Source: Levilactobacillus brevis
GTDB taxonomy: Bacteria; Bacillota; Bacilli; Lactobacillales; Lactobacillaceae
Direction: 5' to 3'
DNA: 64,000 bases
Assembly: GCA_003666485.1 (NCBI GenBank)
Contig: CP032931.1
Location: forward strand, 2,294,001 to 2,358,000
The translations under genes and the position numbers were made by a program. Position 1 is the first letter of the stretch. Every line of letters starts with the position of its first letter. Below the pieces are notes generated by a model, which was not told the DNA's origin, did not search any database, and was given only the letters and a program-made list of their open reading frames with translations. Of the stretch, positions 1-64,000 are shown in pieces.

Positions 1-1886
1 TCAGTGACTTGTGGTTGACCAAACAGATCGACCCCTAAGGCCACTGTCAGCGGGGATTCACTCTTCTTGAAGGCAGCCGAATTCAAAATTTCCGACAACA
101 TGACCGGTCGGGATTTCAAGTTCGGAATTTCGATACCGACCGTCGTCTTGCCCGGAATTGGTGCCTCAATTCGAATATCCTTAGCCGCCAAGGCGAGCTT
201 CAAGTCGTCGTTCAGGTTCGTGATTTTATTGACTTTGACACCCAGGGCCAAGCTAATCTGGAACTGGGTAACGGTAGGACCGACCGTCCAATCCGTGACG
301 TGCGCGTCAACGTGAAAGGCACTCAACGTGGCGTCGAGGACTTCGGCTTGGTGTTCGATCCACTCGTCTAACGCCTCTTCATCCGGCACGACTGGCTTAG
401 GTAACAGTGCGAGATCTGGGAAATGGTAGCCACGGGCTGGCGTCGTTTCGGCCGGTTCGGCTGGTGCCGTTGGCCGGTCAAACAACGCGAGGTTCCGCTG
501 GTCATTCCCCTCTTCTTGCATGATGTCGCCGAGTGAATGACCCAGGCCACGACTTGGCTTGGCCTTAGGCTTTGGCGTTACCGCTGCACGCGTAGCCGCA
601 ATTTGCGACGCTGGCGCAGCGCTGGAAGAAGCCGATGCTACGTTCTCCACGGGTGCCGTGGCGCGGTCCAGTAATTGATTGACTTCGGCTGGTCGCTGAC
701 CGGCGGCGGCTGAAGAAGGCACTGCCGCTGATTCAGGTTTTGATGCTACGGCTTGTTCTGTTGGTTCATCGTTTTCTACCGGTTCACTCGCTTCAGCTGT
801 TTCAGCTTCTGCGGATGCGTCACTTGATTCAGTGGCTTCGGCTGACGCGGTCGTTTCGCCGGTAGCCGGCGTCTCACTAACCATCGGTGTCGGTTGAATG
901 ACCACAGTTTCAGCGGGTTGCGCCGACTTGACCGCTGGCGTAACGGGTTCTTCACTGGCCGCTGAATGCGCCGGCACTTGATTATCGACCGGCAAATAAG
1001 CCCCGCTATCCGTCGTCGCAGTGACAGCTGTCGCGGCGGGTTGTGGTTCTGGGTAAAAGACTTCCGTTGGTGCCACAACGTCCTGACTAGCTGGTTTTGC
1101 GGCCACCGGTTCTGCCCCAGCGGGTTTTGGTGTTTCAGTAGTCACCGCGTCGGGAGTCGTTGCCGCAGAATTGGCAGTGGTGTCCGCAACAGGCGCTGCA
1201 GAAGCTGGTTGTTCAGGTGTTGGTTCTGCTTCTTGTGGTTCTGCTTCTTGTGGTTCTGCTTCTTGTGGTTCTGCTTCTTGTGGTTCTGCTTCTTGTGGTT
1301 CTGCTTCTTGGGCTGCGGCGCTTGTTGTCATTTCTGGCGTCTGTGCCGCTACTGCCGGAGTTGCCACCGATTCAGCCGACTGATCTGGCAAAAAGACCTC
1401 TGTGGGCGCCGTGGATTGCGCCGCCAGTGAGTCTTCTGCAGCTAAAGCGGCTTCATCCGCCGCCGTGCCCAGCAAGAGAAAACTGTCATTTGATTTATGT
1501 AGACTTGCCACCAAGCGCTGGTAACGGTGACGAATCACTGACGGTTGCCACACTCGCTGCCGTTGTTTGGGCACAGGGGTGACCGCAAATGGCCGGTAGT
1601 TGGCACTGGCCTCAGCGGCGGCCCGTTCTGGTGTCTTCGCTGCTGAAGCGGGCGCTGATGCCTGAGATTGGTGGCGTTGCGTGTGGTGCAAGACTTCTTG
1701 GGCCGCACTTTGCGCCGCTGATTCGCGTTTTTCTTCTCGTTGTTGTCGCAAACGCAGACGATCGTTACGTTCTTTACGGAGCTTAACCTGTCGTTGTGAC
1801 CGGTCATCCGTGGTATCTTCCATTTGATCAGGGGTCGGTTTTACCGGAAATTTGCGATAAAATGCCGGTCCATCATAGTGCTCCAT
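1..1886 (-). CDS. sftA: SftA/FtsK/SpoIIIE-type DNA translocase, N-terminal part (3' end outside window)
   Basis: About 628 codons are visible, starting at an ATG (1886) behind an AAGGAGG site; the frame stays open to the window edge. The visible part is a charged N-terminus, a long Ala/Pro/Glu/Thr-rich linker, then from about residue 480 the start of the FtsK alpha/beta region (motifs such as GPTVTQFQISLALGVKVNKI and IPGKTTVGIEIPN). The Walker A ATPase core lies beyond the edge. No membrane helices are seen, which fits the soluble SftA type rather than membrane-bound SpoIIIE/FtsK. Known role of the family: pumping chromosomal DNA away from the closing septum. In Bacillus subtilis sftA (ytpT) also neighbours ytpR and ytpP. 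The linker holds six near-perfect QEAEP repeats (about 1221-1310). The product class is secure; the SftA subtype is inferred from context and the missing membrane segments. Confidence 0.9.
   Translation of the reverse strand, partial: MEHYDGPAFYRKFPVKPTPDQMEDTTDDRSQRQVKLRKERNDRLRLRQQREEKRESAAQSAAQEVLHHTQRHQSQASAPASAAKTPERAAAEASANYRPFAVTPVPKQRQRVWQPSVIRHRYQRLVASLHKSNDSFLLLGTAADEAALAAEDSLAAQSTAPTEVFLPDQSAESVATPAVAAQTPEMTTSAAAQEAEPQEAEPQEAEPQEAEPQEAEPQEAEPTPEQPASAAPVADTTANSAATTPDAVTTETPKPAGAEPVAAKPASQDVVAPTEVFYPEPQPAATAVTATTDSGAYLPVDNQVPAHSAASEEPVTPAVKSAQPAETVVIQPTPMVSETPATGETTASAEATESSDASAEAETAEASEPVENDEPTEQAVASKPESAAVPSSAAAGQRPAEVNQLLDRATAPVENVASASSSAAPASQIAATRAAVTPKPKAKPSRGLGHSLGDIMQEEGNDQRNLALFDRPTAPAEPAETTPARGYHFPDLALLPKPVVPDEEALDEWIEHQAEVLDATLSAFHVDAHVTDWTVGPTVTQFQISLALGVKVNKITNLNDDLKLALAAKDIRIEAPIPGKTTVGIEIPNLKSRPVMLSEILNSAAFKKSESPLTVALGVDLFGQPQVT
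1221..1311 (-). repeat. 15-bp tandem coding repeat (QEAEP units) in the SftA linker
   Basis: Six tandem copies of a 15-bp unit (plus-strand phase ggttctgcttcttgt) encode QEAEP in the sftA reading frame. The copies are identical at DNA level, which indicates recent slippage expansion. Because the unit is a multiple of three, changes in copy number keep the frame. Confidence 0.9.
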
Positions 1887-2078
1887 GTGTTTCTTCCTCC
1901 TTGACGAGCGGGCTCGTCGAATTTCACGACTCTTGGGAGGAGACGCCGCCAGCTTGACGGCCACTTCACTCATTCCCTGAATCTCTCTTTTTTATTTATT
2001 TTCAAATTTTCCGGACCCTTCTCAGCAGTCCGTCCTGGTGACAATTAATCTGAAATTGTCAGTCTCCCCTATTGTACA

Positions 2079-2116
2079 CAAAAAAGCAGGCAACCGACAA
2101 GGGTTCACCTGCTTTG
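2079..2116 (-). terminator. Rho-independent terminator after ytpR
   Basis: On the minus strand AAAGCAGG pairs with CCTGCTTT across a short loop and is followed by a T run. It lies just past the ytpR stop and before sftA. Confidence 0.8.
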
Positions 2117-2127
2117 TAATAATCTTC

Positions 2128-2766
2128 TTAATTTTTAAAAATACTTTGACCGCGCTCGAAGTCAAACGGTTCACCGACTGTATAATCATCCGGCAAGATC
2201 AATGCCCCTGGTTTTTGCGGTGCATTGGCGAGTTTGAGCTCACGACCTGAGCAGATCATCCCGTTGCTGGCAACGCCACGAAGCTCACCTGGCCAAATGA
2301 TCAAACCGTTCGGCATCATCGCGCCGACCTTGGCCACAACGACCTTAATATCGGCCTGCATGTTAGGCGACCCACTGACGATCTGAAGCGATTCGTCGTT
2401 GTCCACGACCGTCTCGGTCACCAGCAAGTGATCGGAGTCGGGATGTGGCGTCGCAGACTTCACGTAGCCGACCACGAAGCGTGAACTGGTCTCAGCGACC
2501 AGTTCACCGGCAAATCCAGCGTCCTCTAAGGCGTTGTTTAACGCTGCCACGTCATCAGCTGACAAATCGACTTGGCCGTTGCCACTGATCTCTGGCAAAA
2601 TGCTGGAAATCTTGAGGAAGTTGTAGCCTAAGGTCTTCTCCGTTGCTGCATCATAGATCCGTGCGATATTGTCCCGCACCGTGTGGGCTTGGGTCGCTGA
2701 ATCCTGTGCAACAACAACAATCAAAGTATCCCCTAATTCTTTAGGGTTGTAACTAGCAATTAACAT
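2128..2766 (-). CDS. ytpR: YtpR family tRNA-binding (EMAP/PheT N-terminal-like) domain protein
   Basis: 212 residues. The C-terminal half (about residues 92-200) is a tRNA-binding OB-fold like that in the PheRS beta chain and methionyl-tRNA synthetase, with the typical patterns HPDSDHLLVTETVVD, IVSGSPNM, GLIIWPGELRGVASNGMICS. The N-terminal ~90 residues are the lineage-specific YtpR domain. A GGAAAGGA site precedes the ATG. It lies 22 bp after ytpP, so the two are probably cotranscribed, with a terminator behind. In B. subtilis ytpQ lies between ytpP and ytpR; it is absent here. The molecular role is not established; RNA binding is an inference from the fold. Confidence 0.9.
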   Translation of the reverse strand: MLIASYNPKELGDTLIVVVAQDSATQAHTVRDNIARIYDAATEKTLGYNFLKISSILPEISGNGQVDLSADDVAALNNALEDAGFAGELVAETSSRFVVGYVKSATPHPDSDHLLVTETVVDNDESLQIVSGSPNMQADIKVVVAKVGAMMPNGLIIWPGELRGVASNGMICSGRELKLANAPQKPGALILPDDYTVGEPFDFERGQSIFKN

Positions 2767-2788
2767 GTCTGAATCCTTTCCAACGGGT

Positions 2789-3121
2789 TTAGTTGGCGTT
2801 GGTCGTCAAAGAATTGATGAATTCTTCTACCTCTGCTTTAGTCTTACGATCTTTGTTCACTAACCGACCAAGTTCTTGGCCATCGGCATATGCAATGAAA
2901 CTAGGAATGCCGAAAACGTTCAGTTCAACCGCTAAATCGATGTTTTCATCCCGATCGACGGCAATAAACTTGTAGTCAGGATATTCTGCTTCGATTTCTG
3001 GCATTGCTGGCTTGATAAATGCGCAGTCTGAGCACCAGGTCGCAGAGAAGAATAGCATGGTCTTGCCTTCCTTGACAACGTCCTTTAGGTCAGCGGCAGA
3101 CATCTTGGGTAATTGTTCCAT
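2789..3121 (-). CDS. ytpP: Thioredoxin-like protein YtpP
   Basis: 110 residues, a single thioredoxin fold. The redox motif is C-S-D-C in SATWCSDCAFIKPAMPE (Cys about 30 and 33), not the CGPC of classical thioredoxin. The cis-Pro loop is NVFGIPSFIAY. No signal peptide, so cytoplasmic. Start ATG follows a GGAG-type site. It heads the ytpP-ytpR pair. It probably acts as a thiol-disulfide oxidoreductase; its partners are unknown. Family assignment is firm, the symbol rests on the conserved neighbourhood. Confidence 0.88.
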   Translation of the reverse strand: MEQLPKMSAADLKDVVKEGKTMLFFSATWCSDCAFIKPAMPEIEAEYPDYKFIAVDRDENIDLAVELNVFGIPSFIAYADGQELGRLVNKDRKTKAEVEEFINSLTTNAN

Positions 3122-3385
3122 GAATGAGCACTCCTTTTTCAGTTAGTTTTAAAAGTTAACATCAACCATTATAGCATGACTGGCTAAATATACACGGTTT
3201 TTGTTTGGAAAGCGGCTTGGCGGCCTTCACCAGCCCTTTTCTACGGGGCGGATGACCCAATTTTCTCGGCCACTCAGAAATTTTTAGCAAAATCTGCCTT
3301 TTTACGGGAACTTCCGCGCAATCATTGCTATACTAAGGGCAAGAAGTGATGGGAAGCATGCCCACAGAAATTAGGAGGCGGTAGT

Positions 3386-3709
3386 ATGGCTGCTAAAAAC
3401 GGACAATTATATCAACTAAGTCTCACCGGGGTTCTCGGTGGCTTAATGGGCGTTTTCATCACGCGCTTTTTCGGCGCTAACCGGCTCAATCCAGACGATA
3501 TCTTGGAACAGGTCAAACGCCAATTCCGGCAAGAATCACCGATCGAAGGTGCTTGGATCGAAAAGCACGCGGTGCCGTTTCAAAAGTTTGCGGTTAAGTC
3601 CCGGGTCTATTACGGTGGCATTACCCGCTACGAAGATGACCAGCTGGTACAGTACCAGTTCGTGGCCGATGCCGAAACCGGCAGTGTCCTCGATGTCCAA
3701 CGACTTTAA
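3386..3709 (+). CDS. Small PepSY-like protein with an N-terminal hydrophobic segment (YtzB-like)
   Basis: 107 residues behind a good AGGAGG site and a TATACT -10 box. The N-terminus (about residues 10-27, LSLTGVLGGLMGVFITRFFG) is a short glycine-rich hydrophobic segment that may anchor it. The rest resembles the small propeptide-like PepSY domain, with the pattern IEGAWIEKHAVPFQKFAV then YGGITRYEDDQLVQYQFVAD. In B. subtilis a comparable protein, YtzB, lies in the same ytp/yto neighbourhood, which is the main reason for the name. Function is unknown; modulation of a protease or of export would be a guess. Confidence 0.7.
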   Translation: MAAKNGQLYQLSLTGVLGGLMGVFITRFFGANRLNPDDILEQVKRQFRQESPIEGAWIEKHAVPFQKFAVKSRVYYGGITRYEDDQLVQYQFVADAETGSVLDVQRL

Positions 3710-3780
3710 CCCTGAATCAAAATAACCTGTAGCGTTGACTGAAATGTGGTCAGCGCTTTTTTGTTCCGACACAGTACGAG

Positions 3781-3896
3781 CTGGCCGCCTTACCGTTCGC
3801 CAAATTTGGACCGTGACACTGTGGGAAGGACCGGTCGAAGCCAAAAGTTAGTCTTCAACCTCGGCTGAGTCCAAATTTAGCTCACTCACGGCTACG
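3781..3896 (+). repeat. P element 1 (intergenic palindromic element)
   Basis: Left border CTGGCCGCCTTACCG. Outer arms GCCAAATTTGGAC (3799-3811) and GTCCAAATTTAGC (3869-3881) pair at 12 of 13 positions. An inner hairpin has GAAG/CTTC extended by GGT/ACC (3833-3860) and loop GCC at its 5' side. The right border CTCACGGCTACG resembles that of the other copies. Confidence 0.75.
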
Positions 3897-4013
3897 TGAC
3901 AGGTTGTCCACTAATGTGGATGAACGTTGCCATTTCAGCGATTTTCCTGTTAATCTTGTGGTTAACCACCGACGTAACCGGAGGCAGTCAGAGGTGTAGG
4001 TTGCTGTGACGAC

Positions 4014-4133
4014 GGCGTTCCCCATAGCTACCGGAATCTCTGACAGCCGCGGGTGATGGCGTGAACTAATTTCATGTTCACAATCCTTGTCAGCTGAGTA
4101 TTATCAAATATTTTTGTACTTGCAACCTTTAGT
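4014..4133 (+). repeat. R repeat, copy A (120 bp)
   Basis: Matches 10500-10619 at 118 of 120 positions without gaps. It contains the inverted pairs CTGACA/TGTCAG and GTGAAC/GTTCAC, which would fold into two coaxial stems, and a promoter-like TTCACA-16-TATTAT. No reading frame is conserved. Confidence 0.92.
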
Positions 4134-4199
4134 CACCTAAACAGTGAATAGCAAAAGAGACCGCGACATCTCGCCGCAGTCCCCTTCGTTTGACCCTAT

Positions 4200-4706
4200 T
4201 TAATCCGTTAACTTTTTCAAGCTCTGCGCCTGATTGTGTAAATCGGTCCGCACAATCAGGACGTCACAGATGGCGTTAGCGACCACATAACTGGCCGTAG
4301 AGCCCATTAGCATGCGTTCCACCACGTTGACCCCCGTGGCCCCGAGCATGATCAAGTCCGCCTGATACTCCTTGGGCAACGTCCGGGCCAAATCAACCTT
4401 GGCGTGGCCGTAGAAGACAGCGGTAACCACTTGTTCAACGCCTGCTTTTTGGGCGCGCTGACGATACTTATCGACTGTCGCTTCCAATTCTTGTCGCGAC
4501 TCGTCCATCACCTGCTGGTCAACGTAGCCGAAGCCGACTTGGGTATCACTGCCCAGACCCACGTAGTCACCGCCACTCATGATGGTGACGATGATCAGTT
4601 CTGCCTGATTCCGCACGGCCACCGCAATGGCTTTATCCAAAGCGCGCCGGGCCTGTCGTGACCCATCGACGCCGACTAAAATGTGTTTATAATCTGCGGC
4701 CATCAT
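4200..4706 (-). CDS. Universal stress protein (UspA family)
   Basis: 168 residues, one Usp domain. It begins MMAADYKHILVGVDGS, with the Asp and the DGS turn typical of the nucleotide site. Near the C-terminus GATGVNVVERMLMGST fits the ATP-binding signature G-x2-G-x9-G-(S/T), so an ATP-binding subclass is expected. I start at 4706 because the GGAG site lies five bases ahead of that ATG; an upstream in-frame ATG (4727) would include the ribosome site in the coding region. Located just after pepV on the same strand with a 22-bp gap, so cotranscription is possible. Role: stress and energy-starvation survival in known relatives. Confidence 0.93.
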   Translation of the reverse strand: MMAADYKHILVGVDGSRQARRALDKAIAVAVRNQAELIIVTIMSGGDYVGLGSDTQVGFGYVDQQVMDESRQELEATVDKYRQRAQKAGVEQVVTAVFYGHAKVDLARTLPKEYQADLIMLGATGVNVVERMLMGSTASYVVANAICDVLIVRTDLHNQAQSLKKLTD

Positions 4707-4728
4707 TCTCACTCCTTCGCCACACAAC

Positions 4729-6129
4729 CTACTTCGTTAATTCAAAGATGGCTTGACCGTAAATGGCCATGGCCTTTAACAAATCAGCTGCTGGTTGAAA
4801 TTCATCGGCTTGGTGCATGGTGTCAGCCGTGCCAGGGAACAACGCCCCAAAGGCCACCCCACGCTTCATCAGCCGACCGTAAGTCCCGCCACCCACAACT
4901 TCGGGTTGCGCGGTCGTGTCGCCGGTCTGTTGCCGGTAAACGTCCATCAACGTGGCCACGATTGGGTCATCCGGGTCAACGTAATGCGGTACCATTTCAC
5001 GGCCTTGCTTGATCGTCGCAGCCATGTTAGCCGTTGCCTTCGCTAAGCCAGCTTGGATGTCAGCGGCACCCGTCCCGGTTGGGTAACGGAAGTTGGTGTT
5101 GATCAACGCGCCGTTATCCGCCTTAAACGTTTGGATTCCCACGTTCATGGTCAGGTCACCCATCACTTTATCCGTGAAGGCAATGCCCAATTTGTGGGCC
5201 CGAGAATCGTCATGCAATTCGTTGGCCAACAAGCTCAAGAAGTCCGCTGCATCGCCGCCAAAGTCGTAGGCGTTCAGGAAGCTAGCCAAGTAGGTCCCGG
5301 CGTTGATACCGTTCTTGGGTTCCATCCCGTGAGCGGCCTTGCCAATGACTTCAAAATGAATACCCGTCGCATCAACCGTGGTTTCACCCGTAACTGGCAC
5401 CTGATCCAAGAATTGCTTGAAATCAGCTACCAACTGGTCGTTGTCACCGCCAGTTACCGTGGCTTCGGCGTCGCGGGGCACCATGTTCTCCCGGAGACCG
5501 GATTCGAAGTCGACCAGAGTCAACTCACCGCCATTACTCCCAGCAAAGTTGGTCGTAAAGGTCACGTTCCCCTTTTCACCGTTGATCAATGGGAATTCAG
5601 CGTCCGGTGAGAAGCCCAGCGTTGGTGCTGGTTCCAAGTCGAGGTAGTGGTTCATCCCCGTCCAGTCGCTTTCTTCGTCGGTCCCGATGATGAAACGAAT
5701 CTTGATCTTGGGTTGAATCCCTTGATCCTTCAACATCTTTAACCCGTAGTAGACAGCTAAGGCCGGCCCCTTATCGTCAGAGGTCCCCCGACCATACAGG
5801 TTGCCATCCTTTTCCGTCAACGTAAAGGGATCGGTGTGCCAGCCCTTACCTGCCGGCATCACGTCCGCGTGACCCAAGATAGCCAGGGTGTCGTCTCCCT
5901 CGCCGTATTCCACGTAACCTGCTAAATTATCTAAGTTTTTTGTTTTAAAACCGTCACGTTCCGCTAAGCCTAAAAATGCGATCAAAGCCTTAGCTGGACC
6001 TGGTCCCAATGGATACGTATCGGTGGCCTGTGAATCATCACGAGAACTGTCGATGCCGACCAAGGTGGTCAAGTCAGCGATGTAGTCCTCCCGGTATTGT
6101 TCAGATAGCTTTTGCCAATCAATTGCCAT
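4729..6129 (-). CDS. pepV: Dipeptidase PepV (M20 zinc metallopeptidase)
   Basis: 466 residues, the usual PepV length. Metal-site motifs are visible: HADVMPAG (His87, Asp89), GRGTSDDKGP (Asp118/119), GTDEESDW (Glu152/153, the catalytic Glu) and a C-terminal HQADEF His. The lid domain lies between them. PepV is a cytoplasmic di-zinc enzyme that cleaves a broad range of dipeptides with an N-terminal hydrophobic residue, the last step of peptide use in lactobacilli. The ATG follows a GGAGG site. A cre-like palindrome lies about 80 bp upstream, so CcpA control is possible. Confidence 0.96.
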   Translation of the reverse strand: MAIDWQKLSEQYREDYIADLTTLVGIDSSRDDSQATDTYPLGPGPAKALIAFLGLAERDGFKTKNLDNLAGYVEYGEGDDTLAILGHADVMPAGKGWHTDPFTLTEKDGNLYGRGTSDDKGPALAVYYGLKMLKDQGIQPKIKIRFIIGTDEESDWTGMNHYLDLEPAPTLGFSPDAEFPLINGEKGNVTFTTNFAGSNGGELTLVDFESGLRENMVPRDAEATVTGGDNDQLVADFKQFLDQVPVTGETTVDATGIHFEVIGKAAHGMEPKNGINAGTYLASFLNAYDFGGDAADFLSLLANELHDDSRAHKLGIAFTDKVMGDLTMNVGIQTFKADNGALINTNFRYPTGTGAADIQAGLAKATANMAATIKQGREMVPHYVDPDDPIVATLMDVYRQQTGDTTAQPEVVGGGTYGRLMKRGVAFGALFPGTADTMHQADEFQPAADLLKAMAIYGQAIFELTK

Positions 6130-6210
6130 GATTGGACCTCCTTCATTTTATTCGGACCTAACGTCCGGTCTATGGTCTTGCGTTTGAAAACGCCCGCGCT
6201 TTTCGCTTCG

Positions 6211-6226
6211 TCAAAAACGTTTTCAA
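6211..6226. promoter_or_regulatory. Possible cre (CcpA) operator upstream of pepV
   Basis: tcaaaaacgttttcaa is close to the catabolite-responsive element consensus (TGWAAnCGnTnWCA) on the reverse strand. It sits 82 bp before the pepV ATG and about 135 bp before the divergent nnrD ATG. Confidence 0.45.
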
Positions 6227-6362
6227 CCTAACCCTAGCATAATTCTAGCATACCGCCCGCCAAATGTAAGCCGATTTCATCGCCAAAAATCACAATTCAC
6301 CCTGGGCCCCGTCATTTCGGGCCACGTGCTATACTAAAAGAGAAACTGAGGAGGCTTTTTTC

Positions 6363-7196
6363 ATGGAAACCTTAACGGATAAAATTCTCACGAGCACGAT
6401 TCGTCAGCGCCCAGCCAACAGTTATAAGGGCACTTACGGCCGGGTCACCCTGATTGGTGGCAACCGCAACTTTGGCGGCGCCATTCTGATGGCCAGTGCC
6501 GCCGCCGTGTACGCTGGGGCCGGGTTGGTCACCACCATCACCGACGCCAGTAACCAAGGTAGCCTGCACGCCCGTCTACCCGAAGCCATGTTTGCCGATA
6601 TCGCCGACGTCGCCCAGACCCAGTCGCTGGTTCAAGGCACCGACGTCGTTGTCATCGGCCCCGGCCTCGGTACGGATGAAGCGGCTTTGCAGGTACTGAC
6701 CAACGTCTTACACACGGTAGCGCCGACCCAAACACTGGTGATCGACGGGTCCGCCATTACCTTGGTCGCCGAACACCACCTGACCTTGCCGAGCGCGCAC
6801 CTCGTCTTAACGCCTCATCAAATGGAATGGCAACGCTTGAGCGGCATCAAGATAGCTGACCAAACGCCCGCAGCCAACCGCCAAGCCGTGGACCAGTTAC
6901 ACGCGACCGTCGTGGTCAAATCACACCGCACTGAAATCTACACAGCAGATCAAACCTACGTCAATCCGCTGGGCACGCCCGCCCAAGCAACTGGCGGCAT
7001 GGGCGACACCTTGGCGGGGATGGTCGGCGGATTTGCCGCGCAGTTCACGCCGTTGACTCAGGCCATCTGTGCCGCTGTCTATACCCACAGCGCTGTCGCG
7101 GAAGAATTAGCACGGACCCAATACGTGGTCTTGCCGAGTCAAATTGCTGCCGCCTTGCCACAATTCATGAAGGCCCACGAAGGCGCGCAACACTAG
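6363..7196 (+). CDS. nnrD: ADP-dependent NAD(P)H-hydrate dehydratase
   Basis: 277 residues of the ribokinase-like YjeF C-terminal family, alone, without the N-terminal epimerase domain. It carries the N-terminal GRVTLIGGNRNFGGAILMAS, the VVIGPGLGTD loop and the catalytic/nucleotide motif GTPAQATGGMGDTLAGMVGG. It repairs damaged hydrated NAD(P)H using ADP in this family. It is monocistronic, with a TATACT -10 box at 6330-6335 and GAGGAGG before the ATG, and it diverges from pepV. The epimerase partner (nnrE) is not in the window. Confidence 0.94.
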   Translation: METLTDKILTSTIRQRPANSYKGTYGRVTLIGGNRNFGGAILMASAAAVYAGAGLVTTITDASNQGSLHARLPEAMFADIADVAQTQSLVQGTDVVVIGPGLGTDEAALQVLTNVLHTVAPTQTLVIDGSAITLVAEHHLTLPSAHLVLTPHQMEWQRLSGIKIADQTPAANRQAVDQLHATVVVKSHRTEIYTADQTYVNPLGTPAQATGGMGDTLAGMVGGFAAQFTPLTQAICAAVYTHSAVAEELARTQYVVLPSQIAAALPQFMKAHEGAQH

Positions 7197-7240
7197 CTAA
7201 TTACCAGTGAAATTAGTCTTCGAATGTAAGGTGGTTCGTA

Positions 7241-7390
7241 CTGGCCGCCTACCGTGTTTCTGATAGACGTCAACTTGCCGAAGCCAGCTGTGTCGACGGT
7301 GTAGAGTTAGACAACTTGAGAGACTGGTGGGTTTTGTCAGACTTCTAAGCAAACCGGAAGACCGCTCCAACACGGTAATTCTACGTTCAG
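7241..7390 (+). repeat. P element 5 (degenerate copy)
   Basis: Starts with CTGGCCGCCTACCG. The outer arms TACCGTGTT (7250-7258) and AACACGGTA (7369-7377) are perfect complements, different in sequence from every other copy. Next to the right arm is GACCGCTCC, the reverse complement of the GGAGCGGTC core seen in P3 and P4. The inner part is eroded. Confidence 0.6.
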
Positions 7391-7413
7391 CGCTTTGGCC
7401 TACAATCTTTAAA

Positions 7414-7470
7414 CAAAAAAATCCCTTGATTAACAGCAGATACACCATCTGCCGCTCATCAAGGGATTTT
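7414..7470. terminator. Bidirectional terminator between nnrD and the RsuA-like gene
   Basis: AATCCCTTGAT and ATCAAGGGATT pair, with an inner GCAGAT/ATCTGC stem. There is an A run on the left and a T run on the right, so it can serve both convergent genes. Confidence 0.85.
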
Positions 7471-7471
7471 G

Positions 7472-8161
7472 TCATGTCATTTTTAGTGATGTATCCAGTG
7501 GGCCATTCAAGGCGTCGATTTCCTGGGCAAATAGCCCGCGGTAAGTGCCGACAGCCAGATCGACCGGCAAGGCTAACGGGCCCAACTGCGTGCGGACCAC
7601 CGGCTCGTTTGCGTTGGCCAACGCGCTCAGGGCGCTAACACCAGCCGGGACATCGGTCGTTGTTAACGACACCGTGGTGGTCTGGCGGACCTTATCCACG
7701 TGACTGGTCACGTCTTCAAAGGCGCCGCTGGCCGGCAATGTCGGCACTGTCGTCTGGGCCAACACGATTTGCAAGGTGCTGCGCCAGTTTTGTTGCGCCA
7801 CGTCCGTTAAGAAGTGTTCGTCGTCACTGGCTAAGACCAAGCCCACCGTTTCTTTGGGCAAGTCTGCCAACGCCTTTAGCGACCGTTGCTGGTCCAAGGG
7901 ATTCAACAGGCTGCCTAGGCTCCGTTGCCCAGTCGGTTCCAAGTTCAAGACGAAGCCAACTGGCTTATTGAAGACCAAATACTGCGGCTGACGGCCCGTG
8001 ACGGTCACCCCGTCCACGCGGACCTGCTGGCCACTGGTGACATCGGTTCGCGGTGAATCGACGACCAGATCATCCACGGTGACGCGACCCTGCCGCAATA
8101 ACCGGAAGATTTGTCCCGGTGTGCCTTGGCGATGGGCCGTTAAATAGCGTTCAATGTTCAT
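7472..8161 (-). CDS. RsuA-like pseudouridine synthase family protein lacking the catalytic Asp
   Basis: 229 residues. An N-terminal S4-like RNA-binding domain (about 1-60: IERYLTAHRQ, GQIFRLLRQGRVTVDD) is followed by an RsuA/RluB/E/F catalytic fold (YLVFNKPVGFVLN). In active enzymes the key motif reads G-R-L-D-x-x-T-x-G-L; here the aligned stretch is A-D-L-P-K-E-T-V-G-L, so Pro replaces the catalytic Asp (codon CCC). I infer it does not isomerise uridine but may still bind RNA. It begins 12 bp after the flippase stop, the same pairing as ytgP-ytzG in Bacillus. ATG at 8161 chosen over a GTG at 8164 for its GGAGG spacing of eight bases. Confidence 0.85.
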   Translation of the reverse strand: MNIERYLTAHRQGTPGQIFRLLRQGRVTVDDLVVDSPRTDVTSGQQVRVDGVTVTGRQPQYLVFNKPVGFVLNLEPTGQRSLGSLLNPLDQQRSLKALADLPKETVGLVLASDDEHFLTDVAQQNWRSTLQIVLAQTTVPTLPASGAFEDVTSHVDKVRQTTTVSLTTTDVPAGVSALSALANANEPVVRTQLGPLALPVDLAVGTYRGLFAQEIDALNGPLDTSLKMT

Positions 8162-8173
8162 CACAGCTGCCTC

Positions 8174-9814
8174 CTAACGAATGTGTAACCGCCGCCGAAT
8201 ACCAGCGACCCGTGGCCCCAAGATGGCATCGGCTAACCGGGTCCGTAAGACCACGTAGACGTAGAAGTACCCGGCCACGATGACCGCCACCATCACGATT
8301 AAGAAATTAATCATCCGGCCTTGACTTCCACTAAAGGCGCCTAGCCAGGCCACCAAGCGGGCCAATGCATAGGTTCCAATAGAGACCAACAAGATGCCGT
8401 TGGTCTTCTTCGCGATGTGGGCAAAATTGATGCCAAATTGTTGGTCCAGTGAATGGATAATCAAATAACAGGTTACGGTGAAGCCGATACCCGTCGCAAT
8501 CAGCGGTCCAAAGGCCCCTAAGAAGTATACCAGTGGCCACTGAACAATGAATTTCACCACAGTCCCCACCAAGAAGTAACGGACTGCCCGCTTATTTTGC
8601 GAGATCCCCTGCATCAACGCTGAGACGACCGTGTACAGGCCGAGCAGAATCGACAGGTACGAGGAGAAGGCCAGGATAGACGCCGCTAAGGCCGCGTGTG
8701 ACCGGCCATAAAAGACCAGGTTCAACGGACTGGCAATGGCCGCCATCCCCAGCGCACTGGGAATCATGACGAATTCAAACATCAAGAAGGCGTTGGACAA
8801 TTGCGCGGAAATTTCTTTTTTATTGCCCCGGGTGTAGGACTCCGACAGTAACGGTACCACCGTGACCGCCAGCGCCGACGCCAGAGAAATCGTGATCATA
8901 ATTAATTTGTTGGCATTGACCCCGAATAACGCGAACAAGTCGTTCAAGTGCGCATCGGTATAGGAGCCCGCCATGTGCATGATGGGCGCAAACGTATATT
9001 GGTCGATCAATTGAAAGATCGTGATGCCGGCCCCTAATACGATGAACGGGACGGCTTGGGCAATGATTTCCCTGTACAACTGGTTGGCCGGTACCACCAG
9101 CTCGTTGTTACTATTGGCGACTAAGCCACGGAAATAATGCCGCCGACGCCAGTAGTACACACCCAAGATCAACAGGCCACCTAAAGCCCCGATGGCCGCC
9201 GCAAACGTGGATTGGGAAACCGCCGTGACCCAGTTGCCATTTAAGACCCGCATGATCACGAAGGCCGTCAGTAACATGTACGCGACTCGGACTAATTGTT
9301 CCACAAACTGGGAAATTGCGGACGGTGCCATTTGCTGGAAGCCTTGGAAATACCCCCGTGTCAGACTCATCGTGGGAATAATCAAGATGGCCCAAGCCAG
9401 TGAGTGTAAGACCGGAATCAGGTGTTGGTCGCCCCCGGTGAAGAGCGGTGCGCCAAAGTACATTAACAGGGCAATCGAGATCCCGGTGACCACCGCAATC
9501 TCCAGTCCCCGTTTATACAGCCGCACACTAATGCCGTATTCGTTCAAGGCATTGTAGTGCGCCACTTGTTTGGCAATCGCGGAAGGCACCCCCGCAATCG
9601 CCGCAATCAGGAAGAAACTGTAGATGTTATACCCTTTTCCGTACAGCGCGTTACCTTGCAGGTAAAAGGCGCCGAACCAAATATTCCAGGGAATAATGTA
9701 AACTGCACCGAGAATCCGGGAAAAAATACTCCCGGCCGTCATCCACGCTGAGCCGGCAACCATTTGGTCTTGCGCGCTACCTTGGTTACCAGTTTGATCT
9801 GACCTTGCCGCCAT
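8174..9814 (-). CDS. MATE-like/MurJ-type polysaccharide (lipid) flippase, YtgP family
   Basis: 546 residues with about 14 hydrophobic helices and typical family patterns: AGSAWMTAGSIFSRILGAVYI near the start, KQVAHYNALNEYG, and LASALAVTVVPLLSESY in the second half. Related proteins (YtgP/MurJ, SpoVB) flip lipid-linked cell-wall or polysaccharide precursors across the membrane; YtgP is the Bacillus MurJ-like member. The track of hydrophobicity starts after a charged cytoplasmic tail. I use the ATG at 9814 with AGGGTG upstream; a TTG at 9832 would put that site inside the gene. Probably cotranscribed with the downstream RsuA-like gene. Confidence 0.88.
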   Translation of the reverse strand: MAARSDQTGNQGSAQDQMVAGSAWMTAGSIFSRILGAVYIIPWNIWFGAFYLQGNALYGKGYNIYSFFLIAAIAGVPSAIAKQVAHYNALNEYGISVRLYKRGLEIAVVTGISIALLMYFGAPLFTGGDQHLIPVLHSLAWAILIIPTMSLTRGYFQGFQQMAPSAISQFVEQLVRVAYMLLTAFVIMRVLNGNWVTAVSQSTFAAAIGALGGLLILGVYYWRRRHYFRGLVANSNNELVVPANQLYREIIAQAVPFIVLGAGITIFQLIDQYTFAPIMHMAGSYTDAHLNDLFALFGVNANKLIMITISLASALAVTVVPLLSESYTRGNKKEISAQLSNAFLMFEFVMIPSALGMAAIASPLNLVFYGRSHAALAASILAFSSYLSILLGLYTVVSALMQGISQNKRAVRYFLVGTVVKFIVQWPLVYFLGAFGPLIATGIGFTVTCYLIIHSLDQQFGINFAHIAKKTNGILLVSIGTYALARLVAWLGAFSGSQGRMINFLIVMVAVIVAGYFYVYVVLRTRLADAILGPRVAGIRRRLHIR

Positions 9815-10037
9815 TTGACACCCTACTTTCAATTTCTAAATTCAACGAAGCCGTGCTTGTTATTACAAGCTAATCAAACAAACATTATAACATAGGATTT
9901 CCGTTTCATTTCTCAGGTTTCGGTAAAGATTTGGCCTTTTCTGCAGAAATTACAGCGTCCAGCTTAACGGAATTTGTGAAACAGTGGTATGCTGGAGGTA
10001 GTCGAGAAGCAACAATTATTCAAGGAGGAATGCCAAT

Positions 10038-10358
10038 ATGACGCAAGCAACAGCTGGTTCCACCGCAGCACCAAAGATGCAGATGTCACCAGAACGGGCA
10101 AAGCAAGTCGTAACCATGACCAAGAGTATTCGGGCGCATTTTCCAGAGTTAGCCGAGATTCCCAACGCCCAACTCATCTACTCAACGTGGCGGAGCTTCA
10201 AGCGAATCGATCAAACGAATGATAGTGATTATCAAACGATGGCTGGCGTCTTCTTCCACGAATTCGACCGCCATCTGCTGAATTACCAACTCTCGAAATC
10301 AGGCCAAGAAGACGCTTTCCGTCAACGCTTCTTTGCCATTTTAACTGAAATTCTGTAA
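10038..10358 (+). CDS. Hypothetical small protein, conserved-looking
   Basis: 106 residues behind a strong AAGGAGG site, ATG at 10038. I do not recognise the family. The sequence is mostly helical and soluble, with a Thr/Ala-rich start, a central segment SIRAHFPELAEIPNAQLIYS and an aromatic C-terminal part (GVFFHEFDRHLLNYQLS). There is no signal peptide and no metal or nucleotide motif. It stands alone, divergent from the flippase. Codon use resembles its neighbours, so it looks like a resident gene. Confidence 0.75.
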   Translation: MTQATAGSTAAPKMQMSPERAKQVVTMTKSIRAHFPELAEIPNAQLIYSTWRSFKRIDQTNDSDYQTMAGVFFHEFDRHLLNYQLSKSGQEDAFRQRFFAILTEIL

Positions 10359-10400
10359 TTTTCAATTGACGATACTTGTAGAGTCAGTGACCGCAAATGG

Positions 10401-10514
10401 CCGCTGGCTTTTTGCTATCTTGGAGAGTGGAACGTGTTTGGAGATTGACGGGGTTCGTCAAGCTTCAAACCGAGTCGGCGGACCGCTCCATAGGCCGCCG
10501 GCGTTCCCCATAGC
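10401..10514 (-). repeat. P element 4 (weak copy, overlaps R copy B)
   Basis: GCTAT...GGAAC (10414-10418, 10429-10433) pairs with GTTCC...ATAGC (10503-10507, 10510-10514). The minus strand shows GGAGCGGTC and then a perfect TTGACG/CGTCAA hairpin with loop AACCC, comparable to the core of P5. The typical left border is not intact. Confidence 0.5.
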
Positions 10515-10619
10515 TACCGGAATCTCTGACAGCCGCAGGTGATGGCATGAACTAATTTCATGTTCACAATCCTTGTCAGCTGAGTATTATCAAATATTTT
10601 TGTACTTGCAACCTTTAGT
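10500..10619 (+). repeat. R repeat, copy B (120 bp)
   Basis: Ungapped match to 4014-4133 with only two G/A differences. The boundaries are sharp: the sequences diverge at once beyond both ends. Confidence 0.92.
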
Positions 10620-10937
10620 TTGTTTATCAGTTTTAAGCGAAACCAGCTGCCTTTTGGCCCAGGTTTCAACACCAGATATTCGGAGACACAAGGGCCTGAG
10701 ACTTTTATCCCAAGTCGTCAAAACCGTCACGTTTTCCCCAACGTCTTGGTCGAAAGGCCACTGCACCCCATCAACGTCCATTCCAGTTATCACCCGCTAA
10801 GTTCATGGTCCAACCGCCTTTTCCGAAATGAATGCGTTATACTTGAGGTATCAACCAATTTGGGTGATGGGCGGTTTACAGCTTGGGAGAATCCCGCGGT
10901 GATCGCCCCAGAATCTGAGATAAGTGAGGCGATTCGT

Positions 10938-11705
10938 TTGCGTTATTTGGCATTGTTAGGCAGTCACGAGCGCCATGGAATTACGGCCGGCTACCTGCAG
11001 GCGGTGATCGATGCCCTTCCGACGTCGGCTGAGGTCGAGACCGTTTTCCTGCGTGACTACGACATTTACCCGGACACCAAGGAGCAGACCTGTCCGGCAT
11101 TAGATGAGATTGAAGCCAAGATGGCGGCCAGCGATTTTTGGATCATCTGCGTGCCCACCTACTGGGGTGGCATGGCCGGCGTCATGAAGCAGTTCTTTGA
11201 CTGCATGCGGTTCCGGTTGGTACGGATGAACTCGGTGGCCGACACGTTGCCCGGCAAATACAAGGATAAACACTACTTAAGCATGACCAGTTGTTTTATT
11301 AGCTCGACCGAAAACTTCTTTACCGGCATCACGGATCAGACCTTCGTCACGATCGACCGTATTCTCACGGGCGCTGGTCTGATCAAGGTCGGTGAATTTG
11401 TCGGGACTGGTACCTGGGGTGGCGACCACGCACCGCGGCCAGAAAAGCTCGCCGAATGTCAGCGCTGGGGCCAAAAAATCGCTGACCGGCCACGAAAGGA
11501 TGATAACACCTTGAAACGTTACATACTCCTCTTCTTTATGATTGCAGTGATGGCTCTGATCACCATGGGCCTGCAAGCCTGGTGGTTCGGCGTCTTTGCG
11601 GCGGGGAAATTCTGGCTGACGTACGCCACGTTTGTGGTCATCTTCTACGTCTTGCTGGCTAGTATCCTGCACTTCTTCACGTTCGTCCGGCATCGGCGGC
11701 GGTAG
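10938..11705 (+). CDS. Flavodoxin-like / NADPH-dependent FMN reductase-type protein with C-terminal membrane helices
   Basis: 255 residues from a TTG start at 10938, chosen because AGTGAGG lies eight bases upstream and the flavodoxin-like fold begins at once (RYLALLGSHERHGITAGYLQ). The first ~190 residues have the FMN-reductase layout: nucleotide loop, then DFWIICVPTYWGGMAGVMKQF typical of the second FMN loop, and GTGTWGGDHAPRP. Residues about 195-250 form two hydrophobic helices ending in a basic tail (FVRHRRR). So it is probably a membrane-anchored flavoprotein facing the cytoplasm. Substrate unknown. The start is uncertain, since the frame is open to 10620. Confidence 0.75.
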   Translation: MRYLALLGSHERHGITAGYLQAVIDALPTSAEVETVFLRDYDIYPDTKEQTCPALDEIEAKMAASDFWIICVPTYWGGMAGVMKQFFDCMRFRLVRMNSVADTLPGKYKDKHYLSMTSCFISSTENFFTGITDQTFVTIDRILTGAGLIKVGEFVGTGTWGGDHAPRPEKLAECQRWGQKIADRPRKDDNTLKRYILLFFMIAVMALITMGLQAWWFGVFAAGKFWLTYATFVVIFYVLLASILHFFTFVRHRRR

Positions 11706-11769
11706 TAGTTCTCAACTAAACACAGCTGCATGCAAATCTATTATGTCGCAATTCATTATCATCCCCAAT

Positions 11770-11816
11770 CAAAAAGTGCCAGTCATCTTCCGTTAGGAAA
11801 GTGACTGACACTTTTT
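11770..11816. terminator. Terminator between the flavodoxin-like gene and leuS
   Basis: AAAAAGTGCCAGTCA pairs with TGACTGACACTTTTT with one mismatch; A and T runs on either side make it bidirectional for the two convergent genes. Confidence 0.85.
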
Positions 11817-11828
11817 GACTGATGCAAA

Positions 11829-14258
11829 TTAGTTGGCAACAATATTGACCAGCTTGCCAGGAACCACGATCACCTTACGAATCGTCTTGCCATCCGTATG
11901 GGTCTTGACCGTGTCATCGGCTAACGCTTGCGCCTCGATGTCATCCTTGGCAGCGTCCTTGGCCACTTTCAAGTGTGCCCGGACCTTACCGTTGACTTGG
12001 ACAACCATTTCGACCACGTCTTCGACCAATTGCTTGGCGTCGTACGTTGGCCACTTGGCGTACGCAATCGTGTCGTCATGCCCCATCAAGGACCAGAGTT
12101 CTTCCGCGATATGTGGCACGATTGGTGAGATCAACTTGACGAAGCCTTCCATGTAAATCAACGGGAGACTGTCCACCTTGTAAGCTTCGTTGACGAAGAC
12201 CATCAGTTGTGAAATGGCCACGTTGAACCGCATAGCTTCTAAGTCTTCGCTGACCGTCTTGACCGTCTGGTTGTAGATCTTATCCAATTGACCATCGTTG
12301 ATCATCGTGACCCGGTCACGCAGGTGGTTGTTGTCATCGATCATCAGACGCCAAACGCGGTCGAGCCAACGTTTGGACCCATTGATACCTTCCGTACTCC
12401 ATGGCTTGGACGCTTCCAGCGGCCCCATGAACATTTCGTACAGACGCAGGGTATCGGCCCCGAACTTCTCAACGATTTCATCCGGGTTGATGACGTTGCC
12501 CTTAGACTTCGACATCTTTTCGTGGTTAGTCCCCAGGATCATCCCTTGGTTGACCAACTTCTGGAAAGGTTCCTTGGTTGGGACCACGCCGAGATCGTAT
12601 AAGAACTTGTGCCAGAACCGTGCGTACAACAGGTGCAAGACGGCGTGTTCCGCCCCACCGATGTACAAGTCAACGGGCATCCAATACTTCAGCTTGTCGG
12701 GATCGGCAATGGCTTGGTCATTGTGTGGATCGACGTAGCGCAGGAAGTACCAAGAACTCCCAGCCCATTGTGGCATGGTGTTGGTTTCGCGCTTCCCTTT
12801 ACGGCCGTTTTCATCCACGACATTGACCCAGTCGTCTAGGTTCGCCAGTGGACTCTCACCGGTCCCAGAAGGTTCGAGTTGCTTAGCTGCTGGTAGCTTC
12901 AGTGGCAATTCGTCTTCTGGGACCAGCGTCGTTTCGCCGTCTTCCCAATGGATAACGGGAATCGGTTCGCCCCAGTACCGTTGCCGGGAGAAAATCCAGT
13001 CCCGCAAGCGGAAGTTGACCTTCTTGTGGCCGGCGTTGTGGGCTTCCAACCAATCGATAGCCGCAGCAATCGCGTCTTTTTTGTTCATGCCGTTCAAGAA
13101 GTCGGAATTGATGTGTTCGCCGTCGCCGGTGTAGGCTGCTTGTTGCACATCCGTATCATCATCGCCCGCAATAACTTGGACGATTGGCAGGTTGAATTTC
13201 TGCGCAAACTCGTTGTCGCGGTCATCGTGCGCGGGCACAGCCATGATGGCCCCAGTCCCGTAAGATGACAGCACGTAGTCACCGATCCAGATAGGCAGCT
13301 TCTTGCCGCTCAATGGGTTGATGCCGTATGCTCCGGTGAAGACCCCGGTCTTGTCCTTGTTCAAATCAGTCCGTTCCAAATCAGACTTGCTGTCGATGGC
13401 CTTTTGGTAAGCCTTGACCTCGTCCACGTGTTCCGGCGTCGTGATTTGATCGACCAGTGGATGTTCAGGTGCTAAGACCATGTAGGTCGCCCCAAACAGC
13501 GTGTCTGGTCGGGTCGTGTAGACTTCGACCTTGGTGTCTGCTTGCCCATCGACTGGGAAAAAGACGCTGGCCCCTTCAGAACGGCCGATCCAGTTGCGTT
13601 GCATTTCCTTGATGCTATCTGGCCAGTCCAAATCGTCCAGGTCATCTAACAAGCGGTCGGCGTACGCAGTGATCTTCAAGACCCACTGCCGCATTGGCAC
13701 GCGGTAAACGGGGTAACCGCCCCGTTCCGTCTTGCCATCGACGACTTCTTCGTTGGCCACAACAGTCCCGCCCATGAAGTCGGGTGCCCAGTTGACCATG
13801 ATCTTGTCTTCGTAAGCCAGACCTTTTTTGTACATTTGTTCAAAGATCCATTGGGTCCACTTGTAGAAGGATTCGTCGGTCGTGTTGACCTCGCGACTCC
13901 AGTCATAAGAAAAGCCCAGCGACCGGATCTGGCGTTTAAAGTTTTTAATGTTATGTGCGGTGAAGTCCTTCGGGTTGTGCCCGGTCTTCAAGGCGTATTG
14001 TTCAGCGGGCAAGCCAAACGCGTCCCAGCCCATTGGGTGTAAGACGTTAAAGCCCTGCATCCGCTTCAAGCGGGCCATGATATCCGTTGCCGTGTAGCCT
14101 TCTGGATGTCCCACGTGCAGCCCTTGACCTGATGGGTATGGGAACATATCCATCACGTAATACTTCGGTTTTGTCTGGTTGTCAGTAGTCTTAAACGTTT
14201 CGTTGACCCGCCAGTAGTGTTGCCACTTGCGTTCAATAATTTGGTGTTCGTATGCCAA
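11829..14258 (-). CDS. leuS: Leucyl-tRNA synthetase
   Basis: 809 residues, normal bacterial LeuS size. The class I signatures are present: [15 protein letters not shown] (HIGH-type, HVGH) and [19 protein letters not shown] (KMSKS). The CP1 editing domain lies between, with the conserved threonine-rich [19 protein letters not shown] and [15 protein letters not shown]. The start is the TTG at 14258 preceded by AAAGGGAG; LeuS proteins normally begin close to this (MAY.H). A longer ATG-started reading is possible but would swallow the ribosome site. Expression is governed by a leader T-box (14290-14545). Confidence 0.97.
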
Positions 14259-14289
14259 ATTCTTCGCTCCCTTTCTCATTGGTCCGTTG

Positions 14290-14545
14290 TCCACAAAAAA
14301 AGCCCCCAGAAGCCCAAAAATCAGCTTCTGTAGGGCGTGTCAGCGCGGTACCACCTACATTTCCCCGGTCTTATCCCGAGGCTCATTACGGCTGATAACG
14401 TCGCCAAACGCCCACTTTGCAGCGGAGAAGACTCGGAGACAAGTTCGTTTCACTGAGCAACGGATTCACAGCGACCATCCGCTTGCTGAATACCCCGTCA
14501 AACTACTACTTCTCGTCAATGTCTTGGTTTAATCAGATTGTTTTC
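14290..14545 (-). promoter_or_regulatory. T-box riboswitch upstream of leuS
   Basis: The minus strand carries the T-box core AGGTGGTACCGCG followed by a terminator hairpin (GCCCTACAGAAGC pairing with GCTTCTGGGGGC, 14302-14336) and seven Ts. About 200 bases of stem I-III sequence precede it. A CTC triplet in the stem I region (AATCCGTTGCTCAGTG on the minus strand) is a candidate leucine specifier, not proven. Uncharged tRNA-Leu binding would favour the antiterminator and leuS transcription. Confidence 0.93.
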
Positions 14546-14574
14546 ATCTTAGCAAACCCCCTAGGGAAAAGCAA
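14546..14574 (-). promoter_or_regulatory. Promoter of the leuS T-box transcript
   Basis: Minus strand TTGCTT (14569-14574), 17-bp spacer, TAAGAT (14546-14551), directly ahead of the T-box leader. Confidence 0.6.
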
Positions 14575-14625
14575 GGGGCCGACACTGGTTTTTGGAAAAA
14601 TCTGGTTAGCAGCAATGTTGTGGAA

Positions 14626-14808
14626 CTGGCCGCCTGCCGTTACGCGAAATCTAGGTTGGAACGCTGGGGGAGGACGTTCTGAGCCTGAAACCCGGTCTCA
14701 GAACTTGCTTTGAGCCGAAGCCCCCGTCTCAAAGTCACCAATTTACCAGCCAAGAACGCTGCTAAATTCCCCGGCTGAACCTAGATTTCGCTTCACTCTC
14801 GGCTAAGG
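14626..14808 (+). repeat. P element 2
   Basis: Left border CTGGCCGCCTGCCG. Outer arms GCGAAATCTAGGTT (14644-14657) and AACCTAGATTTCGC (14778-14791) are perfectly complementary. Two tandem inner hairpins follow one plan: GTTCTGAG/CTCAGAAC (14676-14704) and CTTTGAG/CTCAAAG (14708-14734), each with GCC after the left stem and GT before the right stem. Right border CTCTCGGCTAAGG. Confidence 0.85.
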
Positions 14809-14947
14809 GGACGCTTACTCACAACGCTTTGTTTGGACCAACCAGCGCAGTCCGTATCGTTGTCATAACAGTGATCCACGTTGGCAAAGCAGCGTATCAG
14901 GCCGTGTCGTCCGTTATGCTTAAACGAACTATCATTGACAAGCACCA

Positions 14948-15139
14948 CCGTAGCCGAGAGGTCGCTAGAGATGAGTTCAGCCGTGGGAGTTTCCTTAGCG
15001 GTGGTCTTTGCCGGTTAGGAAACTGGCATCTTTGAGACGCGTTCTTTCGGCTCAAAGCGAGGTGTCGAGACCGCTCCTTGGCTCGGCCCGTCCGCCCACC
15101 GCGTTCCGACTCATCTCTAGCGACCGGTAAGGCGGCCAG
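14948..15139 (-). repeat. P element 3 (inverted orientation)
   Basis: Read on the minus strand: border CTGGCCGCCTTACCG, then a perfect 17-bp outer stem GGTCGCTAGAGATGAGT (complements at 15109-15125 and 14960-14976). Inner hairpins CGAG/CTCG (15066-15085) and CTTTGAG/CTCAAAG (15030-15057) follow, then the border CTCTCGGCTACGG. The outer arms have no similarity to those of P1 or P2, while borders and core do. Confidence 0.85.
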
Positions 15140-15283
15140 CCCACACCAACCACCCTGGTTAACGGTAGCCACTACTCTAGCCATTTCCTAAGTAAGCTTA
15201 ACATCTCCCCCGTTTACCGTTGTTACGCCAACCCTGTGCTATACTGAAATTATAAAAATCATGATATAGGAGGTCACCATTTG

Positions 15284-15919
15284 ATGACCATTTCAAAGAC
15301 ACGCTGGTACTTTACTTGGGCCGCGGGCATTTTCTTTCTGATTGACTTGCTTGGCGTTGCCACTCAACAGGCTTGGATACACGCCTTGGACCGCCTCATC
15401 ATCGGGTGGGTCCGGCAACCGCTTCCCCACGGTCTGACGCAAGTTATTATCGGCGTCACGCATTCCGGCGACCCCAAACCCATGACCTGGATCACGCTGT
15501 TGCTGGTGGCCGTGCTGGTCATTACCCGCCGTTACCGAGGTGGGCTGTTTCTAGCCTTCAACGTGTTGGTCTGGGCCGGCATTGGCAATAGCCTGATCAA
15601 ACACCTGGTTCAACGGCCGCGGCCGACCGTCGACCGCCTCGTGGCTGCCAGTTCCTACAGTTTTCCCAGTGGCCACTCTATCACGGCCATGCTGTTGTGG
15701 GGATCCCTCATCATCTTGTTGGGGTGGTCCTTGCGGCAACGACCGTGGCGCCGTCGGCTAGTCGTCATTGTTTTGAGCTTATGGATCGTTTGCATCGGCC
15801 TGTCACGTATCTACGTTGGCGTGCATTACCCCACCGACGTGCTGGGCGGCTGGTCACTGGGCTTTTGCCTGTTAACTTTGAGCCAATGGTTCTTGACTCG
15901 TTACGGAGATGTTTTATAA
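15284..15919 (+). CDS. PAP2 superfamily membrane phosphatase
   Basis: 211 residues, about six membrane helices. All three acid-phosphatase motifs are present: KHLVQRPRP, SYSFPSGHS and SRIYVGVHYPTDVLGG, where the last two His residues are the catalytic nucleophile and acid. Likely substrates are undecaprenyl diphosphate or phosphatidylglycerol phosphate on the outer face; sequence alone does not decide. An AGGAGG site serves either a TTG (15281) or this ATG. It directly abuts the next gene (stop and start are adjacent), so they form one operon. Confidence 0.92.
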   Translation: MTISKTRWYFTWAAGIFFLIDLLGVATQQAWIHALDRLIIGWVRQPLPHGLTQVIIGVTHSGDPKPMTWITLLLVAVLVITRRYRGGLFLAFNVLVWAGIGNSLIKHLVQRPRPTVDRLVAASSYSFPSGHSITAMLLWGSLIILLGWSLRQRPWRRRLVVIVLSLWIVCIGLSRIYVGVHYPTDVLGGWSLGFCLLTLSQWFLTRYGDVL

Positions 15920-16486
15920 ATGAATTTACCCAACGCCTTAACTTATAGCCACACGTTGCTCAACGAAATCGTCGGCCCTGGCGCAACCGTCGTCGATGCC
16001 ACGGTCGGCCAAGGCCATGACACGATTTTTCTTGCCAATCTAGTCGGCAAGACTGGCCGGGTCATCGGCTTTGATATTCAGCAAGCTGCCTTAGATGAGA
16101 CGCAACAGCAACTCCAACTGACCGGTCTGGGCCAGCAAGTCGAGCTGCACGCGACCGGTCACGAGCACGTGGCCGATTACCTAACGGCCGACGAACCGGT
16201 GACCGCAGCCATCTTCAACCTGGGCTACCTGCCTGGTGGCGACAAGTCCGTCATCACACGGCCCGATACCACGCTGGCGGCGGTCAAGGCCTTACTGCCA
16301 CACCTGCCGCGCGGTGGCCGCATCATCCTGGTCGTCTACGCTGGTCATCCCGGCGGCGCCACAGAACGCAACGCCGTCGTCGACTTTTGCCAAGCCTTGC
16401 CACAAAAGACTTACCAGGTCCTGCGTTATGGCTTCATCAATCAAGTACACACACCACCGTTCTTGCTGGCGATTGAACGACGGTAG
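15920..16486 (+). CDS. mnmM: Class I SAM-dependent methyltransferase, MnmM (YtqB) family
   Basis: 188 residues, a single Rossmann methyltransferase domain. SAM motif I is VVDATVGQGHDTIFLA (Asp26 to Gly32), motif II GRVIGFDIQ, and the substrate loop AIFNLGYLPGGDK. Bacillus YtqB (MnmM) methylates nm5U34 to mnm5U34 in tRNA wobble positions; the sequence fits this family in length and motifs. The ATG begins one base after the PAP2 stop, so translation is probably coupled. Symbol based on family recognition. Confidence 0.88.
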   Translation: MNLPNALTYSHTLLNEIVGPGATVVDATVGQGHDTIFLANLVGKTGRVIGFDIQQAALDETQQQLQLTGLGQQVELHATGHEHVADYLTADEPVTAAIFNLGYLPGGDKSVITRPDTTLAAVKALLPHLPRGGRIILVVYAGHPGGATERNAVVDFCQALPQKTYQVLRYGFINQVHTPPFLLAIERR

Positions 16487-16540
16487 AAAAAGCGTGGTGC
16501 TACAGGCGAAACCGATTGTCTACACTCAACAAAACTAGAA

Positions 16541-16598
16541 TCGGCACCAAGCCATCCCCAAAGTTTCCGGATAGCTTGGCGCCGATTTTTTTGTCTAA
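16541..16598. terminator. Terminator after mnmM
   Basis: AATCGGCACCAAGC pairs with GCTTGGCGCCGATT (one mismatch) around a 25-base loop, followed by seven Ts on the plus strand. Confidence 0.85.
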
Positions 16599-16672
16599 TC
16601 GTTTAAAAAAATCTAAAGATACTGGCAACCCCGTTACAAAGCACCCCACGATTTCGTTAGTAAGAGTAGAAC

Positions 16673-17998
16673 CTACTTTTTCTGCAGCGACTTGCGTTTG
16701 GGGCTGACCCAGGTGCCCGACCCGAAGCCCAGGATGGTTTTCAGCGCCGGGATGAAGGTCATCACCACCGTGATGGGGTTGACCATCCAGTAAAACAGCA
16801 TGTAAAGCGGCGCAAACAGCATGTATTTCAACTTGATGCCATGGTGGTCTAGTAGTAACGCCGCCAGCAGCTGCATGAAACCGGCAAACAGCTCGAAGGT
16901 CACGAAGATGAAGGAGATCACGATGCCGTGAATGACCCGTTCGTAATCCCCGGTCACCAGGAAGACTCCCATGGTTGTGAAAAAGGCGATTGAGGTCAGC
17001 GTGAAGAAAAACGACCAGATGATCGACAGCGTGGAATCCACGAACATGGAAATCTGGTAGCGGTGAGCGATGGGATGCAGTAAAAACTTTTTAATATTGG
17101 TCAACCAGACCTCGGTCCCGCCCTGTGCCCAACGTTTCCGTTGCTTGTAGAGGTCATGCAGTGTCTCGGGGACGTTCATGTGAAAAATAACGTTCGGGGC
17201 AAATCGTGGGACGGCCCCAATCATTTGGTGGTCCCAGGCGATACTGATGTCCTCGGTGGCCCGGTTTTGCCGAAAGCCGCCCACGTCGATCAAGAAGTCC
17301 TTTTTGTACAGCGTGTTCGCCCCACTGTATGCATACATGGAGTCGTTGATGGCGGTCTGACTGCGCTTGATGACCCCCACGATGCTGGTAAACTCGACCG
17401 TTTGCGATTTACCCAACAAGCTGGACCGGTTTTGCACGTCCATGTTGGCCGTCACGGCCGAGGTGTTCATATCTCGGTCGCGCATGAAGAAATTCATATA
17501 CTTCATCAAAGCGTCCGGTTCGGGAATCGTGTCGGCGTCGTTACTGAGGATGTAGTCGCCCTTGGCAAAGTACATGCCGATGTTAAACGCATGGGCCTTC
17601 CCCTTGTTTTTCAGGATCTCCACCGTGCGCAACCGCGGGTATTTCTGCTGTAACCGCGCGATGATGGCGCCCGTGTCATCGCTGGACCCATCATTCATCA
17701 CCAACACTTCAAAATTGCTGTAATTCAGCTGGTCGAATAGGTAGGTGATGGTCTCCTCGATCATGACCTCCTCGTTGTGGGCGGGAATCATAATGGTAAT
17801 CATCGGCTGCTGATCAACCGGAATCTCGTGCCAGTCGGTATCCCGCTTATTGGTCTTCAAGAACCGATATGACAATGCGCCAGCAAACCAGAAGAACGAC
17901 CCGACGACCGGATACAGGCACAAAATTAGCAGGAAAATATTGCCCAGCGTCTGACCCCAGGTGGCTTTTAAAATGCTATCAATAAAAACGTTGACCAT
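16673..17998 (-). CDS. Processive family 2 glycosyltransferase (PgaC/HasA-like membrane synthase)
   Basis: 441 residues: an N-terminal membrane helix (about 15-40), a cytoplasmic GT-A domain (about 60-320) and three to four C-terminal helices. GT2 motifs are VLVMNDGSSDDT, the DAD in ILSNDADTIPEPDA, the acceptor TED in RATEDISIAWDH and the Q-x-x-R-W motif of processive enzymes (QRKRWAQGG). These are the marks of enzymes that polymerise and export beta-linked polysaccharides such as poly-N-acetylglucosamine or hyaluronan; the sugar cannot be told here. It is the last gene of a three-gene operon with the EAL protein and a small membrane protein. Confidence 0.93.
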   Translation of the reverse strand: MVNVFIDSILKATWGQTLGNIFLLILCLYPVVGSFFWFAGALSYRFLKTNKRDTDWHEIPVDQQPMITIMIPAHNEEVMIEETITYLFDQLNYSNFEVLVMNDGSSDDTGAIIARLQQKYPRLRTVEILKNKGKAHAFNIGMYFAKGDYILSNDADTIPEPDALMKYMNFFMRDRDMNTSAVTANMDVQNRSSLLGKSQTVEFTSIVGVIKRSQTAINDSMYAYSGANTLYKKDFLIDVGGFRQNRATEDISIAWDHQMIGAVPRFAPNVIFHMNVPETLHDLYKQRKRWAQGGTEVWLTNIKKFLLHPIAHRYQISMFVDSTLSIIWSFFFTLTSIAFFTTMGVFLVTGDYERVIHGIVISFIFVTFELFAGFMQLLAALLLDHHGIKLKYMLFAPLYMLFYWMVNPITVVMTFIPALKTILGFGSGTWVSPKRKSLQKK

Positions 17999-18007
17999 GG
18001 TCGCCCC

Positions 18008-18517
18008 CTATTTATCGTCCAAATCATTCAAATCGTGCTTACGGTACAAGTTCTGAATCTGGTCCGTGTCAAGATTTTGTTCCGGCTTGACCTGATACGT
18101 CCGGACGTTGTGGCGGAAGTCTTCATCCCCGAATCGGTCGTCCATGAACTTTTCTAGCTCAGTCTCCCGTTTCTTCTGGTTGATGGGATTAAATGTCGGC
18201 CATTGTTCGACGACGCGATCACGCTTCCGGTTTTGAATGATCGTCATCCCCACCGCAAACAGCGACACCATCACAAACGAAAACAACAGGAGGATGCCGA
18301 TGAATTTAATCTCAAAGATACCCTCTTGATACGACCAGAGATGCGGTACCCGCGGGTCATAAGCCGCCCAAAATGCCGTGACCGTCACCACGACCGGAAC
18401 TACGACGCACAGCCACCCAAAGATGGCGACCAGCGTCTGCCAAATTTTTCGACCCCAGTGGCCCTTTTCAAAGTATTCATCGGTATACAACTGTTGCTTC
18501 GTATCTTTCTTGGCCAT
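18008..18517 (-). CDS. Small two-helix membrane protein, PgaD-like accessory subunit
   Basis: 169 residues. Two hydrophobic helices (about 29-52 and 72-96) are followed by a long charged cytoplasmic tail rich in Lys, Asp and Glu. I see no enzymatic motif. Position between the EAL protein and the glycosyltransferase (start overlaps the EAL stop by one base; 9-bp gap to the synthase) and the overall layout resemble PgaD, which helps PgaC and binds c-di-GMP together with it. The analogy is one of architecture and context, not of clear sequence identity. Confidence 0.75.
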   Translation of the reverse strand: MAKKDTKQQLYTDEYFEKGHWGRKIWQTLVAIFGWLCVVVPVVVTVTAFWAAYDPRVPHLWSYQEGIFEIKFIGILLLFSFVMVSLFAVGMTIIQNRKRDRVVEQWPTFNPINQKKRETELEKFMDDRFGDEDFRHNVRTYQVKPEQNLDTDQIQNLYRKHDLNDLDDK

Positions 18518-19320
18518 TAATGCGGTGCCTCCTGCGGGTTCATTGGGCGGCCAAACCGATAACCTTGCCGCACCCGAATGTTCAACTGTTCTGCTAACTG
18601 CTCATCCGCTTCGTCTTCGACCCCCATGAGAATCAATTGGATGTCATTGTCCTGGGAAAGTTTGTTCCAAAATTGCAGGTTAAGATCCAACCATACCGAC
18701 GGATCTTCCTTGCGAAAGCTGCGCATCGAACACTTCAGGGAATCAACTTCCGGCAAGAGCCACTCAACACTTTTCAGATTGGCCAGGGTCGACCCCACGT
18801 TGTCGATGTCAAAGCGCATGCCGTAGGAACGAGCCTCGCGAATTCGCCGACTCAGCAGGCGTTTATTAATGTGATCTTGATGATTGGCCGTGTACTCAAC
18901 TGCCAGCGACATGGGTGTAATCTTGGAAATCGCCCAGCGCACAAAATAGCGAAAGTCTGGGCTGACAATTTGATCATATTCCAAGTTGATGGACAGCGTG
19001 ATGGGCTCAGTTGGCAACGACTTGAACGTATCCTCCAGTAAAAAGATTACCCGCTGCAACGGTAAGGAGTCCAACTGTTGGGGCAACGACCAGGACCCGT
19101 CGGCATTGTGTTGGCGTAACAGACACTCATACCCCGTGGTGTGACCACGAAAGTCGACCTGCTTTTGGATGAAATAGCGCAACGTAATTTCATGGTTCTC
19201 CAGGTAATTATTCGAATTTTTGCGCGAATACCAAAAATAGATGGCCACCGTGGCCAGCAACACTACGACCGCCACGCCGGTAATCCCCAACAACACTGCT
19301 TCTAGTTGCGCTAACGACAT
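18517..19320 (-). CDS. Membrane-anchored degenerate EAL-domain protein (probable c-di-GMP receptor)
   Basis: 267 residues: one N-terminal membrane helix (about 8-30) and an EAL domain (about 45-262). Recognisable motifs are YECLLRQ (EAL), LSINLEYD, AVEYTANHQ, and a C-terminal QGYRFGRPM. Several catalytic positions are changed: the DDFG metal motif reads IDNVG, the lysine motif KxD reads KCS, and EGVE reads MGVE. So hydrolysis of c-di-GMP is doubtful, while nucleotide binding is possible. It is the first gene of the exopolysaccharide-type operon, and its stop overlaps the next start, which suggests translational coupling. No GGDEF cyclase is in the window. Confidence 0.85.
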   Translation of the reverse strand: MSLAQLEAVLLGITGVAVVVLLATVAIYFWYSRKNSNNYLENHEITLRYFIQKQVDFRGHTTGYECLLRQHNADGSWSLPQQLDSLPLQRVIFLLEDTFKSLPTEPITLSINLEYDQIVSPDFRYFVRWAISKITPMSLAVEYTANHQDHINKRLLSRRIREARSYGMRFDIDNVGSTLANLKSVEWLLPEVDSLKCSMRSFRKEDPSVWLDLNLQFWNKLSQDNDIQLILMGVEDEADEQLAEQLNIRVRQGYRFGRPMNPQEAPH

Positions 19321-19489
19321 GCTTTAGTCCTCACTCCATCCGAATTTATTTGAATCATTGACTACCACCAATTCTAATATGTGGCGGGGGGATTTCAAGC
19401 GATTTACATCTGGGTTGTCACAAGCTGAGAAAATTGGGTAAGGATACGTTTGCAGGAATTCAACTACTACTATCGCTGTAAACGCTCAC

Positions 19490-19520
19490 CAGTAAACCTA
19501 GGAGCCCCCTAGGTTTACTG
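19490..19520. repeat. Perfect 13-bp inverted repeat with 5-base loop
   Basis: CAGTAAACCTAGG (19490-19502) and CCTAGGTTTACTG (19508-19520) are exact complements. No T run follows on either strand, so it is not a typical terminator. It lies about 170 bp ahead of the EAL operon start. Confidence 0.85.
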
Positions 19521-19807
19521 AAATCTCATTGGACCGGGGTTCAGTATAAATTGTCCACTAAGCAATTTAGGGTTTAAAACGTCATGTTGTTTATTAAAAA
19601 ATCCCAAGAATTTCGTTGATAGTCTATTCTGTTCTACAAATGCCTGTTTAATCGATTCTTGCGTATAGCAACTATCGGCATTTTAGATAATCATCGGCAT
19701 TTGCTAGTGACAAGTCGTGATTTGCTTAGGTCCGCACATGTAGCTTAAGCTGCCTAAACCACCAGCAATACCGTCCTCGCGAAGAAAGTTGAAAGTGCCC
19801 CCATCCC

Positions 19808-19890
19808 TGGCTGACGTAGGCTCCCGATTTCACCAATTTTAGTTGACAGAATACTGTCGTCCCGGGAGTCAACACGTTAAGTCTACTTTC
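19808..19890 (-). repeat. C element 1 (structured 83-bp intergenic repeat)
   Basis: On the minus strand it begins GAAAGTAGACTTA and ends GGAGCCTACGTCAGCCA. It has nested stems CTCCCG/CGGGAG and GACAG/CTGTC. About 77% identical to C element 2 (42293-42374). It starts 17 bases past the mecA terminator. Confidence 0.75.
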
Positions 19891-19906
19891 AATTTTTAGA
19901 GTCGAT

Positions 19907-19945
19907 AACAAAAAAGCCGAACACCCAATGGCATTCGACTTAAAG
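19907..19945 (-). terminator. Terminator after mecA
   Basis: AAGTCGAA/TTCGGCTT stem with a run of six Ts on the minus strand, 20 bases past the mecA stop. Confidence 0.8.
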
Positions 19946-19965
19946 GAAACTATTTTTCTATCAAA

Positions 19966-20694
19966 CTAATCACTCAAAAAGTGAAACCGTGTCAGTTCAA
20001 GTGCAGAGTGTTCCATAATTAACTGCCCATGTTCTGCTAAAACATCTGGGGCCACCTTGGTCCGTTCGGCGTATTCGTACGCCACGGCCAATTCGTCCTT
20101 GATGGACTCAAAGGATGACTCATTGGTGAAGAAGATCAATTCCAGATAGTAATCATGATTGTACCGATACAGGTTAGACGCCGCATTCTCCAGACGCAAG
20201 ACGCGGGCAACACTGATCATGTCTTCAAATGAATGTAACTTCACCACGCGAGTCGTCGTGGGCTGACCCTTGTCGTTCAAGTAATCTTCAATATTGTTGG
20301 AATCACTCGTTGTCGAATCCTGCAGGTGTCTCGTGTATTCCTGTGGGTCATCCGTTTCCAACAACCGTTCCTTAATCTGATCCGACACTTGATCGGGGTG
20401 AGCACTATCGACACTAGCATCGCCCTGGTTGTCGTCAGTCGAGGCATCATCCTCGTCTGTATTCTTACTGATAAACAACTCCAGACCGTTACGGTTCGGC
20501 AAAACTTGGAAGGTTACCGCGTCGTTGTCTTGGAATTGGTGATCAACGTCGACTTCCTCCAAAATACTATAGAAGAAGCCTTCGATTTGCTTGTGGTTAC
20601 CGAGTAGGTCTAAAACCGTAATGCCGCGTTCGCTTAAGTCGTCATTACCAATAACCACCCGAATCGTGTTTTCATTGATTCGTTCCATTTCCAT
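19966..20694 (-). CDS. mecA: ClpC adaptor protein MecA
   Basis: 242 residues. The N-terminal substrate-recognition domain (MEMERINENTIRVVIGNDDL, ERGITVLDLLGN) and the C-terminal ClpC-binding domain (SFEDMISVARVL, SNLYRYNHDYYLE) are linked by a long acidic Asp/Ser/Thr region. MecA delivers substrates such as competence regulators to ClpCP. I start at 20694 because AAAGGGG lies nine bases ahead; the GTG at 20703 is part of that site. It follows spxA, the same order as spxA-mecA in Bacillus, and both proteins act in ClpP-linked stress and competence control. A comG operon is in the same window. Confidence 0.95.
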   Translation of the reverse strand: MEMERINENTIRVVIGNDDLSERGITVLDLLGNHKQIEGFFYSILEEVDVDHQFQDNDAVTFQVLPNRNGLELFISKNTDEDDASTDDNQGDASVDSAHPDQVSDQIKERLLETDDPQEYTRHLQDSTTSDSNNIEDYLNDKGQPTTTRVVKLHSFEDMISVARVLRLENAASNLYRYNHDYYLELIFFTNESSFESIKDELAVAYEYAERTKVAPDVLAEHGQLIMEHSALELTRFHFLSD

Positions 20695-20840
20695 GAATAA
20701 CACCCCTTTCTCGTGGGTTTTGGGTATTGTCCTTGATACTCATTTTAGTCTATTTTACCGGCTTGTAAAGTCATCATACCAAAAAACCGGACTGCAAGTA
20801 ACATTTTCTCACAAATCCGGTCAGATGCAACTAATTAAGC

Positions 20841-21248
20841 TCAATTTGCGCCATTTACGAGTCGCTGGGCGCGCTGTAGTTCTAATGCGCGAACTTGCCG
20901 GGGCAAGAAACGCCGAATTTCTTCTTCATTGAACCCAACCTGCAGACGCTTATCGTCGACCATAATCGGCCGTCGTAAGATGCCCGGGTGTGTTTGAATC
21001 AATTTGTACAAGTCACGGAGCGGTAAATCGTCAAGGTCAACGGTCAATTCTTGATAGACCCGAGAACGCGTTGACACGATTTCTTCCGTCCCATCCTCGG
21101 TCAAACGCAAGATGGACTTGATTTCGTCAACCGTTAAGGGTTCGGAGAAGATATTTTGTTCACGGTACGCAATACCATGTTCTTCGAACCACAGACGGGC
21201 TTTGCGACAAGAGGTACAACTAGGTGAGGTGTAGAGCGTAACTGTCAT
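20841..21248 (-). CDS. spxA: Spx family transcriptional regulator
   Basis: 135 residues, ArsC fold. The redox switch C-T-S-C (about residues 11-14, in [15 protein letters not shown]) and the RNA polymerase alpha-binding features ([27 protein letters not shown]) are very close to Bacillus Spx, so this is a full-function type rather than a thiol reductase. Spx binds the RNA polymerase alpha subunit under disulfide stress. The ATG at 21248 has AAGGAGG eight bases upstream. A TATAAT box lies about 40 bp further up. Confidence 0.95.
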
Positions 21249-21451
21249 ATTCTTTTCCTCCTTCACGGTCAATAGATCTGTTTGATTAGCTCTATTATAC
21301 AGACTTTATGAGAAAAAGAAAGACCTTTCTTAAAAATATTTAATTTACAGTTTTACCCTATCTGACTATTATTGGACCAATATATTGTCTATAAACATCG
21401 TTTTGACAATTAAACGGTTTTGACCAATTAATTTTTATCGAATAAAAAGCA

Positions 21452-22192
21452 TTAGATTTCGTAAATAACTCCTGCTGAAACGACACTGACCTTGGTTGCC
21501 GAACCAGCAGCTGCCTGCGCCTCATCACCTAATTGGGCTAAATCGCCGGTCTGTGGCAAATGCGTCAACAGTAACCGGTTAACACCGGCTTGTTTGGCCA
21601 ATTGGCCCGCCTGCGTGGAGGTCAAATGCCACGCGGGACCCTGGTGGTCAGCATAAAAGTTGGTATCAGCCAACAACACGTCGACCCCCGTCGCCCATTC
21701 AGCGAGTCCCGCAAAGGCCGCCGTATCCGCTGTAAATGCCAGTGTGGCACCCGTTGCCGTCTCCGTGATACGTGGTGCGTACGCCGGGACCGGGTGATGC
21801 GTCGGCAAGAAATCAATGGTAAATGGCCCCAGGCTCAAGGTCTTGGCCGGGTCGTACGCCTGACCGACCGTGGCGTTGGGCCAGGTCAAGGCCCCAAAGT
21901 TCAACGGATCAGCGGTGTGTCCGTAAATCGGCAATACCGGTTCGGCCCGTTTGCCCGCCTTTAGCTGCCACAAGTACTGTAAGACACCGACATCGGCGGT
22001 ATGGTCGTGGTGATAATGCGTCAGTAGCACGGCGTTTAACTGTAAGGGGTCTAAGACCTTCTCTAAGGCCAGCAACGCCCCACTCCCACAATCGACCAGC
22101 AAATGGTAATCACCGCTTGTCAGCAGGTAACTACTGGTTCCCACGCCGTTGTGCGGATAACCTCCGTAACACCCAAGCACTGTCAATTTCAC
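21452..22192 (-). CDS. MBL-fold metal-dependent hydrolase
   Basis: 246 residues, a metallo-beta-lactamase fold of the RNase Z/YhfI-like type. Zinc motif HYHHDH in LLTHYHHDHTADVG, the first strand VLGCYGGYPHNGVGTSSYLL, then the further ligands in ALAFTADTAA-like (TLAFTADTAAFAG) and LLLTHLP. Small for RNase Z and lacking its exosite, so probably a ribonuclease-like or phosphodiesterase-type hydrolase of unknown substrate. I use the GTG at 22192 because AAAGGATG precedes it at a good distance; the ATG at 22201 overlaps that site. Confidence 0.88.
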   Translation of the reverse strand: MKLTVLGCYGGYPHNGVGTSSYLLTSGDYHLLVDCGSGALLALEKVLDPLQLNAVLLTHYHHDHTADVGVLQYLWQLKAGKRAEPVLPIYGHTADPLNFGALTWPNATVGQAYDPAKTLSLGPFTIDFLPTHHPVPAYAPRITETATGATLAFTADTAAFAGLAEWATGVDVLLADTNFYADHQGPAWHLTSTQAGQLAKQAGVNRLLLTHLPQTGDLAQLGDEAQAAAGSATKVSVVSAGVIYEI

Positions 22193-22316
22193 AAGAATCA
22201 TCCTTTCTTAATCCATTTATCTTCAGTTTAGCGCGGCAGTTAGAAAGTGTAAACGTTTCGCTTTTTTTCAGAAGAACCTTATAATAAAGGTAACAAACTA
22301 GTCAGGAGGGATGAGC

Positions 22317-22814
22317 ATGCTTCATGAATTAGCAACAACTTTTGGTAGCAAGGACTTGTTAGACAAGATCATTGCGGAGAACCCCGACCGAAAAATGATT
22401 CTCATGGCCGGCTCCGATGCCGATGAAGGTCTGCAACTGGTGGATGTCTCTGGTCAACCGACTGTCTTTAACGGTGGTCTGGCCTATCGGGTCCAACTCC
22501 ACCAAGGGTCCACCGAGTGGCAAGGCTTCTTCAGCTTCAAATACTTCACGTTTGATCAAGATACGGCGAAAGTCTTTGATGCCAAGGCCAACCGCTTGGC
22601 TAGTAACGGTCTCCCCAGTGGTATGACCGCGATGTACGTGTTAACCAAAGAAAAGAACGCCAATGAGTACGTGCTGCTCACCATTTGGGCGGACAGCGAT
22701 GCCTACGCACTGTGGCGTCACTCACCGGCCTTTGCGCCGTTTGATCCATACGCCGTTAGCGCCAACCATTTCCACAGCGCATCTTATCACCAAGTGACCG
22801 CTGACGAAAAATAA
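22317..22814 (+). CDS. HmoB-like antibiotic-biosynthesis-monooxygenase (ABM) domain protein
   Basis: 165 residues from the ATG at 22317 (GGAGG seven bases ahead). The C-terminal half (about 60-150) has the dimeric ABM ferredoxin-like pattern, ending YVLLTIWADSDAYALWRHSPAF, which resembles the Bacillus heme monooxygenase HmoB in both size and layout. The N-terminal half is an extra alpha/beta segment, as in HmoB. The catalytic Asn/His pattern cannot be confirmed by eye, so heme degradation is only a possibility. It is monocistronic with its own promoter region. Confidence 0.65.
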   Translation: MLHELATTFGSKDLLDKIIAENPDRKMILMAGSDADEGLQLVDVSGQPTVFNGGLAYRVQLHQGSTEWQGFFSFKYFTFDQDTAKVFDAKANRLASNGLPSGMTAMYVLTKEKNANEYVLLTIWADSDAYALWRHSPAFAPFDPYAVSANHFHSASYHQVTADEK

Positions 22815-22927
22815 TAGCTAATGTAGCTGGGACGTTGCCGTTCCGGCTTTTTTGTCGTCCAAATGGTTTCGTTGGCCGGAAATTCGCGGTACAATGGGCG
22901 TATTCTGTTTAGAAAGGTCGTGGTGAT

Positions 22928-24139
22928 TTGTTCACTGCTCATGCCAATGCAGCAACGACGAAGCTCTCACCGCTGCTGCCCTTAACACCGGACCAAGTCA
23001 AATTGGTCGACCGGATCTTTACCTTTACCACGACCCACCTCAATCAGCCCGGCCCCGCCATGTTCGCCGTTTATGGTGACGCAGGAACCGGTAAAAGCGT
23101 GGTCCTAGCCCACTTGTTCAACCGCATTCAAGAGGCTGCCAGAACGCAATCGACCAGCCCGTTAGCCGGAACGGAAAACTACTTACTGGTCAACCATCCA
23201 GAAATTCTCAAGGTCTATCGTGAGATCGCGGGTGACCAACCGCACCTCTTTAAGAAGGACATCCAACGACCCACCTCGCTGATCAACCAGATTAGTCAGG
23301 GCAAGCGCCACGCCGACGTGCTGGTCATTGACGAGGCACATTTACTGCTCTCCCAACCGGACCACTACAACAATTTCTATGGTCACAATCAACTAACGTC
23401 CTTGATGGCCACGACCAAGGTTATTATCGTGGTCTTTGACGAGACCCAGGTACTACGCCTCAAAAGTTACTGGACCGAGCAGCGGCTGGAAGCCTTGATG
23501 GCACCAGTCCCCCACGAGACGTATCGCCTCACCCACCAATTTCGCATGCAGGCCAACGATGAGCTGGTGCGCTGGATCAACGACTTCACTCACCAGCGAC
23601 TGCGGCCCCTGCCCCATTCTGGCGGAGCTAACTATGACCTGCGCGTCTTTGCGGATGCCGAAAAAATGCGTCAGGCCATCGTATCCCGTAATCAGAAAGT
23701 CGGTCTGTCACGCATCGTGTCGACTTCCGGCTACCCGTCCACGCTGGATGGCGGCAAGCACTACATCACGGAGGGCGCCTTCCACCTGCCCTGGGATCAG
23801 TACAACTACACGACAACGCCTTGGGCAGAACTGCCACAAACCATCGATGAGGTCGGGTCCATTTACACCTGCCAGGGATTTGACCTGAACTACGTCGGCA
23901 TCATCTTAGGCCCACCAATTGGCTTAGACGACCACGATCACCTGGTCATCCATCTCGACCGCTACACGGACGTCGAGGCCTTCAAACGTCGTGATGACTT
24001 AGATCCACAGAAGCTACAAGCCATTAAGCAACGTCTGATTTTAAATTCCATCAACGTCTTAATGAAACGTGGTGTCAAGGGCCTCTACATCTACGCCCAC
24101 GACCAACGCCTGAGTCACTACCTTCAGCAGAACCAGTAA
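22928..24139 (+). CDS. DUF2075-type P-loop ATPase
   Basis: 403 residues. Walker A is YGDAGTGKS (about residue 49), Walker B DVLVIDEAHLLL, then a helicase-like sensor VIIVVFDETQVL and a motif III/VI-like LTHQFRMQANDELVRW. These are features of the DUF2075 superfamily-1-like ATPases; no nuclease or protease domain is fused. The biological role is unknown; an RNA/DNA helicase-like function is inferred. The start is a TTG (22928) with AAAGG about ten bases upstream; no better start is in frame. A terminator follows the stop. Confidence 0.82.
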   Translation: MFTAHANAATTKLSPLLPLTPDQVKLVDRIFTFTTTHLNQPGPAMFAVYGDAGTGKSVVLAHLFNRIQEAARTQSTSPLAGTENYLLVNHPEILKVYREIAGDQPHLFKKDIQRPTSLINQISQGKRHADVLVIDEAHLLLSQPDHYNNFYGHNQLTSLMATTKVIIVVFDETQVLRLKSYWTEQRLEALMAPVPHETYRLTHQFRMQANDELVRWINDFTHQRLRPLPHSGGANYDLRVFADAEKMRQAIVSRNQKVGLSRIVSTSGYPSTLDGGKHYITEGAFHLPWDQYNYTTTPWAELPQTIDEVGSIYTCQGFDLNYVGIILGPPIGLDDHDHLVIHLDRYTDVEAFKRRDDLDPQKLQAIKQRLILNSINVLMKRGVKGLYIYAHDQRLSHYLQQNQ

Positions 24140-24143
24140 ACTA

Positions 24144-24178
24144 CTAGAGCCGAGGCCACTGCCTCAGGCTCTTTTTCG
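24144..24178 (+). terminator. Terminator after the DUF2075 gene
   Basis: GAGCCGAGGC pairs with GCCTCAGGCTC (one bulge) and is followed by TTTTT. Confidence 0.85.
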
Positions 24179-24250
24179 TCGGTCCCAAAGGAGGCCCCTC
24201 ACTAAAGCAGGCCTCCCTTAAATTCTAGTGTTGTTGCCCACATACTGGCT

Positions 24251-24292
24251 AAACGACTGAGCAGCGACGGGGCAGCGCTGCTCAGTCGTTTT
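24251..24292. terminator. 16-bp perfect hairpin with T run
   Basis: AAACGACTGAGCAGCG pairs perfectly with CGCTGCTCAGTCGTTT. A run of T at the right and A at the left makes it usable on both strands; it may be an old terminator of the tRNA operon side before IS insertion. Confidence 0.65.
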
Positions 24293-24318
24293 ACATTTCC
24301 CGTTAGATACCAAAAAAG

Positions 24319-25750
24319 GGTTCTATGATATTTGGTGTTGATAGAGAAATCTGTCGACATCATTTTTTGTATAATAAAAGGGGCACATTGCCCCACAACA
24401 ACATAGTCGACTAAAACCAATTGAAAGTGAGAATGACAACATGTCCCAAGAACAGTTTACAAGAAATCTTCTACAAATTAAAGACCAAAACATTAAGAAC
24501 TTTAGGGTCTCGGATAAATCACGTGATGCTTTGCGCATTTACGCGGACCTTTCGTACAACCTTAGTGTTTGCCCACGATGTGGCAAACATGAAATCGTTA
24601 AGAATGGCTTTAAGACTGTCAACATTAGGATTCCCAATATTAGCGAACGGACGGCCCTATTAATCTTACGGAAACAACGCTTTCTCTGTAAGCACTGCGG
24701 TCACACTAAGATGGCACAAACCACTGTCGTAGAGGGCCAACATCAGATTTCACGGAACGTCCTACATGGTATTACCGGAAGTCTAACCGAAGATCGGACA
24801 ATGGCCAGCATTGCCTCGCAATATAACGTCTCAACTAACACTGTAAGCCGTCAGCTAGCAGTGTTGGGTAAGCAGACGCAACCTGCCTACAACGGGTTAC
24901 CAGCCTCTCTATGCATTGATGAATTTCGGTCTACAGGTAATCAAATGAGCTTCATCGCCATTGACGCTCAGAAGCATGATCTCGTCACTATTTTACCAGG
25001 ACGAAAAAATAAAGAAATCAAAGAATTCTTCTTGAATCACTATGACTTGAAGAACCGAGAAAAAGTCACCCAAATCGTCATGGACTTCAATTCTCAATAT
25101 CAGTCAATCATTCACGCTATCTTCCCAAACACTGTCATCATCGCCGATAATTTTCACTTGGTTCAAATGACTTTGAGATCATTGAACCAGACTCGCGTAC
25201 AAGTGATGAAGAACTTTCCCAAAGACACCCCTGAGTACCGTATTTTCAAGTATTACTGGCGACTCTATCTGATGAGCTATGAAGACCTCGAGAAGAGCAA
25301 AACACAGTGGTTCTCGCACCTCAAAGACCATTACACACAAGAACAACTTGTTTCGAAAGGCCTAAGCCTAAGTGAAGTTCTCACACGTACTTACTTCTCA
25401 GCCCATGACCTCGTAGAAGCTATTCGTAACCGTGACTATCCAGCCTTTATTAAGGCCTTAGGAGAAGTTGAGAACGTTAGTCCTCAACTTCTAACAACCA
25501 TCAAAACCTTTATTCATAAAAAGCAATTCATCAAAAATATGACAACCTGTTCACTCTCCAATGGTCCAATCGAGGGTGTGAACCGCAAAATCAAACAGAT
25601 CAAACGCACCGCCTACGGCTACCGCAATTGGACCAACTTCCACTACAGAATACAAATTGAATTTAATATCCGGGTCCAAAAAAGAGGCCCAATTCGTAAA
25701 TGAATTGAACCTCTCAAATTCTCCCCATCAACACCGGTTGACAAAGAGCC
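24319..25750 (+). mobile_element. ISL3-family insertion sequence 1 (complete, 1432 bp)
   Basis: Terminal inverted repeats start GGTTCTATGATATTTGGTG (left) and, read inwards from the right, GGCTCTTTGTCAACCGGTG; both contain GGTGTTGAT at the same offset. An 8-bp target duplication CAAAAAAG flanks it at 24311-24318 and 25751-25758. One transposase gene is inside. The element is intact and the duplication unmutated, so the insertion is recent. Confidence 0.95.
24441..25703 (+). CDS. ISL3 family transposase (IS 1)
   Basis: 420 residues, full length for the family. An N-terminal zinc ribbon (CPRCGKHE ... CKHCGH), a helix-turn-helix (ASIASQYNVSTNTVSRQLA) and a DDE core with LCIDEFRST, IVMDFNSQYQ, VIIADNFHLVQM and the late GPIEGVNRKIKQIKR carry the catalytic acids. 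It catalyses cut-and-paste movement of the surrounding element. It differs clearly from the second ISL3 transposase at 56210, so the two elements are separate lineages. No frameshift is seen. Confidence 0.95.
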   Translation: MSQEQFTRNLLQIKDQNIKNFRVSDKSRDALRIYADLSYNLSVCPRCGKHEIVKNGFKTVNIRIPNISERTALLILRKQRFLCKHCGHTKMAQTTVVEGQHQISRNVLHGITGSLTEDRTMASIASQYNVSTNTVSRQLAVLGKQTQPAYNGLPASLCIDEFRSTGNQMSFIAIDAQKHDLVTILPGRKNKEIKEFFLNHYDLKNREKVTQIVMDFNSQYQSIIHAIFPNTVIIADNFHLVQMTLRSLNQTRVQVMKNFPKDTPEYRIFKYYWRLYLMSYEDLEKSKTQWFSHLKDHYTQEQLVSKGLSLSEVLTRTYFSAHDLVEAIRNRDYPAFIKALGEVENVSPQLLTTIKTFIHKKQFIKNMTTCSLSNGPIEGVNRKIKQIKRTAYGYRNWTNFHYRIQIEFNIRVQKRGPIRK

Positions 25751-25751
25751 C

Positions 25752-25780
25752 AAAAAAGCCTTCCCCACAGGAAGACTTTC
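25752..25780 (-). terminator. Terminator of the rrn/tRNA operon, interrupted at its T run by IS 1
   Basis: Minus strand AGTCTTCC pairs with GGAAGGCT, followed by CTTTTTTG. Those last bases are exactly the IS 1 target duplication. Confidence 0.8.
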
Positions 25781-25785
25781 ATGGA

Positions 25786-25860
25786 CGGTCCGTACGAGAC
25801 TCGAACTCGTGATCTCCTGCGTGACAGGCAGGCGTCCTAAACCAACTAGACCAACGGACC
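25786..25860 (-). tRNA. tRNA-Asp (GTC), copy 1
   Basis: Cloverleaf with acceptor GGTCCGT/ACGGACC, anticodon loop CTGTCAC, T-loop TTCGAGTC. Last gene of the cluster. No CCA encoded. Confidence 0.95.
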
Positions 25861-25865
25861 AAATA

Positions 25866-25939
<74 letters not shown>

Positions 25940-25961
25940 ATAATATTAAATTGTGAAACAA

Positions 25962-26034
25962 TGACCCGTACGGGATTCGAACCCATGTTACCGCCGTGAA
26001 AGGGCGGTGTCTTAAACCACTTGACCAACGGGTC
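25962..26034 (-). tRNA. tRNA-Glu (TTC)
   Basis: Acceptor GACCCGT/ACGGGTC and anticodon loop CTTTCAC. Confidence 0.95.
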
Positions 26035-26043
26035 ATAACTAAA

Positions 26044-26131
26044 CGGAGAAGGAGAGATTCGAACTCTCGCGCCGCTTCCGCGACCTATACCCTTAGCAGG
26101 GGCACCTCTTCAGCCACTTGAGTACTTCTCC
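26044..26131 (-). tRNA. tRNA-Ser (GCT)
   Basis: Acceptor GGAGAAG/CTTCTCC, anticodon GCT, long class II variable arm. Confidence 0.94.
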
Positions 26132-26135
26132 ATAA

Positions 26136-26210
<75 letters not shown>

Positions 26211-26216
26211 ATATAA

Positions 26217-26287
26217 AGCGGGTAACGAGAATCGAACTCGCGACAACAGCTTGGAAGGCTGTGGTTTTACCACTAAACTATACCCGC
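26217..26287 (-). tRNA. tRNA-Gly (TCC)
   Basis: Acceptor GCGGGTA/TACCCGC, discriminator T, anticodon TCC. Confidence 0.95.
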
Positions 26288-26308
26288 AATATAATGAGAT
26301 ATATTTAA

Positions 26309-26381
26309 TGGCGCGGGACGGAATCGAACCGCCGACACATGGAGCTTCAATCCATTGCTCTACCGACTGAGCTACCGAGCC
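26309..26381 (-). tRNA. tRNA-Phe (GAA)
   Basis: Acceptor GGCTCGG/CCGCGCC with one mismatch, anticodon loop TTGAAGC. Confidence 0.94.
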
Positions 26382-26434
26382 ATTTAACCATTCAGAAGTT
26401 ATGATTACTACATCCGGGTAACCAAACATAGTAA

Positions 26435-26509
26435 CGGTCCGTACGAGACTCGAACTCGTGATCTCCTGCGTGACAGGCAGGCGTCCTAAACCAACTAGAC
26501 CAACGGACC
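26435..26509 (-). tRNA. tRNA-Asp (GTC), copy 2
   Basis: Identical body to the copy at 25786-25860. Confidence 0.95.
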
Positions 26510-26512
26510 AAA

Positions 26513-26586
<74 letters not shown>

Positions 26587-26596
26587 ATAATATAAA

Positions 26597-26686
26597 AGGA
26601 GGATGAGAGATTCGAACTCTCGCGTGATTTTACTCACCTGACGGTTTTCAAGACCGTTCCCTTCAGCCAGACTTGGGTAATCCTCC
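26597..26686 (-). tRNA. tRNA-Ser (TGA)
   Basis: Acceptor GGAGGAT/ATCCTCC, anticodon TGA, long variable arm. The discriminator reads T, where G is usual for Ser. Confidence 0.92.
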
Positions 26687-26717
26687 ATAAATAACACATA
26701 CAAGTGCCCTCTGGTGA

Positions 26718-26791
26718 TGGACCTTGTAGGACTCGAACCTACGACCGAACGGTTATGAGCCGTTTGCTCTAACCAACTGAGCTAAAGGTCC
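26718..26791 (-). tRNA. tRNA with CAT anticodon, probably tRNA-Ile2 (lysidine type)
   Basis: Acceptor GGACCTT/AAGGTCC and GGCTCATAACC loop match known bacterial tRNA-Ile2 sequences, not elongator Met, so the C34 is probably converted to lysidine by TilS. Confidence 0.85.
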
Positions 26792-26805
26792 AGTTCAAGT
26801 CTAAA

Positions 26806-26879
26806 TCGCGGCGGGGGGGATCGAACCCTCGACCTCTCGGGTATGAACCGAACGCTCTAGCCAGCTGAGCTACACCGCG
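26806..26879 (-). tRNA. tRNA-Met (CAT), elongator
   Basis: Acceptor CGCGGTG/CGCCGCG and GGTTCATACC anticodon arm, the elongator type. Confidence 0.9.
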
Positions 26880-26907
26880 AAGTGTTAAATAAATTTTATT
26901 TATTTAA

Positions 26908-26981
26908 TCGGGAAGACAGGATTCGAACCTGCGACCCCCTGGTCCCAAACCAGGTGCTCTACCAAGCTGAGCTACTTCCCG
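26908..26981 (-). tRNA. tRNA-Pro (TGG)
   Basis: Acceptor CGGGAAG/CTTCCCG, anticodon TGG. Confidence 0.95.
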
Positions 26982-26987
26982 TTAAAA

Positions 26988-27061
26988 TGCACCCAGTAGG
27001 AGTCGAACCTACAACCTTCTGATTCGTAGTCAGACACTCTATCCAGTTGCGCTATGGGTGC
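26988..27061 (-). tRNA. tRNA-Arg (ACG)
   Basis: Acceptor GCACCCA/TGGGTGC, anticodon ACG (an inosine-34 substrate of TadA). Confidence 0.95.
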
Positions 27062-27097
27062 AAAATGATGATTGATGCTTTGTACCTCTCGGTACGA

Positions 27098-27169
27098 AGC
27101 GGAAGACGGGATTCGAACCCGCGACCCCCACCATGGCAAGGTGATGTTCTACCACTGAACTACTTCCGC
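27098..27169 (-). tRNA. tRNA-Gly (GCC)
   Basis: Acceptor GCGGAAG/CTTCCGC, discriminator T, anticodon GCC. Confidence 0.95.
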
Positions 27170-27173
27170 AAAA

Positions 27174-27246
27174 TGCCGACTAGAAGATTCGAACTTCCGA
27201 CCCCCTGTTTACAAGACAGGTGCTCTACCAACTGAGCTAAGTCGGC
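27174..27246 (-). tRNA. tRNA-Thr (TGT)
   Basis: Acceptor GCCGACT/AGTCGGC, anticodon TGT. Confidence 0.95.
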
Positions 27247-27294
27247 ATAGCCAGTATCTGTTCAATATCTAATTGCCAAACGCCCGAAGGCGAA

Positions 27295-27367
27295 TGAGCC
27301 GTGACAGTCTCGAACTGTCGACCCTCTGATTAAAAGTCAGATGCTCTACCAACTGAGCTAACGGCTC
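27295..27367 (-). tRNA. tRNA-Lys (TTT)
   Basis: Acceptor GAGCCGT/ACGGCTC, anticodon TTT. Confidence 0.95.
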
Positions 27368-27370
27368 AAA

Positions 27371-27443
27371 TGGAGGATACAGGGCTCGAACCTGTGACCC
27401 TCTGCTTGTAAGGCAGACGCTCTCCCAACTGAGCTAATCCTCC
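27371..27443 (-). tRNA. tRNA-Val (TAC)
   Basis: Acceptor GGAGGAT/ATCCTCC, anticodon TAC. First tRNA behind the 5S gene, which is a common order in lactobacilli. Confidence 0.95.
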
Positions 27444-27448
27444 AAAAC

Positions 27449-27566
<118 letters not shown>

Positions 27567-27636
27567 CTATAAGAGAACTTATTCCCTCAAAACTAGATAT
27601 CATCAATTAATTTTCCTTGAGAACACCAATTCTACT

Positions 27637-32346
<4,710 letters not shown>

Positions 32347-32534
32347 GATGATGTGCTTGAATAGCTCATCGATTGTTGTTACATTTTTAAAAGCGAATTG
32401 ACTTCGCAAATATTGTTTGGGTTTGATACCAAGTATCAAACCGCCCTACACATATTTGGTTTGTCGAAACAATGTTCAGTTTTCAAAGGTCTACCAAGTT
32501 ATCAGAGAAGCAATTGCTCCGTGACAACTTTTAA

Positions 32535-32563
32535 AGTATATCATGCTGTTTGAAGCGTGTCAA
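32535..32563 (-). promoter_or_regulatory. rrn promoter P2
   Basis: Minus strand TTGACA (32558-32563), 17-bp spacer, TATACT (32535-32540). Confidence 0.9.
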
Positions 32564-32648
32564 CATCTTTTTCAACTTTATTTGAATATTTATTCAACAT
32601 TCAAATGAAGAAATGAATTTTCCGTGACGCTTCGTGACAACATAAATC

Positions 32649-32677
32649 ATTGTATCAGTTGTCGTTTAGCTCGTCAA
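32649..32677 (-). promoter_or_regulatory. rrn promoter P1
   Basis: Minus strand TTGACG (32672-32677), 17-bp spacer, TACAAT (32649-32654). Tandem with P2, 114 bp apart, as usual for rrn operons. Confidence 0.82.
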
Positions 32678-32802
32678 GCATAAATTTCAAATCTGAATGA
32701 CTATTCAATAATTTGTTATTTATGCATCAGCTGCCTCAAACAGCAACAGGTAATATCTTACCAATCATCCCCCCAGAGGTCAAGGGGAAAACGTAAAAAA
32801 AT

Positions 32803-32827
32803 AAAAAGCCCCCTCTTAAGAGGAAGC
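32803..32827 (-). terminator. Terminator at the end of cvfD
   Basis: AGCTTCCTC and GAGGGGGCT pair around TTAA on the minus strand, followed by TTTTTA. The stem overlaps the last codons of the gene. Confidence 0.7.
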
Positions 32828-33205
32828 TTGATCTTGGTCTAACCGTTGCAGTGCTTCGGTTTTCCACCCTGGTAAGCGGTCGGCAATGGGCTTAAACCCA
32901 ATATTGACGCGATGATTCGTCCAGTAATGACGGTGCTGATGTTCCGGGGGCTCCTGAGTATACTTCACGTGTTCTAAGCATCGTAGAGACAAACTAATTT
33001 TTCCCGTGAACTCATCAATATCCAAAATCACCACATTGACTTCTTGGTTGACCTTTAAATAGTCGTGAATATCTTTGACGTAGCCACAATGACATTCGGA
33101 GATATGAATCAGACCCTGGCGATGACCGCCTAGGCTGACAAATGCCCCATAGGGTTGAATCCCCGTAATGTGACCCGTGACCCGCTGACCAATTTGAAAC
33201 GGCAT
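32816..33205 (-). CDS. cvfD: S1 domain RNA-binding protein CvfD/YugI (general stress protein 13 type)
   Basis: 129 residues. One S1 OB-fold at residues 1-75 (GQRVTGHITGIQPYGAFVSL, GLIHISE, GKISLSLR) followed by a basic, His-rich tail. A CHCG motif in the S1 loop (HISECHCGYV) is characteristic of this small family. CvfD of streptococci and YugI of Bacillus bind ribosomes or mRNA and act as post-transcriptional regulators. A strong AAGGAGG site is present. Monocistronic between the rrn promoters and the cyclophilin gene. Confidence 0.88.
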   Translation of the reverse strand: MPFQIGQRVTGHITGIQPYGAFVSLGGHRQGLIHISECHCGYVKDIHDYLKVNQEVNVVILDIDEFTGKISLSLRCLEHVKYTQEPPEHQHRHYWTNHRVNIGFKPIADRLPGWKTEALQRLDQDQASS

Positions 33206-33249
33206 CGTCTCGCCCTCCTTATGATCACCAGCCGTACAGCCAATCGACC

Positions 33250-33843
33250 TTATTCGGCTTCTTTGACAGTTACCTTGTCCATGGTCACTGGCGTTGCTGG
33301 TTGGTCACTGGCATCCGTCTTGACTTGCGCAATGGCGTCGACAACATCCATCCCTTCAGTCACTTGACCAAAGACCGTGTGGCGGAAGTCCAACCAAGGG
33401 GTCCCACCATCTTTGTAGGCATCCACGATTTCGTCTGGGAAACCGGCATCCTTCATTTGTCCTTGCATTTGTTCCGTCATATCCTTATCCTGAACGATAA
33501 AGAACTGACTGCCGTTGGTGTTAGGACCGGCATTGGCCATGGAAACGGCCCCCCGCAGGTTGTACAACTCCTGGGAGAACTCATCTTCGAATGGTTGGCC
33601 CCAAATACTTTCGCCACCCATCCCCGTTCCGGTTGGGTCGCCACCTTGAATCATAAAGTTAGGAATGACCCGGTGGAAAGTCAAGCCGTCATAGTAACCG
33701 GCCTTGGCGTGGGTCACAAAGTTTTCAACTGTCTTTGGTGCTTGTTCGGGGAAGAGTTGCAGCTGAATGGTCCCCATGGACGTTTCAATCGTTACTTGTG
33801 GACCCCTGGCGTTAGCCAAATCAATTTGTGGAAACTTTGTCAT
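33250..33843 (-). CDS. Cyclophilin-type peptidyl-prolyl cis-trans isomerase
   Basis: 197 residues, no signal peptide or lipobox, so cytoplasmic. Catalytic signatures: [19 protein letters not shown] (with the Arg of the active site), NTNGSQFFI and the [12 protein letters not shown] end. It catalyses proline isomerisation during protein folding. Start ATG behind GGAGG. It lies 44 bp upstream of cvfD on the same strand, so the two may share a transcript. Confidence 0.95.
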
Positions 33844-33973
33844 AATTATCCTCCATATCTTTTAAAACACTTTCTGCTTATCTATTATCACCGCCAACCG
33901 TTAAAAATGCAACTGACAGCATCGGTGGTATACTAGGAGAACACGACACATAATGAAAGGAAGCCTCTCATAA

Positions 33974-34483
33974 ATGACAAAACCAACTACGGCGTTAAGG
34001 CAACGGACCATTGACCTGCTGAACCAGCGTGGGGTCCAATTGACGGACATCGCTGCCCTCGTCATTTTCTTGCAAAAAGATTATATTGCTGACCTGACTC
34101 CGGCCGATGCGTTAGATAGCGTCCAGACCGTTCTCCACAAGCGGGAAGTCCAAAATGCCGTCATCACCGGTATTCAATTAGACATTGCCGCCGAACAACA
34201 CAGCCTGTTAGAGCCGCTACAGACCATCGTTGAACGTGACGAAGGGCTCTACGGCGTCGACGAGACCATGGCGTTATCCATCGTCGACATTTACGGGTCC
34301 ATCGGTTTCACCAACTATGGCTATATCGACCGGGTCAAGCCTGGTATTCTAGCCAAGCTCAACGCCCATGAACCGGGCATCATTCACACCTTCCTAGACG
34401 ACCTGGTTGGTGCCATTGCCGCCGCGGCCGCTGCTCGGTTGGCCCATGATGACGCCGGTGAGGAAGATACGCCATTTAAATAG
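33974..34483 (+). CDS. Phosphatidylglycerophosphatase A-like protein (YutG family)
   Basis: 169 residues, soluble. The PgpA-like fold is recognisable from the N-terminal TIDLLNQRGVQLTDIAALV, the central LYGVDETMALSIVDIYGSIG and GIIHTFLDDLVGAIAAAAAA, which carries the conserved Asp pair. Unlike enterobacterial PgpA it has no membrane helices; the Bacillus YutG group is of the same soluble type and its substrate is not settled. Bacillus yutG also neighbours yutF and yutD, which are found here at 36-37 kb. Confidence 0.82.
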   Translation: MTKPTTALRQRTIDLLNQRGVQLTDIAALVIFLQKDYIADLTPADALDSVQTVLHKREVQNAVITGIQLDIAAEQHSLLEPLQTIVERDEGLYGVDETMALSIVDIYGSIGFTNYGYIDRVKPGILAKLNAHEPGIIHTFLDDLVGAIAAAAAARLAHDDAGEEDTPFK

Positions 34484-34615
34484 TTGGCTGAATGACCTGA
34501 CCGACCGCGGCTAAACCTGACAATTTGGTTAAGTTTCACTGTCGCTACTGACGGTGAACGCAAAAGCTTCTACAATAGTGTTTGAAATTAAAATTAATGC
34601 ATAAGGAGTACCTTA

Positions 34616-35281
34616 ATGGGATATCTAATCGATTTTGTCTTACACATCGACGACCACCTGGTCAATATCGTCAATACGTTTGGCGGTTCCACTTATTTTA
34701 TTTTGTTCGCCATCGTTTTTGTTGAAACTGGTGCGGTCATTCTCCCATTCCTTCCCGGCGATTCACTGTTATTCGCCGCGGCGGCTTTGGCTGCGAATCC
34801 CGCATATGGCTTAAACATCTGGTTCTTCGTGGCCCTGTTCTTATTGGCAGCCATTGGCGGTGACTCGCTGAACTTCTACTTAGGAGGTAAGGCCGGCGCC
34901 GCACTGTCTAGCCACTCTTGGTTCGGGCGACTCATCAACAAGGACAAGCTCGCCCAGTCGGAGAAATTCTTCCGTAAGCACGGCCCCTTGGCCATCTTCT
35001 TGGGCCGGTTCATGCCGATCATTCGGACGTTTGTCCCCTTCACCGCGGCCGGGTCACAGTTTCCTTACCGCCGTTTTCTAAAATACAACGTGAGCGCTGC
35101 CCTCACCTGGGTGGCCATCTGCTGCGGGGGCGGTTACTTCTTCGGTAACATCCCCTTCGTCAAGTCCCACTTCTCCGCAGTCGTGCTGGGCATCATCGTC
35201 ATTTCCTTGATTCCCGCCATCGTGGGCTGGCTCAAGGGTCGCCACCCAGCAACCCCGAGTAGTCTCCCGGAAGACGACTAA
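34616..35281 (+). CDS. DedA family membrane protein
   Basis: 221 residues, about five hydrophobic segments including re-entrant loops. DedA/VTT signatures: VETGAVILPFLPGDSLLFAA and FLGRFMPIIRTFVPFTAAG, with the two conserved Arg residues. Members of this family flip phospholipids or undecaprenyl phosphate back across the membrane; the lipid here is not known. ATG behind AAGGAG; own terminator. Confidence 0.93.
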   Translation: MGYLIDFVLHIDDHLVNIVNTFGGSTYFILFAIVFVETGAVILPFLPGDSLLFAAAALAANPAYGLNIWFFVALFLLAAIGGDSLNFYLGGKAGAALSSHSWFGRLINKDKLAQSEKFFRKHGPLAIFLGRFMPIIRTFVPFTAAGSQFPYRRFLKYNVSAALTWVAICCGGGYFFGNIPFVKSHFSAVVLGIIVISLIPAIVGWLKGRHPATPSSLPEDD

Positions 35282-35294
35282 ACACTGATACTTA

Positions 35295-35332
35295 AAGAGC
35301 TTGAACGGCAAACGTCGTCCAAGCTCTTTTTT
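35295..35332 (+). terminator. Terminator after dedA
   Basis: AAGAGCTTG pairs perfectly with CAAGCTCTT, followed by TTTT. Confidence 0.9.
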
Positions 35333-35353
35333 ACATATCGTTTAATTTTTCAA

Positions 35354-35983
35354 TCAAGCGCGTTTGATTGCGACCCGAGCTCGCCAGTACAGCACCGCTA
35401 ACCCAGCTTCAAACAGCACGAAGGCCAACACGAAGCAGTGCAGGAAGAACGTGTCCGGTAGCGCATTGATGATGGGATCGAGATCCGGGTCAAAGATCCA
35501 ATCGTTGTTGCGGAACAATACCTCGTGAAAGGCTATGAAAAAGCCATTGAAGTTCACGGCTAACATGGCCCCGAGCACAATCGGAACGACTGCCGCTACC
35601 TGTACAGGCCGCAACAAGCGCCACTGTTCAGCTCGCCGTTTCAGCTGCCGCAAGTACAGGACTGCTGGCGTCACACTGAGCAACAGGACCACGTTATTGA
35701 GTAAGAAGAGATTCTTCACGTCATGGAAGTGGACCATCCCCGTAAACGACGTGGGAAAGTCCGTCATCTTAAGGTCCGTCACCCACGGCAATTCCAGATA
35801 GCTTAGCATTTGCCAATAATTATGCATAATCTTGGCCGGCGCCATCTGGACCTCCTGGGTGATATTAAGCCAGTGAATATCCAAACGATAAAGCCACACA
35901 GCGTTGATCGTCAGAAAAATACTGAGGGTGACCAACGCCAGAAACAGAGCGGTCAAACCGCCCCACCGTTGTCCTCTAGTCAA
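35354..35983 (-). CDS. DUF1461 (TIGR01906) integral membrane protein
   Basis: 209 residues, four membrane helices plus a large loop after the first (typical for this family of Firmicute proteins). The ORF could be extended to 36076, but that part overlaps yutF and is a random Arg/Trp-rich reading. I start at the TTG of 35983, which overlaps the yutF stop by eight bases and has GGAGG nine bases ahead. In lactobacilli the gene often sits with yutF, yutD and yunD, as here. Function unknown; the layout suggests a cell-envelope role. Confidence 0.82.
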   Translation of the reverse strand: MTRGQRWGGLTALFLALVTLSIFLTINAVWLYRLDIHWLNITQEVQMAPAKIMHNYWQMLSYLELPWVTDLKMTDFPTSFTGMVHFHDVKNLFLLNNVVLLLSVTPAVLYLRQLKRRAEQWRLLRPVQVAAVVPIVLGAMLAVNFNGFFIAFHEVLFRNNDWIFDPDLDPIINALPDTFFLHCFVLAFVLFEAGLAVLYWRARVAIKRA

Positions 35984-36776
35984 TCGGCCCCGCCTCCAGG
36001 TTCCAGTGATCCAGGTCCGGCACCGTATAGGTCGGCTGAATCGCCTGCTGGGCCACTTGCGCTGGCGTCGAAACACCGGTGTACGTCAGTAAGGTGTCCG
36101 TACCCGCGTGAATGCCCGCCAAGATATCAGTTTGATAATTGTCCCCGACCATGATGGCATCCGCGGGGGCCACGCCCATTTGCCGCAAGGAGTTCTCTAA
36201 GATAATCGGTTCTGGCTTGCCCACGAAAATGGGGGGCGTCTGCGTGGCGTAACGGACCAGATCGACCAATGCCCCAGCACCGGGCATCAAGCCCCGTGCC
36301 TTGGGGATGTTGGAATCCGAATTGGTACCGATAAAGGTCGACCCGCTACGAATCGCTAAAATAGCCTTGGCAAACTTCTCGTAGGTTACGTCGCTATCCA
36401 AGCCGACCACCACGTATTCGGGATGGTCCTCATCGACCGTAAACCCCTTGGCCGTCAACGCTTGGCGAAGGCCAATCTCACCGACCACGTAGACCGTGCG
36501 CTTGCCGGAACGACCAGCGCGTTTGTCCAGAAAGTCCGCCGTCGCCAGTCCCGCGGTGTACACGTTATCCGTGGTCACATGAATGTCGTGATTGTCGGCT
36601 AAATTAGCCACCACGTCTACCGGGAGTTTGGTGGTGTTATTGGTCACAAACTTGAACGGAATTTGCGCGGCCTGAAGGCGTTCCACAAACCGTTTGGCCT
36701 TGGGATAACGCTGGGTCCCCGCGTAAATGGTGCCGTCGAGATCAATCAAATATGCCTGATACTTTTTCACTGCCAA
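35976..36776 (-). CDS. yutF: HAD-IIA phosphatase (YutF/NagD-like)
   Basis: 266 residues. HAD motif I is YLIDLDGTIYAG (nucleophile Asp12 in LIDLDGT), motif III/IV GKPEPIILEN and IMVGDNYQTDI, with a C2-type cap between. The family (TIGR01457) dephosphorylates small phosphometabolites such as nucleotides or sugar phosphates. Begins with TTG behind AGGGAG six bases after the yutD stop, so it is part of the yunD-yutD-yutF-DUF1461 operon. Confidence 0.9.
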   Translation of the reverse strand: MAVKKYQAYLIDLDGTIYAGTQRYPKAKRFVERLQAAQIPFKFVTNNTTKLPVDVVANLADNHDIHVTTDNVYTAGLATADFLDKRAGRSGKRTVYVVGEIGLRQALTAKGFTVDEDHPEYVVVGLDSDVTYEKFAKAILAIRSGSTFIGTNSDSNIPKARGLMPGAGALVDLVRYATQTPPIFVGKPEPIILENSLRQMGVAPADAIMVGDNYQTDILAGIHAGTDTLLTYTGVSTPAQVAQQAIQPTYTVPDLDHWNLEAGPID

Positions 36777-36782
36777 CTCTCC

Positions 36783-37478
36783 CTAATCTTCTTTTTTACG
36801 AATGGTAAAATGCCGCCGTCCCTGGCCACCCGAGGCCACCGTCACCGTTTTTTGGCTATTGGGCGTCGGCTTAGCGACTGGTCGCCGCTCCTCGGTGTAG
36901 GGATGGTTGGTGTTGCGGTGTCGTCTACGTGACCGACGCCGGTGCGGCCCGTTACCATTGCCATTACCGGTATTGCCCTGATGCTGCTTGGTCTCCGGCT
37001 TGGCGGTAGCGGGACGGGCATTTTCCGTCTTCTGTTGCGGCGTCTTATCCGTCTGTGCCCCAGACGACTGGTTGCGCGAGTTCCGGCGGCGACGGGGACG
37101 ACGCGGCTTGGGCGCTGATTTCACGTCCAGGTTGTGCAAAATAAAGTAGGCGCAGCCAAAGTTACAGGACTCATACAAGTAGTCTTGCACCGCGTCGATT
37201 TGATTTTGCTTGGCCCCTGCGCGGTCCTCCGCGTAAAAGCCCTTCAATCGGAGTTGTTCGAAGCCCCAGTCTCCCACAATATAGTCATATTTACTCAGAA
37301 TCGTGCTGAAGCGCTGGGCAAACTCCGTGAAATCAAAGCCATCACGCACGTCAGTCACCAATTCATAAGGATGGTTATTGATGGCAATGTGAGTCTCATC
37401 CACCCGCACCACTTCGGCGGCTGGCTCCCGGTTCTCCTTTTGCTCGGCAACGAGTGCCTCTAAATCCTTGCGATCCAC
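36783..37478 (-). CDS. yutD: YutD family protein with long basic low-complexity tail
   Basis: 231 residues from a GTG start at 37478 (AAAGG nine bases ahead; the ATG at 37487 touches that site). Residues about 20-115 are the YutD domain (DUF1027: YELVTDVRDGFDFTEFAQRFS, VGDWGFEQLRLKGFY). Past about 125 the chain becomes a disordered tail rich in Arg, Asn, Gln and Pro with Arg clusters (PRRPRRRRNSRN, HRRRSRRRHRN). Such tails often bind RNA; the YutD domain itself has no known function. Operonic between yunD and yutF. Confidence 0.87.
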   Translation of the reverse strand: MDRKDLEALVAEQKENREPAAEVVRVDETHIAINNHPYELVTDVRDGFDFTEFAQRFSTILSKYDYIVGDWGFEQLRLKGFYAEDRAGAKQNQIDAVQDYLYESCNFGCAYFILHNLDVKSAPKPRRPRRRRNSRNQSSGAQTDKTPQQKTENARPATAKPETKQHQGNTGNGNGNGPHRRRSRRRHRNTNHPYTEERRPVAKPTPNSQKTVTVASGGQGRRHFTIRKKED

Positions 37479-37492
37479 CGTCGTCATCCTTT

Positions 37493-38878
37493 CTAGTTAC
37501 GAGATAAGGGGTAATGCTTACCCAGATATTTGGCAAACACTTCCCGTAATAAGTCTTGATATAAAATTTGATTCTTACCCACGATTGAAATTGTCGGGAA
37601 AAATGGAATGAACAAGTAATGGTCCAGTCCCGCAATCGTGTATTGCTTGGTCGGCGACAGCGGTTCACCCCGCCACGTCACCGCATGGGTCTGGGCGTCA
37701 TAGGCGATACCCAAATAATTGAGTTCACCAAAGATTTTACCACGAAACCCCATGCCTTTTTGCGGAAAGTAGCGTAAAAATAACCGTGCCAACTCAAATT
37801 CCTGGACCAAACGCCACAGGTCATAGCCACTCAGCGTGATGGTCATCACGTGCATGTTGTGTGGCAACAGGTCGTGAAGCTGCTTTTGGTTGACGACGCC
37901 GCGGGGTAAGTCGCGTAAAAAGAGACCGGCATTCAGCACGGCCGCGTCGGTCCCCGCGTACTCCGCAATGGCGTGTAGCCCCTCTCGAATCAACTGCGAG
38001 TCGCCGACCGGATTGGCTTCCAAGTCAACGGGCAAGTTCGCCACGCGCTGTTCTGACAAGATGGACTCGCCCAATTCTTGCAAACCGGCGATCTCAGCGG
38101 CATCCCCCGGTGCTTCCGGCAACGTGGCCGTCTCCACTACCCCGGCTGTGGCGTGCGTGACCTGGTGATCCGTCAGGTCCAACGTGATGCGGCCCACGTA
38201 ACGGCCCCATTTACCGGCCGCTGCCAACAGACTGTGCTGGTCTTGCTCGCCGTGTGGCAAGAGATGGTGGGTGTGACTGCCAATGATGACGGTCACCTGT
38301 GGAAAGCGCTTGGCAATCTTCCGGTCCACGTCTAGGCCCAGATGCGACAGCAAGACGCACACGTCAAATTGCCCGGCATACGTCTGAAGCAATTGCGTCA
38401 GCGCGGGTTGCACGCCGATTGGCTGCCAACCGGCCAACGGATACGTCAAATGATACGGCGCCGTCAGTCCCAGGACTAACACGCGGGTCCCCGCCGCCGT
38501 GGTGAACAGCTTATGGTCGACCGCCCACTTGGGTTGCTCGTGGGTATCACCCGTTAGGATATTGCCCAAGATTACCGGAAAATTGGCGTGGTCGTACAAA
38601 TGGTCCAACTGAGGCCGCATGAAACCTAGCCCCTCGTTGTTGCCAATCGTCGCCGCGTCATACCCAATTTGATTCATCAATTCAATGTTTTTTTGCCCAA
38701 CCGTGGCCTCGCTGACCGGGTGAACCCGGTCGATATGGTCCCCGAGGTCAAAGGTGTAGACGGTGTCGCCCGCCTGCTGGGCACTCTGCCGCGTGGCCGC
38801 CAAGTACCGCCGAATCCGCGGCCAATTCTCAAAGTGCGAATGCAGGTCGTTGGTATGCAAGATGGTAATCCGTTCCAT
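37493..38878 (-). CDS. yunD: Metallophosphatase / 5'-nucleotidase family protein YunD
   Basis: 461 residues. An N-terminal calcineurin-like metal site (ITILHTNDLHSHFENW, TFDLGDHIDR, TIGNNEG, VLLSHLG, IIGSHTHH) is followed by a C-terminal 5'-nucleotidase domain (about 280-450). No signal peptide, so intracellular, in contrast to secreted 5'-nucleotidases. The ATG at 38878 has GAGGAG before it; the longer ORF start at 38944 has no such site. First gene of the yunD-yutD-yutF-DUF1461 operon. Substrate probably a nucleotide or dinucleotide; not proven. Confidence 0.9.
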   Translation of the reverse strand: MERITILHTNDLHSHFENWPRIRRYLAATRQSAQQAGDTVYTFDLGDHIDRVHPVSEATVGQKNIELMNQIGYDAATIGNNEGLGFMRPQLDHLYDHANFPVILGNILTGDTHEQPKWAVDHKLFTTAAGTRVLVLGLTAPYHLTYPLAGWQPIGVQPALTQLLQTYAGQFDVCVLLSHLGLDVDRKIAKRFPQVTVIIGSHTHHLLPHGEQDQHSLLAAAGKWGRYVGRITLDLTDHQVTHATAGVVETATLPEAPGDAAEIAGLQELGESILSEQRVANLPVDLEANPVGDSQLIREGLHAIAEYAGTDAAVLNAGLFLRDLPRGVVNQKQLHDLLPHNMHVMTITLSGYDLWRLVQEFELARLFLRYFPQKGMGFRGKIFGELNYLGIAYDAQTHAVTWRGEPLSPTKQYTIAGLDHYLFIPFFPTISIVGKNQILYQDLLREVFAKYLGKHYPLSRN

Positions 38879-38982
38879 TGTCTCATTTCTCCTCTTAACA
38901 CTGAGTTTAATCGTACGGCATTGGGGGAAAACGGTCAAGCGCAAGCGCGGGTCCCGGTCAAATTTCGTTGCCAGCCCAACGG

Positions 38983-39591
38983 CTACTGTTTTGCCTGAAA
39001 TTCTTGGGCCTTGCCCGTAACCATTTGCTCAATCTCACTGGTGGAAAATGGCGTGCCAAATGGCAGCGGCTGGTCCAGGTATTGTTGTTCCGGCGTGTCG
39101 ACGCCGACGTTGATGTTTTCCTTCACCGGTACCGCGTAATGGTGGATGTGCCCGTGCAGGTTGATGATCTGCTTGACGATGCCCAGCATCATTGGGTAGT
39201 GGGTCATGTAGTACTGCCGGTGATCATACTTGATCAGCACGCCAACGTCGTGGAAGGCGAATTTCGGCTGACCATGGTCGATGGGATTGTGTGCCGCCAA
39301 GTATTTGAACAGGGCGCGGCTGTCGTGGTTGCCCTTGATCAATTCCAGGTGACCGTTCAGCTGGCTCAAGACGTCACACACCGCCTCGTCGGACTTGACG
39401 GCTGGCTTGGTAAAGTACAACGCAATGTCGCCCAGGTGATACACAGTATCCGTCGGTGCCACCCGCGCGTTCCAATTATCAATGATGGTCTGGTTCATTT
39501 CCGCCACGTTTGCAAATGGCCGTGGGGCAAAATCACTGTCGCCCAGTAGGTCTTCGTGAAAGAAATGTGTATCTGACGTAAAAAATTCCAT
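38983..39591 (-). CDS. Calcineurin-like metallophosphoesterase
   Basis: 202 residues. All metal motifs are present: SDTHFFHEDL (D-x-H), HLGDIA, IKGNHDSR, MTHYP and LHGHIHH. It is a single-domain cytoplasmic phosphoesterase of the short 'phosphodiesterase-like' group; the substrate is unknown. GGGGGAG precedes the ATG. It is 14 bp past the aldo/keto reductase start, tail to head on the same strand (downstream of that gene), so cotranscription is likely. Confidence 0.9.
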   Translation of the reverse strand: MEFFTSDTHFFHEDLLGDSDFAPRPFANVAEMNQTIIDNWNARVAPTDTVYHLGDIALYFTKPAVKSDEAVCDVLSQLNGHLELIKGNHDSRALFKYLAAHNPIDHGQPKFAFHDVGVLIKYDHRQYYMTHYPMMLGIVKQIINLHGHIHHYAVPVKENINVGVDTPEQQYLDQPLPFGTPFSTSEIEQMVTGKAQEFQAKQ

Positions 39592-39605
39592 GAGTGCTCC
39601 CCCTT

Positions 39606-40454
39606 CTAGAGAATATCGAGTGGTTGTTTGCTGGTTGGCGCCGGAAATTGTTGGTCCAACAGCGCGAGTTCAGCCGGACTTAGCGTCAACTCACCAGCCG
39701 CAATGTTTTCATTCATGTGCGCGACCGAGCTGGTTTGCGGAATCGCCAAGACATCGCCCTGCCGAATCACCCAGGCCAATAGAATCTGGTAAACCGTCGC
39801 GTGGTGCTGAGCTGCAATCTGCTTGACCACGTCATTGGTTGCCAGATGATGACCCCAAGAATCACCCTGTGCAATTGGTGAATAGGCAACGAAGGGCAGC
39901 TGATGGTCCCGTTGCCACGGCAAGACGGCGTATTCCACACCCCGACTGCCCAAGTGGTACAGATCCTCGTTGGCCACGGCCTGGTCACCACCGGGCAGGC
40001 CCCACAGTTCCTGGAGGTCGTCAATATCAAAGTTGGACACGCCCCATGCCCGAATCTTGCCGGACTGCTGCAAGCGTTGTAACTCGGCGACGGTCTCTGC
40101 CAGTGGAACGCTGCCACGCCAATGGTACAGGTAGAGGTCCAGGTAGTCCGTCCGCAACCGCTTCAAGCTGGCCTCAAGGCTGGTGGCCATCCGTTGCCGT
40201 GACGCATTTTCGGGTAGCACCTTGGAAATGAGGTAGAGCTTTTGCCGGTTAATCGGGGCCAAAGCCTCGCCTACCAGGTTCTCTGCCCGGCCGGAACCGT
40301 ACATCTCCGCAGTGTCGATTACGCGGGCACCTGCCGCGATGCCAGCCTGAATGGCCGCAATCTCCGTTTCTCGCTGGGCTGGGCGGTCACCCATGTGCCA
40401 CGTGCCGATGCCAATCGCTGGGACCTGTTGCCCGTCAATCGTTACTTGTTTCAT
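39606..40454 (-). CDS. Aldo/keto reductase
   Basis: 282 residues, a TIM barrel of the AKR superfamily. The tetrad is visible in VIDTAEMYGSG (Asp, Tyr), LISKVLPEN (Lys) and LYLYHWRGS (His); the C-terminal end (IPQTSSVAHMNENI) contacts NADPH. The substrate cannot be told. ATG at 40454 chosen with GAGGGTG before it; an upstream ATG (40475) has none. It leads into the metallophosphoesterase. Confidence 0.94.
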   Translation of the reverse strand: MKQVTIDGQQVPAIGIGTWHMGDRPAQRETEIAAIQAGIAAGARVIDTAEMYGSGRAENLVGEALAPINRQKLYLISKVLPENASRQRMATSLEASLKRLRTDYLDLYLYHWRGSVPLAETVAELQRLQQSGKIRAWGVSNFDIDDLQELWGLPGGDQAVANEDLYHLGSRGVEYAVLPWQRDHQLPFVAYSPIAQGDSWGHHLATNDVVKQIAAQHHATVYQILLAWVIRQGDVLAIPQTSSVAHMNENIAAGELTLSPAELALLDQQFPAPTSKQPLDIL

Positions 40455-40605
40455 TTGCCACACCCTCTGTTTCATTAACTTTTCAATCTGTGACGGCGTC
40501 CTGTTCAGCCGCCTAAAATTTGTTTCGACTCACTTCCTATCCTAGCACTTCCACTGGTTTTTCGCTGGCTTAGGCCCCTTGTTTTGACCTTATTTCAGAT
40601 AGACG

Positions 40606-40636
40606 AAAAGGGCCAGAACTAGCTTGTCCTGACCCC
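40606..40636 (-). terminator. Terminator after the amino-acid permease
   Basis: GGGGTCAGGAC pairs with GTTCTGGCCC (with wobble) around AAGCTA, followed by TTTT on the minus strand. Confidence 0.75.
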
Positions 40637-40644
40637 CTGTCCGT

Positions 40645-42057
40645 TTATTTTAAATTAGACTCATCCGAACCCACGGAGACGGTATGTTCGGCCGCGCGCC
40701 GGTCCTTCAGGTATTTACCAATGCTTAACGCCACTAACCAGACCACGGACCCAATCAGGGCAACCAACGTGTCCGTTCTGAAGAGTAAGACGATCCCGAC
40801 CATTGCCAGGAAGGCCAAGATGAAGTAATCACTCCACGGGAACAGTGGCAGGTGAAACTTGTTGGTGATTCCGGCTGCCAGCTGTTGCCGCTTGAATTTC
40901 AGATGGGCCACCACGATAGCTCCCCAGATAAACAGGAAGCAAGTCGTCGCCACACTGGAGACAAACGCGAAGACGTGGCCCGGCATGATGAAGTTCAAGA
41001 AGACAGATACCGCGATGATCAGCGTGGAGAACCGCAGTGCGGGCACCGGCACTTGGGCGCGGGACAGGGTCCCCATGTGCTTCGCAAAGCGACTCTTACC
41101 TTGGTACGTCAGTGAGAACAGCATCCGCCCAGTTGTGAACAACGAGCTGTTGCAGGCCGAAGCCGCCGCGGTCAAGACCACGAAGTTGATGACGGCCGCC
41201 GCCGATTGAATACCCACGTTCTTGAAGACCTGAACAAAGGGACTGCTGGTTGGTGACACGGCTTGCCAAGGGTAGATGCACATCAGGGCTAACAAGGAGC
41301 CCAGGTAAAACAGGATGATTCGCATCGGAATTTCGTTAATCGCCTTAGGCAAGACCTTCTTGGGATTAGCCGTTTCGGAAGCGGTCATCCCCACCATTTC
41401 AATACCGACAAAACTGAAGAGTACCATTTGAAATGACAGGAAGAAGCCCTTGGCACCGTGGGCAAAGAAGCCGCCCGTAGCCAGGTTGGCGACGCTGGCG
41501 TGCCCCGCTGGCGTTGGATAGTGCACGGCTACCATGTAGGCTCCGGCTAAGATCAAGGCCACGATCGCCACAATTTTGATAATGGCAAACCAGAATTCCG
41601 TTTCGCCAAAGGCACTGACGGTCACGGAGTTCAGCGTCAACAGAATTCCTAACAGGACTAACCCGGTCACCCACTGTGGCAGGTGCGGGAACCAGAACTG
41701 CATGTATTGGCCGGCCGCGGTGATCTCGGCCATGGCAATTGTGATCCAGCAGACCCAGTAAGTCCAGCCCGCCACGAAACTCATGTTGTCACCTAAATAG
41801 CGTTGGATAAAATCAATGTAAGAATGGGCATTCAAGTCTGAGAGCAGTAGCTCCCCTAACGCCCGCATTAGTAGGAAACACATCACCCCGGTCACCAGGT
41901 AAGCCAACACGATGGATGGTCCTGCAAGGTGAATCGATTGGCCGGCCCCCAAGAATAGCCCCGTCCCGATTGTGCCCCCCAGCGCAATCAGTTGGACGTG
42001 ACGACTCTGAAGGCCACGTGAGAACTCTTGGTTATCATTCACTTGACTTTTTTTCAT
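40645..42057 (-). CDS. Amino acid permease (APC superfamily, AAT family)
   Basis: 470 residues, 12 membrane helices. The helix I signature IALGGTIGTGLFLGAGQSI and VGIEMVGMTASETANPKK after helix VI place it in the AAT group of proton-coupled amino-acid importers (AnsP/CycA/GabP relatives). The substrate cannot be assigned by eye. ATG at 42057 with AAAGGGG before it; the extension up to 42120 has no site. Monocistronic with own terminator. Confidence 0.93.
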   Translation of the reverse strand: MKKSQVNDNQEFSRGLQSRHVQLIALGGTIGTGLFLGAGQSIHLAGPSIVLAYLVTGVMCFLLMRALGELLLSDLNAHSYIDFIQRYLGDNMSFVAGWTYWVCWITIAMAEITAAGQYMQFWFPHLPQWVTGLVLLGILLTLNSVTVSAFGETEFWFAIIKIVAIVALILAGAYMVAVHYPTPAGHASVANLATGGFFAHGAKGFFLSFQMVLFSFVGIEMVGMTASETANPKKVLPKAINEIPMRIILFYLGSLLALMCIYPWQAVSPTSSPFVQVFKNVGIQSAAAVINFVVLTAAASACNSSLFTTGRMLFSLTYQGKSRFAKHMGTLSRAQVPVPALRFSTLIIAVSVFLNFIMPGHVFAFVSSVATTCFLFIWGAIVVAHLKFKRQQLAAGITNKFHLPLFPWSDYFILAFLAMVGIVLLFRTDTLVALIGSVVWLVALSIGKYLKDRRAAEHTVSVGSDESNLK

Positions 42058-42292
42058 CTTAATCGCCCCTTTGTTGAAATTCATTATACACTGCCAAAGG
42101 GGGAATGCCAGTACCCGCACTGGTTGGTTCGGTAAATTAAATAGCTTTGCGTCCCGGTGTAAACCACTTTACGTCACCTTTATTTGTTTTAGGTGAAAGT
42201 TGTTCATCTATCAGTGAACACCACTTGTTGGGGTGCTGGGCACCTTTAATTTGGTTGCGCGTTAACCGTTAGCAACGACAGACTGCAAGCAA

Positions 42293-42374
42293 GAAAGTAG
42301 ACTTAGCGTATTAATTTCTGGAATGATAGTGTTCTATCCGTAAAATTAGTGCAACCAGGAGCCTGCGTCAGCCA
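42293..42374 (+). repeat. C element 2 (structured intergenic repeat)
   Basis: Starts GAAAGTAGACTTA and ends AGGAGCCTGCGTCAGCCA. Stems GATAG/CTATC and TTTCTG/CAGGAG correspond to GACAG/CTGTC and CTCCCG/CGGGAG in copy 1, i.e. with paired changes. It ends directly at the A run of the ackA terminator. Confidence 0.75.
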
Positions 42375-42408
42375 AAAAAAGACTGCCGCCCCATCCAGGA
42401 CAGCAGTC
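42374..42408 (-). terminator. Terminator after ackA
   Basis: GACTGC pairs with GCAGTC, followed by seven Ts on the minus strand. Confidence 0.85.
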
Positions 42409-42418
42409 AATAGACTCA

Positions 42419-43609
42419 TTATTTACGTAAACGTTCGATGTCACGAACGATCATTAATTCTTCATCGGTTGGGATCAGTAAGGTCTTGATCTTTGACCCT
42501 TCCTTACTCAAGTCACGTTCAACCCCACGAATATCATTCTTTTCAGGGTCAACGGCAATACCAAAGTAAGCCAACTTGTCAGCGACTTCTTGGCGAATCA
42601 TAATATCATTTTCACCAACACCGGCCGTGAAGACGATGGCATCTGCGCCGCCTAATTCAGCAAGGTAAGCGCCGACGTAACGGACGATCCGGTTGATGAA
42701 CATGTCACGTGCCAACTTAGCCCGTGGGTTCTTGGCTTGAACCTTTTCCAAGTCACGCATATCAGCGGAAACACCGGAAACACCAATCAAACCAGACTTC
42801 TTGTTCAAGATATTGATCATGTCGTTAGGCTTGTCGATATTGAGTTTTTCCATCAAGTAAGCAACTAAGGATGCATCGATATCCCCAGAACGGGTAGCCA
42901 TTTCGATTCCGGCCAGTGGCGTGAAGCCCATGGACGTGTCGTATGACTTACCATTCTTGATAGCGGTGATAGAACCACCGGCACCCAGGTGCATCGTGAT
43001 CAGCTTCAAGTCCTTCAATGGCTTGCCCAACATGGCAGCGGCCCGGCCAGCGACGTAACGGTGGCTCGTTCCGTGGGCACCGTACTTCCGTGCCCCAAAC
43101 TTTTCGTAGTATTCGTAAGGAATCGCGTACATGTAATTTTCTTGTGGCATGGACGTATGGAATGACGTATCAAAGACCGCGACACTCAGCACGTTAGGCA
43201 AAATCTTCTTGAAGGCTTCGATGCCCAAGACAGCGGCTGGGTTGTGCAGTGGTGCGTATTCGGACAGGTCCTTGATCTTTTGTAAGACATCATCGGTAAT
43301 GACGGCAGAATCCTTGAAGTCTTGCCCACCGGCAACGACCCGGTGACCAATCCCAGTAATTTCGTTGAAGTCCGTGATGATATTAAGGGCCGTCAATTGG
43401 TCTAACATCAATTGGATAGCGGCACTGTGGTCGTTGATGTCTTCATGCGTTTCGTACTTTTGGCCGTCACCGTATTTGATTTCGACTAATGAGTTACCCA
43501 GACCGATCCGGTCAATGGCACCTTCGGCAATGACCGTTTCTTCAGGCATTTGGAATAACTTGAACTTTAAAGTCGAGCTGCCGGCGTTAATTGCTAATGA
43601 TTTTCCCAT
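42419..43609 (-). CDS. ackA: Acetate kinase
   Basis: 396 residues, the normal length. Signatures: NAGSSTLKFKLFQMP at the start, the GIGHRVVAGG and FDTSFH motifs with active-site residues, and LGAGGSITAIKNGKSYDTSMG for phosphate binding. It makes ATP from acetyl phosphate, an end step of heterofermentative metabolism. AAAGGAG precedes the ATG. It directly follows ytxK (15-bp gap), the same order as in Bacillus. Confidence 0.98.
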   Translation of the reverse strand: MGKSLAINAGSSTLKFKLFQMPEETVIAEGAIDRIGLGNSLVEIKYGDGQKYETHEDINDHSAAIQLMLDQLTALNIITDFNEITGIGHRVVAGGQDFKDSAVITDDVLQKIKDLSEYAPLHNPAAVLGIEAFKKILPNVLSVAVFDTSFHTSMPQENYMYAIPYEYYEKFGARKYGAHGTSHRYVAGRAAAMLGKPLKDLKLITMHLGAGGSITAIKNGKSYDTSMGFTPLAGIEMATRSGDIDASLVAYLMEKLNIDKPNDMINILNKKSGLIGVSGVSADMRDLEKVQAKNPRAKLARDMFINRIVRYVGAYLAELGGADAIVFTAGVGENDIMIRQEVADKLAYFGIAVDPEKNDIRGVERDLSKEGSKIKTLLIPTDEELMIVRDIERLRK

Positions 43610-43624
43610 GTGGTATTTCTCCTT

Positions 43625-44647
43625 TTATGTGCGATCCGTCAGCAGATTTTGTTCTTCCCACTGGACGATTTCCGCAACAAACTTTTGGAACGCTGATTGA
43701 TTCTTAAATGATGGGAACTCTCCCAACATGACTTGTTCAACTTGCTTAGCACCAGCCCCGGGTTTCTGTAAGATCAGAATGGCCTTTTGGGCGTTGGCGT
43801 TAGCAAATAGCTCACTTGGCAGGTTCAATAACCCTTGTAAGTAAGCGTTATTGGGGAGCCACTTCAGTAAGTTAGGGGCTTGTTCACTCTGGAACAGCTG
43901 CGATGGCACCAAGAAGACGCCAATGCCGCCTGGTGTCAGTTGATTCAACGCTTGTTCCAAGAGCAAATGATGCACGTAGGTGTGTCCGGACTTGGCTGCG
44001 GTATGGAAATTAACCGCATTGTCGTCAACCGGGTAATAGCCGATCGGTAAGTCAGCCACGATCAAATCACTGGCTGGGACCAGTAACCGCTCCAAGGCGT
44101 CTTGGTGGATGAGTTCCACTGGGACCCGTTGCAGGTCACTGGACGTCTGTGCGATGGCTAACATGGAATCGTCGTTATCCACCCCGTACGCGTCAATCTT
44201 ACCAGTCACCACACCTTTTAGCTGTGAAATCACGGCGGTTAACAAGTTGCCCGTCCCTACCGTCAGATCCAGTAAGGTCAAGTGTGTCTTGCCCTTTTCC
44301 AGGCGGGTCACCAGGTACCCCATAATGTAAGCAATCGTATCAGGCGTTAACTGATGATTGGCTTGGATTTCGTCGATGCGAATTGCCTTGAGCATGGCCA
44401 ATTGCACCGCTCGCCGAACCGTTTCGCTATCAAAGCTTTGCCAATCGGCCTGTTGATAAAGGTCGGTCAGTTTTGCCACGGTCTCCTGATCAGGGCGACC
44501 GTCTTCAACTTGAACTTGTCCGTTCAGGAGGTTATCTCCCGTCTCAACGAACGCATCTAAATAAGATGTGCTTAGTGCTGCTTGTAAGGTCGTGGTCGAC
44601 TCATCGAGGACCTTAAAGAGCGCTTCAGTCTGTTCTTGTGACAGCAC
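43625..44647 (-). CDS. ytxK: YtxK family class I methyltransferase-like protein
   Basis: 340 residues from a GTG at 44647 with AAGGAGG in front. A helical N-terminal region (about 1-95) is followed by an N6-adenine methyltransferase-like Rossmann domain with SAM motif I LLDLTVGTGNLLTAVISQ. Motif IV, normally N/D-P-P-Y/F, reads ADLPIGYYP, so classical DNA adenine methylation is doubtful. It lies at the end of the comG operon (68 bp after comGG) and before ackA, as in Bacillus and other lactobacilli. Function not established. Confidence 0.88.
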   Translation of the reverse strand: MLSQEQTEALFKVLDESTTTLQAALSTSYLDAFVETGDNLLNGQVQVEDGRPDQETVAKLTDLYQQADWQSFDSETVRRAVQLAMLKAIRIDEIQANHQLTPDTIAYIMGYLVTRLEKGKTHLTLLDLTVGTGNLLTAVISQLKGVVTGKIDAYGVDNDDSMLAIAQTSSDLQRVPVELIHQDALERLLVPASDLIVADLPIGYYPVDDNAVNFHTAAKSGHTYVHHLLLEQALNQLTPGGIGVFLVPSQLFQSEQAPNLLKWLPNNAYLQGLLNLPSELFANANAQKAILILQKPGAGAKQVEQVMLGEFPSFKNQSAFQKFVAEIVQWEEQNLLTDRT

Positions 44648-44715
44648 GCTTCGCCTCCTTGTGAATATTCCATAACACATTGTATCCGCTATCTATACTA
44701 CCGATTTTTCGAACG

Positions 44716-44940
44716 TTATTCAAGCAATCTTTGCGGAGAATCCTGTTTTAGCGGCTTGGAACGCCGGAAGCTATGCCGTTTTTTCACATGCTGACTAGTC
44801 TGTTTGGCAATCGTGCGGGTACTCGCTTGAAAATCTTGTTCAAGTTGGCGCGTCGTCTCGCGTCTCGCCGTCAGTCCTACACCGACCAAGCTAATGAACA
44901 AGCTCACACTCATCAAAAAGAACAGCGCCCATAAGGTCAA
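44716..44940 (-). CDS. comGG: Competence pseudopilin-like ComGG
   Basis: 74 residues from a TTG overlapping the comGF stop by four bases. An N-terminal membrane helix (about 2-24) is followed by a charged tail. No clear prepilin cleavage site, as is common for ComGG. Identity rests on size and position as the last gene of the comG operon. Confidence 0.7.
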   Translation of the reverse strand: MTLWALFFLMSVSLFISLVGVGLTARRETTRQLEQDFQASTRTIAKQTSQHVKKRHSFRRSKPLKQDSPQRLLE

Positions 44941-45365
44941 GAACCCCTGATGCCGCGCAGATCGACCAGCGTCGTTTGTACCGGTAGACCGGCTTGTTTG
45001 AGTTTTAATCTAACCACTCCCAACTTCAGTGTTTCCCAATGAATCGCCGTCACGTCTCGCAATAGCGGATAATAGCCGTGCCGGTTGACGTTGGTCAGCT
45101 TGAGGGTCCGCTTGCTATCGACCCGTAGCGCGACCTCACGATTTTCTTGCTGGTCACGGACCACTAACACTTCATCACTGGTCCGCACCAAACGGTAACG
45201 CCCGTCTTGTTCAAGTGCCTGAACGACCTGATACCAGGCGATGGGGTCGCGCTGAATCGGTCGCAAGAAGGCCCGGCCGACCCCGCTGACCAGGATAAAG
45301 AGGCCTGCGGTGATCACTAACGCCAGCAGCGCTTCAATCAAGGTAAATCCCTGCCGTTTTCTCAT
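44937..45365 (-). CDS. comGF: Competence pseudopilin ComGF
   Basis: 142 residues. A type IV prepilin-like start (MRKRQGFTLIEALLALVI) has the G|FTLIE processing site cut by ComC and the Glu5. The globular part resembles ComGF (QALEQDGRYRLVRTSDEVLVV). The ATGA overlap with the comGE stop shows translational coupling. Confidence 0.85.
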   Translation of the reverse strand: MRKRQGFTLIEALLALVITAGLFILVSGVGRAFLRPIQRDPIAWYQVVQALEQDGRYRLVRTSDEVLVVRDQQENREVALRVDSKRTLKLTNVNRHGYYPLLRDVTAIHWETLKLGVVRLKLKQAGLPVQTTLVDLRGIRGS

Positions 45366-45568
45366 TGCGCCGCCAACCAGTGTTGCAAGGCCACGTCATG
45401 TTGATGCCGGACTTGCTGGAGGTGGACTTGGCGTTGCTGTTCCAAGTGGTGGGTCGTCTGTAAGAACCCCTGGGCCAGCATGACACTGGTCGCCACCACG
45501 CTCATCGCCAACAAGGCATCGGGGAGGATCCATCCCCGCCGACGCTCACGCTTGATCAACTGCCACAT
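45362..45568 (-). CDS. comGE: Competence pseudopilin-like ComGE
   Basis: 68 residues, N-terminal helix with a prepilin-like WILPDALLAMSVVATSVM segment lacking the strict GFTLxE. It starts inside comGD (23-base overlap). Named from size and order. Confidence 0.75.
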   Translation of the reverse strand: MWQLIKRERRRGWILPDALLAMSVVATSVMLAQGFLQTTHHLEQQRQVHLQQVRHQHDVALQHWLAAQ

Positions 45569-45983
45569 AAAAGATACCGCCTCCTAGTTGAAAAGTTTGT
45601 TTGAGATACTGATGGCTGACCGTGCTATACCAGCGGAGCGTTTGGGCCTTGGACGCCCCCGACGTATAAATTAGCCAACGCCCACTGTCCCCTTGTAGCT
45701 GCAAGGTCGGTGGGATGCGCAGCCGACCAACCACTTGGGCCGTCTTGGCCGTCACTAGGACCACTTGATGCTGACTTGACTGAACCTCAGCTACCAACTG
45801 TACCCGTTGCTGTCTGGCACGCTGCCGTCCAGCCGTCCACATCCGCTGCCAGGCCGGCCAAAACGCCCGCTCGGTCATTAATGCCCGGTGTGGCGTCCCC
45901 TGAAAACTGACCAACGTGGTCAAGCCCGTCACGATGACCAGAACCAGCAGTGTTTCCAGCAACGTAAAGCCCCTACTTCTCAT
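45546..45983 (-). CDS. comGD: Competence pseudopilin ComGD
   Basis: 145 residues starting MRSRGFTLLETLLVLVIVTG, a clear prepilin leader and helix. The body is a small beta-rich pseudopilin domain with a basic stretch (GRQRARQQRVQLV). Overlaps comGC by 11 bases. Confidence 0.85.
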   Translation of the reverse strand: MRSRGFTLLETLLVLVIVTGLTTLVSFQGTPHRALMTERAFWPAWQRMWTAGRQRARQQRVQLVAEVQSSQHQVVLVTAKTAQVVGRLRIPPTLQLQGDSGRWLIYTSGASKAQTLRWYSTVSHQYLKQTFQLGGGIFYVAVDQA

Positions 45984-46284
45984 CGGTCACGACTCGTTCG
46001 TCGACAATCTTGATGTGTTCTTCCTGTGCGCGTTTGGCTTGGTCCGTCGTCAAGTACCGCTCCTTAGTCAGCACGTCATAGGTCACGGCATGGTGGCCGG
46101 GATGATCCTCCAAGTACGCCGTCACCTGGCCCTGAACCACCGTGACCATCGCGTGGCCGTGAATCTGGTTGGCCCGCTGGCGTTGCTTGTTCAAGTTCGG
46201 CAAGATGACGAGAATCAGTAATGAAATAATGAATAACACAATCGTCATTTCCACTAGGGTAAAGCCCTGGCGTCGTCTAATCAT
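45973..46284 (-). CDS. comGC: Major competence pseudopilin ComGC
   Basis: 103 residues from the ATG at 46284, which has AGGGGG in front and overlaps the comGB stop by eight bases. The leader RRRQGFTLVEMTIVLFIISL is the best prepilin signal in the operon; a coiled N-terminal helix and short globular tail follow. ComGC polymerises into the transformation pilus that captures DNA. An upstream ATG (46344) would lie deep in comGB and is rejected. Confidence 0.92.
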   Translation of the reverse strand: MIRRRQGFTLVEMTIVLFIISLLILVILPNLNKQRQRANQIHGHAMVTVVQGQVTAYLEDHPGHHAVTYDVLTKERYLTTDQAKRAQEEHIKIVDERVVTDEK

Positions 46285-47329
46285 GATAGACCCCCTGTAA
46301 GTCTTGATACATTGGCAACAGTAAGCTGAGATAGGCGCCCACAATCAAGAGTGCCACTACGCCCAATAACACCGGCTGAACCAACGCGAGGCCCCGTTCC
46401 AGCCGGCGCACCAACTCACGGTATTGGAGTTGGCTAAAGGCCTGTAGCTCCCGGGCCAACTGTGGCGGTGTACTACCTTTGCTGAGAAAGACTACCACTT
46501 GACTGGGAATAAAGTCCTGGCGACGTAACCAGCCAACCGGTGAGCGGCCCACCGTCAATTGGCGCGTGAGCACCTCGGCCAGTTGGTACAGCAAGGCCCG
46601 TTCTGGTAGCTGATGTAAGATAGTCAGCATTTGCTTCACGCTCAACCCACTGCGGATCAACTGGCTCAGATTGGCCGTCAGGTAGTATCCATAGTATGCC
46701 CGCAAAATCGGCCCCACCAACGGCAGCCGTAAATACAGGCTGGCCAAGCGCAGACTCGGCTGTCGCCGCCACCATTTGGCGCCAGTCACCACACCCAGAC
46801 CCCCTAACCCCAGACCACCCAGCCAGAGATATTGCCGCCAAGCCCCCGTCACCGGCACACTGGGCGCTAGGCCTTGCTGGAGCTGTGGTAAGATTCCCAC
46901 CTGCAGGGTCGCAAATAAGCCGATCATCCCCAGGAATAACCCCACCGGATACGCCAGCAGCTGCCGCAATTTTTGCCGTTGTGTTGCCAGTAGGCGCAAG
47001 AAACTAGCCGCCTCTGCCAGTGCCGGTCCCAAGTCGCCATACGTGGTCGTCAACCGCAGCTGAAAGCACACGTTGGCCTGTAGGTGCGGCGTTAGCAAGT
47101 CGACCAGAGCCTCGCCGTTTTGTAATCCGGCCTCGACGCCTTGCAGATCAGCGGGAAAGCGGCCATCGACCGTACGGAGAAAAGTGACTGCCTGTTGCAG
47201 TGAAAACCCACTGGCCAGTTGATCGGCCAATAGTTGGCAAAACCGAGCCTGGGTCGCCAGCGACCACTTACCCGAATTGAAATTGCTGCGCCGTTGCCGT
47301 AGAGATTTGATGGGTGCGAACTGCTTCAT
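46277..47329 (-). CDS. comGB: ComGB, polytopic membrane platform of the competence pilus
   Basis: 350 residues of the PilC/GspF family. It has the two cytoplasmic GspF repeats (LADQLASGFSLQQAVTFL, LIRSGLSVKQMLTILHQLP) and three hydrophobic segments, the last near the C-terminus. It anchors pilus assembly in the membrane. The start overlaps the end of comGA by about 60 bases; no internal start with a better site is seen. Confidence 0.9.
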   Translation of the reverse strand: MKQFAPIKSLRQRRSNFNSGKWSLATQARFCQLLADQLASGFSLQQAVTFLRTVDGRFPADLQGVEAGLQNGEALVDLLTPHLQANVCFQLRLTTTYGDLGPALAEAASFLRLLATQRQKLRQLLAYPVGLFLGMIGLFATLQVGILPQLQQGLAPSVPVTGAWRQYLWLGGLGLGGLGVVTGAKWWRRQPSLRLASLYLRLPLVGPILRAYYGYYLTANLSQLIRSGLSVKQMLTILHQLPERALLYQLAEVLTRQLTVGRSPVGWLRRQDFIPSQVVVFLSKGSTPPQLARELQAFSQLQYRELVRRLERGLALVQPVLLGVVALLIVGAYLSLLLPMYQDLQGVYHD

Positions 47330-48227
47330 CAAGATTTTGCTGCCACCTTTCCGTCATTTGTGTGGTCGTCCATAACTGTTCACCGTGTAACAGGTCTAAT
47401 AACACCGCCGGGCCACCCGCCAAGCGTGGCAATAATCGCTGGTAACAGCTGGCGGTCAGGACCTGGCGTAACTGCTGATTGGCCACGCCCAGGTCTTGCA
47501 AGCGGCTGATGGCGCCCGCGGCGTGTTGGGCGTGGACCGTGCTCAGGACCAAGTGGCCACTGAGTGCCGCCCGAATCGCCGCTTGGGCCGTGGCGGCATC
47601 ACGAATCTCACCAACAATAAAGACATCCGGACGATGCCGCAAGCCGACCTTGATCAACGCCTCATAGGTCATCCCCGCGGCCGGATTCACCTGCAACTGC
47701 ATGAACCGCGGTTCCTTGATTTCAACCGGGTCCTCCACGGTCAAGACCACTGCCGTCTCGCTTAACTGACTGGCGATGTTGTAAAGCGTCGTGGTCTTCC
47801 CTGCTCCCGTCGGCCCGGCCAGTAAGACCAACCCCCGCCGACTGGCAACCTGCTGAAGCTGGCGTTCCTGGGCGGGCACCAAATAGGCACTAGCCGTGAG
47901 CGCATACGGATAGATCAACCGCAGCACCAGTGATTCGCGGTTGGCAAAGTCCCCAACCGTTGAGAACCGCAGCTCAATGGGCACGTCCCCCGGCCAGGTC
48001 ATAGCTCCCACTTGCGGTCGTCGGCTTTCACTGACCGTCATGTTCGCGTGAAATTTGAAATAGCTGATGACCTGTTGCCCGCGAACAAATGGCAGCGTCC
48101 GCCACGCCACCAGCCCAGTCGCATGGCGCAGACGAATCTGATAGGTCTTGGCTTGAGGCAAAATGTAGACGTCGCTGGCCCGTTGCGCAATCGCCGCAGC
48201 CAGCAACTCGTTGATGATGGTTTGCAA
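47268..48227 (-). CDS. comGA: ComGA, competence pilus assembly ATPase
   Basis: 319 residues of the secretion ATPase family. Walker A LLAGPTGAGKTTTLYN, Asp box VVLTVEDPVEIKE, Walker B RPDVFIVGEIRD, His box SGHLVLSTVHAQ. It powers extension of the ComGC pilus. The start is a TTG with GAGGAGGG ahead. First gene of a tightly overlapping comGA-GB-GC-GD-GE-GF-GG operon; all seven are intact, so DNA uptake machinery may be functional. No clear ComX/SigH box is seen upstream. Confidence 0.95.
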   Translation of the reverse strand: MQTIINELLAAAIAQRASDVYILPQAKTYQIRLRHATGLVAWRTLPFVRGQQVISYFKFHANMTVSESRRPQVGAMTWPGDVPIELRFSTVGDFANRESLVLRLIYPYALTASAYLVPAQERQLQQVASRRGLVLLAGPTGAGKTTTLYNIASQLSETAVVLTVEDPVEIKEPRFMQLQVNPAAGMTYEALIKVGLRHRPDVFIVGEIRDAATAQAAIRAALSGHLVLSTVHAQHAAGAISRLQDLGVANQQLRQVLTASCYQRLLPRLAGGPAVLLDLLHGEQLWTTTQMTERWQQNLDEAVRTHQISTATAQQFQFG

Positions 48228-48297
48228 GAGTCACCCTCCTCATTTAGTCGCTTTAAGTTAACTACGCCAAAAGGTGGTGGATTTTTTTATTTTTTGC

Positions 48298-48330
48298 GAA
48301 AAAAAAGAAGACCCCCGTAGGAATCTTCTT
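48298..48330 (-). terminator. Terminator after yebC
   Basis: GAAGA and TCTTC pair across a 12-base spacer, followed by eight Ts on the minus strand. It isolates the comG operon from yebC. Confidence 0.75.
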
Positions 48331-48337
48331 TCAGAAT

Positions 48338-49078
48338 TTAGTCTTCAACGTTTTCTGGCAAAACGGCTGCTTCGTAAATATCGGAAACATCGTCATTGTC
48401 TTCCAACTCGTCGATTAAACCTTGGTATTGAGAAGCCTTGGCTTCTGGCACTTCAGTCGTGTTTTGTGGGAACATCCGAACTTCAGCAGTGTCGAGCTTG
48501 TAGCCCTTATCTTGTAAGGCGTCCCGGACTGCAACTTCACTCGAAGGATCCGTGTAAATCTTGAACTCTTCGTCCGTGGTTTCCATGTCGTCCGCCCCGG
48601 CGTCTAAAGCATCCATCAACATCGTATCTTCATCCGTATCCAAGCCGTCACGCAGGATAACAATGTATCCCTTACGATCAAACATGTATGAAACGGAACC
48701 CGCTGCACCTAGTGAGCCACCATGATGCGTGAAGGCAGAACGCACAGCCGCAGCCGTCCGGTTCTTGTTATCCGTTAAGGCAGCAACCATGATCGCTGTC
48801 CCGGCTGGACCGTAGCCTTCGTAGGTGATTTCTTCGAACTTGGCGCCACCAACACCAGAGGCCTTGTCTAAAGCCCGCTTGATGTTTTCCTTAGGCATGT
48901 TAGCTGCCCGCGCCTTGTCCATTTCCAAACGAAGTTGAGGGTTACCGTCGGGATCAGGACCACCTGCTTTTGCAGCTTGGTACAAATCACGTGAGATTTT
49001 TTGGAAGATTTTTCCACGTTTTGCATCCTGAGCATTTTTCCGGCCCTGGATGTTATGCCATTTAGAATGTCCTGACAT
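48338..49078 (-). CDS. YebC/PmpR family translation/transcription factor
   Basis: 246 residues, standard length. Starts [20 protein letters not shown], the family hallmark, and contains [19 protein letters not shown] and the acidic C-terminal domains. Known members bind promoters (PmpR) or the ribosome to relieve stalling at proline runs (YebC type). Which role applies cannot be told. Adjacent to comG with its own terminator. Confidence 0.95.
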
Positions 49079-49297
49079 CGTAACTCCTCTTTTCTAAAAT
49101 TTTATTAGATATCCGTTCCGTATAAAACAGACACTGTTCATATTAGCACTTACTCCCGTTGTGTTCAATTGCCTAGCTCATTTATTCTATATTCAATAAA
49201 AAATGTATAAAATACACACCAATTTGCTTTAGATCGGGCAATTACTACTGAATATTCGAATAATTTATGTATAAAAACTGATTTTTCAAAATAAATC

Positions 49298-49326
49298 TTG
49301 TATAAATAAACGAAACCAGCTATAAT
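49298..49326 (+). promoter_or_regulatory. Promoter of the amino-acid ABC transporter operon
   Basis: TTGTAT (49298-49303), 17-bp spacer, TATAAT (49321-49326); AT-rich sequence upstream with a GAATATTC palindrome near 49250. Confidence 0.75.
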
Positions 49327-49361
49327 CAAGGGCAACAACAAAAATATTGAGGAGCTTTTAT

Positions 49362-50840
49362 ATGAAAAAGAGATTGGTATTATTCCTTGCTCTGATGTTG
49401 ACGTTGGTCACGGGTGTTGCCACCATGACCACCACGACGGCCAATGCCGCCAGCGACAACTCACTTGCCAAGGTCCAAAAGAAGGGGACGCTGGTCATGG
49501 GGACCTCGCCCGATTACCCACCTTACGAATTCCAAGCCACGGTCCACGGCAAGACCAAGATCGTCGGCATGGACGTTGCCGTTGGGGAAAAGATTGCCAA
49601 GGACTTGGGCGTCAAGCTTGAGGTCAAGTCCATGTCCTTTGATTCCTTATTAGTCGCCCTGCAAACAGGCAAGGTCGACATGGTCATCTCCGGGATGAAC
49701 CCGACGCCCGCACGGCGGAAGAACGTCGACTTCACCCACACCTACTACCAAGGTGGCTACAGTATTGTCATCAACAAGAGTGACAAGGGCATCTATAAGG
49801 ACAAGGATTCTTTCGTGGGCAAGACCATCGGTGCACAGACCGGGTCAACCATGTACAATGAATCTAAGAAACAAACCAGCGGCACGACCGTGAAAGGCAT
49901 GACCTCCGTGTCCGACCTGATCTTAGCGCTGCAAAGCCACAAGATCCAAGGGGTCGCTATGGAAAAGCCATCCGCGCAAGCCTACGTGGCTAACAACAAG
50001 GAATTAGCTGCCATCCCTAGTAACTTTGATTTAAGTGCTTCTGACACCAGCGCTTCCGCCGCCTTTGCCAAGGGGTCTACATCTTTGGTCAAGGCCGCCA
50101 ACAAGTCCGTCGACCAGATCAAGAAGCAAGACTTGGTCAACAAGGACTACCTGCCCGCTGCTGGGAAATATTTAAAGACCAACACCGTTAACACCAGCAT
50201 GCTCCATTACTGGAAAGCCTTCCTGACCGGGGTTGAATACACCCTGATCATCACGGTCTGCTCCGTCTTCTTCGGGTTCATCTTAGGGGTCCTCTTATCC
50301 CTTGCCCGGATGGCTCGCGGTGGCGTCTTCAAGACTGCCCTGCGGTGGTTAGCCACGGCCTACGTTGAATTTATTCGGGGCACGCCAATGATGGTCCAAG
50401 TTATGTTCGTTTACTTTGGCTTAGGTCTCATCGTTAACCTACCAGCCCTGACATCTGGGATTATCGCCATCTCCCTGAACTCCGGTGCCTACATCGCCGA
50501 ATACATTCGGGGTGGGATCAACTCCGTGGACGACGGCCAAACCGAAGCCGCTCGTTCCTTAGGGATGTCCAGTGGCGCTACCATGCGTTACGTAGTCTTA
50601 CCACAAGCCTTGAAGAATATCTGGCCATCACTCGGAAACGAATTCATTACACTGATCAAGGACAGTTCCATCGTCTCCATCATTGGGGTCTCCGAACTGA
50701 TCTTCCAAAGCAACATTGTGCGGTCTGACACCTACCGGGGAGTTGCCCCAATCGCCGTCATCATGGTCATTTACTTCGTCTTGACCTTCACGGCGTCTCG
50801 TCTACTGAACTACTTCGAAAGGAGAATGCAACATGACTAA
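49362..50840 (+). CDS. Amino-acid ABC transporter, fused substrate-binding and permease protein
   Basis: 492 residues from the ATG at 49362 (GAGGAG ahead). Signal peptide ([20 protein letters not shown]), a family 3 solute-binding domain (about 30-265, with [17 protein letters not shown] and [22 protein letters not shown]), then a permease domain with about five helices and the EAA loop [20 protein letters not shown]. This GlnPH-like fusion displays the receptor on the outer face. Probably takes up polar amino acids such as Gln, Glu or Asn. Overlaps the ATPase gene by eight bases. Confidence 0.94.
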
Positions 50841-51573
50841 ACCCATTATTGAGGTTAAAAATCTCGCCAAGCATTTCGGCGACAACCAAGTGTTAAAAGA
50901 TATCACGGAACAAGTCGATCCTGGGCAAGTCATCGTCGTCATTGGCCCTTCTGGTGGTGGGAAGTCCACCTTCCTCCGCTGCCTGAACCTCTTGGAACAC
51001 CCATCCAGTGGTGAAGTCGACTTTGCCGGCGAGAACCTGACTACCTTGGATGACAAGCGCGTCAACGAACTGCGGGAACAAATGGGGATGGTCTTTCAAG
51101 GCTTCAACCTCTTCCCGAACATGACGGTGCTGGAAAACATCAAACTGGCCCCGATGAAGGTCAAGCACGTCGATGACGCCACGGCAACCAAGCAGGCTCA
51201 CGAGCTCTTGAAGCAAGTCAACTTGGACGACCACGCCGACGCCTTCCCAGCCAGTCTCTCCGGTGGCCAAGCACAACGGGTCGCCATTGCGCGGGCCCTG
51301 GCGATGGATCCCAAGGTCATGCTGTTCGACGAACCCACGTCAGCCTTGGACCCTGAAATGGTCGGTGAAGTCTTAAACGTTATGCAAGAACTTGCCAAAC
51401 AAGGCATGACCATGGTCGTGGTCACCCACGAAATGGGCTTTGCCAAGTCCGTCGCCGACCGCGTCTGGTTCATGGCCGACGGTTACATCCAGGAAAACAA
51501 CACCCCGGATGAGTTCTTCAGCAATCCCCAAACGGACCGGGCCAAAGACTTTCTGTCAAAGATTTTAATGTAA
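50833..51573 (+). CDS. Amino-acid ABC transporter ATP-binding protein (GlnQ type)
   Basis: 246 residues. Walker [12 protein letters not shown]-loop [10 protein letters not shown], signature [15 protein letters not shown], Walker [14 protein letters not shown]-loop VVVTHEM. It hydrolyses ATP for the fused receptor-permease in front. Followed at once by a strong terminator. Confidence 0.96.
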
Positions 51574-51587
51574 TGAACTACCCATCA

Positions 51588-51637
51588 CAACAAAATGGTC
51601 TCACTGTCATCGATGATGATAGTGAGACCATTTTTGG
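51588..51637 (+). terminator. Terminator after the ABC operon
   Basis: AAAATGGTCTCACT pairs perfectly with AGTGAGACCATTTT around a loop containing ATCGATGAT; T run follows. Confidence 0.92.
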
Positions 51638-51834
51638 GTTTAATCCTAAAAGTCGTCGGTGCAAGAACCCCTGCTAACACCTAGCTGACGGGGATTGTGG
51701 CCATTAACTTAGTCCACACCCATCGCCTGCGTTAGCCAGAGAATCTGGTTACGTCACCCCCACGAAGCTAGCAAGAACCTCACTGGAATGGCAACGTTTA
51801 ATGACTATTGCTGATACGCGGCAGTTCACCGCTT

Positions 51835-54800
51835 TTATTGATGACGACGCTTCCGCAAACCAGCTATGCCTAACCCACCAAACAAGATGCCCAAGACCGT
51901 CCACCAAGTTGTAGGCGTTTCGTTGGTCTGTGGCAAGTTCGTGGCATGTTCATCCGTCAGGGACGCCTTAACCGCATCTGAGCGGCGACCGGATACCTTG
52001 GCTACCTTCGCCGCTTGAATCATCGCGCCATCACCGCCTCGTTTTAAGGTTGTCGTAGCTGTCGCTGGTTTGCCTGCAGGTGAATCTGGCTGAATGACAG
52101 CGCCAATACCGCCAGTCCGGCGCTTTAGGATGCCCTGTGCGCTACGCTTGGCCTGAATGTCAATCGTGGCGCCAGCGCCCTTCTTAACACCTTTGTCATT
52201 CGTGACGTGGTCAACGTCTGGGGCCGGATCAGTCGGGTCAACTGGGTCAGTCGGATCTGTTGGATCAGGTGTGCTTGGCTCAGTTGGGTCAGTCACATCC
52301 GGCGTACTTGGATCAGTGGTTGACCCACCGCCACCGGTCGTTGGTGCCACCACGTGTAAGGTGACTGTTTGTGTGACCCCATCATAAGTCAACGTCACCG
52401 GATAATCGCCGGCCTGGGTCAGGTCTGCCGTCCCCAGGTTCAGGGTGATCTCACTGGCAGAAACTGGCAACGCATTTGTATCAGTGGCAACCGCCTTAAA
52501 ATTAACAACCGTTGGTGTCGCACCGCCGACAGTCATGGTGTAATCACTGGCAATCAACGTTGCGGCGACCGGATTGATCGTTAATCCAGTGGGCAACGTT
52601 ATCGTGCTGACCTGATAATTCGGGTTCAACCCTTGTCTATTGACCACATACTGATACGTGCCAGCCGTTTCACCGAGTTGTCGGGTAATCGTTAGTCCTG
52701 AGTCAGTGACGACCTGATTAGCCATCGTCGTCGTTAAGGCGAACGCGGGATCCGTTGTACCGGCCGCCTTTTGGGTGTTGGGTACCGTGACGGTCAATTC
52801 CGCTGGCACAATCGTCAGAGTCGCCGTCGAGCCCAGCGAGCTCCAATCGAACAAATTACCAGCTGGTGTTTCCGCTAGTGTCCGTTCAATTGTAGCATCA
52901 TCGATCACGACCGCATACTCTCCCGCGTCGCTGGTACTACCCGAGCTAACATTCGGAATTATTTCCAAGTCCCCCGCCTTTAACGTGTAGACAAAGCCGT
53001 TACTAAACGTCACGGTATACCCCGTTCCGTCAAGCACGGGTGTCTGTCCATTGTAGGTGACCGTCGCACTTCCTGTCAGTTGGAAATTGGCTTGGCGCTT
53101 TTGCACCGTGATAATGGCCGTCGCTGATTCACCTTCGTAACTATAGGTGACTTGGTAGGTTCCTGGCGTCTGGGTCATGGTATCAGCCGTGACTGTCCGC
53201 CCATCCTCGTCAGTGACCGGCTGGCCGTCCATATCGGTAATCGTCACGGTAAAGTTGTCCCACTCGCTTTCAGGAATCGCCGTACCGTCCGTCATCGTTG
53301 CAGAAACAATGTTATCGCTAGGAGACCAGCTATCACCGTACCAAACCGTTGAATTGGCCACTTGAATCTTAGGGTCATTTAACACAACCTGGTACTGGCC
53401 ACTATACGTCAGGCCCGTACTGTCAGTCAGGGTCCAGTTAAACGTAAACGTGTTCACGCCATCAGGAATCGTAAACTGGCCATTGTTTTCAGTGACGCCA
53501 TTGGTCAAACCAGTCAGTTTCAGGTCAGCATTGGTTGCCGCCCCAATCTGAGTTGTAAATAAATCATCGATCGTTTTGAGTTGATTTCTGCTAGTGAAGA
53601 CCGTGACTGTCTGGTTGAGCGCCAAACTAGCGTTACCCGCGCCAACCGTTAGCGCATTGATTCGGTTGTAGCTAAAGGCATCAGTCCCCACCGCCGTGCT
53701 CGTGGGCACCTGAACACTCGTCAGCTGGTTGCCGAAGAAGGCTTCTTCACCAATTGTCGTGATAGCCGTCCCTGTTAAGTCAAGGTCACCAGCCAGCGCG
53801 TTGTAGGCAAAGGCATTATTGCCAATCGTCGCCAAGTTTGTGTTTAACTGTATCTTTTCTAAATGATTCCCCGCAAAAGCTAAATCTCCAATGGTCGTTA
53901 ACGTTGCGGGCAGCTGCAATGTCCCGGTGAGCCCCGCATATTCAAACGCGCCAGTCTCAATGGTCGTCAGCGCCGCCGCTTCACTAGTATCAACGGTAAG
54001 GAGCGCCGCGTCATACGTGAAGGCGTTGGCCCCAACCGTGACTAAGCTAGCAGGTAAATTGATGCTACTCAATGACGAGTTCGCCAGAAAAGCCTGACTG
54101 CCGATACTTACCAAGCTAGCGGGTAAGGTCACGTTATCCAATTGAGTATCATAAATAAAGGCCGAATTGCCAATCGTTTGCAGCTGACTGTCCGGGGCAA
54201 ACGTCACCAGGGTCAAGCCGCCGTTGGTATTGCCATCCGCATCTTTCGTCGTCATGGCCCCAAAGGCAAAATCACCGATGCTCCGCAAACTAGCGGGGAA
54301 GTCAACCTCCGTGATACCGCCATCATAGGTAAAAGCATAATTACCGATCGTTTGCAGACCGTTACCCAAGTTCAGAACGGCTAATGACGTATCCGCATTA
54401 AAGATGTTATCCCCGGCTTGGTAAGTTGAAAAGGCATAATCGCCAATTTGTTGGACACCATCCCCCAGAGTGACTGACACTAAGCCCGTGTCACCCGCAA
54501 AGGCGGCGGTCCCCATCGTCGTTAAGGTGGGGATGTTTAAGAGCGTTAAATTAGGATCCCCAGCAAAGGCCAAATCCCCAATCGACTGCAGTTGGGTAGC
54601 TTGACTGAAGTTGACGCTCGACAAATTTTCATTAAACTCAAAGGCACTCGGCCCAATCGTTTGGACGGTTTCCGGTAAACTCAGGTCGTAAATCCCCGTG
54701 CTCACAAAAGCGCCTTCGCCAATATTAGTCAGCGTATGGTTCTCACTAAGATCGACAACCTGAATATTATTCAGATAGCCAAACGCGTACGCCCCAATTG

Positions 54801-55701
54801 ACGTGATACCGTTTCCAATAACCAACGTTGCCATATTCTGCGTCAAACTCGGTTGGTTAAAGAACGCACCCTCACCAATTGCCGTCACGTTATGGCTCAC
54901 ACCGTTGGCATCAGTCATCGTTGTCGGAATCACCACGGTGCTCGGCAACACTTCCCCGGATAGGCCGGCTAAGGTCACCGTCCCATCAGCGTTATTCGTG
55001 AAGGTAAAGTCACTCTGGTCCGTTGCTGGCAACGTCGCTGCCATTGAGGTAAAGGATGCCGCCATGGCCATCACTGGTGCCCCACTGGTCGGCGTCGTTG
55101 TCTTGTCAGTGCTGGCCCCTGTACCAGACTGAGAGCCAAGTGATGTTGCGTCTACGGCCGATTGGGCTTGGTCATCAGCTAATGATGCTGATGCTTGGCT
55201 AGCTGGTGCGTCACTTTCTGCATTGACGGTCGGCGCATTGGTCGTTGCGTCGTCGTCCGCTGGCGCTGAGGATGTTGGCTCTTCAGGCTGACTGGAAGAT
55301 GTCTCTTCTGACGCGGCTGAGCTGTTCGTTGGCGCTGAACTCACAGAACCTTCCGTATCGGCATCAGTCTCCGCGGCGTGACTAGTTGCCGTTTCAGCCG
55401 CACCGTCCGCGTTCATGTCGCCAGCCGTAACGGAAGACCCACTCGCAGTTGAATTTCCAGCTGCCGCCACCGATTGTGCATTCGTGGTAACATTTTCACT
55501 CGTCGTCAATGCCACGCTCTTGGCCGTTGCACTTGCGTTTGTCGTTGTCCCCACTTGACTGCTGCTTGTACCCGCTGTGGTATCCGCATGAGCAATCTCC
55601 TGATCAGTCATCGCGCCAAGCCCCATCACAGCAACCGTAATCGCCGCGAAAACCCAGTGCTTGCCATCCTTGTACATTTTGTAATGCTGCTTCATTTGCA
55701 T
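51835..55701 (-). CDS. Large BspA-like leucine-rich-repeat cell-wall protein with LPQTN anchor
   Basis: 1288 residues. A KxYKxGKxW signal peptide (KMYKDGKHW, about 1-40, cleaved near AHAD) is followed by a Ser/Thr/Ala-rich stretch (about 41-210). About 20 BspA-type LRR_5 repeats (about 225-690; pattern TIGDYAFxxNxxLxxVxLP) come next, then several Ig-/MBG-like beta domains (about 700-1110), a Thr-Pro-Asp repeat spacer (TDPTEPSTPDPTDPT, about 1120-1160) and the C-terminal sorting signal LPQTNE (about 1256), helix and RRH tail. It should be linked to peptidoglycan by sortase and may bind host or partner surfaces. No gene follows closely. Named from architecture only. Confidence 0.92.
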   Translation of the reverse strand: MQMKQHYKMYKDGKHWVFAAITVAVMGLGAMTDQEIAHADTTAGTSSSQVGTTTNASATAKSVALTTSENVTTNAQSVAAAGNSTASGSSVTAGDMNADGAAETATSHAAETDADTEGSVSSAPTNSSAASEETSSSQPEEPTSSAPADDDATTNAPTVNAESDAPASQASASLADDQAQSAVDATSLGSQSGTGASTDKTTTPTSGAPVMAMAASFTSMAATLPATDQSDFTFTNNADGTVTLAGLSGEVLPSTVVIPTTMTDANGVSHNVTAIGEGAFFNQPSLTQNMATLVIGNGITSIGAYAFGYLNNIQVVDLSENHTLTNIGEGAFVSTGIYDLSLPETVQTIGPSAFEFNENLSSVNFSQATQLQSIGDLAFAGDPNLTLLNIPTLTTMGTAAFAGDTGLVSVTLGDGVQQIGDYAFSTYQAGDNIFNADTSLAVLNLGNGLQTIGNYAFTYDGGITEVDFPASLRSIGDFAFGAMTTKDADGNTNGGLTLVTFAPDSQLQTIGNSAFIYDTQLDNVTLPASLVSIGSQAFLANSSLSSINLPASLVTVGANAFTYDAALLTVDTSEAAALTTIETGAFEYAGLTGTLQLPATLTTIGDLAFAGNHLEKIQLNTNLATIGNNAFAYNALAGDLDLTGTAITTIGEEAFFGNQLTSVQVPTSTAVGTDAFSYNRINALTVGAGNASLALNQTVTVFTSRNQLKTIDDLFTTQIGAATNADLKLTGLTNGVTENNGQFTIPDGVNTFTFNWTLTDSTGLTYSGQYQVVLNDPKIQVANSTVWYGDSWSPSDNIVSATMTDGTAIPESEWDNFTVTITDMDGQPVTDEDGRTVTADTMTQTPGTYQVTYSYEGESATAIITVQKRQANFQLTGSATVTYNGQTPVLDGTGYTVTFSNGFVYTLKAGDLEIIPNVSSGSTSDAGEYAVVIDDATIERTLAETPAGNLFDWSSLGSTATLTIVPAELTVTVPNTQKAAGTTDPAFALTTTMANQVVTDSGLTITRQLGETAGTYQYVVNRQGLNPNYQVSTITLPTGLTINPVAATLIASDYTMTVGGATPTVVNFKAVATDTNALPVSASEITLNLGTADLTQAGDYPVTLTYDGVTQTVTLHVVAPTTGGGGSTTDPSTPDVTDPTEPSTPDPTDPTDPVDPTDPAPDVDHVTNDKGVKKGAGATIDIQAKRSAQGILKRRTGGIGAVIQPDSPAGKPATATTTLKRGGDGAMIQAAKVAKVSGRRSDAVKASLTDEHATNLPQTNETPTTWWTVLGILFGGLGIAGLRKRRHQ

Positions 55702-56063
55702 CGCTGCTTACCCCTCTCACAATTGGAGTTCTTTGTCCCCCAAAGCCTAGTGCTCATCAACTAAATGATTGTGTTATTACTGCCTCAACTTGTATTTTAG
55801 TGGCTCAACTGGTCGGTGCAACTAACTGCTATTTGTGACACCGAGTTAGCGCGCAATCCTTACCAATTCAACAATCATTTCTCACTAATGCGGTTCTAGT
55901 CATCAACAAATTAACGGATGCTTATTTTGTCGGCACAGTCACTGATTACCTGTCCTTACCCATAATGCAAATTGATGTTAGGGCTACTTTCTGGACCGAA
56001 TTTCACAATTATTTTAAACACTATGTCTACTTTTCACCTTGTTATATGCCGTTACTATAGCAT
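55702..56063. other. Upstream region of the BspA-like gene
   Basis: 362 bp, AT-rich. Contains the ribosome site (GAGAGGGG) and presumably the promoter, but no convincing -35/-10 pair. It ends at the left target site of IS 2. No gene seen. Confidence 0.6.
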
Positions 56064-56071
56064 ATTTTTAG

Positions 56072-57624
56072 GGGTCTAGAATTTTTGGTGTTGGAAAGTA
56101 TTTCCATTCCAAAAGTACTAGGCCCTTTTTGATAACAAAAAAAGGCATCTAAGCCTCCCTAGTGCTATGCTTTAAGCGACGAAACTCAAGATAAGCGGGG
56201 TAGGAATAGATGTCTCAACTGGATAATACACTTAAATTACTGGGAATTACAGACACAAACATTCAGGTGTTCGGTACTCGTGAGGAATTTCATGGTCGGG
56301 GCTCGGGTCGCAAAAAGTATTTGGTCATCCAGGCAGAGCTTACCTACACACTCAGGCGCTGTCCCAGCTGTGGATACAATACGTTGCACCCTAACGGACA
56401 CAAGCTCACTCATGTCCACATTGCAGGACCCATGGACCGGCCCGTAATTCTAGAGCTAAACAAGCAACGCTGGCGTTGTAGTAACTGCCATAGCACTTGT
56501 ACGGCCACCACTCCAGTGGTATCAACCAACCACGCCATCGGTCACGGACTAGCGACTCATGTGCTGAAGCTAGCCAGTAAATCACTCCCGGCTAAGACTA
56601 TCGCCAGTCTCACCGGTATTTCGACAAACTCAGTTCAGCGTATTTTGACGGCTAATATTCATCCACACGCGAGCCGCCGGTTACCGATTAATCTATGCTT
56701 TGATGAATTCCGTTCCACGCACGGCTCCATGTCGTTTATTTGCATTGACGCCGACACTCACAAATCAGTTAAAGTACTTAGCGACCGCCTTAATAGAACC
56801 ATCAAACAGTTCTTTCTTAGTCAGTACAGCACCGCAGAACGGACCGCGGTTCAACGCGTCATCATGGACATGAACGCCTCCTATCAGGCATTCGTGCACG
56901 AACTATTCCCTAACGCCGAACTCATTATTGATCGGTTCCACATTATTCAATTAATGGGCCGGACGATGGATACCATTCGCACTCAATGTTTAAAGCAACT
57001 CGACAAGCATTCGCGGGAATATAAAGTACTGAAATCACTATGGCGCCTATTCCACAAGGCCAACCCTGACGCACAAAAGAGCCGCTACCTCTTCGGCCTG
57101 AATGAGTACTTGACCGAACAGAACGCTATTGATATTGGAACCGATGCGTTTCCGGCCTTCAAAACAGCTTATGAAACCTACATCGATCTCCACGATGCTT
57201 TGATGGGGCGTCACGCTGATGAACTCAAGAATATCATCACTAACTATCAGCCTAACGGCACGCACCTAGATACGGCCATGCATACCCTACGAAAGAATCT
57301 TAATGGAGTAATTAACGCCGCCAAATCGTCCTACTCTAACGGACCGATAGAGGGCATCAACCGTAAGATCAAGGAGCTCAAACGTGCTTGTTATGGCTTA
57401 TCCAATCAGGCCAATATGTTCACACGCGTCTACCAGCTGATTGCCTAGATTATCTACCACAATAACGTCACGATGGTAGGCTTATTTGTTATGCCTTCAA
57501 GTACGATATTCAGACAACACACCAGATTAAACGCCGCAACTAATAAAACAACAAAAAAGATCTCCCACACGAGGAGATCTCCAAAGGATAGAAACTATCC
57601 TTCAACACCATTTGACAAACTTCC
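56072..57624 (+). mobile_element. ISL3-family insertion sequence 2 (complete, 1553 bp)
   Basis: Inverted repeats GGGTCTAGAATTTTTGGTG (left) and GGAAGTTTGTCAAATGGTG (right, read inwards), aligned on GGTGTTG at the same offset as in IS 1. An exact 8-bp target duplication ATTTTTAG flanks it (56064-56071 and 57625-57632). One transposase gene and a GATCTCC/GGAGATC terminator near 57560-57585 are inside. Confidence 0.95.
56210..57448 (+). CDS. ISL3 family transposase (IS 2)
   Basis: 412 residues, full length. Zinc ribbon CPSCGYNT ... CSNCHS, helix-turn-helix [22 protein letters not shown] core [31 protein letters not shown] and [17 protein letters not shown]. Clearly different in sequence from the IS 1 transposase, so a separate ISL3 subgroup. 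No frameshift or stop. Confidence 0.95.
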
Positions 57625-57794
57625 ATTTTTAGGTGTAATCATAGTCGTAAACCATTTAAACTCACCATTTTCAATCAACTCAAAATATATTATCCCTTCA
57701 TAGAAATCCATTGCACACTTATCACAAGCTGATAGTTTCAACGTAGGCACCTAATAACTGACCGTCTATGATTGGCGGCTACAACACGATATGA
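57449..57794. other. Right end of IS 2, paralog remnant and decayed sequence
   Basis: No intact gene. Right IS end to 57624, paralog remnant to 57750, then 44 bp up to the truncated surface protein. Confidence 0.7.
57625..57750 (-). pseudogene. Remnant: C-terminal end of a fourth lipoprotein paralog, cut by IS 2
   Basis: On the minus strand a short open stretch ends YFELIENGEFKWFTTMI before the IS. It aligns with the C-terminal YVDVYRNGHVKFFTDVD of the lipoprotein at 58904 (shared Y..., N-G, K, F-T). An in-frame stop lies upstream (about 57752), so the front of the gene is gone. Rejoining the target-site halves restores a natural end (ITPKNML, stop), so the insertion hit the last codons. Confidence 0.6.
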
Positions 57795-58397
57795 TTACCT
57801 CATCAAATAAATTGGTGAGGTTTTTTCTACGTCTTGCTCAGTAGACGCCTCATCAACATTCGTGTGTGGGCCATTAGCTGTTGGGCTTTCATCAACATTG
57901 GTCTCAGTCGTTGAATCTGACGTTGTATCCTTGTTCAAAGCATTGTTTGCCGAATCAGCATCGTCCTGAGCAGTCCCATCAGTATCATGTGCAGTATCCG
58001 TCGCCACGATCGATGGTGATTTCGTAGTACCTGATCCTGCTGTGTCGCTTACTACCGGCGAATCAGACACATGAGTCGGTTCTGTGGTCCCTGACCCCTC
58101 AGTATCGTCAGGCGTACTTGACGTCTCCTCGTTTGCCGTATCTGATGTGGTTTGTTCGTCTGACTGCGGCGTGGCTTGTTTCCCGTTATCGCCCGCGTTT
58201 TTCAAGGCGACAGTCTTCTCAGTTGTTGCCGACCCAGTCGTTGGTGTTTCATCGGTAGTTGGCACCGTTGTCGTATCCGCATGAACGACCGTGCCTTGAC
58301 TAACCATGGCTCCTAATCCCATGGCAGCAACCGTTACCGCTGCAATAACCCAGTGCTTCCCATCCTTGTACATTTTATAATGTTTCTTCGTCTGCAT
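57795..58397 (-). pseudogene. Truncated KxYKxGKxW-signal surface protein
   Basis: 200 residues. The signal peptide (KMYKDGKHW, ending VVHAD) and the Ser/Thr/Asp-rich N-terminal region are close relatives of the start of the BspA-like protein at 51835. The chain then stops at TSPIYLMR, with no folded domain and no sorting signal. I infer a deletion remnant whose body was lost, with the following sequence replaced by IS and other remnants. It could still be expressed and secreted as a short disordered chain. Confidence 0.7.
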
Positions 58398-58776
58398 TAG
58401 TCCTTACCCCTTTTAAGGAAGGGATGCCACTCCCTAAACATCTAAACAAATTTTTCAATTTGTCTACTGCCCTAGTCTTTTTAATGCACAAGTCAAATAA
58501 CGCGACTAATTTTAATTTGTGACACCAAATTGTATTTCAATCCCCGTCATTTAGCCGTTTATCTAACGAGTTATGCCATTTATACAATGAAATTATTAAT
58601 ATTTTATCCCCAAGAATTGCACTCGTCAACTAATAGTTTTAAATAATGTCAATTCAGTTAAAAAGATTGCTGCTTAATTAATTTGACATGTGGGTTATCG
58701 ATTTTAATGCGAAAAATTGGTAAATAAAAAGCCCGCAACAATAATCGTTACGAGCTCGTTTAGAAACACATCAAAA
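58398..58776. other. 379-bp AT-rich non-coding stretch
   Basis: Promoter side of the truncated surface gene (58398-58500), AT-rich filler, then a terminator for the lipoprotein operon (58726-58757). No gene seen. Confidence 0.65.
58726..58757 (-). terminator. Terminator of the lipoprotein operon
   Basis: Minus strand AGCTCGTAAC pairs with GTTGCGGGCT (one mismatch, one wobble) around a short AT loop, followed by TTTTT. Confidence 0.75.
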
Positions 58777-58845
58777 TTATATTATTTCGTATGACAACTC
58801 GACAGGGACCAGTAGAACCAATGCTACGATTGTTTTTTTCTGCAT
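58777..58845 (-). CDS. Tiny hydrophobic peptide (22 residues)
   Basis: Behind an unusually strong GGGAGG site (spacing seven) an ATG opens a 22-codon frame: MQKKTIVALVLLVPVELS followed by YEII and a TAA. Positive start, 11-residue hydrophobic core and acidic end recall the small membrane peptides of type I toxin-antitoxin systems or signalling peptides, but I recognise no family. It is the last frame before the operon terminator, 58 bp after the lipoprotein stop. Confidence 0.5.
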   Translation of the reverse strand: MQKKTIVALVLLVPVELSYEII

Positions 58846-58903
58846 CCTGCCACCCTCCCTCGTCCCAATCAAGAAATCAACTATCTATCGACAACAAGTT
58901 TAT

Positions 58904-60130
58904 CTACTTATAATCATCAATCGAGTAAGTAATACTATCCTCGTCAACATCCGTAAAAAACTTCACATGACCATTCCGATAGACATCAACGTACCCCCCA
59001 CCATCAAAGCCTAACGTTTCCAATCTAACTAATTTCTTATTTTTAGTTGAGTAGAAGCGGCTTCGAGTGGCATCAACAGTGAGGTAATCATATTCATGTT
59101 GTACGAGATACTTTGTTCGCAATTTTTTCTTATTGGTTGTTGATTTCCAGAGCGTTCGCCGATACTTATAGGTCTTTACCTTAACCGCTCGTCCATTGCG
59201 GAAATAAATTTTAGTGGGGCGATTATCCATACTGATAATCAGTACTCTAACAATTTGATTTTTCTGGTTCTTAACCAGATAAGCGCGTTGTTGTAGCGAT
59301 AAACTATCGTTAACACCGACACGATTCTTCGTTGCTTTCTTACTCTGAATCTTGGTGACGAGATGTTCATGCTTCTTTAACTTCAGCAGTTGTTTTCCTG
59401 GATCACGGTATTTCCCCGCAATAAGCGTATGCCGAGCCTTATAGACCCAGCCTAACTTTCGCCCCTTTGCGGTCTCTAAGTACACATAATGCAGATTCTT
59501 ATGCGTAATCAGTTCCTTAGTCGCATACAATTGCTGGGTGGTCAACCGATCGAAGACGTGAGTGACATAAGTATATGCTTCCGTATACGCCGGTCGGTTC
59601 CAAATGCGATGACTATTCGGGTCAGCAACATAATATGGCTTCTTATGGGCATACGCCCACTCGGACTTAATCGTTTTGAATGGCCGAAGATCCTGACCAC
59701 CGACGTATCCCAAGGAATCCGGTTTTTGTTTCCCTTCAAAACCGTGAGCTTCACTTACTGTATACATAACGACATGATAATAAGCGCCCTTAGTCGCTGT
59801 GATGATCTTGTCAATTCCAATAGTTTCACCCTTCTCACTAATATAATCGGCATATACACCGCCTTTAGTCCCAAACTCCCTTAAACTACGATAGAACTTA
59901 ACCCGCTTATTTGCCATCTTATAAGCAATGTTAGGATTGCTGGGTTTGGTAGAAATAATATTTCCAACCGGTAACTCAACCTCTGATGATGATTTTGTTA
60001 CTGATCTTTTACTTTCCGATAAGCTTTTTGAACTACTAGCAGACACTTTATTTTCTTGAGATGTACCATTTGCACATCCACCAATAACAATGCCCAGCAT
60101 CGCTAAAACTATAATTGTCCTCTTTTTCAT
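58904..60130 (-). CDS. Lipoprotein with SH3/GW-like modules, paralog 1
   Basis: 408 residues. A lipoprotein signal peptide (MKKRTIIVLAMLGIVIGGC, lipobox Cys19) is followed by a Ser/Lys-rich linker, then three or four SH3/GW-like modules recognisable from VYLETAKGRKLGWVYKA and similar YV.L.G...GWV patterns, and a short beta domain at the C-terminus. Very rich in Lys, Arg and Tyr, so probably bound to the wall or teichoic acids. No known function. Third of three tandem paralogs; its middle is nearly identical to that of paralog 2 (about 60480-61090). Confidence 0.85.
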   Translation of the reverse strand: MKKRTIIVLAMLGIVIGGCANGTSQENKVSASSSKSLSESKRSVTKSSSEVELPVGNIISTKPSNPNIAYKMANKRVKFYRSLREFGTKGGVYADYISEKGETIGIDKIITATKGAYYHVVMYTVSEAHGFEGKQKPDSLGYVGGQDLRPFKTIKSEWAYAHKKPYYVADPNSHRIWNRPAYTEAYTYVTHVFDRLTTQQLYATKELITHKNLHYVYLETAKGRKLGWVYKARHTLIAGKYRDPGKQLLKLKKHEHLVTKIQSKKATKNRVGVNDSLSLQQRAYLVKNQKNQIVRVLIISMDNRPTKIYFRNGRAVKVKTYKYRRTLWKSTTNKKKLRTKYLVQHEYDYLTVDATRSRFYSTKNKKLVRLETLGFDGGGYVDVYRNGHVKFFTDVDEDSITYSIDDYK

Positions 60131-60235
60131 TTTTACGTCCCCCTTTCTCCAAATCTATAACCTTATGTAAACGAGACTGCAACGAACCCAAAAATCTAAT
60201 TCGAGCCGATAACCAGTCCCGTCTGATTTCGTTAA

Positions 60236-61450
60236 CTAATCGTACTCATGATATGGATACGTAATATTATCTTTCTGACCGCCAGTCACAAATTTCACTT
60301 GCCCTTTACGGTAAATCAAAACATAAGAATAGCCATCTGCTCCTAGAGTCAAGACTTTAACCAATTTTTTACTCTTGCTAGCGTAAAAGTGCGTACTAAT
60401 TGCGGCAACACTTAAGTAAGAACCCACATGCTGTGCTAAATACTTACTCCGTAACTTTTTCTTATTGGTTGTCGATTTCCAGAGTGTGCGCCGATATTTA
60501 TATGTCTTTACCTTAACCGCTTGTCCGTTGCGGAAGTAAATCTTGGTAGGGCGATTATCCATACTGATAACCAGAGCTCTAACAATCTGGTTTTTCTGGT
60601 TCTTAACTAAATAAGCGCGCTGTTGTAACGATAAGCTATCATTGACACCAACCCGATTTTTCGTTGACTTCTTACTTTGAACCTTGGTAACAAGATGTTC
60701 ACCCTTCTTCAACTTCAGCAGTTGTTTTCCTGGATCACGGTATTTCCCCGCAATAAGCGTATGCCGAGCCTTATAGACCCAGCCTAACTTTCGCCCCTTT
60801 GCGGTCTCTAAGTACACATAATGCAGATTCTTATGCGTAATCAATTCCTTAGTCGCATACAACTGCTGGGTGGTCAACCGATCGAAGACGTGAGTGACGT
60901 AAGTATACGCTTCCGTATATGCTGGCCGGTTCCAAATGTGATGACTATTCGGGTCGGCAACGTAATATGGCTTCTTATGAGAATACATCCACTCGGACCT
61001 AATCGTTTTGAATGGCCGAAGATCCTGACCACCGACGTATCCCAAGGAATCTGGCTTTTGCTTCCCTTCAAAACCATGAGCTTCACTAACAGTATATTGA
61101 ACGACGTGATAATAAACACCTTTAGTAGTCGTAACAACCCGATCAACTCCCAAAGTCCCTCCATTCACGCTGAAATAATCAGCATATACGCCTCCCTTGG
61201 TTCCAAACTCCTTTAAGCTGCGGTACACTTTAACCCGCTTATTTGCCATCTTATAGGCAATATTTGGATTATTAGATTTACTGGAAATAACATCTCCAAC
61301 CGGCAATACTTTCTTCACACTACTAGTCTTAACGGACTGAACTGGCTTTTCACTGGAGCTACTCGCTACGGTTGGTTTACTTTCACTCGAACATCCAGCA
61401 ACGAATAAAGTCATCGTCAATACAAAAATATAATTACCCTTATTCTTCAT
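60236..61450 (-). CDS. Lipoprotein with SH3/GW-like modules, paralog 2
   Basis: 404 residues. Lipobox FVAGC (Cys20), Ser-rich linker, same module order as paralog 1 (AYKMANKRVKVYRSLKEFGTK, GWVYKARHTLIAGKYRDPG, RVGVNDSLSLQQRAYLVKN). The central ~210 residues differ from paralog 1 at only a few positions, while both ends diverge, which suggests gene conversion. Start ATG behind AGGGG. Lies 81 bp downstream of paralog 3 and 105 bp before paralog 1. Confidence 0.85.
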   Translation of the reverse strand: MKNKGNYIFVLTMTLFVAGCSSESKPTVASSSSEKPVQSVKTSSVKKVLPVGDVISSKSNNPNIAYKMANKRVKVYRSLKEFGTKGGVYADYFSVNGGTLGVDRVVTTTKGVYYHVVQYTVSEAHGFEGKQKPDSLGYVGGQDLRPFKTIRSEWMYSHKKPYYVADPNSHHIWNRPAYTEAYTYVTHVFDRLTTQQLYATKELITHKNLHYVYLETAKGRKLGWVYKARHTLIAGKYRDPGKQLLKLKKGEHLVTKVQSKKSTKNRVGVNDSLSLQQRAYLVKNQKNQIVRALVISMDNRPTKIYFRNGQAVKVKTYKYRRTLWKSTTNKKKLRSKYLAQHVGSYLSVAAISTHFYASKSKKLVKVLTLGADGYSYVLIYRKGQVKFVTGGQKDNITYPYHEYD

Positions 61451-61531
61451 TTTTCTTCCCCTTGATTTAGGAAATTCCGAGGATTATTTTCTTCGCCTCT
61501 CAACCTTCCCAACTGCTTTTCATTTACCAAA

Positions 61532-62767
61532 CTATTTAAAGTTGGCGTACGGATAAGTGATAATATCTTTGTACGGATGCGTAGCAAATTTCACCTTTCC
61601 ATTACGATACACAATCGTTGTTGCTGATCCATCTGCTCCAATTGTCTTATTCTTAAATAATTTTCGGCTATTATGATTATAGAATGATGTCTTAGTAGCC
61701 GGCGTATCAATATAGGTGTGATGAGCAAGATATGAATGACGTAATTTCTTTTGGTTCTTGACTACTCGCCAAACTTTTCGGCGATAAGTATAACTAATCA
61801 GTTTGGTAACGCGCCCCTTTTTAAAGCTCAACTTAGTCGGCCGGTTATCCATCCCCATGACTAAAACCCGTCGAACTTGATGATTTTTTCCCTCAATCAC
61901 ATAAGCTCGTTGCGGCATTGACAAGCTATCATTGACACCAACACGGTTCTTAGTTGATTTCAATGACTGAACGTGAGTCAGCTTGGTTTCTCCTTGTTTT
62001 CTTTTAAGAAGTTTTGTACCTGGATCAACAAACCTCCCTCTTACCAACACTTTAGGTGATTTGTAAACCCAGCCTAACTTATGATTCTTGGCCTCCAAAT
62101 AAACATAGTGAGAACCATTGTGCTTAATTAGCTCTTTTGTTGCGTACAATTGCTGATGTGACAATCTATCAAAGGTATGGGAGATATACGTATAGTGAAC
62201 TGTATACGCGGGCTTCGTCCAAATTCGATGATTGCAAGGATAAGCCAAATAATAAGGACGGCGTTGCGAATACGTCCAGATTCGTGTTACTGGCTGAAAT
62301 GGCGTAACATAACTTGCCTGAATGTATCCTTGATTTTCATAGGCTTTGCTCTCCGTTTTTGGAGTCACATCATTTTCAAAGCCACCGGAAATATAAGTCC
62401 CCATATGATAATAGGTTCCCTTCGTAGTAACGATTTTTTCAGTAGCACCGATTGTTAAATTAGAACCATGAACTGTCTGATAATCCGAATAAAATCCCGA
62501 TTTCTTACCGAATTCTTTTAAACTACGATAAAAAATAGCCTTCTTATTCGTCACTTTATAGGCATCATCAACATTCATTTTTTCCCGAGAAACAATTTTT
62601 CCAACTGGAAACTTAACCTCTGATGATGATTTTGTTAAATATTTTTTGTTTTCAGATGAACCCCTCGAACTGCTAGCAGATACTTCATTTCTTTGTGATG
62701 TGCTATTAGCACATCCCCCGACAATGATACCTAACGTCGCTAAAATTATAATTGTTCGTTTTTTCAT
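61532..62767 (-). CDS. Lipoprotein with SH3/GW-like modules, paralog 3 (most divergent)
   Basis: 411 residues. Its signal peptide (MKKRTIIILATLGIIVGGC) and linker are nearly those of paralog 1, while its modules are the most diverged (KLGWVYKSPKVLVRGRFVDP, KNRVGVNDSLSMPQRAYVIE). A mosaic of ends and middles among the three genes again points to recombination. Starts 18 bp after the upstream gene, so it belongs to the same transcript. Confidence 0.85.
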   Translation of the reverse strand: MKKRTIIILATLGIIVGGCANSTSQRNEVSASSSRGSSENKKYLTKSSSEVKFPVGKIVSREKMNVDDAYKVTNKKAIFYRSLKEFGKKSGFYSDYQTVHGSNLTIGATEKIVTTKGTYYHMGTYISGGFENDVTPKTESKAYENQGYIQASYVTPFQPVTRIWTYSQRRPYYLAYPCNHRIWTKPAYTVHYTYISHTFDRLSHQQLYATKELIKHNGSHYVYLEAKNHKLGWVYKSPKVLVRGRFVDPGTKLLKRKQGETKLTHVQSLKSTKNRVGVNDSLSMPQRAYVIEGKNHQVRRVLVMGMDNRPTKLSFKKGRVTKLISYTYRRKVWRVVKNQKKLRHSYLAHHTYIDTPATKTSFYNHNSRKLFKNKTIGADGSATTIVYRNGKVKFATHPYKDIITYPYANFK

Positions 62768-62785
62768 TGCTATGCCCTTCTTGTG

Positions 62786-64000
62786 TTAATTAACCGTCCG
62801 ATTTGTCCTAGCTGCTTCCGCAATTCTATTCATAATGAGATACCCATGTCCTTGAGCAGTTATCCCCATTCCTTCAGATTCGCGATGGAATTTAGAACTT
62901 AAGACCGTAAAATTCACTTGCTTTTGAGAAATTTTATGTCCTAGCTTTTTGATAGGAAAGGACATATACGCATTATCATACACTATAAATATTCTACTTC
63001 CTTCTTTCGTTTTACCATACGAAAGGCCTTGACTCACACTTCCCAGTGAATTAGATACCTTCTGTATAAGCTTAATATGTGCAGACTTTCCCGTTAAGTA
63101 CCCTTTATAAATATAAGCAGATTTTCCAACTGACTTATTAAAACCTCTGTAGAAATTTTGATCGGGTATAAACTTCTTCCCATTAACTCTTTTGGTATAC
63201 ATTTTCATTCTATTTTTAGGTCTCTGTTTACCGCCATACATTTGGGTAAAATAAAACTTATTAGACCCATCGAAAGTTAGATCATGCATTTGTAAATATC
63301 GATATGCTTTAACATTTCCTCCGTTATATTCATACCTCAACATTCTGATGTTAAGCCGCCATACTTTTACTGGTCGCAACTTTGATAAACTAATTTTCTG
63401 CAAACTGAACGGATGTCTGCTTCGACTATCATGATCACTTGCTAATCGATAACTAGCATTGTAAAGACTCTTTTTCTTCGCGTTATACGCAAAACTTTGG
63501 CCGTGTCCAGCTTGATACATGGGTCCAAAAGTCACAGCCGAATAAATCTTGTAATTAGTTGCACTTAGGTGTTTTTTGGCCAACTTTTTTCTCTTATTCC
63601 GAGTACTCTTCTTATTGTGCATCGTATACAGATATTTTTTACTTTTCTGTAAGGCCAGTACAATTTTGTTATGTTTTCCTCCTTTATTTACTATCGAATT
63701 AAGCATTGATAAGTTATATTTAATAATTCGACCCTTTCGCCGATTTTGCGCTCCTCTATGTTTCCTCAAGTATTTCTTTGTGTGCTTATACGTCATCTGA
63801 ATGTATAATTTTCCATGAACAATTGCAACGCCTTGTGGTTCTGCATGACGTCCAATGAATCGAATATGATGATATCCTCCTCTGCTTGCACCATCAATTA
63901 AAAAACCATAACGTCTCAAATAATACTGAGTCCCTTTTTCAGCAACTATTTCGCGCCCAGAATAATTAGCATTTTTCCCAGTCAATCTTTGGGCTTGGTA
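62786..64000 (-). CDS. Large basic, probably secreted protein, C-terminal part (5' end outside window)
   Basis: 404 codons are visible; the frame is open past the window edge, so the TTG at 63985 is not taken as start. The chain is very basic (Lys, Arg, Tyr). Repeating segments such as HHIRFIGRHAEPQGVAIVHG, GPMYQAGHGQSFAYNAKKK and SEGMGITAQGHGYLIMN recall the blades of propeller-like secreted proteins and, weakly, helveticin J-type bacteriocins; this likeness is a hint only. It is the first visible gene of the transcript that runs on into the three lipoproteins. Confidence 0.7.
   Translation of the reverse strand, partial: YQAQRLTGKNANYSGREIVAEKGTQYYLRRYGFLIDGASRGGYHHIRFIGRHAEPQGVAIVHGKLYIQMTYKHTKKYLRKHRGAQNRRKGRIIKYNLSMLNSIVNKGGKHNKIVLALQKSKKYLYTMHNKKSTRNKRKKLAKKHLSATNYKIYSAVTFGPMYQAGHGQSFAYNAKKKSLYNASYRLASDHDSRSRHPFSLQKISLSKLRPVKVWRLNIRMLRYEYNGGNVKAYRYLQMHDLTFDGSNKFYFTQMYGGKQRPKNRMKMYTKRVNGKKFIPDQNFYRGFNKSVGKSAYIYKGYLTGKSAHIKLIQKVSNSLGSVSQGLSYGKTKEGSRIFIVYDNAYMSFPIKKLGHKISQKQVNFTVLSSKFHRESEGMGITAQGHGYLIMNRIAEAARTNRTVN

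Follow-up and report, generated by a model that had tools for sequence, protein, structure and literature searches.

Bacterial miniature inverted-repeat transposable elements (MITEs) are usually seen as short sequences whose end repeats determine the fold. REP/BIME units span 20–40 bp; Y1 enzymes move them, and no target duplication results. The repeats analyzed here share with REP/BIME elements (PMC3733652) that they are palindromic and intergenic. Unlike REP/BIME, they are flanked by target duplications, and nothing connects the Y1 genes of the genome with the element. BOX and RUP of Streptococcus pneumoniae are high-copy, MITE-like elements with strong folds, and RUP ends are like those of IS630-Spn1 (PMC3049150); high copy number, a strong fold and IS-like ends recur here. 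That paper uses neither "compensatory" nor "covar". Compared by description, our element is set apart by IS4-type ends, by 7–9 bp duplications and by two facing multi-branched modules whose fold covaries across genera. The bcr1–bcr18 repeats of the Bacillus cereus group have many intergenic copies, some of them MITE-like; some folds are conserved and about half are transcribed (PMC3446304). Compared again by description, our element differs in its host group and in having a partner IS whose ends match its own. QMITE2 of Coxiella burnetii is a MITE with a core of 113–145 bp (PMC10969869); like our element it has duplications of 7–9 bp and is predicted to fold stably, and it differs in that paired covarying modules are present here and none are described in the text consulted.

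The element reported below is short and gene-less, has terminal inverted repeats and target duplications, and has its ends in common with an autonomous IS. It is a MITE with ends of a known transposon type, and its two covarying internal modules are its own.

Copies in the Window and Their Distribution

The window, the whole 64,000-nucleotide stretch of DNA analyzed, holds one facing pair of intact modules (514 bp across, measured between the outer borders) together with several remnants. Coordinates are those of the window.

14626..14806, plus strand: P module, left of the facing pair; arm sub-family GAAATC; covariance model R1 149.7 bits, E 4e-36; fold z -5.0
14950..15139, minus strand: P module, right of the facing pair; arm sub-family CTAGA; model R1 197.8 bits, E 5e-48; fold z -4.2
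3781..3895, plus strand: internally deleted P module; model R1 66 bits, E 2e-15
4010..4132, plus strand: right part of the 3781 element; 90% repeat of 10496-10642
4119-4132, minus strand: terminal inverted repeat CTAAAGGTTGCAAG, exact motif match, ending the 3781 element
7241..7390, plus strand: probable deletion derivative, P left border joined to part of P-prime
10401..10618, plus strand: element remnant with right end; repeat D1, 90% identical to the 4010..4132 part
10605-10618, minus strand: terminal inverted repeat CTAAAGGTTGCAAG, exact motif match, ending the 10401 remnant
19799..19899, plus strand: right-end remnant beyond the copies first described; full-element blastn match of 77% at 19805-19892
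19886-19899, minus strand: decayed terminal repeat CTAAAAATTGAAAG, 2 mismatches to the motif; chance alone would give 1.5 matches of this quality in the window

Three of the five P copies in the preliminary description match the covariance model. The other two, at 7241-7390 and 10401-10514, are remnants and gave no match as P copies with model R1 at E values up to 10; the second region contains one 27-base model match at 10475-10501 (E 0.31). The reading of 7241..7390 comes from alignment to a full element in the sister genome G033 and to an 87-bp slot in G030. The remnant with the 3781..3895 module apparently reaches a right terminal repeat at 4132; its left end was not seen. Folds of the 7241, 10401 and 3781 copies were weak or unremarkable against shuffles (z -1.4, -2.8 and 0.1), whereas the two intact window copies fold better than shuffles and another genomic P copy does so by a wide margin (z -9.2). 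The borders and GAGCC...GTCTC hairpins held in common by the copies are real. Their outer arms had been called unrelated: between species they do differ widely, judged by eye, but within the window's own genome 70 of 127 copies have the CAAATATG arm (32 fit no named type).

The P module is about 190 bp long. It is far more numerous than first described: complete copies in the genome that holds the window number at least 150, and relatives have others. Within the genus (probably Levilactobacillus) 33 of 35 genomes carry P, within the family 74 of 301, and model matches occurred in 11 of 40 genera searched, all in one family. Plasmid and phage collections, queried with one P copy, gave no match. 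The absence of a named family also held: no Rfam 15 family matches the window's modules at its gathering score, and six loci searched permissively (E up to 5) gave four weak matches, all outside modules. A literature search, with most subscription papers outside its reach, found no published description of this element.

As described before, the copies are intergenic (125 of 127 outside genes, as called by a simple script): 34 are convergent, 74 tandem and 12 divergent, with 5 uncalled and 2 overlapping. This position, together with a strong, conserved and covarying fold, is what would be expected of cis-acting regulatory RNAs or terminators kept at each locus to control neighboring genes. Orientation to flanking tandem genes is, however, evenly divided (37 same, 37 opposite), slots occupied in one species are empty or different in the next, and scans of two elements gave no more terminator-like sites than chance would. 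We therefore regard locus-by-locus regulation as very improbable.

The Complete Element and Its Insertion Sites

A complete element is about 540–640 bp long, contains no gene and carries two inverted modules between 14-bp terminal inverted repeats, in the order terminal repeat CTRAAGGTTGMAAG, spacer of about 77 bp, P, middle, inverted P-prime, spacer, terminal repeat. Twenty elements, selected by the presence of both terminal repeats, ranged from 281 to 724 bp. The terminal repeat matched 139 times in G030, 104 times in G033 and 48 times in G000; a reversed control matched 8, 3 and 1 times. Recognition of P-prime in the young elements was weak: three of 15 had a match at E < 0.001, no stronger than antisense self-matches. 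Neighboring modules within 800 bp of each other (23 pairs) were mostly +/- (18), with 4 +/+, 1 -/- and no -/+ pairs. Recognizable ends were mostly absent from modules of the window's own genome at up to 2 mismatches (left 2 of 68, right 4 of 68). At cross-species loci the terminal repeat was present at only 6 of 40 (at most one mismatch), and element ends were not found at 12 loci of G022 and G194 (up to 2 mismatches). Among eight loci of G359, from another genus, four have both ends, two have one and two have none.

Target duplications are 7–9 bp long and AT-rich. They were exact in 13 of the 20 elements, had one mismatch in 5 and were absent from 2, versus 0 exact and 7 one-mismatch duplications in 380 control flank pairs; in G359, three of the four elements with both ends have exact duplications. 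One clean insertion in G030 has GTTAGTAA on both flanks, and the empty orthologous site in G033 has a single copy.

GOLLD and ROOL are large structured RNA families. A free-standing RNA gene family of that kind, in which the terminal repeats form a closing helix, would account for the covariation and for the fold of a 609-nt element, which has z -12 (20 shuffles) and is closed by its own ends. The target duplications and the empty site mark an insertion instead, both strands of the full-length set fold nearly alike (-184.6 and -182.8 kcal/mol), and the window lacks an Rfam match at curated scores; such a gene family is even less credible than locus-bound regulation.

A Probable Partner of the IS4 Family

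In a sister species, locus L410 holds an apparently intact 1559-bp IS whose ends match those of the element perfectly and whose target duplication, CTGATTAA, is 8 bp long. Its transposase matches the IS4-family model NF049925 (E 5.7e-141) and PF01609, both above cut-off, and, judged by eye, shows the Y(2)R(3)E(6)K spacing. Sixteen transposase loci, part of 28 found, were examined: the exact terminal repeat lies beside the transposase at seven, and a repeat with one mismatch at three more. The ISPepr1 subgroup is described as having a length of 1500–1600 bp, CT ends, 7–8 bp duplications and AT-rich targets (PMC2266710); AT-rich targets are likewise seen here. The L410 IS resembles the subgroup in CT ends, size and duplication, and fits 7 of 8 end positions of the consensus YT-AA-YTT---A; end position 7 is G, where the published one has Y. 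The miniature element and the L410 IS have their ends alone in common. A search of that IS for the modules found none, and the modules of the MITE do not derive from it.

The search for a close transposase in the window's own genome gave only relatives of 29% identity. Other candidates were set aside: IS256-type transposases (three fetched loci with a 2-mismatch end, none better) and own-genome PF01609 transposases (none of seven fetched loci, from 26 matches, with ends within 2 mismatches). One PF01609 fragment in G030 has ends within 2 mismatches and led to the partner IS.

An apparently intact IS in the genus with the same ends and duplication length leads us to infer that an IS4-family, ISPepr1-type transposase would move the element in trans. 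Taken together, the sequence comparisons make it highly probable that the copies are modules of a MITE, mobilized in this way, with the P fold kept.

The preliminary description had also likened the palindromes to REP/BIME handled as single-stranded DNA. This part is unsupported, since terminal inverted repeats with 7–9 bp duplications are the signature of a DDE transposase; that both ends are repeated, the target is duplicated, an empty site exists and an IS has matching ends makes the element a MITE rather than a REP/BIME. Movement of a REP/BIME- or IS200/IS605-like element by a Y1 transposase could be argued from the single bulged base in the hairpins of P and from five Y1 transposase matches in the genome. 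Nothing links those five to the element, the 14-bp terminal repeats and target duplications are evidence against Y1 movement, a DDE transposase gene lies between the same ends, and replichore orientation is unbiased (30+/41- versus 43+/36-, p = 0.14, terminus assumed mid-chromosome). Of the explanations weighed, this is the least probable.

Conservation of the Fold

The multi-branched P fold is kept by two-sided changes: 631 cells, compared with 140 after shuffling and 21–88 in slid controls. The earlier claim of paired changes in the stems thus stands, the number exceeding all 500 shuffles and every slid control, as does the view that the fold rather than the sequence is conserved. An unpaired GGAACGC and the bulged base are also kept. 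Six truncated copies were omitted, a later end rule removed 11 matches (including 3781 and 7241), and one of the 31 matches kept, L024:1097, was left out of alignment A1; owing to the end rule and omissions, A1 favors complete copies.

At pairs predicted on both strands, 554 cells were two-sided, versus 37 G-U and 114 A-C as read on the plus strand. Because A-C exceeds G-U on the plus strand of P, the opposite, outward strand would be the one that tolerates wobble, which hints that the outward-read strand is the folding strand. An RNase P control gave 13 to 1 in the normal direction. Across species the bias was not significant (alignment A3, 46 rows): 13 versus 15 sites with three antisense self-matches included, and 12 versus 24 cells, or 5 versus 9 sites, with these removed. 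It was absent from the full-length set (21 versus 19 cells).

The same numbers bear on template switching, which would copy one arm onto the other at once, with no selection for the fold. Two-sided changes are common and wobble intermediates rare, as such copying predicts; some very close pairs have several two-sided changes (up to 6 beside 1 loop difference), and in the seven closest pairs two-sided and one-sided changes are near parity (0.035 and 0.041 per pair). Several observations point the other way. Over 25 nearest-neighbor pairs there were 59 one-sided against 32 two-sided changes, the latter being absent from 13 pairs; two-sided differences rise with distance while one-sided differences level off; in five nearest-neighbor pairs with several two-sided changes, these fall in two or three separate helices each; and the unpaired motif and bulged base are conserved too. 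We consider template switching unlikely, though less so than the alternatives above.

Discussion

On the structured RNA reading of the palindromes, raised in the preliminary description, each module would work as a single strand that folds, probably an RNA that is read from the element outward, and the folded module may help the element to persist or move. As a model of what the modules do, we give this slightly less than even credence. In each of the two elements scanned, however, the promoter-like site points inward. We infer that the fold is maintained mainly along lineages that are still moving, with individual copies drifting singly. Bolder, and for now rather doubtful, is the suggestion that the element may be a gene-less vehicle under selection for what it carries, two facing, covarying RNA domains that are read from the middle outward, with ends borrowed from an otherwise unrelated IS4 element, and kept across genera of the family.

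An internal multi-helix fold that was not found in the partner IS, is kept by compensatory change and is matched by the model in 11 of 40 genera raises a concrete question, namely of what use a nucleic-acid fold is to a transposon. The presence of at least 150 modules in one genome, and of insertion sites that vary between closely related species, also makes the element relevant to the comparison and typing of these lactobacillus strains.

Fold and Copies of the P Module

The predicted fold of the P module (~190 bp) comprises paired outer borders, one long arm, one short stem and three hairpins; the unit GAGCC-loop-GTCTC is common to two of the hairpins. The preliminary description had proposed compensatory changes in its stems. 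We counted two-sided changes, in which both partners of a base pair are altered. In a plain MAFFT alignment of 30 copies, from which the structure being counted partly came, there were 155 such cells, against 40 after shuffling and 9–26 with the partner slid. The 127 copies from the window's own genome gave 631 cells (140 shuffled, 21–88 slid) and 46 cross-species matches gave 511 (141 shuffled, 60–106 slid), both alignments being model-fitted and hence biased towards the model. The excess over both controls in all three alignments upholds the proposal. Within the own-genome alignment, hairpin loops are the most variable part (mean entropy 0.83–1.04 bits versus 0.48 for stems and 0.55 for other unpaired columns).

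A covariance model with 30 genomic copies as input was scanned over positions 3000-21000 of the window and matched three modules.

3781-3895, plus strand: P module, internally deleted (E 2e-15)
14626-14806, plus strand: P module, intact (E 4e-36)
14950-15139, minus strand: P module, intact (E 5e-48)

The range gave one other match, of 27 bases (E 0.31). Three of the five copies first described therefore stand; those at 7241 and 10401 were not matched as modules in this range. The former resembles a deletion derivative, and the latter a remnant, of the same larger element, two inverted modules inside 14-bp terminal inverted repeats. The edges of the 7241-7390 derivative bear a perfect 9-bp match (TACCGTGTT / AACACGGTA), either chance or a new palindrome, and the original arms are gone. 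Upstream of leuS, positions 14290-14520 hold a sequence that we take to resemble a T-box leader; no T-box came up when the window was searched against Rfam. The interval 25786-32344 carries rRNA genes and 18 clustered tRNA genes.

Across the whole genome there are 160 occurrences of CTGGCCGCCTNCCG, the border motif, at ≤1 mismatch, versus 2 for the reversed pattern. All 150 candidates scored with the model, among 1496, were matches (weakest E 2.4e-35), so the genome has at least 150 copies. Three of these 150 listed matches fall in the first 250 kb (1-250000, beside dnaA), and other 250-kb bins hold 8–21.

Distribution across Genomes

At E ≤ 0.001, the model matched 40 of the 98 genomes searched. 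These include 33 of the 35 genomes from the same genus, the exceptions at this threshold being G021 and G031. A family-wide draw with eight candidates scored per genome extended the copies to relatives, with matches at E ≤ 1e-6 in 74 of 301 genomes, spread over 11 of the 40 genera. Scanning named genomes for the hairpin signature returned at least 105 stretches; the 80 listed were mostly from Levilactobacillus, with several from Lactiplantibacillus, two labelled Lactobacillus and four, probably by chance, from unrelated bacteria. Plasmid and phage collections searched with one P copy gave no match.

A Probable Transposed Element and Its Likely Partner

In slots around leuS, modules have been gained or lost between species while flanking proteins are 87–99% identical. 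Among 23 neighbouring module pairs ≤800 bp apart, 18 are arranged face to face, their borders on the outside, and the opposite arrangement does not occur. A complete element in the sister genome G033 carries CTGAAGGTTGAAAG at one end and its complement at the other (fold z -12). End-motif matches numbered 139 in G030, 104 in G033 and 48 in G000, against 8, 3 and 1 for a reversed control. We fetched 20 elements bounded by both ends: 13 had exact target duplications (7–9 bp; 83% A+T), five had one mismatch and two had none, whereas pairing flanks of different elements gave 0/380 exact and 7/380 one-mismatch duplications. An insertion of ~390 bp in G030 has GTTAGTAA on each side, and the orthologous G033 site has a single GTTAGTAA. 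In a genome probably of another genus (G359), four of eight loci had both ends, two had one and two had none (≤2 mismatches); three of the four two-ended loci showed exact target duplications, and the fourth is flanked on both sides by TTGGTTTAA with a one-base shift, judged by eye. That the repeats are modules of a transposed element is, on this evidence, very probable. In G033, the slot between orthologs of window 15920-16486 and 16673-17998 holds ~1.5 kb of extra sequence with apparent short open frames (by eye).

G030 carries a truncated fragment of an IS4-type transposase, which stops ~60 bp from the element's end repeat; relatives at E ≤ 0.001, some remote, occur in 13 of 35 genomes. G018 contains a 1559-bp IS with the perfect end repeat at both ends and an 8-bp target duplication (CTGATTAA); NCBIfam assigns the product of its open frame to the IS4 family. 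Its size, CT ends, 7–8 bp duplications and AT-rich targets are in keeping with the ISPepr1 subgroup as published (PMC2266710), although one end position departs from the published ends. The P model found no match inside this IS; the miniature element therefore did not arise from it by simple deletion. We regard the repeats as likely MITE modules with IS4/ISPepr1-like ends and an IS4 partner. The window's genome yielded only 29% identical relatives of the partner transposase, which may be why recognisable ends are so scarce among its modules (left 2/68, right 4/68). That genome is IS-rich (26 PF01609, 20 PF00872 and 5 Y1 transposase matches). In L352 (1211-2030), a second, PF01609-type insertion sequence lies apparently in or beside the IS4 transposase remnant.

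Maintenance and Possible Role of the Fold

Two-sided differences per base pair rose from 0.02–0.04 to 0.17 as copy distance grew, and one-sided differences only from 0.04 to 0.10. One-step arm copying would give matching arms, and a few very close pairs do hold up to six two-sided changes, though in two or three helices rather than one. However, across 25 nearest-neighbour pairs one-sided changes outnumber two-sided ones (59 versus 32), and 13 pairs have no two-sided change. Selection in the mobile lineage, with drift of single copies, fits better than such copying, which is the less likely reading.

P orientation showed no preference relative to flanking tandem genes (37 to 37) or, in the window's genome, to replication. 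Base pairs predicted on both strands include 37 G-U and 114 A-C cells on the plus strand, which makes the reverse, outward-read strand the wobble-tolerant one; an RNase P control of known strand (28 distinct sequences) gave 13 G-U versus 1 A-C. Two mutually facing sub-families lean the same way, one by 28 to 93 cells and the other by 4 to 31, the latter not significantly by sites. Across species the bias falls short of significance, and in the full-length set it is absent, so it is suggestive only. As a first guess, offered tentatively, the P fold may act as an outward RNA domain.
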